Source: Planctomycetota bacterium (GTDB lineage: Bacteria > Planctomycetota > Planctomycetia > Planctomycetales > Planctomycetaceae). Taken from it: DNA of 64,000 nucleotides. Positions within the stretch are counted from its first letter, which is position 1. Every line of letters starts with the position of its first letter. This document shows, piece after piece, positions 1 to 64,000 of this stretch. Under the pieces are notes generated by a model. The model was given only the letters and a program-made list of their open reading frames with translations, searched no databases and was not told the origin of the DNA. Made by a program: the position numbers and the translations under genes. The DNA lies in assembly GCA_027618475.1 (NCBI GenBank), contig JAQCEJ010000011.1, forward strand, positions 26,234-90,233. Reading direction: 5' to 3'.

Positions 1-191
1 AGGACGCCGATCTGATCGGCATCCCTCTCCGCGTGGTCATCGGCGGCAAGGGATTGCAGGAGGGGAAAATCGAATACAAATGGCGCACCGACAGCGCCCC
101 GCAGAAAACGGCGGTCGACACGGGTGTCGAAACGATACTCGGCCTGCTCGACGAACGTCGTAAAGTGGAAGCCTCGCGAGTCCCCGGTTAG
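1..191 (+). CDS. proS: Proline--tRNA ligase, C-terminal fragment (5' end outside window)
   Basis: Frame 3 reads DADLIGIPLRVVIGGKGLQEGKIEYKWRTDSAPQKTAVDTGVETILGLLDERRK*, matching the C-terminal anticodon-binding end of bacterial ProRS (ELIGIP...IEYK.R). Confidence 0.72.
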   Translation, partial: DADLIGIPLRVVIGGKGLQEGKIEYKWRTDSAPQKTAVDTGVETILGLLDERRKVEASRVPG

Positions 192-428
192 CCGCGACGC
201 GAAACGCTCGCTGAAACCGTTAAATATGCATTTGAATCAACGTCTTGAAGCGTTTTGCTGATCGTTCGAAGAGGGCTAGCGCTCCGCGGCGCAAAGCCTC
301 TGCGTCGCGGCTAATCGCAGAATTGGCGAATTTCGTCGCGACGAGGTTGGAAACTCGTGCCCGCGCGTCAATAATACTGGCGAGTTTGACAAACCTGACA
401 TCAACCATTTTTCACAGAGGAAAACAAC

Positions 429-932
429 ATGGCTGCTTCGATCACTCTCAAGGGAAATCCCGTTACCATTAAAGGAAACGAACTCAAAGTCGGCGATGCC
501 GCTCCCGATTTTTCGCTTCAGAGTACGGCTCTCGCTGATGTAAAACTCGGCGACGGCGCGGGAAAGACGCGAATTATTGCGACGATTCCGTCGCTCGATA
601 CACCGGTCTGCCACGCCGAAACGAAGAAATTCAACGAGCAGGCCGGCTCGCTGCCGAACGTCGAAATTCTCGTCGTCAGCATGGACTTGCCGTTCGGACA
701 GAAACGCTGGTGCGGCGCCGAAGGGGTTGAAGCGGTCAAGACGCTCTCGGCTCACCGCTGCTCAAAATTCGGCGAAGATTACGGCGTGTTGATCTCCGGC
801 GGTCCCCTCGACCGCTGTCTCGCCCGTGCCATTTTCGTCGTTGACGGCGACGGCAAAATTAAACACGTCGAATACTGCAAAGAGATCGCCGAACACCCGA
901 ACTACGACGCCGTACTTGCTGCTGCGAAGTAA
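429..932 (+). CDS. tpx: Thiol peroxidase (Tpx, peroxiredoxin family)
   Basis: 167 aa; PSLDTPVC peroxidatic motif, SMDLPFGQKRWCGAEG resolving-Cys motif, LARAIFVVDGDGKI. Confidence 0.93.
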   Translation: MAASITLKGNPVTIKGNELKVGDAAPDFSLQSTALADVKLGDGAGKTRIIATIPSLDTPVCHAETKKFNEQAGSLPNVEILVVSMDLPFGQKRWCGAEGVEAVKTLSAHRCSKFGEDYGVLISGGPLDRCLARAIFVVDGDGKIKHVEYCKEIAEHPNYDAVLAAAK

Positions 933-938
933 TTCGAC

Positions 939-1135
939 GGGTGGCTGGGGCGTTATTTGGCATTGATGAACGAGAATCGTGGGACGCGCGATTCGCATGG
1001 AATTAAAATCGACAGACTCGGCCCCAGTTGAATGCGCATTCAACTGGGGCCGTGAAGGTCAACTGTGACTTGAAGCTGTTATGCGAAATAGCGAGTTGCT
1101 GGGTTCATCGTAATCGGTTAGCGCCCCAGCCACCC
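939..1135. repeat. 197-bp inverted-repeat-bounded element, copy 1
   Basis: Begins GGGTGGCTGGGGCG (939-952), ends GCGCCCCAGCCACCC (1121-1135), its reverse complement; internal 32-bp perfect palindrome GGCCCCAGTTGAATGCGCATTCAACTGGGGCC (1020-1051). Confidence 0.85.
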
Positions 1136-1142
1136 ATCGACG

Positions 1143-1339
1143 GGGTGGCTGGGGCGTTAATTGACAGTGATGAACGCGAATCGTGGAATGCGCGATACGC
1201 ATGAGCGAGGAATCGACATAGACGGCCCCAGTTGAATGCGCATTCGACTGGGGCCGTGAAGGTCAACTGTGACTTGAAGCTGTTATGCGAAATAGCGAGT
1301 TGTTGGTTTCATCGTAATCGGTTAGCGCCCCAGCCACCC
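1143..1339. repeat. 197-bp inverted-repeat-bounded element, copy 2 (tandem to copy 1)
   Basis: Same terminal inverted repeats (1143-1156 / 1325-1339) and same internal palindrome at 1224-1255 with one mismatch. Confidence 0.85.
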
Positions 1340-1361
1340 GCCGACATTCGTCATTCGCAAC

Positions 1362-2819
1362 TTACGCGAGCAGCTTCTGCACGACGTGCGGTTCTTCGAC
1401 GCCGGTTAACCGCGCTTCGAGACCCTGGTGTTTGTACGTCAGCTTCATGTGATCGAAGCCGAGGCAGTGCAACATCGTCGCTTGCAGTTCGTGCGGATGA
1501 ATGCGGTCTTCGACGGCGTGATAGCCGATCTCGTCGGTCTTGCCGACGACCTGTCCTCCTTTGATCCCTCCGCCGGCGAGCAACATCGTAAATCCGTAGG
1601 GATGATGATCGCGGCCGAGCGCTTTGGGATTCACGCCGCGGCGGACTTCGTTCATCGGGGTGCGGCCGAATTCGCCCCCCCAGACGATGAGTGTATCTTC
1701 GAGCAACCCGCGCTGCTTGAGGTCGTGTATCAAACCGGCGGCTGGGAGATCGGTCATTCCGGTGTTGATGCCGAGATAATGCTCGAGGTTGCCGTGGTCG
1801 TCCCATGTCGAATGGTACAACTGCACGAACCGCACGCCCCGTTCGATCATCCGCCGGGCAAGCAGGCAATTCGTGCCGAACCAGTTCGTCTTTTTGTAAT
1901 TGAGGCCGTACAGCTCTTGCGTCGCGTAGGTCTCATCCGAGAAGTCGAGCAACTCGGGTGCCGCCGTCTGCATGCGGTAGGCGAGTTCGTACGCGGCGAT
2001 GCGCGAGAGAATTTCGGGATCGCCGGTTTGCTCGTGACGAAGTTGATTGAGGTCGCGAATCGCATCGAGCCGCGAACGTTGCGTCACCGGCGTAATGCCG
2101 TCGGGGTTCGAGAGATGCAAAATGGGATCTCCTTCCGAACGAAACGTTACGCCACGATAGTACGACGGCAGATAACCGTTGTTCCACAGCGCAGAGCCGG
2201 CGTCGACTCCTTTCCCCGAATTCGAGAGCAGCACGACGAAGCCCGGCAGATTTTGCGATTCGCTGCCGAGACCGTAGGTGACCCACGACCCCATCGCTGG
2301 ATGCCCGAACTGAGGCGAACCGCATTGCAGCAGGAGTTGGCCGGGATCGTGATTGGGACTCGTCGTCCACATCGAACGAACCATGCAGATGTCGTCGGCA
2401 CAGGTGCCGAGATTCGGTACGAAATCGGAAAACTCCATCCCGCATTCGCCGTATTTGGTGAACTTCCTCGGACTCGCAAAGACCGTGGCGCTCCCTTGAA
2501 TCAGCTTGTCGGGGAGCCCTTCGAGAAACGAGGGAGGCACCGGTTTGCCGTTCATTTCCTGCATGATCGGCTTGGGATCGAACAGGTCGAGATGACTCGG
2601 CCCTCCCGCCATGCAGATGAAGATCACCCGCTTTGCCGTCCCCGTAAAGTGCGGAAACTTCGGGGCCATGGGATGCGTATTCGACGTCGGTTCCGACGAT
2701 TCGGCGGTCAGGCCGTCTTGCGACATGATGTCGCCGAGCGCCATCATGCCGAGTCCGCAGGCCGATTGCTGCAAGAAACGCCGTCGTAGCAATAATCCGG
2801 GATCAAATTGAGCGTTCAT
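1362..2819 (-). CDS. DUF1501 domain-containing protein (Tat-type signal)
   Basis: From internal Met 'MNAQFDPGLLLRRRFLQQSACGLGMMALGDIM'; KRVIFICMAGGPSHLDLFDPKP and WGGEFGRTP motifs of DUF1501. The longer ORF start (2972) would overlap the upstream gene. Confidence 0.9.
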   Translation of the reverse strand: MNAQFDPGLLLRRRFLQQSACGLGMMALGDIMSQDGLTAESSEPTSNTHPMAPKFPHFTGTAKRVIFICMAGGPSHLDLFDPKPIMQEMNGKPVPPSFLEGLPDKLIQGSATVFASPRKFTKYGECGMEFSDFVPNLGTCADDICMVRSMWTTSPNHDPGQLLLQCGSPQFGHPAMGSWVTYGLGSESQNLPGFVVLLSNSGKGVDAGSALWNNGYLPSYYRGVTFRSEGDPILHLSNPDGITPVTQRSRLDAIRDLNQLRHEQTGDPEILSRIAAYELAYRMQTAAPELLDFSDETYATQELYGLNYKKTNWFGTNCLLARRMIERGVRFVQLYHSTWDDHGNLEHYLGINTGMTDLPAAGLIHDLKQRGLLEDTLIVWGGEFGRTPMNEVRRGVNPKALGRDHHPYGFTMLLAGGGIKGGQVVGKTDEIGYHAVEDRIHPHELQATMLHCLGFDHMKLTYKHQGLEARLTGVEEPHVVQKLLA

Positions 2820-2883
2820 TGTATTCTCCCTGGTATCGTTCACCGCTAAATCGCAATGTTCGCGAAGCGGAAAGGTACTTTTT

Positions 2884-5550
2884 TCAATCCCGTGTGATAA
2901 ATTCATGGACGTTGAGTAACACGCTCGCCAACCCGGTCCACGCGGCACCTTCGGCCGGATCGACACCTTCAATTTTGGTGGCGAATAACGCTTCGGCCGA
3001 TGCCGGGTCGTTCTGGAACAAGAGATGCTGCTCCAGAAAATAGGCTTGCAGCAGTGCCAGTTCTTCTTCGGTCGGATTTCGCGAATACGCCAACTGAAAA
3101 CCGTACGTCACGCGTTGATTGAAATCGCTCGAAGCTTCGGTCATCAAGCGCCTGGCGAAATGCTGCGCCGCCTCCACGAACACCGGGTCGTTCAGCAGCG
3201 TGAGCGACTGCAACGGCGTATTTGATCGTTCGCGGCGCGTGCAGGCACGACTTAAGGCCGGGGCATCGAATGTGACATCCTGTGCAAATGGCGAAAGACG
3301 TTGAATCCACGTATATAAACCGCGTCGATATTTCTCGACTCCTTCGCTCGCCTCCCAGGTGTTGTCGAAACCTTCCATCGCCACCGAACTCGGCTGCTCG
3401 GGAAATACGCACGGCCCGTGCATTTTTGGATACAACAACCCGCTGACGGCCAGCGTGATATCGCGGACCTGTTCGGAATTCAGCCGCAAACTCGCTTGCC
3501 GCGAAACCCAGACGTTATTCGGATCGCGCGCCGCGATATCGGGGCGTGCGGCCGACGACTGCCGATAGGTCGCGGACGTGACAATCAGCCGGTGAAATGC
3601 CTTCATGCTCCAATCGAGCCGTTGGAGTTCGAGGGCCAGCCAGTTGAGCAGTTCGGGATGACTGGGGAGTTCCCCCTGCAAACCGAAATCGCCCGACGAC
3701 GTGACAATTCCGCGACCGAAGAATTCCTGCCACGTCCGATTGGCCGTTACGCGCGACGTCAGGGGATGTTCGGGCGAAACAAGCCAGCGGGCGAGCGCGA
3801 GACGATCGGTTCGGGAATTTTCAGGGAGGGCCGGTAAAGCGGCAGGGACGCCGACATCGACATCGATTCCCTTCACGCGGAAATCACCCCGCACATGAAT
3901 ATAGGTCTGTCGCGGCACCTGCATCTCGCGCATGGTGGGGGCGCGGGTCGCCTTGGGAAATTCCTTGTCGAGTTCCAATAATTTCGGACGAACTTCGCCC
4001 AGCTTGTATTCGGTGAATTTCGTCGGATCGATCACCGAGCCGTGCGACAGAAAGTAATCCATCAGTCGAAATTTTTGATTTTTCGTCCGTTTCTCGGCTC
4101 CCAACTTGACGATTTCGCACCCTTCGAGTTGCCCTTCGCCGTAATGTCCTCCCCAGACGAGACCGAGGACTTCCCACTGGCGATCCCAGATGTGATCTTC
4201 TCCGGGATTGGCCTCGGCTTGCAACAGCCGGGCTTCCCATGCCGCCAACAATTCGTCGAGGCCGGGCTGATAGGGAGAGACAATTTCATCGCGACGGCGT
4301 TCGTATTCCTCACGGGTCGCTTCCCAGTCGGTGATTTCATTCGGCAGGGGAGCGTCGATATTCAGTTCGTCGGCGTGATCGAAATACGCATAGAGCTGAT
4401 AGAACTCTTTCTGCGAAATGGCGTCGAACTTGTGATCGTGACAGCGGGCACAGCCAACCGTCAGCCCGAGCCACGTCGCACCGACAATCATCGTGCGGTC
4501 GACAACTTGTTCGACGCGGTATTCTTCGAGGTCGGCTCCCCCTTCGCGATTGCTGAGGGTGTTGCGGAGAAACCCGGTTGCCAGCAACTGATCTTGCGTC
4601 GGTTCATCGAGCAGATCCCCCGCGAGTTGTTCGATGGTGAATTCGTCGAACGGCAGATCGCCATTCAGCGCTTTCACCAGCCATTGACGATACCGCCAGG
4701 CGACGGGACGTTTTTGATCGGTGAGAAACCCGTCGGTGTCGGCATAGTGGCAGAGATCGAGCCAGGGCCGCGCCCAGCGTTCGCCATAGGAGGGCGACGC
4801 CAACAAGCGGTCGACGAGTTTTTCGTACGCTTCGGGATCGTCGTCGTTCACAAATTCCGCCACGTCTTCGGGTGTCGGAGGGAGGCCGATCAAATCCAAG
4901 GTCACACGGCGGATCAGCGTTTCGCGATCTGCTTCGGGCGACGGTGTTACCCCCTCCTGATCCAGTCGGGCCAGAATGAACGCATCGATGCCGTTGCGAA
5001 CCCATGCGGGTTGAGAAACTTCGGGAACCGCCGGCTTCTCGATCGGCTGTAACGACCACCATTCGCGGGCTTTTTTCTTGGCGGCGTTCTCTTCGTGAGC
5101 CACGAGAACATGATCGTCGGGCCAGGCCAACCCTTCATCGATCCAACGCTTGATTATCGCAACGTCTTCATCAGACAGCGGATCGCCTTCAGCCGGCATG
5201 ATCACGCCGTCGGCGTGCGTCTGGGAAATCATCGCATACAGCGAACTCTTCTCGGCGCTCCCCGGTTCGATCGCAACACCGGCATATCCCCCTTTGAGAG
5301 CATGCTCGCGCGTATCGAGTTGAAACCCGCTCTCGGGATCGTCTTTACCGTGGCAGCTTAAGCATCGGGATTCGAGGAGCGGTTTGATTTTTGTCGCGAA
5401 GTCGATTTTTGGCGCGTCGGCGTTCTCGGCTTCGTCGGCAAAACTCCCGGTGCGAACGCCAAAAACTCCCGTTGCGATCGCAAGCACCGCACCGCCGATC
5501 CAGGGAGCAAGCCACGCTTTGCCGCGAATTGGGTTCATATCACTCATCAT
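2884..5550 (-). CDS. PSCyt1-type cytochrome c / DUF1549 / DUF1553 protein
   Basis: 888 aa; haem motif CLSCHGKDDPESGFQLDTREHALKGG, second CARCHDHKFD; DUF1549/DUF1553 blocks; N-terminal TM segment. Confidence 0.92.
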   Translation of the reverse strand: MMSDMNPIRGKAWLAPWIGGAVLAIATGVFGVRTGSFADEAENADAPKIDFATKIKPLLESRCLSCHGKDDPESGFQLDTREHALKGGYAGVAIEPGSAEKSSLYAMISQTHADGVIMPAEGDPLSDEDVAIIKRWIDEGLAWPDDHVLVAHEENAAKKKAREWWSLQPIEKPAVPEVSQPAWVRNGIDAFILARLDQEGVTPSPEADRETLIRRVTLDLIGLPPTPEDVAEFVNDDDPEAYEKLVDRLLASPSYGERWARPWLDLCHYADTDGFLTDQKRPVAWRYRQWLVKALNGDLPFDEFTIEQLAGDLLDEPTQDQLLATGFLRNTLSNREGGADLEEYRVEQVVDRTMIVGATWLGLTVGCARCHDHKFDAISQKEFYQLYAYFDHADELNIDAPLPNEITDWEATREEYERRRDEIVSPYQPGLDELLAAWEARLLQAEANPGEDHIWDRQWEVLGLVWGGHYGEGQLEGCEIVKLGAEKRTKNQKFRLMDYFLSHGSVIDPTKFTEYKLGEVRPKLLELDKEFPKATRAPTMREMQVPRQTYIHVRGDFRVKGIDVDVGVPAALPALPENSRTDRLALARWLVSPEHPLTSRVTANRTWQEFFGRGIVTSSGDFGLQGELPSHPELLNWLALELQRLDWSMKAFHRLIVTSATYRQSSAARPDIAARDPNNVWVSRQASLRLNSEQVRDITLAVSGLLYPKMHGPCVFPEQPSSVAMEGFDNTWEASEGVEKYRRGLYTWIQRLSPFAQDVTFDAPALSRACTRRERSNTPLQSLTLLNDPVFVEAAQHFARRLMTEASSDFNQRVTYGFQLAYSRNPTEEELALLQAYFLEQHLLFQNDPASAEALFATKIEGVDPAEGAAWTGLASVLLNVHEFITRD

Positions 5551-5604
5551 CGCACATTCCTTAACGATTGCATCATCTCAACATTCTGACTGAAGTCTTC
5601 GTTT

Positions 5605-5635
5605 CGATTGTCGTCTGTGGAGACAACGACAATCG
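5605..5635. promoter_or_regulatory. Perfect 10-bp inverted repeat upstream of the cytochrome gene
   Basis: CGATTGTCGT-ctgtggagaca-ACGACAATCG, 55 bp upstream of the 5550 start codon. Confidence 0.5.
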
Positions 5636-5653
5636 CTACGAACGGCTATTGCG

Positions 5654-6307
5654 CTATGCTTTATCGATTGCCGATCGTAGCGAACGATAGGCGGCATCGG
5701 CCAGCGTATCGACAACCGTCATTAAATCTCCTGCATACGTCTTTCGCAACCAGGCCCGTGCCATGTGGGCGCTGGGGCCGATGATCAATGAAAAATAGAT
5801 CGTTCGATCGAGGCGAATCAACTCTCCGCAATCGACAAATGGTTGCAGATGCAGCCAAACGGCTTGAGCAAAACTGTCCGATTGATGTTTATACTCTTCG
5901 CGAATGCTGCCGATCACATCGACCAGCCCCATTCGTGTGAGATACAGCCCCAATTGCGGGTTATCGACGGTCGTCGCCATGTGCGTGGCGATCATGGCGC
6001 GGATCAAACCCTGAGCCGTGGTTTCGCGGCTCATCGCGGCGACGACGCGTTTGTGATAGTCCTTCATCCCCTCGATAAAGAGTGTCAGGGCAATTTCGTC
6101 TTTACCACGAAACAGATGATAAATGCTGCCGTGGCTCGCGCCGGATTTCTGGCGAATCTGGTCGATGGTCGTCCCTTCAACGCCGTATTCGAGAAAACAA
6201 TCGAGCGCGGCATCGAGAATCGAGCGTCGCCGCACTTCGGTCGCTTCGCGCCGCCGCACGCCGTTTCTCGCTCCGTTTCGTTTTGTGGTTGAAATGAGAG
6301 TCTTCAT
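5654..6307 (-). CDS. TetR/AcrR family transcriptional regulator
   Basis: 217 aa; RRSILDAALDCFLEYGVEGTTIDQIRQKSGASHGSIYHLFRGKDEIALTLF is a canonical TetR HTH. Confidence 0.93.
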   Translation of the reverse strand: MKTLISTTKRNGARNGVRRREATEVRRRSILDAALDCFLEYGVEGTTIDQIRQKSGASHGSIYHLFRGKDEIALTLFIEGMKDYHKRVVAAMSRETTAQGLIRAMIATHMATTVDNPQLGLYLTRMGLVDVIGSIREEYKHQSDSFAQAVWLHLQPFVDCGELIRLDRTIYFSLIIGPSAHMARAWLRKTYAGDLMTVVDTLADAAYRSLRSAIDKA

Positions 6308-6311
6308 AAGT

Positions 6312-6344
6312 TAGAATCATATTCTAGATTGACAGTCTAGTCAA
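6312..6344. promoter_or_regulatory. Overlapping palindromes, candidate TetR operator
   Basis: TAGAAT-cat-ATTCTA (6312-6326) and TTGAC-agtcta-GTCAA (6329-6344) directly upstream of the TetR start at 6307. Confidence 0.5.
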
Positions 6345-6526
6345 CGATTGAGATGATCATCCGGTTGAAACGGAACGAAAAATCTGTCGATTGAAATTGC
6401 ACTCCATTCACGCGAATGAGAGTGGTCGTCTGGTTTTTTTCCCGATACGATAAGTAAGCGGTTCATACTTATTCTTTCGTATGCTCTCAAACTCTTTTTG
6501 TCTCTGATTTTTCGGAGCCGATCGAA

Positions 6527-7906
6527 ATGTTAAATCTGGGGTCTCGAACGTTAAAAACCTGCGCCGGAGTCTCTCGCCGTGAGTTGCTGCAACTGGGGGG
6601 ATGCTCGGCACTCGGACTCTCGCTGCCGCACCTGCTCGGCGATTCCGTGCGAGCCGCCACGGCGCACGGCAAAGTGAAATCGGTCCTGTTGCTCTGGCTG
6701 TGGGGCGGACCGAGTCATCACGAGACTTGGGATCCCAAGCCCGATGCACCGTCGAAAATACGCGGGTGTTACTCGCCGATCGCGACGGCAAGCCCCGGCG
6801 TGCAGATCAGCGAATTGCTGCCGATGGCTGCCGCTCATTCGCGGCAGTTCACGATCATCCGCAGCATGGCCCACGACATGAAGGACCATAACCAGGGAGG
6901 GACCGTCGCGCTCACCGGCAGCACCAACGGTTCGCAGGCCTCCGGAGGCGTTCCGTTCCCCGGCCGTGTCAGGCCGAGTATGGGTTCGCTGATTTCTTAT
7001 CTTACGAGAGAACGTGCCTCCGAATGGCCGTCGTTCACGTGCATCGGTCCGAACTGTAAAGTGAGTGGTGCCGACTTGCGCGGCCAACTTGCCAGTGCAT
7101 TGGGAGCGGCTCACGACCCGTTTCGTCTTGATAGTTTTACATTCGAGGAGGGTTTCAAAATCCCCCCCTCCATCGAACCGCTCTCGGACGTTGCCGATCA
7201 GCGTTTCAGTTCGCGACGTTCGCTGCTCACCGAACTCGATGAATGGCAGCGCACGGTGGAAACGGCAGGCGAAGTCGAACGCTACAACGACGTCCGTCAG
7301 AAAGCGTTTGGACTGCTCACCTCGACTGCGACAAAAGCAGCGCTCGATCTCGAATCGGAATCCGAAGCGATGCGCGATCGCTACGGACGCACGGTCTTCG
7401 GCCAGAACTGCATTCTCGGTCGCCGGCTGATCGAATCGGGGGTGCCGTTTGTGCAAATCAACTGGAGCGGCGACGCCGAGGATGAACAGCAAGGGGGAGA
7501 CGGCGGTTGGGATCTCCACTACCGCCTCTTCGAACGCATGCAAGACCGTTACTGCCCGATCTTCGATCTCGGTTTCACGGCATTGCTCGATGATCTCGAA
7601 CAGCGTGGTTTGCTCGAATCGACGCTCGTGCTGGCAATGGGTGAATTCGGCCGCAGCCCCGAAATCAGCAGCATCGGCGGACGCGAACATTGGCCTTACG
7701 GTTATTCGATGGTCGTCGCCGGCGGTGGCACGCCCGGCGGTTCGGTGATCGGTTCGACGACGGCCGATGGCGGTTTTCCCGCCGATCGTCCGGTGCATCC
7801 CTCCGATCTCATTTTGACCGTCATTGAAAAAATGGGACTCGACCGCTTCGATCTCTTCGCCCGCGACTCCGCCGTCCTCGGTTCGTCAATCGAAGAACTT
7901 TCATAG
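6527..7906 (+). CDS. DUF1501 domain-containing protein
   Basis: 459 aa; SRRELLQLGGCSALGLSLPHLLG leader, LLLWLWGGPSHHETWDPKP, AMGEFGRSPEIS. Confidence 0.92.
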   Translation: MLNLGSRTLKTCAGVSRRELLQLGGCSALGLSLPHLLGDSVRAATAHGKVKSVLLLWLWGGPSHHETWDPKPDAPSKIRGCYSPIATASPGVQISELLPMAAAHSRQFTIIRSMAHDMKDHNQGGTVALTGSTNGSQASGGVPFPGRVRPSMGSLISYLTRERASEWPSFTCIGPNCKVSGADLRGQLASALGAAHDPFRLDSFTFEEGFKIPPSIEPLSDVADQRFSSRRSLLTELDEWQRTVETAGEVERYNDVRQKAFGLLTSTATKAALDLESESEAMRDRYGRTVFGQNCILGRRLIESGVPFVQINWSGDAEDEQQGGDGGWDLHYRLFERMQDRYCPIFDLGFTALLDDLEQRGLLESTLVLAMGEFGRSPEISSIGGREHWPYGYSMVVAGGGTPGGSVIGSTTADGGFPADRPVHPSDLILTVIEKMGLDRFDLFARDSAVLGSSIEELS

Positions 7907-7921
7907 ATGTTGAATCGTCCT

Positions 7922-7969
7922 CGTTCCCAAGCTCCGCTTGGGAACGCAAGTCTTCGAAGCTCCGCTTCG
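7922..7969. repeat. Double hairpin, REP-like
   Basis: CGTTCCCAAGC-tcc-GCTTGGGAACG (7922-7946, 11-bp stem) followed by CGAAGC-tcc-GCTTCG (7955-7969). Confidence 0.7.
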
Positions 7970-7991
7970 CCGAACGTCACATGAGGTACTC

Positions 7992-9620
7992 ATGAAGTCC
8001 GTTATCACAGTTTTCGTCGCACTCATCGGCCTGTTGACAATTTCGACGCTGCGTGCAGACGACGAGGCCGTCCCCCAACCAACGCGTCTCACCAAATCCT
8101 ACTTCTCGAAGTTTTTCCTTCGTTTCTCGCCCGATGGATCGCACATCGCCTACAGCACGCATTACGCCAATCGCCGCGCGTCGAATCAGATTCTTGTCGG
8201 TATGCGGCTGATGAAAGCCGACGGCACTGACGACAAACGCATCCTGACGGAATACGACAGTCGCGTGCAGATGCAGGAACATCCCTGCTGGTCCCCCGAT
8301 GGCAAACATCTCTTAATCTCCGGCGGCGGGAACGACACGGGCAATTCGTCCAAAGACGTGCACATCGCCGACGTCGACGAGATGTTCGACATCAGCAACT
8401 TGCGAAAAGTTGTCCCCGGCGACGGCGTCACTCTGGGCGAAGAGCCCTGTTATTCGCCCGATGGAGAACACATTCTTGTCTCCACGCCGTCCGAACAGCT
8501 TTTTATCTTCGACGCCGACGGTAAGAATCAATCGAAACTCGTGCAGGTTGATGGCCTGTATTGTCATCAACCCGACTGGTCGCCCGATGGAGAGTGGATT
8601 GCGTTCGCCTCCGATCGCGACGGAAATATCGAGATTTACAAGGTCCGCTGGGACGGAACCGAATTGACGCGACTGACCGAAGCCGAAGGGATCGACGCCC
8701 GCCCCCGCTGGTCGCCCGACGGAGAGTGGATTCTCTTTACCTCCAATCGCAGCGGTAATATGGATCTGCACGTGATGCGGCACGACGGCAGCCTTGTGCA
8801 GAATCTGACGAATCATCCTGCGCTGGATGACCAGGCCGATTGGCATCCTAATGGCGAATCGATCGCTTTCGTGTCGATGCGCGACGGCGGTTACGATGTG
8901 TATTCAATTCGCGTCCCGAAAGAGTTACGCGTTTCACCCGATCCCCCTCCGAGCACCCGTCCTACGAAATCGACCGGCGATCTGGTCGCCTATTATTCGT
9001 TCGACCGTGTGATCGACGGCAACCTCGTTCGAGATCAGATCGGACGCAATCACATGTCGGTCTTCGATGCCCAGTTGGTTGAACAAAACGGACATAGCGC
9101 CCTCGAATTCGACGGCGAGAAATCTTACGGCGTCTGCGGCAACGGTGCCGACCTGCGACTCGGCGGACCGATGACGTTATCGTTCTGGGTGAAGCCCGCG
9201 AGCGATGCGGGCAATGGATATGTCATCTCGAAGCAGGCATGGAACGTCTATCTAGGGCAGGGGGTGCCGAACTTCGAAACCCGCGACGCGGCCAATGCCA
9301 ACTGGGACACGTTGCGCGGTGCAGCAGCGGTGCCGCTCGGCCAATGGTCGTTCATTACGGTTGTCTTCGATAAGGAGGGGGGCAAGCTGCTGATGTACGT
9401 CAACGGTCAGTTGATGAGCGAAAAAGAACGCACCGACGGCGAACTCGGCAACTACGCCGGCTCGCCGCTCGAAATCGGCCACTACGTCGCCTCGCGGACA
9501 CAGAAGTACAAGGGCCTGCTCGATGAGTTCCGCATCTACCGCGTCGCCCTTTCGGCGGAGAAGATTGCTCAAGAATTCGCAAGCCAGTCGGCGGAAGTGG
9601 GACTGCATATCGAAAAATAA
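7992..9620 (+). CDS. Secreted TolB-like beta-propeller (PD40) + LamG-type protein
   Basis: Start at MKSVITVFVALIGLLTISTLRAD (signal peptide). Repeated WSPDGEWIxFxSxRxGNxxxY blades, then C-terminal LamG (LVAYYSFD...LLDEFRIYRVALSAEKIAQ). Confidence 0.85.
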   Translation: MKSVITVFVALIGLLTISTLRADDEAVPQPTRLTKSYFSKFFLRFSPDGSHIAYSTHYANRRASNQILVGMRLMKADGTDDKRILTEYDSRVQMQEHPCWSPDGKHLLISGGGNDTGNSSKDVHIADVDEMFDISNLRKVVPGDGVTLGEEPCYSPDGEHILVSTPSEQLFIFDADGKNQSKLVQVDGLYCHQPDWSPDGEWIAFASDRDGNIEIYKVRWDGTELTRLTEAEGIDARPRWSPDGEWILFTSNRSGNMDLHVMRHDGSLVQNLTNHPALDDQADWHPNGESIAFVSMRDGGYDVYSIRVPKELRVSPDPPPSTRPTKSTGDLVAYYSFDRVIDGNLVRDQIGRNHMSVFDAQLVEQNGHSALEFDGEKSYGVCGNGADLRLGGPMTLSFWVKPASDAGNGYVISKQAWNVYLGQGVPNFETRDAANANWDTLRGAAAVPLGQWSFITVVFDKEGGKLLMYVNGQLMSEKERTDGELGNYAGSPLEIGHYVASRTQKYKGLLDEFRIYRVALSAEKIAQEFASQSAEVGLHIEK

Positions 9621-9746
9621 TACTCGTTTCCTGCGCCCCAAAATTTATCCACTTGGGTGGTCGCGTCGAATCCCCGAAGTTAACATACGGCTTGGTTTTT
9701 TTCGAGTTTTTAACTCGCATGAACGCTCGTAGCATAAATCCAGGGG

Positions 9747-11423
9747 ATGAGTCCAACCATGATGGATCGAAACGCGAATCGAACTACATTGTATCTACTT
9801 GCGATAACTGTTTTTTGTTTTGCGATCATCGAAATGACCGCCGCGCAAGACGATCCTCAAGTTGAATTAGTCGCCCACTTCCCCCTTCGATCCAACGCCA
9901 AGGATTCATCCGACTCGAAAAATCACGGCAAGGCCGTCGATGTGCGGTTTAGTGATAACGCCGCCGGGTTCGATGGCCGAAAAAGCCAAATCACCCTCCC
10001 CGACAGCGACTCCCTCGACTTCAGCACCAAAAATTTCAGCCTCTCGCTGTGGGTGCATACCGAGGCAGAACTCGATGACGTGCTCGGGGATCTCGTCAAC
10101 AAGTACGATCCCGTGACGCGAAAAGGATTTAATCTCTCGATCAAACATCACGCAGGTGTCACCGGCAGTCAGTCGAACTATCGGCATCTGCATTTTGGCA
10201 TCGATGACGGCAAGCAAGAAGCCGAATGGCGCGATGAGGGACGACCCGGCCAATCCCTTTTCGTCCATTCGATGTGCGTGCACGATGAGGAATTGTATGT
10301 GGGGACGGTCGAAGGGCAGACCAATAAAGATCAGGGGCACGTTTTTCGCTATCGGGGCGACGGAGAATGGGAAGACCTCGGCGCTCCCTGGAAAAGCAAC
10401 GGCGTGACGGCGATGGCCAGTTACAACGGCCATCTGTACGTCGGCGTCTCGCGCGTGTTGCTACATTATTCGGGGCTCGAACCGACCATCGCCCATCACA
10501 TCGGCGGCAAGGTCTTTCGCTACGAAAACGGCGAATGGGTCGATCTCGGCCAACTGCTCGGTGTCGACGGCGTCAATGGCATGGCGATCTTTCGTGGCAA
10601 ATTGCATATCACCGGGTTTTATCAGCCCGCGATGTTTCGCTACGAAGGTGGAACCGAATGGACCTCGCTCGGTTCACCCGACGGCATGCGGCCCGAAGCC
10701 CTCTGCGTTTACAACGGCGCAATCTACGCCACCGGTTACGATGAAGGTGCCGTCTATCGATTCGACGGCGAGAACTGGAGTCGTGCCGGTACGCTTGGCG
10801 ACGCCACTCAAATCTACGGGCTCGTCGTTCACGAAGGAAAACTGTTCGCCGGAAGCTGGCCCGCGGGGACGGTCTATCGCTACGAGGGGGACGACACATG
10901 GGTAAGCACCGGTCGGCTCGGTACTGCAGAAGAGGTAATGGGACCGAACGTCTATAATGGCAAGCTCTACGCCGGCACGTTGCCGATGGCAGAGATTTTT
11001 CGATATGACGGCGATGAACACTGGAATTCGGTCGGTCGCGTCGATTTCACCCCCGACGTGATCTATCGCCGAGCGTGGTCGATGGCCGTTTACAAGGGGC
11101 GGCTCTGGTCGGGGACATTGCCTTCGGGGCACGTCCGTTCGTTTGAAGCGGGGGTGAACGCAACGTACGATCGCGAACTTCCTTCCGGCTGGCGGCACAT
11201 CGCCGCAGTCCGCGAGACCGATCGCCTGAAGTTATATGTCGACGGCGCATGCGTTGCCGAGTCGCGAGAATTCGATGGCAACCAATACGACATCAGCAAC
11301 GATGTCCCTTTGCGTTTTGGATTGGGGGCACATGATTATTTCAACGGACGGATGAAAGAGGTGCGAATTTACAGCCGTGCGCTCACCCCGACGCAGGTAA
11401 ACCAGTTAGCGAATCAGCAATAA
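9747..11423 (+). CDS. Secreted protein with LamG domain apparently interrupted by a ~7-bladed propeller
   Basis: 558 aa; LamG N-half (LVAHFPLRSNAKDSSDSKNHGKAV...), seven repeats like YNGKLYAGTxxxAxIFRYDGDxxWxSxG, LamG C-half (GWRHIAAVRETDRLKLYVDG...GRMKEVRIYSRALT). Confidence 0.8.
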   Translation: MSPTMMDRNANRTTLYLLAITVFCFAIIEMTAAQDDPQVELVAHFPLRSNAKDSSDSKNHGKAVDVRFSDNAAGFDGRKSQITLPDSDSLDFSTKNFSLSLWVHTEAELDDVLGDLVNKYDPVTRKGFNLSIKHHAGVTGSQSNYRHLHFGIDDGKQEAEWRDEGRPGQSLFVHSMCVHDEELYVGTVEGQTNKDQGHVFRYRGDGEWEDLGAPWKSNGVTAMASYNGHLYVGVSRVLLHYSGLEPTIAHHIGGKVFRYENGEWVDLGQLLGVDGVNGMAIFRGKLHITGFYQPAMFRYEGGTEWTSLGSPDGMRPEALCVYNGAIYATGYDEGAVYRFDGENWSRAGTLGDATQIYGLVVHEGKLFAGSWPAGTVYRYEGDDTWVSTGRLGTAEEVMGPNVYNGKLYAGTLPMAEIFRYDGDEHWNSVGRVDFTPDVIYRRAWSMAVYKGRLWSGTLPSGHVRSFEAGVNATYDRELPSGWRHIAAVRETDRLKLYVDGACVAESREFDGNQYDISNDVPLRFGLGAHDYFNGRMKEVRIYSRALTPTQVNQLANQQ

Positions 11424-11713
11424 TCGTTTTCTGCTGCGGTTATTTGACCTGCTGAACGGTGAAACATACGCCGACAGGGTTTGGACGGAACCTGAAAACT
11501 CCCGGCGGGTAACTGGAAATCCACTCTCCGACTTGCTATCACATCAGGGAGCGAAGATTGCCGTTTATGTGAAGATTCCGATCTGACCGTTTCGATTCGT
11601 CCAGAGGCTTTCAGAAATGTCCGGCGGCAAGGGACGAAGGCGACTCGATGGTTCGTCATGATCGTGTGACAGAGAACTGGTTTTTCAACTGACATCTTGA
11701 AGGAGATCCGCGA

Positions 11714-12211
11714 ATGTCCATGTATATTGGTGAAGCGTTGGCAGGTGACGGCAATGAAGTCGCCCATATTGATTTGCTCATTGGCGATAAGAACGGCCCC
11801 GTCGGTGCTGCGTTTGCGAATGCACTTGCCGACCAGAAAGCCGGCCATAGCAATCTGCTCGCCGTGCTCACGCCGAATCTCGCCGTTAAACCGGCGACCG
11901 TCATGATCACCAAAGTGACGATCAAGGGGGCCAAGCAGGCCGTACAGATGTTTGGTCCGGCCCAGTACGCCGTTGCCAAGGCAGTTGCGGACAGCGTCGA
12001 AGAAGGGGTGATTCCCAAAGATCAGTGCGAAAACCTTGTGATCGTCTGTGGCGTGTTCATCCACTGGGAAGCCGAAGACGACAAGAAAATCTTCCAGTAC
12101 AACTACGAAGCGACGAAGCTCTCGATCGCCCGTGCGATGAAGAACGAACCGTCGACCGACGAAATGCTTTCCAAGAAAGCGGGAGCATCGCACCCGTTCT
12201 ATGCCGGGTAA
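11714..12211 (+). CDS. fae: Formaldehyde-activating enzyme (Fae)
   Basis: 165 aa; [29 protein letters not shown]...[24 protein letters not shown] is characteristic of Fae. Confidence 0.96.
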
Positions 12212-12255
12212 TTTCGAGTTCGGCAGGGAAGACTTTTTTCGAAATCATCGGCCAT

Positions 12256-12289
12256 CGCGTACCATCTCCCCAGAGGCTGATGGTACGCG
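12256..12289. other. Stable intergenic hairpin between fae and the dehydrogenase gene
   Basis: CGCGTACCATC-tccccagaggct-GATGGTACGCG, 11-bp perfect stem, 12-nt loop, no downstream T-tract. Confidence 0.6.
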
Positions 12290-12367
12290 GTGTCGTTTGG
12301 TGTCGACATCGGCGAACTCATATCAGGCGTTTTCATCGGCCATTGAACCGTGTGACAGACATGCCAG

Positions 12368-13237
12368 GTGACTCCCATTAAACGCATACTCGTTCAATTC
12401 GATACGGATATTTCCCCCAGCGTGTTCGATCGTGTCGTCGCTGTCGATGCCGATTGCGATCACATCTTCAGCTATGGCGGGGTTGTTCCTGACACTGTGG
12501 TACCGCATGTCTACGGTGCCATCTTTACGCGCGGCCCTGATGATCTCAAGCAGACCGCCCTATTCATCGGGGGGAGCAATGTTGCCGCCGGTGAGAAATT
12601 GTGGGAAACGATTCTCGGTTCATTTCTAGGGCCGCTGCGGTGTTCCGTGATGATGGATTCAAACGGATCGAATACCACGGCTGCGGCCGCGGTACTTTCG
12701 GCTGCAAAACATGTTTCACTCCAGGGAAGCCGCGCACTGGTTCTTGGAGGGACCGGTCCTGTTGGCCTTCGTGTCGCTCAACTCTTAGCGCTGGAAGGAG
12801 CAAGTGTTCAACTCGGTTCTCGGACCCAGACTAAAGCGTCGGATGCCTGTGGGCGGCTGAAGGAACTCATTCCCGATGCCAATGTCGAGCCCCTCGCATG
12901 GGAGGCGTCTCAGCCCCCGCTTGAAGCATGCAACGACGTACAAATCGTGATCGCGGCTGGTGCCGCTGGCGCCGAGTTGATCTCTCAAGAGGACTTGTCG
13001 CGATTGAGTCATGTTCAGGTTGCGATCGATTTAAATGCCGTCCCTCCAGCGGGTTTGGGGGGAATAAAGGCGACCGACAAGGCAAAGCAGCGAGATCGAC
13101 TGGTCTGTTACGGTGCGGTCGGCGTCGGTGGGTTGAAAATGAAGATCCATAAGGCCGCGATCAGAAAACTGTTCGAATCGAACGACCAGCTTCTGGAAAC
13201 GATACAAATCTACAAACTCGGCCAGTCGCTGACGTGA
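12368..13237 (+). CDS. Methylene-tetrahydromethanopterin dehydrogenase (MtdB/MtdC family)
   Basis: 289 aa; VQFDTDISPSVFDRVVAVDADCDHI, DSNGSNTTAAAAV, VLGGTGPVGLRVAQLL, GAVGVGGLKMKIHKAAIRKLFES. Confidence 0.9.
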   Translation: MTPIKRILVQFDTDISPSVFDRVVAVDADCDHIFSYGGVVPDTVVPHVYGAIFTRGPDDLKQTALFIGGSNVAAGEKLWETILGSFLGPLRCSVMMDSNGSNTTAAAAVLSAAKHVSLQGSRALVLGGTGPVGLRVAQLLALEGASVQLGSRTQTKASDACGRLKELIPDANVEPLAWEASQPPLEACNDVQIVIAAGAAGAELISQEDLSRLSHVQVAIDLNAVPPAGLGGIKATDKAKQRDRLVCYGAVGVGGLKMKIHKAAIRKLFESNDQLLETIQIYKLGQSLT

Positions 13238-13248
13238 GCCCTTTCGCT

Positions 13249-13293
13249 GTAATCTTTTATTAGAAAAAGGTTACGAGCCGATTGTATTTTTTT
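13249..13293 (+). terminator. Possible terminator downstream of the methylene-H4MPT dehydrogenase
   Basis: GTAATCTTTT-attaga-AAAAGGTTAC hairpin (one T.G pair) with a T7 tract at 13287-13293; the 12-nt gap between stem and T-tract weakens the call. Confidence 0.35.
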
Positions 13294-13569
13294 CAACGCT
13301 CCGACAGTCGTAGGGCCCGCATCCCCCGACTCGTTCAAATTCAACTTGCCGTGAATTTGGAATTTCGGTATTTCTACGCCCGTTTCACTCCTCGCGACTC
13401 ATTTCGATTCGCACAAACTCCTGATCCATCAACGAAAAGTTGCAATACAACACTTGCAGCAAAGACTCACACCGCGTCTCACGTGGTGCACCGCGCGAGT
13501 CTGTCTCGCGATTGAATTCTCAATTTCATTACATTTGTAGCACACCATTAGCGATTTCAGGATAATCTT

Positions 13570-16209
13570 TTGGTCCGCAGGTCGCCTCGTGAACTCAGAA
13601 GTGTCGCACCTGTCACTTCATTGAAACCCGTACGCCGGCACGGTTGGAGCCACTGGCAATGGATGGTCCGCGCCGTGATCGTCGCCGTGCTGTTCGCCGT
13701 GGGGATCGGTTACAGTAAGAGTCGGATTCAAGGACAGGAATCGTCGCGAGAAGAGGATCTTCGTACGCCCTCCGAAGAACAGCTGGAAGATCCACTTAAG
13801 TTACCGGTCGTCGGTATCGTATTTGAAGGAAACACAAGCATTCCCGATGCGGCGATGCTCAAGTACATCAAAACACCGATCGGTCGCCCCGCCACCGTAC
13901 AGCAGATTCGTGACGACGCGAAAGCGCTGTATAACACACGCTGGTTTTTGAATGTCGAACCCCGTACGCGGTCTACAACACGAGGGATCGTTCTTGTCTT
14001 CCATGTCAACGAACGCCCTGTGGTTGAGAGGGTCGTCATCCAAGGCAACAATAAGATCAAAGAAAAACATCTGCGGGCTCTCACAGGATTGAAAAAGGGG
14101 TCGCCATTCGATGTCAGCGCCAATCGGCAATCTGTGCGGCGAATCGAAAATCACTATCGCGAGAAGGGGTATTATTTTCGCAAGGTTAAACTCGTCAAAG
14201 GGGGAGATCCCGAAGACCGCGAAGTGATCATCGAAATTGAAGAAGGCCCCAAGGTTCTGGTTGGCAACGTCAAATTCATCGGAAATGAGTCGTTCAGCGG
14301 CCCGTTGCTCAAAACGAAGATCATGACCAAACTGGCCATGTTTCGAATTCCCGGGACGAAAGTTGCCTTTCTGGGAGGACTCTACGACCCGTCGAGTATA
14401 CCGAACGATGTCGCCTCACTGAAGGAATATTACAACAGCCTCGGATATTTCGATGCGACGATCGAACCCGACGTCGTCTTTTCTGAAGATAAGTCGCGGG
14501 TGTTCCTCAATTACCACATCCATGAAGGGGAACGATATCGTGTCCGGTCGACGACGCTCATCGGTAATAGCGCACTCAATCATGACGAATTACGCGAGGA
14601 AGCCAAACTTCACGACGGGGATTTTTTCAATGCCCGTTTCTTAAATCACGATATCGAGAAAATGCGTGCGAAGTACGGAGAACAGGGGCGTCTCTTTGCC
14701 GATGTCAAAGCGGTCCCCCGGTTTCTGGAACAACCTGGCGAAATCGATCTCGAACTGCAAATCGACGAAGACAAACCGTATCGCATTCGCAAAATCAATG
14801 TTCATATTCGTGGCGAATATCCGCATACCAAAGATACCGTTGCCATTCAGCGTATGCTCGTCAATCCAGGTGACCTGGCCAACCCGAATCTCATCAAGGC
14901 TTCGCAACGTCGGCTCGAAGGGGCACAGGTCTTCGAACGGGGAGGGGAACTGGGTCCGCGCATCGATATTCAGCGAGTCGAGGAGCCGGCTGTACCCGAT
15001 CTGCAACTTGTCGGTGCCGAGACCGCAGTCAGAGGTCAAACGACGGATTCCCCGATCCCGCAACCACAAAACCCGATTTACGGGACAAGTCCGCAGGGGG
15101 ATCCGTTCAGCAATCCGCTATTTCAAGAAACCGAACCCCCCGGCTGGGTCGATCTCGATGTCGGCCTCTCCGAAGCGCGGACCGGGCGATTGATGTTCGG
15201 CGTTGGCGTCAACAGCGACAACGGCGTCGTGGGCTCGTTCGTCCTCGAAGAAACCAATTTCGATATCCTTCGTCCGCCGACGAGTCCCGGCGATCTCTTT
15301 AACGGGACGGCATGGCGCGGCGGCGGTCAACAGTTTCGATTGGAAGCCGTTCCCGGAAACCTGGTCAGCCGATACATGTTGAGCTGGACCGATCCCTATT
15401 TCATGGATACCAATTACAGCGTCACCACCAGTGGCTTCTACTTTAACCGCTTTTATCCCGACTGGGACGAAGAGCGGCTCGGTGGCCGCATCGGAGTCGG
15501 ACGTCAGTTAACGCAACAGATTTCGGTGAATTTCGCCCTGCGTCTTGAAGATGTGACGCTCTCGAATCCGGATATTCCCACGCCGAATATTGTTACCAAG
15601 GCGGTCGGTTCCAACTTTCTCTCGACGGCCCGCGTCGGTATTGCTCATGATACTCGGGACGCTCCGTTCCTTCCTGCCGCCGGACACTTGCTGCAATTTA
15701 ACGTCGAACAGGCATTCGGTGACTTTGTCTATCCGCGACTCGAAGCGGACGGAAGCCAGTTCTTTACATTGTATTCGCGTCCCGATGGTGGCGGACGTCA
15801 CATTCTGTCGGTCAACGGACACCTCGGTTGGACGGATAACGATACGCCTGTGTTCGAACGCTACTTTGCAGGTGGTTTTCAAACCTTCCGCGGGTTCGCC
15901 TTCCGCGGTGTATCGCCCGAACAGACCGGGACGAAAATCGGTGGTCGTTTTCTCGCACTGGGAGGTCTGGAATACATGGCCCCCATTACGGCAGACGACA
16001 AGATTCAGGCGGTCGCATTCACCGACTTTGGTAGCGTCGAGAATACCGTGACGCTCGACAATTTTCGGATGTCGATCGGTGCCGGCCTGAGATTAACCGT
16101 TCCGGCGATGGGACCGGCCCCCATTGCGCTCGACTTTGCGTATCCGATTCTTCACGAGGATTCAGACGAACGTCAGATCTTCAGCTTTTACGTTGGGTTC
16201 ACGCGGTAA
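13570..16209 (+). CDS. bamA: BamA/Omp85-type outer-membrane assembly protein with POTRA repeats
   Basis: 879 aa; POTRA-like repeats (VIQGNNKIKEKHLRALTGLKKGSPFD), C-terminal barrel (FQTFRGFAFRGVSP, GAGLRLTVPAMGPAPIALDFAYPI). Start codon (TTG) uncertain. Confidence 0.85.
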   Translation: MVRRSPRELRSVAPVTSLKPVRRHGWSHWQWMVRAVIVAVLFAVGIGYSKSRIQGQESSREEDLRTPSEEQLEDPLKLPVVGIVFEGNTSIPDAAMLKYIKTPIGRPATVQQIRDDAKALYNTRWFLNVEPRTRSTTRGIVLVFHVNERPVVERVVIQGNNKIKEKHLRALTGLKKGSPFDVSANRQSVRRIENHYREKGYYFRKVKLVKGGDPEDREVIIEIEEGPKVLVGNVKFIGNESFSGPLLKTKIMTKLAMFRIPGTKVAFLGGLYDPSSIPNDVASLKEYYNSLGYFDATIEPDVVFSEDKSRVFLNYHIHEGERYRVRSTTLIGNSALNHDELREEAKLHDGDFFNARFLNHDIEKMRAKYGEQGRLFADVKAVPRFLEQPGEIDLELQIDEDKPYRIRKINVHIRGEYPHTKDTVAIQRMLVNPGDLANPNLIKASQRRLEGAQVFERGGELGPRIDIQRVEEPAVPDLQLVGAETAVRGQTTDSPIPQPQNPIYGTSPQGDPFSNPLFQETEPPGWVDLDVGLSEARTGRLMFGVGVNSDNGVVGSFVLEETNFDILRPPTSPGDLFNGTAWRGGGQQFRLEAVPGNLVSRYMLSWTDPYFMDTNYSVTTSGFYFNRFYPDWDEERLGGRIGVGRQLTQQISVNFALRLEDVTLSNPDIPTPNIVTKAVGSNFLSTARVGIAHDTRDAPFLPAAGHLLQFNVEQAFGDFVYPRLEADGSQFFTLYSRPDGGGRHILSVNGHLGWTDNDTPVFERYFAGGFQTFRGFAFRGVSPEQTGTKIGGRFLALGGLEYMAPITADDKIQAVAFTDFGSVENTVTLDNFRMSIGAGLRLTVPAMGPAPIALDFAYPILHEDSDERQIFSFYVGFTR

Positions 16210-16349
16210 CGACGGCGTTGCCATCGCCTGATACGATTGCCGGCTCACCGTCATCTTCAGTGGCGGCATTTCTTCTGAGACGATGCTGCGGTAAAATGGT
16301 CGTGATACACGCATCAACCTCGTACTGCATCGAATCCATTGGCTGAAGT

Positions 16350-16961
16350 GTGACGATCATGCCGCTAATTCTCGAAGGAATTGTGACGACTCAGAATTCG
16401 GAAGGGGTGTTGAATATCGCTCCGATGGGTCCGTTGGTCGATGAAGATCTGACGAGTTTTACTTTTCGCCCCTTTGAATCGTCGCAGACGTATCAGAATC
16501 TAAAGCGGTCACGTCAGGGGGTGTTTCATGTCATTGACGACGTTTACCTGATAGCGCAAGGTGCAATTGATCGCTGGTTGGAATCGCCGGAGACATTTTC
16601 CGCCGAAACAATATCCGGTCGCGTGTTGTCATCGGCCTGCCGCTGGTATGAATTCGAAATCGTCGAACTGCGTGATGAATCTCCACGCAGCACCATGACG
16701 GCACGGGTGTTACACCAGGGTAAACGGCACGATTTTTGGGGATTCAATCGTGCGAAACACGCTGTGCTGGAAGCAGCGATTCTGGCGACGCGCGTGCATC
16801 TGCTCGATCCGCAAGAACTTCAGTCGGAATTCGAGCGATTGCAATTGATTGTCGCCAAGACCGCCGGGCCGCGAGAAGCCGCGGCGTTTGCTCTGTTGTT
16901 ATCGTATGTCACCGAACGCCTATCAGCGCCGACGGCGATCGATACTATGGCAAAGAGGTGA
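16350..16961 (+). CDS. DUF447 family protein
   Basis: 203 aa; EGIVTTQNSEGVLNIAPMGPLV ... FNRAKHAVLEAAILATRVHLL; directly upstream of beta-RFAP synthase. Confidence 0.8.
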   Translation: MTIMPLILEGIVTTQNSEGVLNIAPMGPLVDEDLTSFTFRPFESSQTYQNLKRSRQGVFHVIDDVYLIAQGAIDRWLESPETFSAETISGRVLSSACRWYEFEIVELRDESPRSTMTARVLHQGKRHDFWGFNRAKHAVLEAAILATRVHLLDPQELQSEFERLQLIVAKTAGPREAAAFALLLSYVTERLSAPTAIDTMAKR

Positions 16962-16965
16962 AGTC

Positions 16966-17955
16966 GTGTACGAGAAGATTCGCATTACGACCGGTGCCCG
17001 CCTTCACTTTGGATTTCTCGCTTATCCACAGGGGATGGGAAGAGCGTACGGCGGACTCGGCGTGATGATTGAACGTCCCGGTTATCAACTGACCGTTCGA
17101 CGTGCCTTGCAGAACGACGCTACTTCGGTGTCTGTGTCGAACGATTGCGCATCGTCAACTGTGCTTGATCGCATAAAATATTGGTACGAGAGGTATCAGA
17201 TATCCGCCAGAAGTCCGATCGAGAATTTCGAGATTGTGGTAGAAAACATCATTCCACCTCATCGGGGACTCGGTTCGGGAACGCAAGGAGCACTCGCCGT
17301 CGCACAAGCGATTTCGTTTCTTACGGGAGAGCGATCCGCTTCGGTCATGTCACTCGCAAAACGAGTTGGCCGGGGCGCGCGTTCGGCTGTTGGAATTCAC
17401 GGATTTCATCGCGGCGGTTTATTGATTGACGGTGGCAAGAACGAATCCAATGAGATTGGAAAACTGCTGATTCGTGAGGAGTTTCCTCATGAATGGCGGT
17501 TCGTACTGGTTGCTCCCTCGACAACCGAAGGGTATTCCGGCCACGCCGAGCTTCAGGCCTTCGCACAACTTCCGCCGATGCCCGAGTCGCTGACCGAGCG
17601 GTTGAGTCGCCTGGTGTTGCTGGAACTCCTTCCCGCTGTGCAGGAACGGGATGTTGATCGGTTTTCTGCCGCCATCGGCGATTATGGTGATATCGTGGGA
17701 GGGCATTTTGCACCGTTGCAGGGAGGAATCTTTGCAAGCTCCCGAATGGCAGAACTGGCGGCTGAATTGCGGCGTGATGGTATCGCCGGTATCGCTCAAT
17801 CGTCATGGGGGCCGACGATCGCTATACTTTGCGCAAATTCCCAGTCTGCCGAAGATTTGAGCAACCGGATTCGCGGCAACACACTTTATTCAGACTGCGA
17901 CATCCTGATAACACAGGGGATGAATAGCGGCGCGATTCTGGAATTTGAGGAATAG
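16966..17955 (+). CDS. Beta-ribofuranosylaminobenzene 5'-phosphate synthase (GHMP kinase-like)
   Basis: GTG start 4 nt after the DUF447 stop; TGARLHFGFLAYPQGMGRAYGGLGVMIERP, PPHRGLGSGTQGALAVAQAI, GRGARSAVGIHGFHRGGLLIDGG. Confidence 0.88.
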   Translation: MYEKIRITTGARLHFGFLAYPQGMGRAYGGLGVMIERPGYQLTVRRALQNDATSVSVSNDCASSTVLDRIKYWYERYQISARSPIENFEIVVENIIPPHRGLGSGTQGALAVAQAISFLTGERSASVMSLAKRVGRGARSAVGIHGFHRGGLLIDGGKNESNEIGKLLIREEFPHEWRFVLVAPSTTEGYSGHAELQAFAQLPPMPESLTERLSRLVLLELLPAVQERDVDRFSAAIGDYGDIVGGHFAPLQGGIFASSRMAELAAELRRDGIAGIAQSSWGPTIAILCANSQSAEDLSNRIRGNTLYSDCDILITQGMNSGAILEFEE

Positions 17956-18288
17956 TTTCCGTCGGGTCGGTGCTGGTACCTGTTTTATAGCAAGGGGTTG
18001 CGTGTAGGGATGTGTTGTTGGATTTCTCCGCCAAGTCGTTTTTCAGTGATGGAAGCGAGTGAAGATCTTACGGAATGTCGCGTGGTCACTTCATCGAAAC
18101 GACAATCATCACGTAGGCGTTTTCGTAATTCTTCGGTGAATTCACGTTGACGATCTCGGTGGGAGCAATGAATAATGTCCTGCGACGCGTTGAAGTCACG
18201 CGGACAGTTGTTAAAGTAAGATGAGAGAACGGTCGAGTTTCGAATAGGGGTTTGATTTCCTGCTCGTATCGTTGCTTTAGTTAGAACT

Positions 18289-18365
18289 GGTTTCATAACC
18301 CGGTTGGCGACTGAAGAATCGTCCAAATTGTCCGGAATTATCCGCCGTCCAGAGGGTTATGAAAC
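18289..18365 (+). repeat. ~77-bp dispersed inverted-repeat element, copy 1
   Basis: GGTTTCATAACCCGGTTGGCGAC ... GCCGTCCAGAGGGTTATGAAAC; recurs inverted at 47519-47596, half copy at 35441. Confidence 0.7.
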
Positions 18366-19618
18366 TGCTTGTAGAAGAGTTTGTCTTCCAGAAGATAATG
18401 TCCATGTCTCCTCCTGCCCCGGATCAGGGATACACCAGTTCGGTATCGCGGCGTGATTTTCTTCGCGTCGGCGGACTCGGCGTTGTCAGTCTGTCGGTGG
18501 GCGAAAAGTCGAGTGGAGCGGCTTCTTCTGCCGCCATCGCAGGAAAGAATGTGATCTTTCTGTTGATGTCCGGCGGGCCGAGCCACATTGAAACGTTCGA
18601 TCCCAAGCCCGAAGCGCCGACCTATATCCGGGGGCCAGTGAAAGCGATTTCAACGGCGCTCCCGGGTGTCTATCTCAGTGAAGGCTTACCGCGCATTGCC
18701 GAACGACTCGATCGTTGTACGCTCATACGGTCGCTCTGGCATCATGCCGCTCCCCTGCACGAAACAAGTATGCAATTGCTGATGACAGGCCGATTGGCAG
18801 GTCGGGGCGTCCGTCCTCCCAGCTATCAAACTGTTTTCACGCGCGAATACCGTTTGACGAGTCAGGAACTCGGTTTATCGTCTTCCGGGTTTCCCACGGT
18901 GGTATTATCGCCTCCAACCAAACCCGAGCCACATCGTGCCACATTTTATCGTGGTGAAACGGGGGGTGACTGGGGAAACGATTTTACGCCGCATCACGAA
19001 GTGTTGGCCTGTGAAGGATCGCGGTTCGAACACGAAGTTTTACAGAATGAACCGGAAATTCTACGTCGATTGTATGGTTATTCTCATTGTGGCGCGATGT
19101 GCCTTCGTGCCCGGCAGTTGATCGAACAAGGGAGCCGTTGTGTCACGGTTCATCTCTACCCGCCACAGCCAAAAGCGTTAAGCTGGGATTGCCACGGCAG
19201 CGAATCATCGGCTCCGGGGATCGTCACCGATTACCGCGATACGATCTGTCCGGAATTCGATCGTGCCTATGCGGCGTTAATTGACGACCTGGATCAACGC
19301 GGATTGCTCGACAAGACATTGGTTATTGCCACAGGTGAGTTTGGGCGGTCCCCGCGTATCAATCCACAGGGGGGCCGCGAGCACTGGCCGCGCGTCTGGT
19401 CGGCGATTCTCGCCGGCGGAAACCTTCCCGAAGGACGAGTTGTCGGTGCGAGCGATTCTCAGGCTGCCGAACCGATTGATCGCCCGGTTCATATCAGCGA
19501 ACTGGTGGCGTCGATCTACCATCAGTTCAACGTCGATCCTACTCGACAGTGGACAACGCCGACGGGCAGTTCGCTCGCTCTTGTCGACGCCTCACCGATT
19601 GCCGAATTGAATGCGTAA
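18359..19618 (+). CDS. DUF1501 domain-containing protein
   Basis: SRRDFLRVGGLGVVSLSVGEKSSG leader, VIFLLMSGGPSHIETFDPKPEAP, ATGEFGRSPRINPQGGREHWP. True start may be 18398 because 18359 lies in the repeat arm. Confidence 0.9.
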   Translation: MKLLVEEFVFQKIMSMSPPAPDQGYTSSVSRRDFLRVGGLGVVSLSVGEKSSGAASSAAIAGKNVIFLLMSGGPSHIETFDPKPEAPTYIRGPVKAISTALPGVYLSEGLPRIAERLDRCTLIRSLWHHAAPLHETSMQLLMTGRLAGRGVRPPSYQTVFTREYRLTSQELGLSSSGFPTVVLSPPTKPEPHRATFYRGETGGDWGNDFTPHHEVLACEGSRFEHEVLQNEPEILRRLYGYSHCGAMCLRARQLIEQGSRCVTVHLYPPQPKALSWDCHGSESSAPGIVTDYRDTICPEFDRAYAALIDDLDQRGLLDKTLVIATGEFGRSPRINPQGGREHWPRVWSAILAGGNLPEGRVVGASDSQAAEPIDRPVHISELVASIYHQFNVDPTRQWTTPTGSSLALVDASPIAELNA

Positions 19619-19793
19619 TTCGGGATAAGTCCGTCGTCCATTTTCTGCCGGCCGTTTTTACGGTTGGCGTTGATGCTTCACTCGTCCCTGGTGTGTCTGA
19701 ATTCAGGGATTTGTTGCCTTTCGCGATCGTATCTGCACATGATGTCGTTGCCTCCTGTTTGATCGCCATCAATTACGGACAGGTGCCGAACAG

Positions 19794-21314
19794 GTGCCAG
19801 TGTTCATGCTGACTTCGTCGATTATTGAAACGATTGAATCGCTCATGCGGAATTATTTTATCGATTCTCCGTCAACCCTTCTGTTCCTTGCTCACATAAC
19901 GATTGTCGTCGGGCTCTCGATCAGAGTCATTATGAAACGACCGGCGACCGGTGTCGCTTTGGCATGGTTGCTGATTATCGGTGGGGCTCCCTTCGTGGGG
20001 GGAGTGATTTATCTGTTGATGGGGGAACGGCGCATCAGCCATCAACGGCTTGTGGCCATCGGAAAATCCCGTCACGACCGGCGACAGATTGCCCAACACG
20101 CCATTGATGCGGGATTGACGGCGGTTGATTGGGATCGACACACTCCTGCTACGTTTCAGATGAACCAACTCGGGCTGGCGCTCGTCGGTATTCCCACCGT
20201 TCGAGGAAACCAGTTCGCGTTGTTCTCAGATACGGAAGATATCCTGCGCCGTCTGGCTGACGACATTGATGCCGCCCAACAATGTGTGTTGATGGAGTTC
20301 TACATCTGGAATGAAGGGGGGCTCGCCGATGATGTGCTCGCTGCCGTCATGCGAGCGGCTCGTCGCGGCGTTCAGTGTTGTCTGCTGATTGATGCTCTGG
20401 GGGCGCGACCGTGGTGGAAAGGAAAACAGCCGCAGCAATTGCGAGAGGCGGGGGTCGAAATTCGTCCGGCGCTTCCGGTCGGGTTGTCGCGGGCTTTTTA
20501 TGGACGAACCGATTTACGCCTGCACCGAAAGATCGTTGTGATCGACAGCAAAATTGCCTGGACCGGCAGCATGAATCTCGTTGACCCCCGATACTTCAAA
20601 CAAGGGGCAGGAGTCGGAGAATGGGTCGATGCCATGGTTCGTCTCGAAGGTTCAGTCGTCGTCCCGCTTGCGGGAATTCTCATCAGCGATTGGAGCCTTG
20701 AAACCGACGAAACCATCAATGAACTTATCGCTCGATTCGAGCTGCGATTGGCGGAACCGATCGGTTCGGTTGATATTCAGGTTATTCCTTCCGGTCCGGG
20801 GCAGACGATCGACGGACTCTTGCAGATGCTGGTCGCATTGATCAACTCGGCGGAGAAGGAAGTGACGTTGACGACACCGTATCTGGTGCCGGATGAGTCG
20901 CTCTTGCGCGCTCTGCGGGGTGCCGCGGGCCGGGGTGTGAAAGTTCGATTGATCGTTCCCGAAAAGGTCGATTCGTTACTGACGCGATATGCCAGTCGTT
21001 CGTATTACGACGACCTGCTGGAGGTCGGTATCGAAATCTACCTCTTTCATGCCGGGTTGTTGCATACGAAATCAATTGTCGTGGATGGACAACGCGCCAT
21101 GTTCGGCACCGTCAATCTCGACATGCGAAGCATCTGGCTGAACTACGAAGTCGTGCTATTCGTTTACGATCAGAATTTTGCGATGGATGTGAAGCGGCTG
21201 CAACACGATTATATCGAGCAGTCGAATCGGCTGGATCCGCAGTTGTGGGCCAAGCGGGGCTTTCGAGACCGACTGGCGGAAAATACGCTTCGACTTTTCA
21301 GCCCGCTGCTCTGA
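19794..21314 (+). CDS. cls: Cardiolipin synthase (phospholipase D superfamily)
   Basis: 506 aa; two HKD motifs (LHRKIVVIDSKIAWTGSMN; LHTKSIVVDGQRAMFGTVNLD), N-terminal TM segments. Confidence 0.93.
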   Translation: MPVFMLTSSIIETIESLMRNYFIDSPSTLLFLAHITIVVGLSIRVIMKRPATGVALAWLLIIGGAPFVGGVIYLLMGERRISHQRLVAIGKSRHDRRQIAQHAIDAGLTAVDWDRHTPATFQMNQLGLALVGIPTVRGNQFALFSDTEDILRRLADDIDAAQQCVLMEFYIWNEGGLADDVLAAVMRAARRGVQCCLLIDALGARPWWKGKQPQQLREAGVEIRPALPVGLSRAFYGRTDLRLHRKIVVIDSKIAWTGSMNLVDPRYFKQGAGVGEWVDAMVRLEGSVVVPLAGILISDWSLETDETINELIARFELRLAEPIGSVDIQVIPSGPGQTIDGLLQMLVALINSAEKEVTLTTPYLVPDESLLRALRGAAGRGVKVRLIVPEKVDSLLTRYASRSYYDDLLEVGIEIYLFHAGLLHTKSIVVDGQRAMFGTVNLDMRSIWLNYEVVLFVYDQNFAMDVKRLQHDYIEQSNRLDPQLWAKRGFRDRLAENTLRLFSPLL

Positions 21315-21366
21315 CGCGAACGAAGAATTGAGTTGCAGCAGTGCGCTGCACATCAGCCATTCTTAC

Positions 21367-21981
21367 TCAGGCGGCCTGAGACGACGGACCTTCACCATAG
21401 AGTTCGAGCACACGATCGATCTCGCTGACGGTTCGCTCCATACAGCGAGCGATTTCATCGGCCCGGAAACCCGCCTGGTGCAGATAGACGATCATCTGCC
21501 TCTGTTCGACCGATAAATGAAAGGGCAACATCGGGCTGCCGGCCTGCGATGAATCGTCGAGCGATTGGTGGGAAGGGGCGATCCGCGTCAGCGAAATAAT
21601 ATCGGGCGAGATATCGCTCGATGACGCAAATTGATCTTTATTCGCCTGCGTCCGTTCGAGGAGTTCTTCGAGGCGATCGGTTTCGCGTTGTGCTTCGACC
21701 ATCAATTGATCGAGTATCGCCAGGCGCGATTCGATTCGACCTTCAACTTCGCGACTGTAGTCGTACAATCGTACCTCCAATTTCTGCAGAAACTGATGCT
21801 GAGACTGTACCGCCTCGGTGCGGTCGCGGGCGGCTTCTGCAATTGTATTTGATTTCGACCTCCGACGAGTTCGCCAGAGTGCAAACAACGCCACGGCAAG
21901 AAACAACACGCCCACGCGAATCATCATTCCCCCATCACCAATATTGTCAGCGGCGAGCGTTTGTGTGAAAAAGTGAATCAT
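21367..21981 (-). CDS. Membrane-anchored coiled-coil protein with C-terminal HTH-like segment
   Basis: 204 aa; N-terminal TM (MIRVGVLFLAVALFALW), long charged helix, C-terminal LSVEQRQMIVYLHQAGFRADEIARCMERTVSEIDRVLELY. Confidence 0.6.
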   Translation of the reverse strand: MIHFFTQTLAADNIGDGGMMIRVGVLFLAVALFALWRTRRRSKSNTIAEAARDRTEAVQSQHQFLQKLEVRLYDYSREVEGRIESRLAILDQLMVEAQRETDRLEELLERTQANKDQFASSSDISPDIISLTRIAPSHQSLDDSSQAGSPMLPFHLSVEQRQMIVYLHQAGFRADEIARCMERTVSEIDRVLELYGEGPSSQAA

Positions 21982-22007
21982 TGAATCTGCCAGGAGTTAA
22001 ATTCGAG

Positions 22008-23324
22008 TTATGAATGATCATGATCATGCCCGTCATGATCGTGGTCGTGCCGATAATCATGTTCGAATGCAGGCGTTTCATGTACCGGCGGTTTGATGTT
22101 GGGTACGATCTGAGGCGATGTGCTCATCAATTCTGACACGGCGTCGTCAGACAGTTGTAAAAAAGCCTGTTCAGCGGCACGATAGACGGTCCAGAGTGGA
22201 ATGTTCTGTGCCTCCGCAACGCGGGCACACTCTTCATATTCGGGAACGAACAACGGTTTGCCACCGTTTCGCCAACCGAGTTTTCCCTGCACTGTCCCCC
22301 ACTCCGTCGTCACGCGATGTACCGATCTGGCACGCTTTGAGCGTTGCACCATCGAACGGCGCAAGCCGAAAGTTTTTGTCTCGTCGAAAATGATCGACTC
22401 GAGACGATCGACATGTGCCGCATCGCCAAGAACGCACAACATGACACCGGGTCGTTCTTTTTTCATTTGAATCGGAATGGTGTAGACATCGAGCGCACCG
22501 GCGGCGAACAGCTTCTGTTTTGTGTAACCGACAATTTCGCCGCTAATGTCGTCGAGATTTGTCTCGATAAGGACAATCTGATCGGCATCTTCGCTGAGAC
22601 GACCGGTCCCGACAAATAATCTCAGCAGATTAGCTCGTTCTTTGAATTCTTTTGTACCGGCACCGTAACCGATGGATTCAATCGTCATCTCGGGTAACGA
22701 ACTGAAGCGATCGACAAGCGTGGCGACAATCGCGGCCCCGGTGGGAGTGGTTAGTTCGCTTTCGATCGGCACGTCAGCCAACGGAATTCCTTTGAGTAAC
22801 TCCGCCGTACCTGGAGCGGGAATGGGACAAATGCCGTGAGCGATGCGGATGACCCCTTGCCCCGTGGGAATCGGACTTGCGTAAATTTGCTCGACACCCA
22901 GCAGATCGAATCCGATCGCGGCACCGATAATATCGACAATCGAATCGACGGCCCCGACTTCATGAAAGTGCACATGAGCGATAGTCGAACCGTGTACCTT
23001 CGCCTCGGCCGCAGCCACCGCAAAAAAGATTCTGCGAGCGAGCTCTTTTTGATTCGCAGTGATCGCATCAGCACGATCGATGAGTTCAAGTATCTCTTTG
23101 AGGCCGCGATGTACGTGCTGAGGCGGATAAACGACTTTGACATGTACACCGCGAAACGCACCGCGCATGACCGTTTCAACATCGAGACGCACGTCGGCGA
23201 GTCCCAGCGAATCGATACCGGCGCGCAGCGTCTCAAGATCGACACCGGCGTCGATCAACGCCGCCAGCGTCATGTCACCGCTGATGCCTGTCGGGCAATC
23301 GAGATAGGCAATACGCACGAACAC
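22008..23324 (-). CDS. larC: LarC-type nickel insertion protein
   Basis: 438 aa; AYLDCPTGISGDMTLAALIDAGVD, HFHEVGAVDSIVDIIGAA, ELTTPTGAAI; C-terminal His/Asp-rich tail DYRHDHDHDGHDHDHS. Confidence 0.92.
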   Translation of the reverse strand: MFVRIAYLDCPTGISGDMTLAALIDAGVDLETLRAGIDSLGLADVRLDVETVMRGAFRGVHVKVVYPPQHVHRGLKEILELIDRADAITANQKELARRIFFAVAAAEAKVHGSTIAHVHFHEVGAVDSIVDIIGAAIGFDLLGVEQIYASPIPTGQGVIRIAHGICPIPAPGTAELLKGIPLADVPIESELTTPTGAAIVATLVDRFSSLPEMTIESIGYGAGTKEFKERANLLRLFVGTGRLSEDADQIVLIETNLDDISGEIVGYTKQKLFAAGALDVYTIPIQMKKERPGVMLCVLGDAAHVDRLESIIFDETKTFGLRRSMVQRSKRARSVHRVTTEWGTVQGKLGWRNGGKPLFVPEYEECARVAEAQNIPLWTVYRAAEQAFLQLSDDAVSELMSTSPQIVPNIKPPVHETPAFEHDYRHDHDHDGHDHDHS

Positions 23325-23453
23325 CCACCGAACTGAAAGGAACGTTCCGCCGCGTCACAAACCCTCGAAAAACCAGCGGTGGAAAGATCGCGCAATCTTA
23401 ATCGTGATGCGACATTCGACCAAGAGCAATCGAGTAGCATCCCCCCAGCCACA

Positions 23454-24278
23454 CTATTTTACCGGTCCCTGCTGGCGGGCGAGCGCGATAATTTCGGCGG
23501 TCGAACCAGGCGTTTTTGCCGTCCCACCCCCTGTGGCTGAATCGGATTGGGGAGCTTCAGCGACCGCTTCCTCGACAGGAGCAGCTTCTGCCGCCGTTTC
23601 TTCTTCAACTTCAACTGGTGTGGGGGCTTCGACCTTGGGGGACGTTGCTTTGGCTCCGCCGCTTCCCGCGGCACCTTGCTGACGCGCGAGTTCGAGAGGT
23701 GAGAGTTTCTTGCCCGTTGGCGCAGCTGGTTTCGATGCGGCTGGAGCATCACTCGTGGGAGAGGCTTTCGCGGCACCGGCGGCACCTTGTTGGCGCGCCA
23801 ATTCCAACGGTGATAGTTTTTTCTGCGCCGGAACTGCGGACTCGGCTTTAGCAGCGGGAGGCTTCGCCGTTCCTGCTGCTCCCTGTTGACGGGCCATTTC
23901 TAAAGGAGAAAGTTTTTTACCGGAGGCAGGCGCGGCTGCACCCGCAGCCCCTTGTGCGCGGGCCATTTCGAGAGGACTTTTACCTGCCGGCTTGGCAGCC
24001 GGTTTTTTATCCGCAACCGGAGTCTTTGCTTTTTCTTGTGTGGCTTCTTTTTTGCTGACCGGAGCCGTCACGACTTTGAGAAATGAGGGATCGATATCGT
24101 ACCAGCCGATATCTTCACTCCCGTCAAACTCGACAAGCGCGCGTCCGCTCATATTGACGGTCTTGACTTTGCCGGTTTTCCCTTGAAAGCGACGCAACTC
24201 GGCAACACCTTCTTGAACGATGACGTACCGATCGGTCAACTCTTTTTTCAGCGTCTCAGCCTGAGCAAACGTAATCAT
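23454..24278 (-). CDS. Small N-terminal domain followed by repeated SPLE(M/L)ARxQGAAG motifs
   Basis: 274 aa; five copies of a ~14-residue motif separated by Ala/Pro/Lys-rich linkers; N-terminal GKTGKVKTVNMSGRALVEFDGSEDIGWYDID. Confidence 0.75.
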   Translation of the reverse strand: MITFAQAETLKKELTDRYVIVQEGVAELRRFQGKTGKVKTVNMSGRALVEFDGSEDIGWYDIDPSFLKVVTAPVSKKEATQEKAKTPVADKKPAAKPAGKSPLEMARAQGAAGAAAPASGKKLSPLEMARQQGAAGTAKPPAAKAESAVPAQKKLSPLELARQQGAAGAAKASPTSDAPAASKPAAPTGKKLSPLELARQQGAAGSGGAKATSPKVEAPTPVEVEEETAAEAAPVEEAVAEAPQSDSATGGGTAKTPGSTAEIIALARQQGPVK

Positions 24279-24676
24279 TCTGTCCGGATCTCTATACGAA
24301 ACTGTTGATAGATTTTTATGGTTTCACGCTACTGTGAATGGCCTCAGCCGATCCATTGTCCTGTGAGGTCAAACAGATCAAAGTGTCGCAAATACCTTGC
24401 TGACCCTCTTCCCTGCCGAAAAGCCATCGCGAACAGGGAGATTCTGTTCCAAAAGCGGTATCAAATCAAGGGCCGGACATCGAAAACCATTGTGTTTACG
24501 TCAATCTCAGATGAAATCAACCCGTGAAGTGATCACGGGGTACCCGTAGACCTGTTTTTTTGCATTACCTGTCCAGCTTTGTTATTCTTGATGGCGAGGG
24601 GACTCCGCCGGTCTTTATCTCTTTCTCCCCAAACGATTTCAAAAAACTCATTGCTGGGAATACGGGAATCGAGTCC

Positions 24677-26092
24677 ATGAGCTTTTTATGTGCGACGTTA
24701 AGTTTTCGAATCTCGTCCGTCGGGACAGTTCTGGCGTTATTTTTTCTTGTCCCGATACCGTTGCATGGGGATGAATTCACCTATTTCGACGCCGAAGGGG
24801 ATACGCAGACCGTGCAAGCCCGGCTGGCCGGTTCCGCACAAGGTTTTTTCGCCCTTGAACTCGCCGATGGCCAAATCCTGCTCGTCGCTGAGGGAAATGT
24901 CAAAACTCGTGTAGCCGGCGATGATCCCGAACCCCTCGATGCTGAAGATGTCAATCAAAATCTCGTTCAGATGTTTGGCGGTGAGGAATACGTCATATCT
25001 TATGTCGATACCTCTCATGTTCTCGTGTATATTCCACACCGACCGATTGACGATAAACGGGAAAAGAGCCGGAAGCTGACGCTGTTAAAACACTCCGCAC
25101 GCTATTTGAATTCGATGGAGCGAAAATTTTCGGAGCATGTCAAATACAATCGACTCGACGACCATCCATTTCGGTTTCCGCTGGTGACGATCATCTTCGA
25201 AACGGACGACGATTTTGAAGAGTACACGCGAAAGGTGACGAGCAACAATACCGGGCTTTCTGCGGGTGCGATCGCGGCGTTTTACGATGCGTTGACCAAT
25301 TACCTGGTTCTACGCGAAAGCGAATGCGCCACGTTCGAAGTTCCGCTGCATGAATCGATTCATCAGCAGGTCTTCAATCGCGAAATTCTGCAACGGATGG
25401 CTCCGGTGCCGGTCTGGTTTCATGAAGGGATCGCAAACGCATTTGAAGGGGATGGCAAAACCATCAAAAGAGGGCCGCGGGCCGTCAACGAAAAGTATTG
25501 TCAACAATCGTTGGCGGCACAACAGGTGACATGGGACGACATGGTGCGTAACGATCGGGCTTTTCAATCAGATTCGACAGCTGGAGACGCCTATGGCCAT
25601 GCATGGGGGCTGCACTGGCTGATGGTGAACAATTATCGCGATGAATATTCTTTATACGTCAAGTATCTCGCCCAGTTGACGCCGTTGGAAGTGGTCGACG
25701 AAACTGAGCGGGTGGAGCAGTTCGAAAAAATTATGAAAACTTCTGTCGACAAGCTTCACGACGAATTTCTGCAGAAGATTCGTGCCGCTTTGAAGAAACT
25801 CAACCGCAACGGAACTTCATTTCAGCGAAATTTGCACGACATACCGAATACGGTGACACCGAAATCGATATTCACACGTGGTACTCAATTGTCGGTCGGA
25901 GGGCGAACCGATTTGACGCACACGATATTCTCGTCGTTGCGATCCGGGTCCGGATCACCCTCGGTGAACGTTCGCACGTCACGCGATCACCATCTCGAAC
26001 CATCGGAAAATCGGTCAGGTATATCGCGATGGTTAAAACCTGGAATCGATTTTTCCGTCCCTGTCGAACAACGATGGCAAGTCAAGCAGTGA
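24677..26092 (+). CDS. DUF1570-like secreted zinc metallopeptidase
   Basis: Start at MSFLCATLSFRISSVGTVLALFFLVP (signal peptide); HESIHQ (HExxH) with downstream WFHEGIANAFEG. Confidence 0.75.
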   Translation: MSFLCATLSFRISSVGTVLALFFLVPIPLHGDEFTYFDAEGDTQTVQARLAGSAQGFFALELADGQILLVAEGNVKTRVAGDDPEPLDAEDVNQNLVQMFGGEEYVISYVDTSHVLVYIPHRPIDDKREKSRKLTLLKHSARYLNSMERKFSEHVKYNRLDDHPFRFPLVTIIFETDDDFEEYTRKVTSNNTGLSAGAIAAFYDALTNYLVLRESECATFEVPLHESIHQQVFNREILQRMAPVPVWFHEGIANAFEGDGKTIKRGPRAVNEKYCQQSLAAQQVTWDDMVRNDRAFQSDSTAGDAYGHAWGLHWLMVNNYRDEYSLYVKYLAQLTPLEVVDETERVEQFEKIMKTSVDKLHDEFLQKIRAALKKLNRNGTSFQRNLHDIPNTVTPKSIFTRGTQLSVGGRTDLTHTIFSSLRSGSGSPSVNVRTSRDHHLEPSENRSGISRWLKPGIDFSVPVEQRWQVKQ

Positions 26093-26242
26093 GTTCTTGC
26101 TTTGGCTAAGCCTTTGCGTTGCGGCTTGATGACGGTCTGATTCAGGGGGCCGATGGCTTTATGATTTATGGTGATTCGCTATGATCTCAAGGGAACTTCC
26201 CGGAAGGGGTCATAATTCCGTTCTAATAATGGGTTCAAAATC

Positions 26243-27079
26243 ATGGCGATGAAATTGTCACTTTCCGTGCGGATCGCTGAAGCTCCGTGCAAGACCAGGC
26301 TTAACGTTCCGTTCGGCGACCTCGTTCAATTGGCGAAGGAGGTCGGTTATCACGCCGTCTGCATGAGGGCGAGTGCCGGCGGCACGCAGACTCCTCGAGC
26401 GGAACTCGAAAAAATGCGTGACGACGTTGAATCGGCCGGTCTCACGGTTTCGATGGTGACCGCAGATTTCGACGTCCCGCTGAATAATGACCAGGGTCCG
26501 AACAGCCTCAAAAACATCGCGCCAAGCCTCGACGTCGCTGAGGCGCTGGGCTGTGATCTCATACGGATCTGCCTGAAGAAATCGGAAGACATTTCTCATC
26601 TTGTAAAAGCGGTAGACGCGGCGGCGACACGCAACATCCGGCTGGCGCATCAATGTCATCACGCATCGCTGTTCGAGCGGGTCGATGACACGATGAAAAT
26701 TCTACGATCGATCGGCAGCGGCAATTTCGGCCTCATCTATGAACCGGCCAACTTATACATGGTGTATCAGGATTACGGCATCGACGCCATTCGGCAATTC
26801 AAACCCTACATCATGAATGTGTATCTGCAAAATCACCGGTTGGGTGAGGACGGACCGGCCTATTACGACACCTATACGCAGGGGCGACAGCGGTATCATC
26901 ATCTACCGATTTGGGACGAAGGGGGCGTCGATTTTCCACACGTCATCGATGCACTCAAGGCGATCAATTACGATGGATACGTCACGATCCACCAGGCTTA
27001 CGGCGAGATTATGGGTCCGGACGAGGCTGCCCTAGAGAGTGCTCAATACCTCCGCAGCCTCGGCGGATTCGTGACATGA
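26243..27079 (+). CDS. Sugar phosphate isomerase/epimerase (xylose isomerase-like TIM barrel)
   Basis: 278 aa; ...GLIYEPANLYMVYQDYG...VYLQNHRLGEDG...IDALKAINYDGYVTIHQAYG. Confidence 0.82.
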   Translation: MAMKLSLSVRIAEAPCKTRLNVPFGDLVQLAKEVGYHAVCMRASAGGTQTPRAELEKMRDDVESAGLTVSMVTADFDVPLNNDQGPNSLKNIAPSLDVAEALGCDLIRICLKKSEDISHLVKAVDAAATRNIRLAHQCHHASLFERVDDTMKILRSIGSGNFGLIYEPANLYMVYQDYGIDAIRQFKPYIMNVYLQNHRLGEDGPAYYDTYTQGRQRYHHLPIWDEGGVDFPHVIDALKAINYDGYVTIHQAYGEIMGPDEAALESAQYLRSLGGFVT

Positions 27080-27183
27080 CGAGCTACCGCGCCGTCTGAT
27101 TGATCGTTTGAATTGTCCGACATCTGGATTCGGTTTATGGCCTGCTTCTCACAAGGGGAGAAGTATGAAGATATGGGACGGAA

Positions 27184-28347
27184 ATGAAAGCCAACGTTAT
27201 CGTTTTGTCCTTCGACGTGATGCCTCTCAGCTTGCTCGGCTGTTACGGCAACGAGTGGGCTCTCACGCCCCATTTCGATCAACTGGCGTGGGAAGGAGTC
27301 ACGTTCGATCAACACTTCACGACGGATGCGACTCCCGAACGACGGCAACTCGCGTGGTGGACCGGAAACTCGTCTGAACCCGAGTTGGGAGAGTTCCCCG
27401 ATGCTCAGGCCAAATTTCTATTCCGTGTTCTGCACGACATTCCGTGTGTGCTGCATGTGGAGCCAGCAACCAGGCCTGTTTCGCGAACGAAAAAAGGGGT
27501 CAAGAAATCCATAACAAAACGGACGTCACCGTTCGAACGTTTGTTACAGTTCGGCCTGGCATCGGTCGAAGAACTCCGCGAGCGAGGCTCATCGTCGCTG
27601 TTATGGCTGCATTATGACGGCCTTGCCGAACCGTTCGATCCGCCACCCGAGTATCTGGAACTGTACCTCGACGAACTCGAAGATCTCCCCGACGATCAGC
27701 GGAGTCTCGATCTGATTCACGCCGCGGCGGCGGTGTCGCATCTCGATCATCTCTTCGGCCATTTCCGTCGGCAATACGAAGAACAGTGCCGCGGTGAGGA
27801 GTTGATCTGGGTTTTCACCGCTGCGGGGAGTTGCCCGGTTGGATTCGAACCCAATGGCCGCTCCCCCGCGGAAAGGATGTCCGAAGGTTACATTCATACG
27901 CCGTTAATCATCGCGTCGTCAAATGGTTCGACGAAGGAAAAGAAATCGACCCGTTCCGTAGCCTCATCAGCCCGAAGCGCCGGTACGCGTCGACAACAAC
28001 TGGTGCAAACGATCGATCTGCTGCCGACTTTGTGTGAATTGTTTCACATCGAATGGGACGAACCGATCGAGGGACAAAGTCTGCTGCCGATGCTCGGCGA
28101 TGCCGCGACTCCAAGTCGACCTCATCTTTTTATTCGCGACGCCGGCAAAATGGCAGGGATGCGAACGGAGACTGAGTTTCTCGTCTGCCGTGCCGCGAAT
28201 GACCAGATGCTCGGTGAAGATCATTTCGGGAAGGAGATTTTGCTGTATCGAAAACCTGAAGACCGCTGGGAAGAGCACGATGTCTCTCGCATGACGCCCG
28301 AACTTACGCTGTCGCTCCTACGGCAAGTCCCCTTATGTTCCCATTGA
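27184..28347 (+). CDS. Sulfatase-fold protein with degenerate active site
   Basis: 387 aa; MKANVIVLSFDVMPLSLLGCYGNEWALTPHFDQLAWEGVTFDQHFT ... TIDLLPTLCELFHIEW..IEGQSLLPML; CxPSR replaced by TPERR. Confidence 0.75.
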   Translation: MKANVIVLSFDVMPLSLLGCYGNEWALTPHFDQLAWEGVTFDQHFTTDATPERRQLAWWTGNSSEPELGEFPDAQAKFLFRVLHDIPCVLHVEPATRPVSRTKKGVKKSITKRTSPFERLLQFGLASVEELRERGSSSLLWLHYDGLAEPFDPPPEYLELYLDELEDLPDDQRSLDLIHAAAAVSHLDHLFGHFRRQYEEQCRGEELIWVFTAAGSCPVGFEPNGRSPAERMSEGYIHTPLIIASSNGSTKEKKSTRSVASSARSAGTRRQQLVQTIDLLPTLCELFHIEWDEPIEGQSLLPMLGDAATPSRPHLFIRDAGKMAGMRTETEFLVCRAANDQMLGEDHFGKEILLYRKPEDRWEEHDVSRMTPELTLSLLRQVPLCSH

Positions 28348-28602
28348 CGTGCTGCGTATAATTGCAGTTGGAGACATTCGAATGGGCCGCCTCGTGTGCA
28401 CGGGTTCGTACAGGTTTATTTGAATTTCGCAGCATTACGAGTTGTCAGAAGATGGTCGTGGAAGCTAATCTACGTCCGTGGCAACTCTCACCCGTTTGTT
28501 TCGCAAAAGGGTGTTAAGTCTCCGCACGATGGCTTGAGGGGGCGAAGATTCTTCACGATAGCGTTAAATTTCTTTCCTATTCATCGGAAATAAGGATGTT
28601 CC

Positions 28603-29649
28603 ATGTCAAATCAGGACATCGGTCAGGCGGCGGTCGAAAAGCTGGCTAAAGCTCACTCTGAAATCCGCGATCAGGTTTCTCAGGTCATCGTCGGCCAGCA
28701 CGACGTGATCGAACATCTGCTCATTGCGATGTTCAGCCGAGGGCACTGTTTATTAGAAGGGGTACCCGGTCTCGCCAAGACGTTGATGGTCAGCACACTC
28801 GCGCGTTGTTTGTCGATGACATTCTCCCGGATTCAATTCACCCCCGACCTGATGCCCGCCGATATCACCGGTACCGATGTGCTACAAGAGAACCGCGAAA
28901 CGGGTAAGCGCGAATTTCGGTTTTTGTTGGGGCCGCTGTTTCACAATATTGTTCTCGCGGATGAAATCAACCGCACGCCGCCCAAAACACAGGCCGCTCT
29001 GCTTGAGGCGATGCAAGAACGGCAGGTCACGGTAGGTCAAAACCGGCATCAACTCTCCGATCCGTTTTTCGTCCTGGCGACTCAGAACCCGATCGAGCAA
29101 GAGGGAACTTACCCACTTCCTGAGGCGCAGCAGGACCGTTTCATGTTCAAAGTCTTTGTGAAGTATCCCTCGTTTGAAGAAGAACGTCAGATCGCCAAGC
29201 AAACGACGTCGTTGATGGTGGATGATATCAAGCCGGTTTTATCAGGTGACGAGATTCTGGAGTTGCAGAAGATCGTGCGGCAGGTTCCGGTCACAGATCA
29301 TGTTGTTGATTATGCATTGCTGCTGGTGCGTCAGACGCGCGTTTCGGAAAGCGGGACGCCTGATTTCATCAACGATTGGTTGAGTTGGGGGGCCGGCCCG
29401 CGTGCGGTCCAGTTTTTGCTTCTCGGAGGCAAAGCCCGGGCACTGCTCCACGGACGCACGTACGTTTCGACCGAAGATATCGCAGCCCTCGCGGCCCCCG
29501 TATTGAGGCACCGCGTCGTCACGAATTTTTCCGCCGAAAGCGAAGGGGTCACCCCCGATTCTGTTATTCAACGACTGCTGGCAGAAACTCCGTCTAAAGA
29601 AGGCGAGCTGACGCGTGACCCAAGATTACAGAAGATTTTTGCTGCCTGA
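28603..29649 (+). CDS. MoxR-family AAA+ ATPase
   Basis: 348 aa; [13 protein letters not shown] Walker [27 protein letters not shown] Walker B/pre-sensor, [25 protein letters not shown]. Confidence 0.95.
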
Positions 29650-30526
29650 AGAAATCTCGCGAATTGCCAAGCTCGAAGTTCGGGCACGCACCATCGTCGA
29701 GGGTTTTCTGTCGGGTCTGCATCGCAGCCCCTACTTCGGACAATCTGTCGAATTCGTGCAGCACCGAGAGTACACGCCGGGGGACGATTATCGCCGGATC
29801 GATTGGAAAGTCTGGTCGAAAACCGACAAATATTACATCAAGCAGTACGAAGAAGACACCAATCTGCGGACGACATTGTTGGTCGACGTCAGTGAGTCGA
29901 TGCAGTTTGGATCGGGGTCGCTTTCCAAGTACGAATATGCGTGCACGATTGCAGCCAGCCTGACGTATCTCTTGCTGCGGCAACAGGACGCCGTCGGTAT
30001 GGTCACGTTCGACGATCAGGTGCGCTCTCAGGTTCCGTTGCGAAGCAAACGCAATCACTTGCATGCGATTCTTTCGGCATTGGACTTCTCGAAGCCGCAG
30101 AAAAAGACGGACATGTACAGCATCATGGAGCAAACGGCAAAGGCACAGTCACGCCGCGGCATGATTGTGCTGATTTCCGATCTGTTTGCTCCTCGCGAAG
30201 GACTGTTTCGCGGATTGCGAATGTTGCGGCATCGGGGACACGACGTCTTAGTGTTTCACGTCCTTGACGATCAGGAACTCGACTTCAATTTCACCGGGAC
30301 GACAAAATTCGAAGGGATGGAAGAATCGGGTGAACTCGTGTGTGACCCCCGCTCGCTTCGTGACGGTTATCTCGAAGCGGTCAGGAAATATCTTGAAGAA
30401 GTGCGCCGGTATTGTGCGAATCATGTCATCGATTATCAGACGATTCGCACGAGCGAACATCTGGATGCGGCGCTCGCTCACTTTATGAATCATCGCATCG
30501 GCATGCGGAGTTCGGTCAGACAGTAA
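29615..30526 (+). CDS. DUF58 domain protein (VWA-like)
   Basis: 303 aa; [62 protein letters not shown]; overlaps moxR by 35 bp. Confidence 0.95.
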
Positions 30527-30568
30527 CGCCATCGCAAAAACCACAATAGGGCAAATCGGTAACCTCGT

Positions 30569-32908
30569 ATGGAATCGTGGCTGGCACAGTATTTTATTCA
30601 TCCCGCGATCGCGACAGGGGGGGCATTTCTGCTGTCCGCCCCGATTATCATTCATTTGATTAATCGGTTGCGATTCAAACGCGTTCGATTCGCTGCGATG
30701 GAATTTCTACTGCAAAGCGAACAGCGCAACCGGCGTCGGATTTTGATAGAGCAATTGTTGCTGCTGTTGATGCGGTTGTTGATCGTCGCCGGCATTGTGT
30801 CGCTCATTTCGCGGTTAATTCTTAATCCCGAACAGTTGTCGATATTTCAGGGGGCGAAAACCCATCACGTTGTGCTCCTCGATGACAGCGGATCGATGCG
30901 CGATCGTCTGGGCGAAACAACGGCATTTGATCTGGCCCGAAAGATGATTCAGCAGCTGATCACCGAAGGGGCACAACGACCGGAGACTCAGCAGTTTTCT
31001 CTGATACTCCTATCCGCTCCCGATGCCCCCGTCTTTGTGCAGCAGGATATTAACTCTGCCTTCGTCCAGGAATTTGAAACCCGGCTCGAAAATCTCGTAT
31101 GTTCGCATCAATCCCTCGATCTGGCCGATGGCATATCGGCCTGCCGTCAATTGCTGAGCGAAGACAAAGGCATGACCAAGAACGTACATATCCTCTCCGA
31201 CTTTCGCCAGCCCGATTGGCTTGACCAGAAAGCAACGACCAGTTCGCTCCAAGAACTGGATGACGCCGATGTCACGGTCAATCTGCTCAAGATCGTCCCC
31301 GAGCGCCACGCCAATCTCTCGATCACCGAATTAAGCGGAGCCCTGCAAATCGCAGCGGTCGGAATTCCTCTGCGGTTGAAAGTCGGCGTGAAGAACCACG
31401 GCGACAAAACTGTGCAAGATGTCGGCCTTTCCGTTTTGGCGGACGGCAGAAAGCTGCCATTGAGTATCGTTTTCGAAAAGCTCGAACCGGAATCGGAAGT
31501 CTCTCGTGAATTTGACGTCGTCTTTCCGACCGCCGGTGCCCATAAACTCCGCGTACAACTCGATGGTGACGCACTTGCTGAGGATAACGTCCGCTATCTC
31601 GCAATCGATGTTCATCAAACCAACCCGGTGCTGATTATCGATGGTAACGCGGTCGATGAAGAGTCGTTTTTCCTTACAACCGCATTATCTCCGGGGCCAC
31701 AGACGACAGGGTACTCGGTAACGATCGAAAGTCCCGATGCATTGCGGCGAATTCCGCTCGATGGATATCAAAGCATAATTATGATCAACGTATCGGAAAT
31801 TGCGCCCGATGCCGTCGCGCTTCTCGAAGATTATGTGCGCAATGGGGGGGGGCTGGGGTGGTTTCTTGGTGACGCCATCAAACCTCGGTTTTACAACGAC
31901 GTGCTGTGTTGGCCTGCGTCCGGCCTGTTTCCCGTTCGGATTGAGGCGGCGCCGCAGTTGTTGTCGCGCGATGAGTTATCGAACGAGCCGGACCTGGTAT
32001 TGACCGATAACCCGATTTTTTCGGTCTTTCGCGGACAGGACAATCCACTCATCGAGGGGGTCAATATCTACCGCTATTTCTCGACAATAAAGGTCGAGAC
32101 ACCTGTCGAAAATTCTGAAGATGTGGCGGCCGCCGATGAAAAAGCCCGTCCCGTTGTCGAAACCATCGCACGATTGCGGAACGGTGCCCCTTTGATGTTC
32201 GAACATCGCTTTGGCGCAGGACGAGTGGTGACAAGTCTGACTTCCGCCGGACCGTTACTGGGGAGCGACGACATCGAATGGAATGACTGGGCTCGCAATC
32301 CCAGTTACATCGTCGCCATGCTCGAACTGCAAAAGCGGATCGCCCGTTCGAATCGGCAATGGGAAATTCGCGATGTCGGCGAGCCGATCACCGTGACCGT
32401 CGATCCTGCTCTCTACAGCGACACGGTAGAAATCATTGGACCCGAAGCAACGGGACAACGTTTAACGCCCGTGCAGGCTTTGCCTCTCCTGACAGAACGT
32501 GATTCCTCCGAACCGGCATCATCGACACCGGTGATGTTGGAAACGCCGAGTTATGAGCAGACCGATATCCCTGGAATCTACGGCATTCGCCTGACAATGC
32601 ACGGACAGAACCCTGAAGAACAATTCATCGCCTATAACTTTCCCGAACATGAGAGCGAACTGGCACTGGCAAGTAGCGGAGAAATCCGGCAAATGCTGGG
32701 GGACGGTTCCCGAGTGCAGATTCACGAGCCGGGCGACTTTCAGTGGATTCAAGGAAAGGAGGCGGGGCAGGAAGTGCGAAATGCCATCCTGATTGCTTTA
32801 TTCGTGTTGCTGGCGGGAGAACAGCTTCTCGCTTGCAGACTGAGTTTTCATCCAACGGCAGGACGGCAGACTTCGACACACGCGGTGACGGGAAAGGTGG
32901 TAGCGTGA
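30569..32908 (+). CDS. BatA-like membrane protein with VWA domain
   Basis: 779 aa; N-terminal LLSAPIIIHLINRLRFKRVRFAAMEFLL (aerotolerance regulator N-terminal type), VLLDDSGSMRDRLG MIDAS. Confidence 0.87.
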   Translation: MESWLAQYFIHPAIATGGAFLLSAPIIIHLINRLRFKRVRFAAMEFLLQSEQRNRRRILIEQLLLLLMRLLIVAGIVSLISRLILNPEQLSIFQGAKTHHVVLLDDSGSMRDRLGETTAFDLARKMIQQLITEGAQRPETQQFSLILLSAPDAPVFVQQDINSAFVQEFETRLENLVCSHQSLDLADGISACRQLLSEDKGMTKNVHILSDFRQPDWLDQKATTSSLQELDDADVTVNLLKIVPERHANLSITELSGALQIAAVGIPLRLKVGVKNHGDKTVQDVGLSVLADGRKLPLSIVFEKLEPESEVSREFDVVFPTAGAHKLRVQLDGDALAEDNVRYLAIDVHQTNPVLIIDGNAVDEESFFLTTALSPGPQTTGYSVTIESPDALRRIPLDGYQSIIMINVSEIAPDAVALLEDYVRNGGGLGWFLGDAIKPRFYNDVLCWPASGLFPVRIEAAPQLLSRDELSNEPDLVLTDNPIFSVFRGQDNPLIEGVNIYRYFSTIKVETPVENSEDVAAADEKARPVVETIARLRNGAPLMFEHRFGAGRVVTSLTSAGPLLGSDDIEWNDWARNPSYIVAMLELQKRIARSNRQWEIRDVGEPITVTVDPALYSDTVEIIGPEATGQRLTPVQALPLLTERDSSEPASSTPVMLETPSYEQTDIPGIYGIRLTMHGQNPEEQFIAYNFPEHESELALASSGEIRQMLGDGSRVQIHEPGDFQWIQGKEAGQEVRNAILIALFVLLAGEQLLACRLSFHPTAGRQTSTHAVTGKVVA

Positions 32909-35436
32909 TGCACGACACTTTTCCACTCGCAATCGGATTTTTACAGTCATGTGCGTCGACGTTTCGTTCGTTAATGGTGCTCGCCGCCGAACCTCAGACC
33001 ACTGCCTACCGTTCGCTCGAATTCGACTGGCCCGAAACGACCGCTGAATGGTGGTTGTGGGGCGGGGGACTCGCTCTCGTGGCCGCGGTCATCTTCCGTA
33101 CCTATTTTCGCGATACGCGAGAACTCCATTCCTTCTGGAGAAGCTGGTTGATGGTCTTGCGGCTTGCAGCCCTTGTGGGGCTGATCGCCGTCGCGCTGAA
33201 TCCACACGAGCGGACGCAGAAGACCGCCTATCGCGAATCACGAGTTACGCTCGTTGTCGATACTTCGCTGTCGATGCGGCACGCAGCGACGGATGCCGAG
33301 GAGTCGGCGTCGGGAACTGCCGTCACCTCAGGTGCGGTCGAAGAGATCAGCCGCGCCGAAGCGATTCGTCAGGTGCTCGAGAGTTCTCCGCTGGTCGACC
33401 AATTGCGGCAGACACATCAAGTGACGCTCTATACGTTCGACCGGCAATTGACGGGACCGCATCATATCTTCCCCAGAAAAACAGCAAACGGCACAGAGGC
33501 TGCGACCCCGGCAGAAAATCTTGAAAAACCGGTTACCGTTGGTCAGGAAATTCCCGAAGATCGTGTCGATTACGTCAAATTGTTGGAACCCCGCGGCCTG
33601 GAAACACGTCTGGGAGAAGGCGTTCTCGATTTGGTTCGACAGATTGGAGGAAGCACGTTGTCCGGCGTCGTGATCTTTAGCGATGGTGTTTCGAATTCGG
33701 GGCTCGCTCCTTCCGCAGCACATGAGATGTTGCTTGAGAAGAAAATCCGACTGATCGCAATCGGGGTCGGCAGCACGGAGTCGCCCAGCAACATCCAGAT
33801 CGCTCGCATCGTCGCTCCGACGGACGTACAGCTTGGTGACGGATTCGAACTCACCGGCTATATACAAGCTCAAGGCCTCACAAACCAGACCATTACGGTT
33901 GAACTCTGGACTCAGGAAGAAGGGGAAGGAGAACCGGTTCTCGTCGATAAGCAGGATGTCGTTCTTCCTGATGAAGAAGAGACACCTGCTGAAGTCACGT
34001 TTTCCCGGACCCCCACGACCGCCGGTCGATTGCATCATTCGTTGAAAATTGTGGCGAACAACAAGGTTGTCGATGCCAATGCCGCCGACGATCAGCTCGA
34101 ACATACGGTTAATGTCTTCGATCGACCGCTTCGCGTTTTTCTGCTGGCAGGCGGACCGATGCGCGATTACCAGTTTGTCCGTAACATGTTGTTTCGTCAT
34201 CCTTCGATCGATGTCGACGTCCATTTGCAGACCGGTACCCCCGGTATGAGCCAGGATGCAAACGATATTCTCTTTGCGTTTCCCGATCGTTCGGAGCTTT
34301 TTGAATACGACGTCATCATTGCGTTTGATCCGCAATGGACCGTCCTCACCTCAGAACAGGTCGAATCGCTGGCGCAATGGGTTTCGCTGGAAGCGGGAGG
34401 CCTCATACTTGTCGCCGGTGACGTCAACACTCCGAGTCTTGCGGCGGCTTCGGGAGAATGGGAACCGCTGCGAGACCTGTATCCGGTCGGGTTATCACCT
34501 TTGGCGGCTGAGTTGCGTGATGATGATTCCATTCAACCACGCCGCATCGAATGGACGGATGCCGGACGTGAAGCCGGGTTCTTCCAGCTCACGGATGATC
34601 CGATCACATCAGCTGCGGTATGGGAACGATTTCCGGGCATGTTTCGCAGTTATCCGAGTCATGGGCAAAAAGCAGGAGCAACCATATATGCTTTATTCCC
34701 CGACCCGAGGCTGCAAACGGAATACGGGTTTCCGGTCCTGATGGCGTCGCAATTTTACGGGGAAGGACGCATTCTCTATTTCGGGAGCGCAGAATTCTGG
34801 CTGTTGCGATCAATCGACGAAGAATATTATGACCGACTGTGGATCAAATCGATTCGCGAAGTCGGGCAGGGACGGATGCGACGAGGAACCAAACGGGGGA
34901 CGTTGCTCGTCGAACGGCACGATTATGTTCTCGGCCAAACAGTTACCGTACGGGCTCGCGTTCTCGATCCGCAGTTTCAACCCCTGAAACAGGAATCCGT
35001 GACACTCGAAGTGTATGACCCGACCGGCAAACCGATGGTTCCGCCAAGGGTGCTCGCGGCGGAGATCAATCGTCCCGGCGAGTATTCCGGCAGTTTTCGT
35101 GTCGGACTTCCCGGTCGCTATCGACTTGAACTTGATATTCCCGACACCCAACAGACGGCCACTGCCGAAGTCGTTGCCATGTTGCCGCGACTTGAAGATG
35201 AAAATCTCGAACAGGATGTCAAAACGCTCAAAGATCTCGCCCAAGATACCGGCGGGCGATATTTACCGCTGAGTGATGCTGCGACGGCAATTCCCGCACT
35301 GCTTCCCGACAGCGGCGAAGAATATCTCGTTGACGAACGCCTCAAAACGCTATGGGATCGCAATTGGGTTCTGATGATTCTCGTTGGAGTTCTGATATTG
35401 GAATGGCTCTCGAGAAAACTGTTAAAACTGGCTTAG
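32908..35436 (+). CDS. VWA / glutamine-amidotransferase-like membrane protein
   Basis: Start overlaps upstream stop (ATGA at 32905-32910 region); VVDTSLSMRHA MIDAS, RVFLLAGGPMRDYQFVRNML segment, C-terminal TM. Confidence 0.8.
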   Translation: MHDTFPLAIGFLQSCASTFRSLMVLAAEPQTTAYRSLEFDWPETTAEWWLWGGGLALVAAVIFRTYFRDTRELHSFWRSWLMVLRLAALVGLIAVALNPHERTQKTAYRESRVTLVVDTSLSMRHAATDAEESASGTAVTSGAVEEISRAEAIRQVLESSPLVDQLRQTHQVTLYTFDRQLTGPHHIFPRKTANGTEAATPAENLEKPVTVGQEIPEDRVDYVKLLEPRGLETRLGEGVLDLVRQIGGSTLSGVVIFSDGVSNSGLAPSAAHEMLLEKKIRLIAIGVGSTESPSNIQIARIVAPTDVQLGDGFELTGYIQAQGLTNQTITVELWTQEEGEGEPVLVDKQDVVLPDEEETPAEVTFSRTPTTAGRLHHSLKIVANNKVVDANAADDQLEHTVNVFDRPLRVFLLAGGPMRDYQFVRNMLFRHPSIDVDVHLQTGTPGMSQDANDILFAFPDRSELFEYDVIIAFDPQWTVLTSEQVESLAQWVSLEAGGLILVAGDVNTPSLAAASGEWEPLRDLYPVGLSPLAAELRDDDSIQPRRIEWTDAGREAGFFQLTDDPITSAAVWERFPGMFRSYPSHGQKAGATIYALFPDPRLQTEYGFPVLMASQFYGEGRILYFGSAEFWLLRSIDEEYYDRLWIKSIREVGQGRMRRGTKRGTLLVERHDYVLGQTVTVRARVLDPQFQPLKQESVTLEVYDPTGKPMVPPRVLAAEINRPGEYSGSFRVGLPGRYRLELDIPDTQQTATAEVVAMLPRLEDENLEQDVKTLKDLAQDTGGRYLPLSDAATAIPALLPDSGEEYLVDERLKTLWDRNWVLMILVGVLILEWLSRKLLKLA

Positions 35437-35440
35437 TACG

Positions 35441-35463
35441 GGTTTCGTAACCCGGTTGGCGAC
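35441..35463 (+). repeat. Half copy of the dispersed element (arm A only)
   Basis: GGTTTCGTAACCCGGTTGGCGAC, 22/23 identical to 18289-18311. Confidence 0.7.
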
Positions 35464-35466
35464 GGA

Positions 35467-38031
35467 ATGATCTTCCTTCCGTGTGCGGTAAGCGGCTTGT
35501 CCCCCGCATGCAGAAGTCGTTTGGCGCAAAATGCGATAGGTATCGACATGACCATAACTCCTGACACGAATCAAACGACCTCAGAACGATCTGTCGTTAC
35601 ACGAATGAATCTTCCGGACGACATTCGCCAGTTACTTATCCGCTTGCGGTCGCAGATTCGCCGTTATCTGCTTTTGCAGGGTATCGCTTCGGTCATCATT
35701 GTGCTGGGATTGATGTTCTGGGGAATGCTGGTCCTCGATTGGGGGTATTTTCAAATCAGCCGGCTGGAATTGCCGCGTGGTTTTCGGATTGTATTGACGT
35801 TTGCCTCGATCTGCATTCTCGGTTTCTCGCTGTTTATGTGGGTGATCCTTCAGTATTTCCGACAATTGCGAAATAAGGCCCTCGTGCTGTTGCTCGAACG
35901 ACGATTTCCCGAACTCGACGATCGGCTCATAACGGCGATTGAAATGACCGCCAATGATGATGCGAGCGGCTCCTCCGGAACAACACCGTTGAGTGGCTGG
36001 CTGTTGCAGCGGACCGTTGCCGATGCCAATCGACTCGCTGCTTCTCTCGATGTGCAAAATGTTTTCACGAGTCGTCCGCTCAAACGCGCGCTCGCGTGTG
36101 CTGCCATTATGGTGATGTCGTTGGTCGCACTCGGTGTGATGAATCAGCAGGCGTTCGCACGCTGGGCCAGCGGATATTGGAAACTCGAAGATGAGTATTG
36201 GCCGCGCGAGACGCAATTGCGCGTTCGCGTCTTGGCGCAACCAGGCGATCGAGTTCGAGAATTTCAAGACGGCAGGGTCAAGCATCCCCGCGGCGGGGAT
36301 CTTGTTTTGGTGGTTGACGTCGTCGAATCGAAAACTCCGCCGGATCGCGTCCAGTTACGGTACCGAATGACGTCCGGCGGATCCACACGCGTCCTGATGA
36401 CACGCAGCGGTGAAGATCAGTTCAAACACACCATCAGCGGGTTAATCGACGACGTCGACGTCTGGGTTACCGGCGGTGATTACACCAATCGCCGGCCTTA
36501 TCACATCGAAATCGTCGATCCTCCGCGGATCGACAATTTGACGCTCCACTGCAGGTATCCGGACTATACCGGATTAAATGGTAACGATGAGCGTGACAAT
36601 AAGCTCGTGTTGGGTCCGCAGATTGCAATTCCGATGGAAACCGCATTTGATCTCGTTGCCGATACGAACAAGCCGTTGATCGGATTTTCTCTTCAAACCG
36701 ACCGCTGGGAACTGTCGTATCGTCGAAATGAATCGGCGAATTTCACACTGAAAAGTCCGGAAGGCGACATCGTGAAACGCATTCCTCTTGCTTCTGCCTT
36801 TCAGGCAACAATGCTCGCATCGAATGCCCGGCAGCTGCGCGTTCCTTTTTTCATGGGAGCGCAATCATCACTCAAGCTCGACGACCTCTACGGTGAGATC
36901 ACGGACGCTATACCGCTCCCTCCCGAGTCGAACGTTCGCATCGAACTGGTAGATGAAGACGACATCTACAGCAGCGAACCGGCCCGGTTGATGATTCAAG
37001 GAATTCTCGACGAACCCCCCATTATTGAAGCCGAACTCCGTGGTGTGGGAACATCGGTGACGCGGATGGCGCGCATTCCGATCGCCGGACTGATAATGGA
37101 TGATTACGGTCTGATGGATGCCCATTTTGAGTTTCTGGTCGATCAGGAGCAGGAATATCGAACGAGGTCGTTCCGGTCGTCTCCCGCTCCTGGAACGCTC
37201 GAATTTCGTCTGGGGCATGATTCTCCGGAACCGTGGGAACGTTTCGACGTATTGCCATTGGACCTCGCCGTCGGCCACGAATTGAGCGTGACGTTGACTG
37301 CTGTCGACGGAGACGACGTGAACGGACCGCACTCCAGCCGCAGTCAGATCTTTAAGTTCAAAATTGTCAGCCAGGAAGAGTTGATGTCGCTGCTGTATGC
37401 CAAAGAGTTGAATCTTCGACGACGTTTCGAACAGATTCATATCGAAGTGCAACAAACGAAGGCAGACCTGCAGCAGCACCGTATTCGAGCCATCGAACGG
37501 CAACAGCTCGCTTCACTTGCCGAAAAAACCGACGATCAGCGAAAGCTGATCGAAGAGATATCACTCGCACTCTCGGCATCGGCCGAAAGGGGATTACACG
37601 GTGCACGAAAGAACGCAACCGAGTCGGCATCAATCGAAGAAGCATTTCGCGATATCCGCGAAGAGTTGATCAATAATGGTGTCAATACACGACAGATTCT
37701 CGACCGGATCGACGACCGGATCCTATCTCCTCTTCACGTTATCAACACAATTGATTATCCTAACGTCGATGAAGCCATAGGTTTATACCGCCTGGCGAAC
37801 GAGCGGAGCACCGATCCCGTACCGCGCATCGACGAATCGTTGGTCGCCGTTGATGAACTGCTGGTACATATGGAGTCGGTACTGAACGAAATGCAAGACC
37901 TGCTGGAATATCACGAAGCTGTCGAACTTCTCAAGAAAATCATCCATCAACAGGAAGAACTCGTCGAAAAAACCAAGTCCGAACGGAAACGAAGTCTGCT
38001 GGAAGGCCTCAAATCGAAATCGGACAAATGA
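35467..38031 (+). CDS. Large membrane-anchored protein, DUF4175-like architecture
   Basis: 854 aa; two N-terminal TMs, extracytoplasmic region, C-terminal coiled coil. Probable start 35548 (MTITPDTNQ). Confidence 0.7.
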   Translation: MIFLPCAVSGLSPACRSRLAQNAIGIDMTITPDTNQTTSERSVVTRMNLPDDIRQLLIRLRSQIRRYLLLQGIASVIIVLGLMFWGMLVLDWGYFQISRLELPRGFRIVLTFASICILGFSLFMWVILQYFRQLRNKALVLLLERRFPELDDRLITAIEMTANDDASGSSGTTPLSGWLLQRTVADANRLAASLDVQNVFTSRPLKRALACAAIMVMSLVALGVMNQQAFARWASGYWKLEDEYWPRETQLRVRVLAQPGDRVREFQDGRVKHPRGGDLVLVVDVVESKTPPDRVQLRYRMTSGGSTRVLMTRSGEDQFKHTISGLIDDVDVWVTGGDYTNRRPYHIEIVDPPRIDNLTLHCRYPDYTGLNGNDERDNKLVLGPQIAIPMETAFDLVADTNKPLIGFSLQTDRWELSYRRNESANFTLKSPEGDIVKRIPLASAFQATMLASNARQLRVPFFMGAQSSLKLDDLYGEITDAIPLPPESNVRIELVDEDDIYSSEPARLMIQGILDEPPIIEAELRGVGTSVTRMARIPIAGLIMDDYGLMDAHFEFLVDQEQEYRTRSFRSSPAPGTLEFRLGHDSPEPWERFDVLPLDLAVGHELSVTLTAVDGDDVNGPHSSRSQIFKFKIVSQEELMSLLYAKELNLRRRFEQIHIEVQQTKADLQQHRIRAIERQQLASLAEKTDDQRKLIEEISLALSASAERGLHGARKNATESASIEEAFRDIREELINNGVNTRQILDRIDDRILSPLHVINTIDYPNVDEAIGLYRLANERSTDPVPRIDESLVAVDELLVHMESVLNEMQDLLEYHEAVELLKKIIHQQEELVEKTKSERKRSLLEGLKSKSDK

Positions 38032-38082
38032 CCGGAGTGCCGATTATTTTTGGCACGGCGTTTCCCAAAAGTGGATTGATTT

Positions 38083-38112
38083 TTCACATATTCGTCACTG
38101 ATTCGGTATAAT
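38083..38112 (+). promoter_or_regulatory. Sigma70-like promoter
   Basis: TTCACA (38083-38088), 18-bp spacer, TATAAT (38107-38112) in the intergenic gap upstream of the 38287 gene. Confidence 0.5.
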
Positions 38113-38286
38113 AAAATAGGTCGTTTATATTAATGCAATCGTGGTGTACAAGTCGTTTCAACACTTGGTTGAGAGCGGCTTTTCGGGACCAGTCTGGCGC
38201 ATATTCGATTATCTGCCGGGGTATGATGTTCGGGTTGATATTTCCGAAGCAGTAGCGAGTCGTGTTTAGTGAGCTGAGGAGTACAA

Positions 38287-40167
38287 ATGATGTCGGTATC
38301 GCATCGTCCGCGGTTGGGCCACTACCTTTCAGTCCTCGTCGCCACGGTCATCGCCATGATGGTGATTTCGTCTCCGGTACGTGTCTCGCTGTCGCAAGAC
38401 CGGGAGGCCGACGTTAACCGCCCGGCGGAGGGTTCTTCAGCCGACACGGCACCATCGAAGGAGAAAGACGATCCGCTTTCGACTCGACAAGACGCACTGG
38501 CCATCCAGTACGACCGTTTCGAGAAAACGCTTCAAGAACTCTCGGACTACATGAAATCGACAGATCCGGCGAGGGCCGATCTCTTGATACGTGCATTCGG
38601 ACAAAGCAAGAAAGACCAGGTAGCCTTGCAGATGCATGAACTGGTGCGTCTGCTGAATGATGAGCAGCTTGGCGATGCACTGGAACGACAGACTCAGCTT
38701 GTCGAACAACTACATGGTCTGCTGGGTCTGCTCCAAAGTGAAGATCGACTCAGCGAAATCGAAGAGGAAAAGAAACGCCTGCAGGATCTGCTCAAAGACG
38801 TCAACAAGATCATCAGTCAGGAAAAAGGGGTGCGCTCACGTACCGAACGTGGCGAAGAGATGAAAGGGCTCTCCGACAAGCAGAGAAAAGTCGCCGAGAA
38901 TGCGAAAGAACTGAGCGACAAAATCAGTGAACAGGATGCCGAGAAGAACCGCCGTGCATCCAACGGGCAGAAATCGTCTGAAGAAAGTGAAGACCCGTCC
39001 GAGAGTCGCGATGCGGAATCAGAAGATGGAGAGTCGAAAGACGCTAACGGTGAGAAATCGGACGGTGAGAAGTCCGATGACAAGGAGGGTGACGGGGATA
39101 AAAAAGACGATGGCGATAAAGATAAAAAGGATGACGGTAGCGAGGAAGGCGAATCTGAGTCGAAGGACGGCAAAGGAAAGCCCTCCGACAAAAATGGAGA
39201 ACCAAAAGAAGGCCAATCGTCAGAGGGTGAGCCGTCCGACAGCGAGCCGTCTGAGGGAGAACCCTCTGAAAGTCAGCCCTCTCAGGGTCAGCCGTCCAAA
39301 GGAAAGCCGGGTCAGTCACAGCCAAGCCCATCGCAGGACCAACAGCAACAACAAACTCCCGGACGTGAAGAAATCGAGCAGGCACGTCAGGAGATGGAAA
39401 AAGCGATTGAAGAACTCGAAAAGCAGGCTCGCGACAAAGCGTCCGGGCACCAGGATGAAGCATTGCGAAAACTGGCCGAGGCGAAAGCCAGACTCGAAGA
39501 AATTCTGCGTCAACTGCGAGAGGAAGAGCGTGAACTCGCACTGCGGGATCTCGAAGCCCGATTCCAACGAATGCTCGCCCTGCAAACCGCAGTTTACACC
39601 GGAACGGTCGCTCTGCACAAAAATGTCAGCGAAGAGCAATCCGCACGCCATCACACGCGATCGATCAAACTCGCTCGCGATGAAGATGCGATCATTCTTG
39701 AAGCCGAAAAAGCTCTGACGCTCCTCCGCGATGAAGGGACGTCCGTTGCCTTTCCAGAAGCGGTCGAACAGATTCGCGACGATATGTCGCTCGTCTCCCG
39801 CCGGCTGGGACGGGCGCAAACGGACGATCAGACCATTGGGTATGAAGAAGATATTATCGCCGCGCTGAAAGAAATGATCGAAGCCTTGCAGAACGAAATC
39901 GAAAAAGCGAAAGAGCAAAAGCAACAACAGCAACAGAACCAACAAAGTCAGCCCCAGGACAATTCACTTGTGGAAAAGATCGCCGAGATGAAAATGCTGC
40001 GGTCGTTACAACTACGCATCAATCGCCGTACAAAAGACCTCGGCAAACTCAGCCAGGAGGAGCAAGCCTCCGATCCCGACATCATCGATCAGCTCAGGCA
40101 ACTTTCGCGTCGCCAGGCTCGATTGCAACAAGCCACCCATGACATCGTCACAGGGAAAAACAAATGA
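38287..40167 (+). CDS. Secreted/anchored protein with long acidic low-complexity region and coiled coils
   Basis: 626 aa; N-terminal hydrophobic segment, repeated [43 protein letters not shown] tract, then Q-rich coiled coil. Confidence 0.75.
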
Positions 40168-41267
40168 AGAGTCGTCAGAATCCTGTTTCTCATCAGATCG
40201 TTGTCGGCTTTGTTGTTGCCGTAACTGTGTCGATCGCATCGTTCCCTCTGATCGGGGCGGACGGTAAAAAGGGGAGTGAGAAAGCTGCGTCTTTGGTGTA
40301 CTCGCCGATGACGCCGGTTCGATTACAGTCGGTGTTGACAGAGTGGGTTGCTCAACATTCGGCGATCTCGGATGAGACCCGTGAATCGCTCAACTTGGTC
40401 TGGCAGACGATCACGCCAGAGACTGCTCCACATGATCTGTTAGAGCGAACGCTCGACAGCTTTCGTCTCTTGGACCAGGCTGCTGTCGACTCGCTCAACA
40501 TTGCCAGCGTGGCGACGGTTATCGACACGAATGAATTATTCGCAACCGCGATTTCACCGGGGGCAGGAGACCCGTTCTACCAGGCCAATCTCAGGGCTGC
40601 GGTTGCCGAACGACTGGCGCAGCGACGGTTGTTTGAAGAAGCCCTTGAAATCATTGCTCCCGTCGACACCGCTCAACTGGTCGACCCGGCGGCATTTCTA
40701 TTCTATAAGGCGGTTTGCGAACATGCACTGTTGCTGCAGGAACCGGGGCTCAAAACACTCGATCTTCTGATCAATCATACCGAGGGGCTCCCCGTTCGTT
40801 TCGAAGTCCTTGCCAAACTCATGCAGGACGATCTCAAGCAGATCAAGCCAAAAACGCTCGGAGAGGTCGCCAGGCAGATGGACGATGTCGAACGCCGGCT
40901 TGAATTCGGACGATCGGGCAAGAAGGTGCAAAAAGTCGAAGACGACATCATTGCCACCCTTGATGAGATCATAAAAAAAATGGAGGAACAGCAGCAGCAA
41001 CAATCAGGGGGGGGGGGCTCCGGACAGGGAAACGGCCAGAACCAATCCTCGAATCCGGCACAAGACAGCATGATCAAAGGCTCGACAGCACCGGGCGAAA
41101 TCGATAAGAAGAATGTCAAAAAGTCGGGATCCTGGGGTGAACTCCCGCCGAAGCAAGAGACCGAAGCCAAGAACCTTATTAATCGAAACTTCCCCGCGAA
41201 CTATCGACAGGCGATCGAAGAGTACTTCAAGAAACTTGCCGGGCGGAAGGCTCCTTCCAATCGCTAA
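40164..41267 (+). CDS. Hypothetical secreted helical protein with Q/G-rich tract
   Basis: 367 aa; ATGA overlap with upstream gene; signal-like N-terminus; QQQQQSGGGGSGQGNGQNQ; C-terminal LINRNFPANYRQAIEEYFKKLAGR. Confidence 0.75.
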   Translation: MKSRQNPVSHQIVVGFVVAVTVSIASFPLIGADGKKGSEKAASLVYSPMTPVRLQSVLTEWVAQHSAISDETRESLNLVWQTITPETAPHDLLERTLDSFRLLDQAAVDSLNIASVATVIDTNELFATAISPGAGDPFYQANLRAAVAERLAQRRLFEEALEIIAPVDTAQLVDPAAFLFYKAVCEHALLLQEPGLKTLDLLINHTEGLPVRFEVLAKLMQDDLKQIKPKTLGEVARQMDDVERRLEFGRSGKKVQKVEDDIIATLDEIIKKMEEQQQQQSGGGGSGQGNGQNQSSNPAQDSMIKGSTAPGEIDKKNVKKSGSWGELPPKQETEAKNLINRNFPANYRQAIEEYFKKLAGRKAPSNR

Positions 41268-41312
41268 TTCTGTCGATGATGAACATGGCGCGAGATTCAT
41301 AGGAAGCCGGAT

Positions 41313-42476
41313 ATGCAATTCATCGGATCGATGATTCTCAGTTGGATTTTCGCCGCCGTTCCGGTCTCCGTCTCGCCGCTGGATGGCACTCCGCTTGCCG
41401 GTGAGTTTGTTTCCGGCACACGCGAGACATTACAGTTTAAGGTCGACGGCGAATCGCGATCGATGCCGACGAAAGATATCCTCGAAGTCAAAGTCACTGG
41501 CCCTGCTGAACCCGCGTCTGAAAAACTGGTCACCGAGATCGGACTGACGGATGGCAGTCATCTTGCCTTTTCAGCATTGCAGTCGTCACGCGAGGCGGTC
41601 ACTCTCGAAAACCCGGCGTTCGGTTCGCTGACATTTCCCTTAAAGTCGGTCGCCAGCCTGCGATTTGCCCCGCTTTCTGTGAAATTCACCGAGACCTGGA
41701 ATTCCCTCCGTGAACGGGATCTTCGCCAGGATTTACTGGTCCTCGAGAAAGATGACATTCTTGATTTCCATGAAGGGGTTATCTCGTCGATCGATGATCA
41801 GTCCATCGTCTTTTTACTTGATGGCGAAGATGTCACGCTTCCTCGTAATAAAGTCTTCGGAGTGATCTATTACCGCAAGACGACAACACCCCCGGCGAAA
41901 TTTTGCGATGTCCGCCTGCAAAACGGCGATCAGATCGCCGTTAAAGATCTGATCGCCGATGCCGAAATGGTGAATGTCATTCTCTCGTCCGGGGCGCAGG
42001 CCAATCTTCCCTGGACTGCGGTTCAAAGTCTGGATTACAGCCTCGGCAAAGTGTTGTATCTCTCTGCGATCGAACCGCGCGATGTGAAATATACGCCATT
42101 TTTCGACATCATCTGGGAATACACACGCGACAGAAACCTTGACGGACAAAAATTGCAATTGGGAAATACGGTCTACGAGCGCGGACTTTGCCTGCACTCC
42201 AGAACGGCAATTCGTTATCGCATTGGTAGAGACTATCGCCGTTTCCGTGCGGTGATGGGCATCGACCGCGGTGTCAGTCCTCTCGGTCACGTTCATGTTA
42301 CGATTCGTGGCGATGAAAAAATTCTGCTCGAAACCGTCGTTCGAGGAGATGATCCCCCGCGACCGCTTGATATCGATGTCACAGGGGTTCGCGATCTCGA
42401 AATCGTTGTTGATTTTGGGGAAGACCTCGACATCGCCGATCATCTCACGCTGGCCGATGCATTAATCATTAAGTGA
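41313..42476 (+). CDS. NPCBM/NEW2-type carbohydrate-binding domain protein
   Basis: 387 aa; NTVYERGLCLHSRTAIRYRIGRDYRRFRAVMGIDRGVSPLGHVHVTIRGDEKILLE. Confidence 0.82.
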   Translation: MQFIGSMILSWIFAAVPVSVSPLDGTPLAGEFVSGTRETLQFKVDGESRSMPTKDILEVKVTGPAEPASEKLVTEIGLTDGSHLAFSALQSSREAVTLENPAFGSLTFPLKSVASLRFAPLSVKFTETWNSLRERDLRQDLLVLEKDDILDFHEGVISSIDDQSIVFLLDGEDVTLPRNKVFGVIYYRKTTTPPAKFCDVRLQNGDQIAVKDLIADAEMVNVILSSGAQANLPWTAVQSLDYSLGKVLYLSAIEPRDVKYTPFFDIIWEYTRDRNLDGQKLQLGNTVYERGLCLHSRTAIRYRIGRDYRRFRAVMGIDRGVSPLGHVHVTIRGDEKILLETVVRGDDPPRPLDIDVTGVRDLEIVVDFGEDLDIADHLTLADALIIK

Positions 42477-42511
42477 CGACCCCGAATCTCATTCTTCGAA
42501 ATAGAGAATTT

Positions 42512-44302
42512 ATGAAAATCCAAGACTTGATTTTCTTCCTCGCCGCGGCTGTTGCCGTGTTAGAACCCTTGCGAGTGTTCGCGGTCGATCCCGCTGTCAA
42601 GGAAGCGGAAACGAAGCGTGTTGAGTTGTTGAGTTCCATTGCTCCTTCCGTTGTTGCCGTATTCGGTCAAACGGGGCAGGGGGGGGGATCGGGCGTGTTG
42701 ATTTCAGCCGACGGTTACGCGTTGTCGAACTTTCACGTCACTTCCAGCGTCGGTGATTTCATGCTTTGCGGCCTGAATGACGGAAACTTATATGACGCTG
42801 TCATCGTGGGAATCGATCCCACCGGAGATGTGGCACTGATAAAGCTTCTTGGTCGCGACGATTTTCCACATGCCGTGCTGGGTGACAGTGACGCGGTTCA
42901 AGTGGGCGATTGGGTTTACGTCATTGGTAATCCCTTTTTGCTGGCAACGGACTTTCATCCCACGGTCACATACGGCATCGTCAGCGGCGTACACAGGTAT
43001 CAGTACCCGGCAGGGACGTTCCTGGAATATGCCGACTGTCTTCAGGTCGACGCTTCAATCAACCCTGGTAATTCCGGAGGGCCACTCTTCAATGCGAATG
43101 GGGAACTCATAGGCATTAACGGTCGGGCGTCGTTTGAAAAGCGGGGCCGTGTGAACATTGGGGCGGGATACGCAATCTCAATCAATCAGATTAAACATTT
43201 TATGGATCATTTGCGCAGCGGCCGCATCGTCGACCATGCGACACTGGGTGCGGTCGTATCGTCTCGATCAGACGGGGCTGTTGTGGTCTCGAATATCATG
43301 GAAGAATCCGAAGCCTTTCGCCGCGGATTACTCGAGGGGGACGAAATCGTATCGTTTGCCGGCAGGTCCATTCGCAGTGTCAATCAGTTTAAGAATATCC
43401 TGGGGATTTATCCCAAGGGATGGAAACTTCCCCTCGTTTATCGCCGGGACGAAGAAAAACACGAAATCTACGTCCGTTTGCGGGCGCTGCATCAAGAAGC
43501 CGAACTGTTATCGCAAGGGGGGAATGCCCCCCCTCAACCGATGCCCGAACCCGATCCAGAAGAAAAACCGGAACAGGAGCAGGACGGCCAAGGTCCGAAA
43601 AAAGGAGAACCGCGAAGGCCGCAGATTCCGATTCCGGCTCATGGTGCTGCCGCTGCAAAAGTTCCAGAAAAATATCGTCACCTGCTGGTTAAGAAATCGG
43701 GATTTGCGAATTACTATTTCAATCAACTGGAGCAGACGCGAATTCTCGGATGGCTGGATTCGCTGGGCAATTATGCGAATGCCGAGGGGACATGGAATCT
43801 CACCGGGCGAACCGACCGCGATCAGGCGTTTGATCTCACCATGGCACCGCAAGGTGTCGGATTGGAATTGGGTGAGCAAGTCTTCGTACAAACATTGGAC
43901 GATGTACAGTTCAACGACGAACCCCCCGATACGGGAGGATTTCTTATTGCGCTTCATCAACTCAAACAGATGTTAGTCCGTCATGAGGAAGGTTTTGCTG
44001 AACTGTATTATCTCGGGAGTGAGCCGCTCGATGGTTTCGGCCCTCAGGTCGACGTTTTAGCGACGACATTCGAAGGTCTCGAATCGTTCTGGTACTTCCG
44101 CAAGTCGGATGGTCGGTTCGTTGGTTTCAATTCGAGTCTTGACGAACAGACTGACGATTGCGAAGTTCGTTTTTTGAGTTGGGAAAACTGGCAGGGACGT
44201 CAATTTCCCAAAGATTTTCAGGTTCGTACTGCCGCTCGTGACTTTGCCGTATTTCATGTTGAAAAGTTTGCGATAGCACCTCCGATCGCTCCCGCCGACT
44301 GA
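42512..44302 (+). CDS. HtrA-like trypsin-type serine protease with PDZ domain (catalytic triad intact)
   Basis: GSGVLISADGYALSNFHV, DPTGDVALIKL, VDASINPGNSGGPL; PDZ-like region and a C-terminal extension. Start at MKIQDLIFFLAAAVAV. Confidence 0.88.
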   Translation: MKIQDLIFFLAAAVAVLEPLRVFAVDPAVKEAETKRVELLSSIAPSVVAVFGQTGQGGGSGVLISADGYALSNFHVTSSVGDFMLCGLNDGNLYDAVIVGIDPTGDVALIKLLGRDDFPHAVLGDSDAVQVGDWVYVIGNPFLLATDFHPTVTYGIVSGVHRYQYPAGTFLEYADCLQVDASINPGNSGGPLFNANGELIGINGRASFEKRGRVNIGAGYAISINQIKHFMDHLRSGRIVDHATLGAVVSSRSDGAVVVSNIMEESEAFRRGLLEGDEIVSFAGRSIRSVNQFKNILGIYPKGWKLPLVYRRDEEKHEIYVRLRALHQEAELLSQGGNAPPQPMPEPDPEEKPEQEQDGQGPKKGEPRRPQIPIPAHGAAAAKVPEKYRHLLVKKSGFANYYFNQLEQTRILGWLDSLGNYANAEGTWNLTGRTDRDQAFDLTMAPQGVGLELGEQVFVQTLDDVQFNDEPPDTGGFLIALHQLKQMLVRHEEGFAELYYLGSEPLDGFGPQVDVLATTFEGLESFWYFRKSDGRFVGFNSSLDEQTDDCEVRFLSWENWQGRQFPKDFQVRTAARDFAVFHVEKFAIAPPIAPAD

Positions 44303-44356
44303 AGATCGTTTTTCTGTCAACACCCGAATTCATCCTGACTTCTGAGTAACTGATCT

Positions 44357-45451
44357 ATGAAAACAGAATTCCCCGCTCAGTATGTCGACTGTGAGCGACG
44401 AATAGCATCACGGCGTCTTTCACGGCTGGCGGCGTTCGTGATTGTTTGTGGGATGGTATTACAATATTCGGCCGAGTTATTTGCCGAATCGACACGTTCG
44501 ACTATCGATCATGTCTTGCCTCGAATGGTCAAGATTTTTGGATCCGGCAAAGGTTTCAAGGGTTTCTATGCCTATAGCACCGGCTTTCTGGTGAGTCCTG
44601 AAGGGCATATCGCGACGGTTTGGAGTTACGTGCTCGACAGCGACCAGGTTACCGTCGTACTCAACGATGGACGGCGATTTTCTGCATCGGTCGTAGGAGC
44701 CGAACCTCCCCTTGATCTGGCGGTCATCAAAATCGATTCTGAAGGGCTCCAACTTCCGTACTTCGATTTGAATGAGGTCGAGGAGGCCGATCTGGGAACT
44801 CGTGTGCTCGCTTTCAGCAATATGTTCAAGGTTGCAACTGGAGATGAACCGGTGTCTGTAATGCACGGTGTGATCGCAGCCAGAACAAATCTTTCGGCCC
44901 GTCGCGGACGTTTTCAGACACCCTATACCGGTCCTGTTTACATTCTCGATGCGGTTACGAATAATCCGGGTGCGGGAGGTGGCGTGATCGCATCCCGCAG
45001 TGGAAATCTGCTGGCGATGATCGGTAAGGAACTCAAAAATACCGACAGCAACACATGGTTGAATTATGCGGTGCCCATCACAGAGCTTCGCGTTTCGATC
45101 GATCAGATCATTACAGGCATATTTGACACTCCCGAATCCGAAGATCAAGAAATGTCGATCGCCGAAGAAATGTATCGTCCTGAGATGTGGGGAATGGTTC
45201 TTGTTCCCGACGTTGTCTTTCGCACACCGGCATATATCGATGCCGTTCGTCCCGGCACTCCGGCAGAAACGGCGGGGCTGCGGCCCGATGATTTAATTTT
45301 GTTTGTGAACGATAAGCTGGTTTCCTCCTGTCGGGCATTTCGCGAGGCGATTAATCGTCAGGAAGAAGGAGATACGATGAAAGTCGTCGTGCGCCGAGGC
45401 GATCAACTCATCGCCGTCGAGTTCTTCGTCCCTTCGCCGGAGGAGAGATGA
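44357..45451 (+). CDS. HtrA-like protein with degenerate protease domain + PDZ
   Basis: 364 aa; TGFLVSPEGHIATVWSYVL (His lost), PPLDLAVIKID (Asp kept), NNPGAGGGVI (Ser lost); PDZ RPGTPAETAGLRPDDLI. Confidence 0.8.
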   Translation: MKTEFPAQYVDCERRIASRRLSRLAAFVIVCGMVLQYSAELFAESTRSTIDHVLPRMVKIFGSGKGFKGFYAYSTGFLVSPEGHIATVWSYVLDSDQVTVVLNDGRRFSASVVGAEPPLDLAVIKIDSEGLQLPYFDLNEVEEADLGTRVLAFSNMFKVATGDEPVSVMHGVIAARTNLSARRGRFQTPYTGPVYILDAVTNNPGAGGGVIASRSGNLLAMIGKELKNTDSNTWLNYAVPITELRVSIDQIITGIFDTPESEDQEMSIAEEMYRPEMWGMVLVPDVVFRTPAYIDAVRPGTPAETAGLRPDDLILFVNDKLVSSCRAFREAINRQEEGDTMKVVVRRGDQLIAVEFFVPSPEER

Positions 45452-47481
45452 TGAGAATTGCTCACCCGATGATCATGCGATCGAAGTGCAGAATGTCTAT
45501 CGTGTCCGCGATGCTTATAGTGACGTCGGCATGGAATCTGTCAGCATCATTACATGCTCAGGATTTTGAGAGCGATCTCGAAGATATGGAGGAACGAGCG
45601 TTTCAAGCCGCTGCCGCGATGGCTCAGCCATCAATGGTTCGCATTGAAACGGTCGGGGGGATTGAAGTCGTCGATAACATTCTGACGCCGACAGGGCCGA
45701 CGACCGGTGTCGTTGCTTCCGCCGATGGTTATGTGCTCTCCAGTGCTTTCAATTTCATCTCCAAACCGGCGTCCATTGTTGTTACCACCTACGAAGGACG
45801 CAAATTCCCGGCGCGACTGATTGCCAACGATCACCTTCGGATGTTGTCGTTATTAAAAATTGAAGCCCAGGGTTTGATTCCGCTTACACCGGCTGATGAA
45901 GTTTCATTTCGACCGGGACGCTGGGCCATTGCACTCGGATGGACTTACGATGCTGAAAGCCCCAATCTTTCGGTCGGCATCATCAGTGCCGTCCGCCGTG
46001 TCTGGGGAAAAGCCATTCAGACTGACGCAAAAATTTCTCCGGTCAATTATGGTGGTCCGCTTGTCGATTTGGCCGGGCATGCCTTGGGGATTCTCGTTCC
46101 TTTATCGCCCGAAGGAAATTCCGCAACGAGCGGTGTGGAATGGTACGATTCAGGAATCGGGTTTGCCATACCGATTCGTGATGCACTCGATGCTGCCAAC
46201 CGGATGAAAGCCGGAGCGGATTTGCATGTCGGGCTCATGGGAATTTCATTTTCGCGTGACGGCGGAGTCGCAGGGAAACCCGAAATCGATCGCGTACAAT
46301 ATGGCTCCCCGGCCCAACAGGCGGGACTGATAGAACATGACCTCATCACTGCCATCGAGGATGTGGCCGTACAACGAATCGCAGATGTACGTCAACAGTT
46401 GGGAACAAAGTATGCCGACGATGAAATCGCAATTGCAGTTCGCCGAGGCGACCAATCGTTGACAGTGAAGGTGCATCTTGTCGCCGAACTTTTGCCGTAC
46501 GAATCGGGTTATCTGGGAATTCTGCCATTGCAGGCGACTGTGAATGATGCCGGTGTATCGATCCGTTATGTCTTTCCGGAAAGTCCTGCAAGTCAAGCGG
46601 GACTCGAACGACGGGACCGCATCGTTCAATTTCAGGATCAACCGGTTAAGGACTTTTCACAGTTGCAAGACCTGGTAAGTCGCACCCTGCCTAATGATAA
46701 GATCACACTGACGATCGTACGCGAGAAGAAGAACATCAAATTCGAACTTCAATTGGCGAGCATTCCGAATGAGTTTCCGCCGGTTGATCTGCCGACGCGT
46801 ACTTCCCTCGCATCTGTTATCGAAAAGAAGACACCGAAAGACGAGAACGTGGCAGCGGTCGAGCCGACGGGGCGTTTGAACGAAACGCTTCCGGGGCGTG
46901 AAGATAGCTACTGGGCGTATATCCCTGGAGATTATGATCCTCGCGATTCCTACGGTCTTGTCGTCTGGATCCATCCGCAAGGAGACACACACGAAGCGAT
47001 TTTTCTTGAACGCTGCAAGTCAATTTGCGACACGCGCCGGTTGATTTTGCTCGGCCCGAAATCTGAACGTGTCGAATGGTCTCCGGAGCACGTCGATTTC
47101 GTGAAAGAGGCGATCGACGAGATCACACGCAGGTACAACGTCGATCCTTATCGTAAAGTCATTTTGAGTTACCGTGGAGCAGGTGGCTTCGCACAGTTTC
47201 TTGTGAATAAAGAGCAATCGCTCTTCGCTGGTGTAGCGATGTGGGAGTCTCCGTTATTGATCCCCCCTCCCGATCACGAGCCCGACCATCACTGGCAATG
47301 GTACTTGGGATGCCACGCTGAATATCCCATGCGGACCGCAATCGAGAAGTCGACCGAGAAACTGCGTGAGATGAAGTATCCAGCGGCACTCTCCATTTGG
47401 TCCGGCAACGCTGACGAGTTTCCACTCCAGGACAATGTCGAAGAACTCGCCCGCTGGATCGATGCTCTTGACCGTTTGTAA
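45448..47481 (+). CDS. HtrA-like pseudo-protease with two PDZ-like domains and C-terminal alpha/beta-hydrolase-like domain
   Basis: 677 aa; GVVASADGYVLSSAFNFI, ISPVNYGGPL (triad absent); PDZ SPAQQAGLIEHDLI and SPASQAGLERRDRI; C-terminal YWAYIPGDYDPRDSYGLVVWIHPQG. Confidence 0.78.
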   Translation: MMRIAHPMIMRSKCRMSIVSAMLIVTSAWNLSASLHAQDFESDLEDMEERAFQAAAAMAQPSMVRIETVGGIEVVDNILTPTGPTTGVVASADGYVLSSAFNFISKPASIVVTTYEGRKFPARLIANDHLRMLSLLKIEAQGLIPLTPADEVSFRPGRWAIALGWTYDAESPNLSVGIISAVRRVWGKAIQTDAKISPVNYGGPLVDLAGHALGILVPLSPEGNSATSGVEWYDSGIGFAIPIRDALDAANRMKAGADLHVGLMGISFSRDGGVAGKPEIDRVQYGSPAQQAGLIEHDLITAIEDVAVQRIADVRQQLGTKYADDEIAIAVRRGDQSLTVKVHLVAELLPYESGYLGILPLQATVNDAGVSIRYVFPESPASQAGLERRDRIVQFQDQPVKDFSQLQDLVSRTLPNDKITLTIVREKKNIKFELQLASIPNEFPPVDLPTRTSLASVIEKKTPKDENVAAVEPTGRLNETLPGREDSYWAYIPGDYDPRDSYGLVVWIHPQGDTHEAIFLERCKSICDTRRLILLGPKSERVEWSPEHVDFVKEAIDEITRRYNVDPYRKVILSYRGAGGFAQFLVNKEQSLFAGVAMWESPLLIPPPDHEPDHHWQWYLGCHAEYPMRTAIEKSTEKLREMKYPAALSIWSGNADEFPLQDNVEELARWIDALDRL

Positions 47482-47518
47482 TCTTGCCGTCGTTTTTGTC
47501 GTACATTCTCTACGAGCC

Positions 47519-47596
47519 GTTTTGTAACCCTTTGGACGACGAGTATTTCAGGACTTTATGGACGTCGATTTGGTCGCCAACCGGGTTATGAAGCCC
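47519..47596 (-). repeat. ~77-bp dispersed inverted-repeat element, copy 2 (inverted)
   Basis: Reverse complement GGGCTTCATAACCCGGTTGGCGAC...CGTCGTCCAAAGGGTTACAAAAC aligns with 18289-18365. Confidence 0.7.
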
Positions 47597-47654
47597 GGTC
47601 TAATTTCTTTCGGTATCATCGCAGCACACAATTCACGTCAAGGACGACGGACTG

Positions 47655-48458
47655 ATGTCTGACCCGTACATCGATGCGATCATTCTCGGTATCGTGCAGG
47701 GAATCGCCGAATTTCTGCCGATCAGTTCTTCGGGACACCTCGTCATCGTTGAAACCCTTTTGGGAATGAAAGCCGAAGCTAACCTTCTGCTTGATGTCAT
47801 GCTGCACGTTGGTACGCTCGGTTCGATACTCGTAGTTTACCGCAATGATATTTTTGCACTGCGGCATCAGCCGAGATTAATTACGGCGATTATTGCGGGG
47901 ACGGTTCCTGCCGTTATCATCGGATTGTCACTGAAGGATTTTTTTGAGCGGGCATTCAGCAGTCCATTGTTGGTTGGCATCTGTTTGCTGGTCACGGCTG
48001 CCCTTCTTCTTGTAGGGCAACGGGTTGAAAAGACTCAACGTCAGCTCAAAACGCTCGATATTAAACGTGCTATAGGTATCGGGCTGTTTCAGGCATTCGC
48101 AATCTTGCCGGGAATTTCTCGATCGGGAAGCACGATCGCCGGAGGGATGGTATTAGGACTCGATCGCATCTCAGCGGCGACATTTTCGTTCTTACTCGCC
48201 ATTCCGGTCATTGGTGGTGCAGCAGTGCTGACGCTAAAAGACGTGTTCGAATCGACTGCGGTCACCACATCGGGATCGGTTGCGCAAACGCCGATTCCCT
48301 GGGGGCCGATTCTGACAGGAACCCTCGTCTCGTTCATCGTTGGCTGGATGTCGCTGCGCACGCTTTTGCGGCTGATTACGCAACGACGACTGCATTGGTT
48401 TGCTGCCTATTGTACTTGCGCAGGCCTTGCCGTTATCGTGTGGCAGCTGAGTTTGTGA
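47655..48458 (+). CDS. uppP: Undecaprenyl-diphosphatase
   Basis: 267 aa; GIVQGIAEFLPISSSGHLVI and LPGISRSGSTIAGGMVLG. Confidence 0.96.
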   Translation: MSDPYIDAIILGIVQGIAEFLPISSSGHLVIVETLLGMKAEANLLLDVMLHVGTLGSILVVYRNDIFALRHQPRLITAIIAGTVPAVIIGLSLKDFFERAFSSPLLVGICLLVTAALLLVGQRVEKTQRQLKTLDIKRAIGIGLFQAFAILPGISRSGSTIAGGMVLGLDRISAATFSFLLAIPVIGGAAVLTLKDVFESTAVTTSGSVAQTPIPWGPILTGTLVSFIVGWMSLRTLLRLITQRRLHWFAAYCTCAGLAVIVWQLSL

Positions 48459-48466
48459 AATAAAGG

Positions 48467-51400
48467 TTACGTTGCCGCGCGTGCAATTGGTGTTCGCGGG
48501 GTGGTACGCCATTGTTTCCACGAACGATAGACGACATACACCAGCAGGCCGAACCCAATAATGCTTGCCTTAAGAAACAGCCACCAGATCAATGTCAGGG
48601 AGATAGCAAATACCGGAACCGGCACTCCCGATCGGGTTAAATTGATCCAAGACGTCAGCTTACGCAGTACAAACCAGGTGAGTCCAAACGAAAAAGATGC
48701 CAGGAGGCCGAAATACCAACGTGTATTGATCCACCACAAGGCGATGTTGGATTTTGTTTCGGCACCGTTCCATTCCCCTTGAACGATGTCGACGTCAGAG
48801 ACTTGTTGACGTCGAAAGGCCGTGGAGATCCATAATGATTCTGCGGTTGTGTCAACTTTCGTTTCTGCCGAAAGTTCTTCTTGATACGTTTCTTGCAGCG
48901 ATTGCCATCGCGCAAACAATTCGGGTTGTTGTGTTAGCAGGCGTGGGGCTTCGTGCTCTAAAACGTTTAAAAAACGGAGTTCCTGAATCAGGTTTCGTCG
49001 CAGGCGTTCGTTGCTTTCCTGTCGATTGTCGGAGAACTTCGCAATCTGGTTTGAAAGACGTTCTGCCATGTCGAGATGATACTCCCATTCATTTCTGGGA
49101 GTTATCCCGGAAACAGCAAGGCGTCGTTGTCGGAGGGATGTCACGATCTCGACAAAATTATGGTCTGGCGTGTACTCCTTGACTTGCGGAAGTTCAATTG
49201 TGGTGTTGAGAAGAATATGCTGTGCCGTTTCGAAAGGTCGCTCCCAGATCAGGTCGACCATATTCATTGGTCCGGATGAATTCGTAGTGCCTAAGGGGAT
49301 GGCAAGTTCTCGCTGATCGGTGACAGTCGACGTTATTGTTGTTCCGTTCAGCAGGACTGCGATCAGCTGCATACCAGTAGGAATATCAATCTTGAGCACG
49401 CGCCCCGGTGCCGATTCCACACAAATTTCGCTTCTCCCCTGCCAACCCATTGAGGCATCAAATCGGCATTCCGAACGTATCCACGGTACGGTCAGTCGTG
49501 CCTGCGGATTGTGCGGCGTCGCGGGAGTGAGTATCCACTCGCCTCGTGGTTTATGATATAAGCGAGCAACGTTACCAGAGAAATACAGATCTATTCCGGG
49601 CTGAGTCCAAAGTGGAATTTCTTCCGGAACCTGGCGTTCTCCTCCCTCCTTCGGTCTCATCACGTCACGCGGCGAGATCATCAGCCAACGCTCGATAACG
49701 TCGCCTCCTATGAGTTGTGCGTCCGGAACGGTCCACGAACCTTCCCCTTTGATCGTCCATTCTCCTTCCACAATCAGCACATGCCCCGTGGGATTTGCCG
49801 CATCAGGTTTGAACGTGATCGTCCGCTTCTGGCCCGTTGCGTCATCAGAATCAAGATTGGCTTCATTTCCCGAGAGGATCTTGGCCGTTGTTAACTCGGG
49901 AGGAAGTTCAATGCGAATAATGGCATTGGAATCGTGGAACTGTTCAACATGCCAGAGCATGCGCACGAACCACGTTTTCCCTGTTTTTGGCTTGATTGCT
50001 ACGAAATGAGACAGTTCCGGCGAACGACTCGACTCGACCGAACTGCGAATCGACTGCCTGGTTGTCGGTTGATTGTCGGAAAAATGGCTTTCAGGCTGAC
50101 GGATAAACCGACCCAATGTTTTCCAATCGGCATCGTTCGGTGCGACATCCTGTTCGGCGGGGAAGGGCTCCCACAAATTCTTCGGCACGAGTTCTACTCG
50201 CACCGACTTGTCGTATCGAATTGCTACCGAGGCTCGATCCATCTCATCGGCCTGATAATACACAGGTGGAAGCGGCATTTCCTCCCCGATAATTGCCGGT
50301 ATAAATCCTCGCAACGTAATGAACTGAGTCGATGATGTCAGATCTTTCAAAATCAGTTTCAATCGATCATTGTATCGGATGGAATGAGAAAGTCGCTCGG
50401 CATCATCCTGTTTGACCGAGATTTCTTCGAGCTGAATGGACGAATCGAGTACGATTTCATGCACGAGAGCGGGGGTCTGCGACGTCTCGACTTCGATTGT
50501 TGCTTCCCAGAACACGCGCTGACGAGTGAATCTGAAAATTTCGTCCTGCCGCGCCTTTCGCACGCTGCGTAGTGGGCGCAGTTCAAAGGCGATTCGACTC
50601 TCGGGTGCAAACGAAGAGATTTGGGAGGCCCTCCGTGCTTCTCCTTCGATACCCCATATTTTGTAAAAGTCGGCAGCCGGGATCTCTCGGAGAATCATCT
50701 GCTCATCCGTTGACGAGAGGAGTTCGTAACCGGGGCGTCCGGTAACACCGACTTGAACGTCATCAAATTCCACTGCCATATTCGCATCGGCGCTGCGACC
50801 AAGCCAGGAGAGTGGGGCAATGGATATCCTTCCGCTGCCGTCGGCCGTTACGGGCGAAAGCCAGTCGACCTCGAGCACGAAATCTTCGGCCACTGGCTCT
50901 GAAAGTTCGATCAATAGTTGTCGCCCACCATTGGGAGTCGAATACAGTTCAAATGCCGACAGGTTTTCTCCGGTAATGTTGTTAATGACCACGCCGTCTG
51001 GGATATTCCACAATACGTCTTGAACCACGCCGTTGTGCATCCGATGATGTATGCGGCTTTGTCCGCGAACAATTGTCGGCGCGAATTCGAGCAGACTCTG
51101 GTGTAATACATTCAATTCAATCGGAACGGGTTTCTGCTGTTGCAAACGCCATGAAACATCCAATTGATGCTGACGGCCAAGTTGTGCAATAAACTCATTG
51201 GAATTCGACGAGTCGTTTCTGAGGTACCGTTGTTTGCCATTAACGTGTATTTCCAACGGCATTTGTGAAAAAAAGAGGCAAAGCTGACTTTGTGAGACGG
51301 GAGGAATTTCCAGATGAAACGTTTCACCATCATTATGGGATTTAACGACCGGATGCAGGAACAAGGTGACTTCTCGAAATTGAATATCGCCGAATTTTCT

Positions 51401-54400
51401 TTTCGAGGTGTGATCGGTTTTGTCATCAATCGTGGCATCTTCCGGGAGAGGAGGAGGCAATGGACTGGTGGGTAGCGTTTCCAACTCAATTGTAAAGCCG
51501 GCTCGATTGGGAACGGCAAGAATCGTATGAGGCTTTCCGTCGACGATGCAGGCCGAATCGCGTGCCAGATTGGCATTCCCGATTGGTAATTCGACGACAG
51601 TCGTCGGACGTTCTGAATTGGCGAAAACGGCCAGTAGAAATTTTGCCTCAATCAGTAGATTTTCTTGTACATTCCATCGACCAGTATATTTCGCCGACGT
51701 GATCACATAGTCGACTGTGTCGGACTGCAGCAGCTTGGATAACTCTGCAAATTGCTTTGCGTGATCGGATCGGAGATAGACCAGATCGCCTTGCTCTCTC
51801 CCTCCCTCCTCTAGAGAAAAAGGGATCAGCACGTCCCAGGTTGACGCAGGCCCGTACTCAGACGGCTGGGGTGATACCACCGCATCCGCTCTGCGACCGT
51901 TCGACGAAGGAACAGTGACGGTAGATTCCGTTTGCGCAGTCGACCTCGCTGTCAGACTCAAAACGATGAGAACCATCAGAGCGATATGGCTTGGTGTACT
52001 ATTCTTTGGGTCGATCATAGGTTGGGTCAGATCAGAGTCATCTGCCGAAACCGACTGGGGAACATCACTTTGGAAAAACCACAACTTTTTCATCCAGTTG
52101 CTCGGGGCAAGTGCGATCATAAGGGAACCAAACGTGATCCCTCCCAGAGGGAGAGTGAACGGTTCTGGTGCAAACCAAACGGCGGCAAGCAGAAGCGACC
52201 ACCATGTGATACCAGAAAAAGCGGTAATAGATCGCGGGGAGTAAATCCGTACTGCTCCTCCCATTAACAATGTACAACTCAATGCACACCAACCGATCCA
52301 GGTCAGGCGATTTTCGTTCCAAACAACGATCGTTAGAGCGGAAGGAATGCTCTGTCCTTGTAAATTCAAATGTTGCCAAGAGTCGCCTTGCGACTCTGTT
52401 GTACGATTGACAATGTTTCGCAACCTTTGATACATCTTGCGCCAACCGCTGACGCGGAAGGGATCGAATCGATGTTGTGTCTCGCTTCTGCTGATTGGAC
52501 CGAAAAAGCGAGCATTCCAATCAAAGGATTCAGCGGCCATTGTGTTCAGGCCAGGAGAAGCCGAATCGATGCGATATCCGTCAGGCAACTGAATTTCCCA
52601 ATGGAATTGGACTACCGGAATGTCAACGCGAGGGAGCGGAATTTGCTCTCGGTTCCAGAGCCAGACGGCCTTGGCCGGTTCCTGATACTCAATTTCAATT
52701 TGAGAGGAAGGAGATCTCGCAGCCAATGTCTCAACGGTCGCGAGGCTCAATGAAACGACATGCTGTACGCCGCGGTACTGTGGATGAACTTCCTGACCAT
52801 TGACTCGCGTCGCGATCCAGTTGACATGAGGGGGAAGTTCGTAGACGAACTCAACCGACTGTACGTCCCCCAGTAGATCAAATCGCACTCGGTGGTGATT
52901 TTCTCCGGTCCCATCGGCGAAGATCTGTGACTGCAGATTGACGACCGTTGCGGGAGTCACCTGTCCGCTCGCTAATTCCGGCTTGATCCGCATTTCAAAC
53001 GTTTCGGAGCTGCTTTCATATTCCCATTGAAGAACTTTTGTCGAAGAATCAGAGTTTTGATCGGTGGAAACAACATCCTGACTCTGTAGAGGACGTGCCG
53101 ACGTAATCGATTCGAGTTTGACGCCTCTTGTATTGTCCAATAATTCGATCGTTCCTCGAAACGATCGGGATTGAGGTAAAAACACGAGTTGCCCCAGAGT
53201 TTGACCCGCGTGATAGCGCACGCGCTGTGCGCGCAGGCGAACCGGTTCTTGTGTCGCTATGGGGAGACGGATTTCCCATAATTCACCATTCGCCGGAAGA
53301 TTCCAGTTTTGGTGTCGTTCTTCCGGCAATCGTTGAGCACTGACCGGAATGACGCGATCGGACAATTGCTCCCAGGTGAATTCCGGTCCTGTTCCTGTCA
53401 CGTATACGAGAATTCGATCGATAGGTTGCGAGACGGGTTCAACGAAAATGAAAAAGCGTTCGATCAGACGATCGGAAAGAAAGTCGTACTCGACCGTTGC
53501 TGTCCCCGTCAGACCTTGACGAAAATGAGGATACTCGAGAAACGTACCTTCACTGCTAATTTGCGACGTCACGAACCACAACGACGGCTCCGTACTTGCA
53601 ATAAGTGATTGATACAAAAGCGACGTCGACCAGGTCTTGTTTAATGCCTCGGCCGACGTCTGTTGCACACCGTCTGCCAATTGCTCGTGAGGAGACTCGT
53701 TTCCTGGAGACTGTATTGCATAGACGGTCTCAGAAACCTGGCACTGTTGTGGTTCGAGATACGGGAATCTCAGAAGATCATCCGCCGTTCCCTGAGTCTG
53801 TTTAGCACGTAGCTTGAACGAAAGCGGATGTTCCGCATCAATGGCTTTGGCCACATCAACGATGAGCCATTGGGACTCTGACGTCGCCGGTTCGACCGTC
53901 CATTTCAGGATTTGGCCGACACCTGTTTGAGGTCCGAGCAGTTGAACTTCGGCGATATCCCAGTGAATCGGCAAGAGACTCCGGATCTGGTAGGTCGATC
54001 CTGAGCGACTGCGCAGCGACATCTCCGCATTCCATGTCCAGGTGGACGATTCGTAAGCTAGATGATGCAGGATCTGTGATGTCAGCTGAACAGCAGGAAA
54101 CGCGATCTGAATCGCGATCTCCGTTGATGGATTGTTCTGCAAGAGTTCATATGTGGTACCAGATGCCGTACTGGAGGACGTTTTCTGCAGTCGACAGCCT
54201 TGCGTATGAATTTCGTTTAACTGAAGAGGAGGTTCAATCGTTAATTGAATATTCCCTTGGAGAAACAATCCAGGAGCCCGGATCATCGGAAGTCTCCATT
54301 CCTGGTCGACGACCGCTTCGGTAAAGCTGTTGATGCGAATCTGTCGCAAGGGACCGCTTACGGGATCGGGAAGCTCAATGGTCAACAGGTTTTCGTTCGA

Positions 54401-55471
54401 TTCGAATTCGCTCGAAAGAGTCCATGAAATCGACGAATCGTTTCCATAGGAAACCGAATAAACGTCGACTTCTGAGGGAATGGGAACTTGAATGCGGTCA
54501 ACGGGTTCACTGGTTGTTTCAACGTTTAGATCCGTAACAATTTCTGCTCCTTCTGGACGGATGAGATAGGATGTTTGCTGTCGAATCATCCATGGTGGTT
54601 GAACAACGGGGGCAGGTAATATCTCGTGCACATTCAGAAGGCAATACGACTCTTGTCCCAGATTGACTTGCCATTGATTCCAACCGATCTGGTCTACAGT
54701 CGTGGGCCCGGTGACTTCTCCTGCCGAGCTGTCAAGCTTCACACCTTCGGGCAAGAGAATTTGCAGAGTGGAACTGGTGGCTGAGGGGATCCGCAATTCG
54801 AATTCAACAGAATGTCGCCGTACGCGCCCGTCAAGACTCCAGGAAAACTCCGCAGTTGTTTTATCATCGTCGATAAGCAAGATGTTTCGACCGGAGGACG
54901 TGGTGCCCCACGCGCTATTCGTTCCGTTCGAACGAAAGTCGGAAATGGCCAACCCCAACGGTTCCACATGAATGACCTGAGTCTCGCGCTGACGACGATG
55001 GATAAGCCATTGTCCCTGGCCAGATTGGAGTGCTTTTTTAGAAAAAACAGCCGAATACGTGGCATGCTCGATCCAGGCGGATTGCGGCTCGGGTGCTTTG
55101 GGACGCAGTCGAGTCCACATCGAGAAGAACTCACGGCGCGACATCGGTTGCCAATCACCCGGTGGCCATTGTTCGGGACGATCGGCAGAAACGAAAATCT
55201 CTCGCAGTCCAAGTCCCGGAATTCCGGTAATGCCTGGAAGGTTTAATCCCGATGCTCCGTCGTTGACTTTCTCTCCCGTCGATTGTGGGGAATCACGATT
55301 CGTTTGCTGAGCGAGCTGATTGGTTTCCTGGGCGCGCGTTAGGGAAGCAGGCCCGGTGAACCAAACGATGAGCAGTCCCATCACTAAATAATGCAATCGA
55401 CCGACATCCATAATTGTGCGTTGAATCGTCCTCTCCGAAATGCGAATGAACTTCATGCCCGACTTCCTCAT
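48467..55471 (-). CDS. Giant (2334 aa) secreted/membrane-anchored protein, apparent fusion of two related modules
   Basis: Uninterrupted ORF; N-terminal signal/TM, internal multi-TM block and signal-like segment at residue ~1152, C-terminal TMs; ATGA overlap with upstream gene. Confidence 0.85.
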   Translation of the reverse strand: MRKSGMKFIRISERTIQRTIMDVGRLHYLVMGLLIVWFTGPASLTRAQETNQLAQQTNRDSPQSTGEKVNDGASGLNLPGITGIPGLGLREIFVSADRPEQWPPGDWQPMSRREFFSMWTRLRPKAPEPQSAWIEHATYSAVFSKKALQSGQGQWLIHRRQRETQVIHVEPLGLAISDFRSNGTNSAWGTTSSGRNILLIDDDKTTAEFSWSLDGRVRRHSVEFELRIPSATSSTLQILLPEGVKLDSSAGEVTGPTTVDQIGWNQWQVNLGQESYCLLNVHEILPAPVVQPPWMIRQQTSYLIRPEGAEIVTDLNVETTSEPVDRIQVPIPSEVDVYSVSYGNDSSISWTLSSEFESNENLLTIELPDPVSGPLRQIRINSFTEAVVDQEWRLPMIRAPGLFLQGNIQLTIEPPLQLNEIHTQGCRLQKTSSSTASGTTYELLQNNPSTEIAIQIAFPAVQLTSQILHHLAYESSTWTWNAEMSLRSRSGSTYQIRSLLPIHWDIAEVQLLGPQTGVGQILKWTVEPATSESQWLIVDVAKAIDAEHPLSFKLRAKQTQGTADDLLRFPYLEPQQCQVSETVYAIQSPGNESPHEQLADGVQQTSAEALNKTWSTSLLYQSLIASTEPSLWFVTSQISSEGTFLEYPHFRQGLTGTATVEYDFLSDRLIERFFIFVEPVSQPIDRILVYVTGTGPEFTWEQLSDRVIPVSAQRLPEERHQNWNLPANGELWEIRLPIATQEPVRLRAQRVRYHAGQTLGQLVFLPQSRSFRGTIELLDNTRGVKLESITSARPLQSQDVVSTDQNSDSSTKVLQWEYESSSETFEMRIKPELASGQVTPATVVNLQSQIFADGTGENHHRVRFDLLGDVQSVEFVYELPPHVNWIATRVNGQEVHPQYRGVQHVVSLSLATVETLAARSPSSQIEIEYQEPAKAVWLWNREQIPLPRVDIPVVQFHWEIQLPDGYRIDSASPGLNTMAAESFDWNARFFGPISRSETQHRFDPFRVSGWRKMYQRLRNIVNRTTESQGDSWQHLNLQGQSIPSALTIVVWNENRLTWIGWCALSCTLLMGGAVRIYSPRSITAFSGITWWSLLLAAVWFAPEPFTLPLGGITFGSLMIALAPSNWMKKLWFFQSDVPQSVSADDSDLTQPMIDPKNSTPSHIALMVLIVLSLTARSTAQTESTVTVPSSNGRRADAVVSPQPSEYGPASTWDVLIPFSLEEGGREQGDLVYLRSDHAKQFAELSKLLQSDTVDYVITSAKYTGRWNVQENLLIEAKFLLAVFANSERPTTVVELPIGNANLARDSACIVDGKPHTILAVPNRAGFTIELETLPTSPLPPPLPEDATIDDKTDHTSKRKFGDIQFREVTLFLHPVVKSHNDGETFHLEIPPVSQSQLCLFFSQMPLEIHVNGKQRYLRNDSSNSNEFIAQLGRQHQLDVSWRLQQQKPVPIELNVLHQSLLEFAPTIVRGQSRIHHRMHNGVVQDVLWNIPDGVVINNITGENLSAFELYSTPNGGRQLLIELSEPVAEDFVLEVDWLSPVTADGSGRISIAPLSWLGRSADANMAVEFDDVQVGVTGRPGYELLSSTDEQMILREIPAADFYKIWGIEGEARRASQISSFAPESRIAFELRPLRSVRKARQDEIFRFTRQRVFWEATIEVETSQTPALVHEIVLDSSIQLEEISVKQDDAERLSHSIRYNDRLKLILKDLTSSTQFITLRGFIPAIIGEEMPLPPVYYQADEMDRASVAIRYDKSVRVELVPKNLWEPFPAEQDVAPNDADWKTLGRFIRQPESHFSDNQPTTRQSIRSSVESSRSPELSHFVAIKPKTGKTWFVRMLWHVEQFHDSNAIIRIELPPELTTAKILSGNEANLDSDDATGQKRTITFKPDAANPTGHVLIVEGEWTIKGEGSWTVPDAQLIGGDVIERWLMISPRDVMRPKEGGERQVPEEIPLWTQPGIDLYFSGNVARLYHKPRGEWILTPATPHNPQARLTVPWIRSECRFDASMGWQGRSEICVESAPGRVLKIDIPTGMQLIAVLLNGTTITSTVTDQRELAIPLGTTNSSGPMNMVDLIWERPFETAQHILLNTTIELPQVKEYTPDHNFVEIVTSLRQRRLAVSGITPRNEWEYHLDMAERLSNQIAKFSDNRQESNERLRRNLIQELRFLNVLEHEAPRLLTQQPELFARWQSLQETYQEELSAETKVDTTAESLWISTAFRRQQVSDVDIVQGEWNGAETKSNIALWWINTRWYFGLLASFSFGLTWFVLRKLTSWINLTRSGVPVPVFAISLTLIWWLFLKASIIGFGLLVYVVYRSWKQWRTTPRTPIARAAT

Positions 55472-58400
55472 TCCGCAACGGAGACCGAATCGCGCGGGCT
55501 TCCAGAATGCGCAGGACGCAATGTCGTCGGATCTTCCGAACCGACTTGTCGATCGATTGACTTGATTGCAGATGCCGAGGGCTGATCGGGAATTGAACGG
55601 AATGCTGACGAAATCGGCACCATGTATTCGTTCGTTGAACCCAATGTCACGACGGCCGGCGCGGTTTCGCGACGGTATCGTCGATCGATGGCAAACGCGA
55701 GAAATGCCAGCAGCAGTCCTCCGAAGAACGGTTGCAGCAGCAAAATAACGATTGATTCATGCCAGATTCCCACCAGAGAGGCGATGAGTACCATGACAAC
55801 CATCGAATACGGATGTCGCACACGAGCAACATTCAACCAGACCGCGCTGGCCAAGAGACTCAGCCCCGCTCCGAACAAGACCAGCAGTGAACGATGCAAC
55901 GTGTGGATCGTCACGCTTTCGATAGCTCCAAATCGGCTGAAAACATATCCATTGCCGGCGTCAAAACCGTCCAGCGGCGGTGGAACATCGTTGGTTGAGC
56001 CAATCCAATCGTCGGGGTTGGACCAGTCTCGCAGTGGACGTCGCATTCCGCCGTGCAATGTGAGCTGCCATGAAAACTGAGGTAGTAAACCATTCGGATT
56101 ATCTGCCAGATGTTGTCCTCCCGGTAGTATCACCTCGAAAATCGTTTGTTGAATCAATAGTTCATCAACGACTTCGGGCAGCACAATCTTTTGCCGATCG
56201 AGCCAGTCAAAGTTAGCCACCGATTTCGAGCGAATGTCCATCGTTAGTATTACGGAGCCGGACTTGGACAAATCGATGTTACCGGTCAGTGGAATGCGAT
56301 AGTTGATTGTTTGTTCGGCCGTAACTTCAGTTCCGTCAAGAACAATTGTGTTCTGATTGATGTAGGCATTGACCAGTTCCAGTTCCATGGGAAGCGCTAT
56401 ACCGATTTCGCGTCCGGAACCTTGAATTCGATATTGTGCACGCGTCATGGTCTGGCCGTCGGGGACAAACTGTGTACGGATGACGGCACGTGAAATGGTC
56501 AATGTGCGTTGCCGTTCGCCAAGGTACTCTCGAATCGTCAACGGCACGTACGCCTGAGGTTTCGTCGATCGATAGACCAACGCATCTTCGGTTGCAACTT
56601 CGCTTTGCCAGCCTTGATCAGAAACGTCGACCTCCCAGAGCGATTGTTGTTGAAACAAAATCCGCGTGGATTTGAATGCTGCGTCGGACGACTGTACGAT
56701 CGGCAGTTGAATTTCTGCTTTCTCCTCGTCCTCAGTCGTTAGCGGAATGGGAACAGAATATTCGGCCACGACTTCAAAGTGTTTCAGTCGAGGTTCAGGT
56801 AATTCCAGCCGTGCCGATACGACCGTGGTATTGCCTTCCTCGTTCCAAACGGTAGAAATCGGTTTCTCATCGAGATAGAACTTCGGGCGCGGAACGAGAT
56901 CACTCGATACCGTCATACGCAGTACGCTGACACGCTCGTAAGACACATCGTAATCAAGACGCTGACGCACCTTGATTTCCTTTTCCCCAATGGTCGCCTC
57001 GATATCAGACTCGGCTTCGATTCGTTGTGCATATTTCTTGACCCCCGCTTCAAGAACCTGTTCTGCCGAATCGATTCGCCACAAAAACTGGCGCAACGAC
57101 ATCCATTCAGCAGGGACATTAACTCTCGCTGCCAGAGTTGTGGGGACCGGTCGAAGTGTTGTTGTCCCGATTGGCTTTAAATCGCTCTCCACATTTTCAG
57201 CGAGTATCCACGCCAGAATGGTGGGTGCCGAACTCGACGCCTCAGCCATCGGCAGGTGGCATGGCAGCCTGCTTCCGTCACTTTGGATAGGTCGGCGAGC
57301 ATTCAACGTGATTTCGAAATCTCCCGATTTCGGTGCCACAAATTTTAATTGCCAACGCGATTCCGATGATGCCCCGTCACCCGTCTCCTCTTCGGTCATT
57401 GTTACCGATTCAATCAGGCCGGGAGTTTGTACAGGATCGATCGCCCAGCCTTCATTAACGGCCAACGGCCATCGAATAACAACATTCGACACCGCTCCGC
57501 GAAATACCTGAAATCGAAACCGGCACATCAAATCGATATGACCTTCAGTCACGTGAGCGAGTAATTCAGGAGTCACGGAATAATAAGGCTCCTCCTTTTG
57601 CACATCGAGAACGAGGCGAAACGGCTGTTTCAGAAAACGATACGCGCTGCTGACACGATCCACCACTCCGGAGTCGCTTACATTGATACGGTGGATGAAT
57701 CGATCTTCACCCTCACGTCGATGAATGCGATATCCGTCGGGAGAACGGATTTGGATTTCACCTGTCTGTCGTTGTGCGTGTTCGACTTGAAATCCTTCAA
57801 CAGCAAATGGTATCCCCTTACTCGGAAAAGGGGCTTCCAGCGTCCACTTGATTTCGATCGGTCCTTTTGTCGGTTCCTTCAGGCTGATCGTAACCCTGCT
57901 TTCATCGTTTTCGACAAACTCGCGTTTTCGATAGGATGGTCCCTCGACGTCGAGAGGTTTAAAATCGGGAGGCAACGTCACGGTAAAATTGTCAAATGTC
58001 CCCTGAAGCGCACCAACCTTTTGCGTAGCGCTTAACAACACTGTCTCACCGGTAAAGTCGAGGTCAATCGGGCTGAACGCCGACTGCAATACCAGGTCGA
58101 CCGGCTGCGTTTCTGGTGCCGGCTGCCAGGAAATATCGAGGCGTGAATCGAGCCCCACGAGTTCAATGCGAGACGCATTGGTTTCATCTCGGAAGTTTGT
58201 TTTCACAAGGCTCGTCGAGTCTTCGGGGAGTTTAACTTGAAACCGATCAAAGGGGACCGCAAGTACCATTGAACCGACGGCCGTGTTGGGAAGTGTTAAT
58301 TGCATACGGCGAGTAGGCGATTGTGTTACAACCGGTACTAGCACGTCGAGTTCGAGTTCGTGGGTTCCCTTACCCTGAAACCACCAGACATACCCGGCTT

Positions 58401-58995
58401 GACGGGCTGCCGCTCCTTCGGCAAAACGGTCGGGAATCGCTTCACGTCCTTCACCGCGGTACGTCACGTTTTGTATGACAGCCTCTCGCAGATTTAACGG
58501 GACGCGAACGGGTTCATCGACGGTCAGTTGTAACGTGACAATAATTTTCAGCGAGGCGTGTTCATCGTTTGCCGAACCAGAGATTTTCAGAGATGTAATA
58601 CCGAATGCGGGTTGTGTTTCAACATTCGTTCCGCCATTCGTTTTCAGCCAGTTCAAAAACTCATTTAATTTTGTCGACACCAATATCTTGATATATCGCC
58701 CATCGGCACCCGGAATGTACACGATGTCTGAATTGACATCGGAAAGCATGGCTGGATCGGGGAGGGCATCATCGTTCAACTGTGGTGGAGTCGCATCGGG
58801 CTTTCGCGTGGAAACATTCGGCGGAGCCTTTGTCGTCTCAGCTTTCGGAGTCTCCTGCGCGATGGATGCTGAGATCAGCGATGCCAACACCAAACAGGCG
58901 TTGATCGCGCTCAATACGGCGTTTCGGATTCCGTTCGATCTTATGCTCTGCAAACGATACATTTCGTTTCCGACACGGTTGAATTGCGAAATCAC
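55468..58995 (-). CDS. Large (1175 aa) secreted/membrane-anchored protein
   Basis: Signal-like N-terminus (MYRLQSIRSNGIRNAVLSAINACLVLASLISASIAQ, probable start 58962), C-terminal TM helices. Confidence 0.83.
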   Translation of the reverse strand: MISQFNRVGNEMYRLQSIRSNGIRNAVLSAINACLVLASLISASIAQETPKAETTKAPPNVSTRKPDATPPQLNDDALPDPAMLSDVNSDIVYIPGADGRYIKILVSTKLNEFLNWLKTNGGTNVETQPAFGITSLKISGSANDEHASLKIIVTLQLTVDEPVRVPLNLREAVIQNVTYRGEGREAIPDRFAEGAAARQAGYVWWFQGKGTHELELDVLVPVVTQSPTRRMQLTLPNTAVGSMVLAVPFDRFQVKLPEDSTSLVKTNFRDETNASRIELVGLDSRLDISWQPAPETQPVDLVLQSAFSPIDLDFTGETVLLSATQKVGALQGTFDNFTVTLPPDFKPLDVEGPSYRKREFVENDESRVTISLKEPTKGPIEIKWTLEAPFPSKGIPFAVEGFQVEHAQRQTGEIQIRSPDGYRIHRREGEDRFIHRINVSDSGVVDRVSSAYRFLKQPFRLVLDVQKEEPYYSVTPELLAHVTEGHIDLMCRFRFQVFRGAVSNVVIRWPLAVNEGWAIDPVQTPGLIESVTMTEEETGDGASSESRWQLKFVAPKSGDFEITLNARRPIQSDGSRLPCHLPMAEASSSAPTILAWILAENVESDLKPIGTTTLRPVPTTLAARVNVPAEWMSLRQFLWRIDSAEQVLEAGVKKYAQRIEAESDIEATIGEKEIKVRQRLDYDVSYERVSVLRMTVSSDLVPRPKFYLDEKPISTVWNEEGNTTVVSARLELPEPRLKHFEVVAEYSVPIPLTTEDEEKAEIQLPIVQSSDAAFKSTRILFQQQSLWEVDVSDQGWQSEVATEDALVYRSTKPQAYVPLTIREYLGERQRTLTISRAVIRTQFVPDGQTMTRAQYRIQGSGREIGIALPMELELVNAYINQNTIVLDGTEVTAEQTINYRIPLTGNIDLSKSGSVILTMDIRSKSVANFDWLDRQKIVLPEVVDELLIQQTIFEVILPGGQHLADNPNGLLPQFSWQLTLHGGMRRPLRDWSNPDDWIGSTNDVPPPLDGFDAGNGYVFSRFGAIESVTIHTLHRSLLVLFGAGLSLLASAVWLNVARVRHPYSMVVMVLIASLVGIWHESIVILLLQPFFGGLLLAFLAFAIDRRYRRETAPAVVTLGSTNEYMVPISSAFRSIPDQPSASAIKSIDRQVGSEDPTTLRPAHSGSPRDSVSVAE

Positions 58996-59201
58996 TAATT
59001 GTGGGTGATCAAAGCAAGAATGGCTTCATCTGGCAATTGAAAAAGAGGGATCGAATCGGCCAAGGCCGCCTTAGATGTCGATTCGATCACCGTCCGAACC
59101 TTCTCCGAGGGAACAAAAACCAAACGCGACTTGCTTTCTCGATAGGAGTCAAACCAGCAGGACGGCGAATCCGGTTGTTTCTCTTTCAATTCCTCGATCA
59201 C
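58995..59201 (-). CDS. Small hypothetical protein (68 aa)
   Basis: ORF ends where the 1175-aa ORF begins (TAG/GTG overlap); ordinary soluble-protein composition. Confidence 0.4.
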   Translation of the reverse strand: MIEELKEKQPDSPSCWFDSYRESKSRLVFVPSEKVRTVIESTSKAALADSIPLFQLPDEAILALITHN

Positions 59202-59545
59202 ATTCTATTACCATCTTACTCATCGAGCCGGTCTGGGTCAGCGAATTTTTGCCTCTGACGCCAGAAAATGGCAACTTCACAACTTCGCCGGTTCACATCT
59301 ATTATCCAGTGAAATGGCATATGTTTGTGACACGCTTTTCTTAACGAGATGTTCAAATTATGAAACGTCAGGTATTCGCTGCAGAATATCTCGATCAATT
59401 GATATTCAAGAATAGGTTACGAAGCGAATGCATGCCCTCATTCGAGGGAGATTTATTATGACCAAACTCAACAGGCCGTAAGGGCCGGTTTGTCGATCTT
59501 GGCGAATTCAACGAATGATGCGCTGATGAGACACTCTTTCCGGTT

Positions 59546-60346
59546 TCAAGACAGCATCGACACCATTTCCCGATGAAGAGACTCGCCGTTTGCTGCCAGT
59601 AGTGAAGGACGTTCGAGCCTGAAAGTTCCACCATCAAGTTGAGTGACGACTCCTCCCGCTTCTCGCACAAGCAATACCCCCGCCGCCATATCCCACGGCA
59701 GCAGACTGGTCGACCAGAATCCATCAAGCCGTCCTGCAGCGATGTAAGCCAGGTTTAGAGCTGCCGATCCAGAGCGTTGTACGGTTTGTGCCTGTCCTAC
59801 GGCACGCAAAAAGCGATTCACGGCCGGGTGATGAGCCCTCACTGCAACTGGCAGGCTGGCCATCAGCATCGCTTTATCGAGAGTGAGATTTCGGCTGGTG
59901 CTCAGCCGACTGTCATTCAACCAGGCCCCATCGCCTTTGACTGTCCAGAAGAGTTCGTCGCGGGTCGGATCATAAATGACTCCGCACACGAGTTCACCGT
60001 CACACTCCAATCCGATCGAGACGGCGTAATACGGGAAGCGATGGGCATAGTTTGATGTGCCATCGAGTGGATCAATGACCCAACGAAATGTCGAGTTGGG
60101 ATGCGATTCGTTCAGCCCTTCTTCGCCGAGAAAGTTATGGTCAGGATATCGTTTGCTGATAAAGTCGTATATCGCAGCTTGTGCCGCAATATCCGCCTCC
60201 GTAACCAGATTTGCGGGACTCTTTTCAGTAATTGTAAATCGCTCAGCCCACGACCGTAGTACCTCTCCTGCCAGTTGTGCTGCTCCCTTTGCGGTGGGTA
60301 AAAACTCGCTGAAACTCAAAGACCTTCTCCCTGTGAGTAGCATCAC
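59546..60346 (-). CDS. Inositol monophosphatase family protein
   Basis: 266 aa; FLGEEGLNES, WVIDPLDGTSNYAHRFPYYAVSIGLE, SLLPWDMAAGVLLVREAGG. Confidence 0.93.
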   Translation of the reverse strand: MMLLTGRRSLSFSEFLPTAKGAAQLAGEVLRSWAERFTITEKSPANLVTEADIAAQAAIYDFISKRYPDHNFLGEEGLNESHPNSTFRWVIDPLDGTSNYAHRFPYYAVSIGLECDGELVCGVIYDPTRDELFWTVKGDGAWLNDSRLSTSRNLTLDKAMLMASLPVAVRAHHPAVNRFLRAVGQAQTVQRSGSAALNLAYIAAGRLDGFWSTSLLPWDMAAGVLLVREAGGVVTQLDGGTFRLERPSLLAANGESLHREMVSMLS

Positions 60347-60706
60347 GATCTCAAACGCCCAATTACCCCAAGTGTAGCGATCATAACGTTTCGTGAGAAT
60401 CTTCGGCAGGAAATGAACGCATCGACTTTGGCAATTTTCGCATTACGATCAGTGCGGGCAAATGTCGTCCTGTCTATCGAATTCGTGGTTCTGGCGCTCG
60501 AAATGCACATCATCATAGCCCGTGTGATGATGGCCTTCTGCCGACAGGTTTGGGCAATAATGCACGTCGCCAACTCAATTCGTGAGCTATGTTTCTGGAG
60601 ACGACGTATTTTGGGATCAGCGATAGAACCATTTTGACTGACGACATCTGGATTCCGTCGTTCATTCAAAGACGACTATTAAGACAATACAGACGCACCA
60701 TCGAGA

Positions 60707-61306
60707 ATGATGAGGAACACCGATCAGGTGATGTTCCAGAGGAAAGGTCCGATCGTGATAGGGAATTTGAGCACACACGACATCGTCACATTAATCGCCG
60801 CGGGGGTTTTCACAATTGTCACCGCGATGACCGATCTGAAATTTCGGAAGATTCCGAACAAGTTGACCGTACCGTTTTGCGTGGCAGGGCTGATTTTTCA
60901 GACCGTCATGGGAGGCTGGCTGGGTCTGCAGGATGCACTTCTCGGGTTTGTTGTCGGCTTCGGCGTACTGTTCATTTTGTTCGCCGTCGGTGGAGGAGGG
61001 GGTGGTGACGTCAAATTGATGGGGGCGCTAGGCGTCTGGCTCGGCTGGAAGCAGACACTTTTCGTGTTAATCTTCTCAATCGTGTTCGTCTTATTCGGTA
61101 CAATCGTTTCGATGGCCTACAGCGTGGCAACTCGGGGCTTCACTCGGTCAGTCCGGAAATACTTTCGGACGGAAAACACCGAAAATGTTAGAGAGACGAC
61201 GAAGTACGATGCTCTCCAACAACGTAAACATCGCCGAATTATGCCGTTTGCCATACCTGTGGCGCTTGCGACATGGTTCGTCATGATCTGGCAGCTTCCC
61301 AAATAG
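60707..61306 (+). CDS. A24-type prepilin peptidase (CpaA/TadV-like)
   Basis: 199 aa; DLKFRKIPNKLTVPF, GGGGGGDVKLMGALGVWLG. Confidence 0.88.
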   Translation: MMRNTDQVMFQRKGPIVIGNLSTHDIVTLIAAGVFTIVTAMTDLKFRKIPNKLTVPFCVAGLIFQTVMGGWLGLQDALLGFVVGFGVLFILFAVGGGGGGDVKLMGALGVWLGWKQTLFVLIFSIVFVLFGTIVSMAYSVATRGFTRSVRKYFRTENTENVRETTKYDALQQRKHRRIMPFAIPVALATWFVMIWQLPK

Positions 61307-61358
61307 TACGAACCCTTGCGCTTGATGCGATCAGTCTCGGGGGAGGTAAGCGGCATAA

Positions 61359-61907
61359 TTGGAGGAATCGAATTCTTCGTCATACGCTTCACCGACTGTC
61401 ACGATACCCCGTTATGGATGCCATCGAGATATGCACAGGCAAACTCTATTTCGGCACATCGGCACACAGCACAACCGTGTTGCGCCTGCTGCTGCAGACT
61501 CAATAGAGCCAAACAAGTTGCACCAGTCCAATAGGCGCGGCTGGTTGTCGATGGAACTTGTGTTTGTGCTGCCAATATTGCTTTTCATGCTGCTGGGAAT
61601 GTTCGAGTTCTCGCTGTTATTTTTTGCCCGCTCAGAAGTTACCGAAGCGGCACGAACCGGAGCGAGAACTGCGATGCTTGCCGGAGTTTCTGAAGACGAT
61701 GTCATCTCGGCCATTCGGACGACACTAAGCCCCCGATTACATGGCGGACTCAATATTCACGTCGATCTGGGCGACCAGAGTGGCGATCCCGTCGGTGTCG
61801 CGGTCAGAGTCCCCATGCAAAATGCTTCACCCGATCTGCTGTGGCCAATCGGTTATTCGATCAATAATCAGTTCTTGTATGCAGAAACCAGCTACTTAAA
61901 AGAGTAA
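61359..61907 (+). CDS. TadE-like pilus assembly protein (start uncertain; TTG 61518 or ATG 61551 more likely)
   Basis: RRGWLSMELVFVLPILLFMLLGMFEFSLLFFARSEVTEAARTGAR is a TadE-type N-terminus. Confidence 0.78.
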   Translation: MEESNSSSYASPTVTIPRYGCHRDMHRQTLFRHIGTQHNRVAPAAADSIEPNKLHQSNRRGWLSMELVFVLPILLFMLLGMFEFSLLFFARSEVTEAARTGARTAMLAGVSEDDVISAIRTTLSPRLHGGLNIHVDLGDQSGDPVGVAVRVPMQNASPDLLWPIGYSINNQFLYAETSYLKE

Positions 61908-61925
61908 TAAGAAAGGATTGTGGTG

Positions 61926-61994
61926 TGAGAGGTGAGGGATGAGTCTGCGGAGAAATTCGCGACGGTGTTCTTCTGGCTGATCCCTGACCTCTCA
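61926..61994. repeat. 15-bp imperfect inverted repeat between tadE-like and cpaB
   Basis: TGAGAGGTGAGGGAT (61926-61940) / ATCCCTGACCTCTCA (61980-61994), one mismatch. Confidence 0.6.
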
Positions 61995-62023
61995 TCCTAC
62001 AATCTGTGAATTAGGAGTCTTCG

Positions 62024-63007
62024 GTGAAAAATCTCACACCCGCAAAAGTCTCGTTGATGATGTTTGGCGTCATCGGCTTTCTCGTGTTTGCGTTCATCGC
62101 CAAGCGAATGTTTGCCGTCGATGAACCGGTTCCCGAAGTCACCACGCGCAACGTACCGATGCTTGTGTCTGAAGTGGCTGAAGGTACAACCATTACTGCT
62201 AATCACCTCGGCCTGGGGCCGATTAATGTGAAAGATCTCACTCCGGACATTCTACTCAGCAATCGTGCCATCGTCGGTCGAATCGCGAAATCAAAAATTC
62301 CCGCGGCGACACCTTTGCGAGCGGACCTGCTGTATCAGTATGGCGAACGTCCTGATCCGAAAATGTCGGATGAGATGCGCCTGGTATCGGTAAGTCTTGT
62401 CGAAGCCGTATCGATGGTAGATGGACTGATCAAGCCGAATCAGTACGTTGACGTGCATATGTCAACAACAGGACAGGAATCACGGGACGAGCGGTTAAAA
62501 GGTGGCTTGACACTCACGCTCTTTCGGGGGGTTCGCGTCGTTGCCATCAATGGAAGTTTCTCACAAGGTCAAATCGACAGTTCCGGAAACAACGTGACGC
62601 TCGAAATGACGCAAGAACAAGTCAATATCATGATTCAAGCACAAAAACATGGTGGAATCACATTGACATACAACCCCTCCGGCAAGGGAGATGGCGGCCT
62701 GGCCCTCGATGCCCGTGACCGTATCACACTGGAACAAATTCTGGGACTCAAACCGATTGAAAAGCCGGCACCCCCCTATCTCGCCGAGATTTTCCGTGGT
62801 GCCAGTCGAGAAGAAGTCTACTTTGAAAACGGCAAGCGCAATAGCCGTCGTGTCGACCGCGGACTGCGAAACAGCAACGATTATGGTCCTCAAAGCAATG
62901 ATGCGTCAGGATCGGGTTCAACCACCGATTCTGGAACGACGTCTCCAGAAGCCCAGGGGACAAACAATCAGCAGCCCGTGCCGAATCAAGATTCGCCGTC
63001 GGCCTGA
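62024..63007 (+). CDS. cpaB: Flp pilus assembly protein CpaB/RcpC
   Basis: 327 aa; N-terminal TM, VPMLVSEVAEGTTITANHLGLGPI SAF-like region, VSLVEAVSMVDGLIKPNQYVDVHMS. Confidence 0.85.
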   Translation: MKNLTPAKVSLMMFGVIGFLVFAFIAKRMFAVDEPVPEVTTRNVPMLVSEVAEGTTITANHLGLGPINVKDLTPDILLSNRAIVGRIAKSKIPAATPLRADLLYQYGERPDPKMSDEMRLVSVSLVEAVSMVDGLIKPNQYVDVHMSTTGQESRDERLKGGLTLTLFRGVRVVAINGSFSQGQIDSSGNNVTLEMTQEQVNIMIQAQKHGGITLTYNPSGKGDGGLALDARDRITLEQILGLKPIEKPAPPYLAEIFRGASREEVYFENGKRNSRRVDRGLRNSNDYGPQSNDASGSGSTTDSGTTSPEAQGTNNQQPVPNQDSPSA

Positions 63008-63026
63008 TGATGGCCTCGGATACGAT

Positions 63027-63968
63027 ATGCAACGTTCGACCGCAGTCAATTTTGCTCACACTACGACTCGTCGAGGTGTAATCGTCCCTTTGGTGGCGGT
63101 TTCAATACTCGTCGTTGGCGCTGGAATTGCGCTGGTTCTTGATCGGTTGTGGTTGGCTGCGGCAAGGACGGAGACACTGACCATCGCCGAAGGCGCGTCG
63201 CTCGCCGCATGCAGGAGCTTGATCGACGACGAGCCATTGAAATTTCCACAGAAACGCCGAGACGGTGATGATTGGCAGCAATCGCAGATCGACAGCGCAC
63301 GGCAGGCTGCCGGAGATGTCGCAGCACAGAACACGGTGGCGGGAAACAACGTTTCGCTCGATCTCACGGTTACCGGCGACGTCCGGTTCGGAAAACTTGC
63401 ACGCCAAACTGAAACCAATCAAGTCCTGTTTCTCGAAACAGATAATTGCCCGACGTCGGTTGTCGTCAACGCCTTTCGAAAACGTTCTCGCAATAATCCC
63501 GTTGCTTTATTGTTTCAGGAATTGACCGGTCAACTCGCCGGTGATGTTGCGGCAAGAGCCGAGGCATCGTGGGGAAATAAAATCGTTGGTTTGCGACCGC
63601 AGCAAAATCTTCCTGCGCCTGTTCTGCCGATCGCTGTTCTCGAGAATGATCCGACAGGGGTACAACTCGAAACTTGGGAACGACAAATCGAAAAGTTTAA
63701 CGGAAATGATTGTTTCCGTTTCGATCCCGAATCGGGCCAGGTGACAGAAGGGACCGATGGGCTACCGGAAATCATACTCGAGTGGTCGAGCGATTCATCA
63801 ACCAGAGTGATTCCCAATCATTGCTTTATAGCGATCGGGCCGGCGGGTGAAACCAATGCCTCATTGCGACAACTCAAGACGGGATGGCGGCTAGTTGATC
63901 TGCAATCGATGTCGGGAGAAATTCGGCTAGTACCCAGGGCCAGCGCGCACTCTGGGTTAACTTGGTAG
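63027..63968 (+). CDS. TadG-like pilus-associated protein
   Basis: 313 aa from ATG 63027; RRGVIVPLVAVSILVVGAGIALVLDRLWLAAARTETLTIAEGASLAACRSL. Confidence 0.65.
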   Translation: MQRSTAVNFAHTTTRRGVIVPLVAVSILVVGAGIALVLDRLWLAAARTETLTIAEGASLAACRSLIDDEPLKFPQKRRDGDDWQQSQIDSARQAAGDVAAQNTVAGNNVSLDLTVTGDVRFGKLARQTETNQVLFLETDNCPTSVVVNAFRKRSRNNPVALLFQELTGQLAGDVAARAEASWGNKIVGLRPQQNLPAPVLPIAVLENDPTGVQLETWERQIEKFNGNDCFRFDPESGQVTEGTDGLPEIILEWSSDSSTRVIPNHCFIAIGPAGETNASLRQLKTGWRLVDLQSMSGEIRLVPRASAHSGLTW

Positions 63969-64000
63969 TCTGAGGCGACTTGCGCTGTGGTGTTGTGTGT

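Follow-up and report, generated by a model that had tools for sequence, protein, structure and literature searches.

Three tandem genes on the forward strand of a planctomycete genome, within a stretch of 64,000 nucleotides that we analysed as a whole (the window), encode HtrA-type proteins, here called H1, H2 and H3. Judged by its residues, H1 is the only protease of this trio, and H2 and H3 are predicted pseudoproteases, i.e. proteins in which the HtrA fold is kept and the catalytic residues are lost, while the sequence remains constrained. We favour, with a probability of about 0.6, the reading that the three act as one periplasmic functional unit, in which H1 alone cuts and H2 and H3 take part as dedicated HtrA subunits without catalytic function. 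The preliminary description of this DNA had proposed that an active protease is accompanied by two pseudo-proteases acting as adaptors or regulators, and that proposal is supported by the fixed loss of the catalytic residues, the conservation of their substitutes, the joint retention of the genes and fusions between H1 and H2.

The three genes and the intact protease

H1 (42473..44302, + strand, 609 aa) combines a Trypsin_2 domain, a PDZ domain and a conserved C-terminal domain, H2 (44357..45451, +, 364 aa) has a degenerate Trypsin_2 domain and one PDZ domain, and H3 (45448..47481, +, 677 aa) has a degenerate Trypsin_2 domain, two PDZ domains and an alpha/beta-hydrolase-like domain; the ATG of H3 overlaps the stop codon of H2 by 4 bases (ATGA). 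These open reading frames lie where they had been placed before, except that H1 starts at a GTG at 42473 rather than at 42512, the first in-frame ATG, which had been used before. The Pfam model Trypsin_2 (PF13365) matches H1, H2 and H3 with 107.7, 63.6 and 65.3 bits, respectively (cut-off 27.6), and PDZ models match H1 and H2 once each and H3 twice, in agreement with the earlier remark that PDZ-like segments remain. By eye, H1 and H3 carry signal sequences and H2 a signal sequence or transmembrane segment, and thus the periplasm would be the compartment common to all three. The host genome, whose relatives are Planctomycetota, measures 5.93 Mb and has 14 Trypsin_2 matches.

H1 has what is expected of an HtrA/Do trypsin domain (42686..43117, +; PF13365 at aa 72-215), namely His-Asp-Ser plus a GNSGG loop. 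Its triad had been described as intact, and alignment to the DegQ and DegP structures in the PDB places it at H88 (42734-42736), D119 (42827-42829) and S201 (43073-43075), all on the + strand and all invariant in orthologues. Among the rows that cover each column we counted His in 110/110, Asp in 110/110 and Ser in 111/111; the full triad is present in 110 of the 112 H1 rows, the remaining two being truncated, and hence in all 110 rows that span the three positions. The PDZ domain (43241..43477, +; PF13180 at aa 257-335) scores 27.3 bits, cut-off 27. At 218 bits H1 stays below the cut-off of the NCBIfam model TIGR02037 (416.2), and we assign it, from these profile scores, to a related HtrA subfamily rather than to the plain DegP orthologues. 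The C-terminal region (43505..44299, +) resembles DUF4292 (LolA-like) weakly, with a Pfam match in 6 of 22 members, and a profile search of the PDB gave no match to it. This domain occurs in 140 of 199 genomes of the class, as a single copy in each apart from a few split matches, and in one copy in nearly all genomes that bear the trio.

Loss of the catalytic sites in H2 and H3

Orthologues were gathered from genome searches and related-locus searches and then aligned (112 rows for H1, 113 for H2 and 153 for H3). Both H2 and H3 have an HtrA fold, by their Trypsin_2 and PDZ matches as well as by their AlphaFold models (pLDDT 87.1 and 85.7), the best PDB matches of which are DegQ, DegP and DegS. 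The His-Asp-Ser triad, in contrast, is found in 0/113 H2 rows and 0/153 H3 rows. Since the triad is never present and the substitute letters are conserved across orthologues, the substitutions must be regarded as fixed. Structure prediction and orthologue conservation, two of the checks that had been proposed, both agree with the preliminary reading of these domains. A recent decay or an assembly artefact is ruled out, as the pattern is fixed in more than 100 genomes.

In the degenerate trypsin domain of H2 (44579..45019, +) His is replaced by S90 (44624-44626) and Ser by G207 (44975-44977), and D120 (44714-44716) is in place. Accordingly, the loss of His and Ser that had been reported is borne out, whereas the reported retention of Asp holds for this protein and not for the family: its column has D 51, E 45 and A 11 in 113 rows. 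The His column has S 94, N 18 and G 1, never H, and the Ser column A 87, G 18 and H 3, never S. The pseudo-active loop TNNPGxxGG is nearly invariant and belongs to the most conserved parts of the protein. A single PDZ domain follows (45161..45418, +; Pfam).

H3 has lost all three residues, as had been noted: in its degenerate trypsin domain (45703..46092, +) the PDB alignment to DegQ and DegP puts N102 (45751-45753), M132 (45841-45843) and Y201 (46048-46050) at the positions of His, Asp and Ser. Over 153 rows, the His column has N 129 and H 3, the Asp column M 97, L 12 and D 1, and the Ser column Y in all rows except one (152/153). The motif SPxNYGG is a signature of H3, invariant across a 55-sequence alignment and among the most conserved parts of the protein. 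Two PDZ domains, at 46231..46476 and 46531..46755 (+), are recognised by Pfam and in the AlphaFold model. The last ~200 residues (aa 475-677; domain at 46870..47478, +) match the esterase LC-Est1C (3wyd) by profile with an E-value of 1.3e-12, and several Pfam abhydrolase models too, which argues for a relationship in fold. The nucleophile of the GxSxG type is missing, its position being R576 (47173-47175), and the tail looks non-catalytic in most orthologues because Ser is found there in only 8/148. H3 would then be a doubly dead enzyme in most orthologues, with both the protease site and the hydrolase nucleophile gone. The H3 proteins of other classes are mostly shorter, seemingly without the hydrolase-like domain. 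This tail without a nucleophile, the conserved C-terminal domain of H1, the family-wide variability of the H2 Asp and the spread of the trio through the phylum all go beyond the preliminary description.

The same genome (G000) contains a second pseudo-HtrA, on contig C154 (5056-6243; locus L203), which adjoins an intact trypsin-PDZ gene with a GDSGG motif (3896-5215). By eye, its trypsin fold encloses a PDZ domain, and Cys stands in place of the catalytic Ser (PENCGGP). Relatives occur in 45 of 79 genomes of the class, and a CGG[PV] loop (HDxVLxPxxCGGP type) is present in 19 of 20 related loci that were fetched.

The trio is kept and lost as a set, and H1 is fused with H2 in some genomes

Using a presence threshold of E <= 1e-38 in 199 genomes of the class, we found both H2 and H3 in 148 and neither in 50, with a single discordant genome (G191, an assembly of 300 contigs), which has H1 and H2 without H3. 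The C-terminal domain of H1 tracks the presence of H2 and H3. Of the 50 genomes without the trio, 45 belong to one family (f2), and in the four genomes of this family that were read, the operon part from MoxR to NPCBM is retained and the trio is gone. Scattered genes are retained as well: two genomes (G137 and G021) have H1, H2 and H3 at widely separated places of a single chromosome, with none of the three missing, and the trio also persists in scattered form in others. Where a locus holds all three genes, the order is H1-H2-H3 on one strand in 117/117 cases, and this order also holds in other classes of the phylum.

In four genomes of other classes (loci L215, L219, L222 and L228, from families f51, f98, f98 and f55) H1 and H2 form one continuous frame, with the trypsin, PDZ and C-terminal parts of H1 followed by the trypsin and PDZ domains of H2. 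L225, a sister of L228, is unfused, so that fusion or fission must have happened more than once. The fused H2 domain of L222 has a His at the first triad position and lacks the other two residues. Such fusions point to physical association of H1 and H2.

The trio is preceded, on the same strand, by an operon that is kept upstream of it in other genomes. Directly upstream, overlapping the GTG start of H1, is a gene with an NPCBM/NEW2 domain (41313..42476, +), which adjoins H1 in 108 of the 117 loci. Before it come a conserved operon gene with a weak DUF4175 C-terminal match (40164..41267, +), a conserved operon gene encoding a helical protein rich in Glu, Ser, Lys and Gln (38287..40167, +), a gene that is labelled DUF4175-like from its position and neighbours, having no Pfam match of its own (35467..38031, +), and the upstream part of the operon (28603..35436, +), which consists of genes for a MoxR ATPase (28603-29649, +), a DUF58 protein (29615-30526, +) and a BatA/VWA protein (30569-32908, +), and an MG2-like open reading frame (32743-35436, +). 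Of the 20 regions read, 18 have the run from MoxR-DUF58-BatA/VWA through DUF4175 ahead of the trio, one shows a part of it and one shows none. The MoxR-DUF58-BatA/VWA-DUF4175-NPCBM operon (28603-42476 in the window) is conserved in several classes and kept where the trio is lost. Directly downstream of the trio, on the - strand, are two very large open reading frames (48467-55471, 2334 aa, and 55468-58995, 1175 aa), which adjoin the trio in some relatives too (e.g. loci L054 and L062); the 2334-aa frame has no Pfam or NCBIfam match.

Age of the trio

A tree was built from 73 trypsin domains; it is unrooted and weak in its deeper branching. In it H1, H2 and H3 are each set apart from all other sequences by a single branch (SH-aLRT 98, 100 and 98, respectively), and each of these clades includes sequences from other classes. 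Because every paralogue clade does so, the trio and its lost sites must be older than the classes sampled. On this phylogenetic evidence, the loss of the catalytic sites in H2 and H3 is predicted to have been fixed early in Planctomycetota, before the classes split. A more distant cluster of three HtrA genes (locus L227 in genome G376, 7289-10911) consists of an intact copy and two degenerate ones, arranged in reversed order, and its H3-like copy also has Asn in place of His. This cluster may represent an earlier state of the trio.

Proposed function and alternative explanations

The strict retention as a set, the conserved pseudo-sites and the fusion of H1 with H2 lead us to view the three proteins as subunits of one machine, probably joined in one complex. 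H1 would cut and H2 and H3 would not; their pseudoprotease and PDZ domains would associate with H1 much as ordinary HtrA protomers associate, and would control its substrate access and switching. The PDZ domains of H2 and H3 could serve as extra sensors of substrates or signals, and the hydrolase-like domain of H3 as a binding module. The HtrA proteases are models for protomers that activate one another within a trimer, and since HtrA protomers communicate across the trimer, a heterotrimer or 1:1:1 stoichiometry, with allosteric regulation of H1 in the periplasm, would be an attractive arrangement. Whether in such an arrangement or otherwise, H2 and H3 may act as adaptors or allosteric regulators, be structural subunits, or bind something else. 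The MoxR/BatA operon may link the trio to quality control of the cell envelope. A more specific model, in which H1:H2:H3 form an obligate asymmetric assembly, a single complex whose genes form the final module of a MoxR/DUF58/BatA operon found across the phylum and which has the dead subunits as its built-in allosteric sensors, is tentative, and we would give it clearly less credence than the functional unit as such.

Joint retention and fusion indicate a shared task, not necessarily contact between protease domains, as the case of MamO and MamE (see below) illustrates, and HtrA proteins are known mainly as homotrimers. A mapping of the aromatic residues of the human HtrA trimer interface onto H1-H3 offers little guidance, as the N-terminal segment concerned varies even among bacterial HtrAs. 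One may consider that H2 and H3 are stand-alone binders of peptides, cell-wall parts, metals or other ligands, working in the pathway of H1 without forming a complex with it. Such a role has a precedent in MamO, would suit the highly conserved SPxNYGG pocket of H3 and its acquired esterase-like domain, and sits well with the scattering of the trio genes in some genomes. On the other hand, the fusions in four genomes of several families, the fixed gene order and the joint loss speak against independent action, a TauE domain like that of MamO is missing, and the protease and PDZ part of H3 (aa 40-445) has no His column reaching 70% in the orthologue alignment. We therefore consider this explanation unlikely, although it is the most serious competitor of the single functional unit.

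It is quite improbable that H2 or H3 is still hydrolytic through other residues, be it a shifted triad, Tyr/Asp chemistry or the tail of H3. H84, the sole conserved His of H2 (84%), the invariant D193, D234 and Y201 of H3 and the esterase fold of its tail could be taken as hints in this direction. However, the nucleophile loop of H2 is without any Ser in the orthologue alignment, the oxyanion Gly, retained in 113/113 H2 rows, is gone from H3, and the scarcity of Ser at the nucleophile position of the tail and the missing His column of H3 have been described above. A triad elsewhere in these domains, the finding that was to overturn the preliminary description, was looked for, and no displaced Ser/His/Asp was in sight: with no conserved His in H3 and H84 alone in H2, a displaced triad is rejected for H3 and very unlikely for H2. 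Finally, that H2 and H3 are merely paralogues degenerating towards loss, as the missing triad residues and the absence of the entire trio from one family might suggest, is hardly credible given whole-protein identities of roughly 36-56%, frames that stay open across many families, invariant substitute residues and three clades that predate the classes.

If the asymmetric trio exists as proposed, it would be the first HtrA, as far as we could find, in which three specialised paralogues take the place of a symmetric trimer. Sensing and cutting would be separated by gene, one paralogue being catalytic and the other two permanently silent, and the roles could be told apart by single deletions. The trio is old and widespread, occurring in 148 of the 199 sampled genomes of its class and in several other classes of a phylum with an unusual and little understood envelope, and the MoxR/DUF58/BatA operon would gain a concrete candidate for a proteolytic output.

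Comparison with known systems

Within the literature collection searched, we found no paper on a planctomycete HtrA pseudoprotease trio and nothing relevant on the MoxR/DUF58/DUF4175 operon together with proteases. In fold and in the order of trypsin and PDZ domains the trio resembles DegP, DegQ and DegS, of which H1 would be an ordinary relative by its triad and PDZ domain; those proteins, however, are mostly homo-oligomers in which all protomers are catalytic, whereas H2 and H3 lack the site.

The Csp proteins have the subtilisin fold, act in spore germination and are unrelated to the trio in sequence, yet they come closest to it in layout. In Clostridioides difficile the CspB protease works with the pseudoproteases CspA and CspC, CspBA being made as a fusion (PMC6464247), so that both systems combine one protease with two pseudoproteases and include a fusion of the protease to one of them. 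That HtrA hetero-oligomers exist is known from Deg5/Deg8 of Arabidopsis, a 1:1 assembly built of homotrimers and, according to a review, the only known hetero-oligomer (PMC4877387); in contrast to the trio, it has two components, which are described as proteases rather than pseudoproteases.

Closest both in sequence and in idea are MamE and MamO, in which the gene of an active HtrA is accompanied by that of an inactive relative. MamO is a metal-binding pseudo-HtrA that has no triad of its own and is required for MamE activity, with no interaction detected between the two (PMC4794232). Membership of the MamO family is rejected (NF040961 gives scores of 30-62 bits where its cut-off is 800, and there is no TauE match), and the trio differs from MamE/MamO in having two pseudoproteases instead of one, with other substitutions, no TauE and no magnetosome genes seen.
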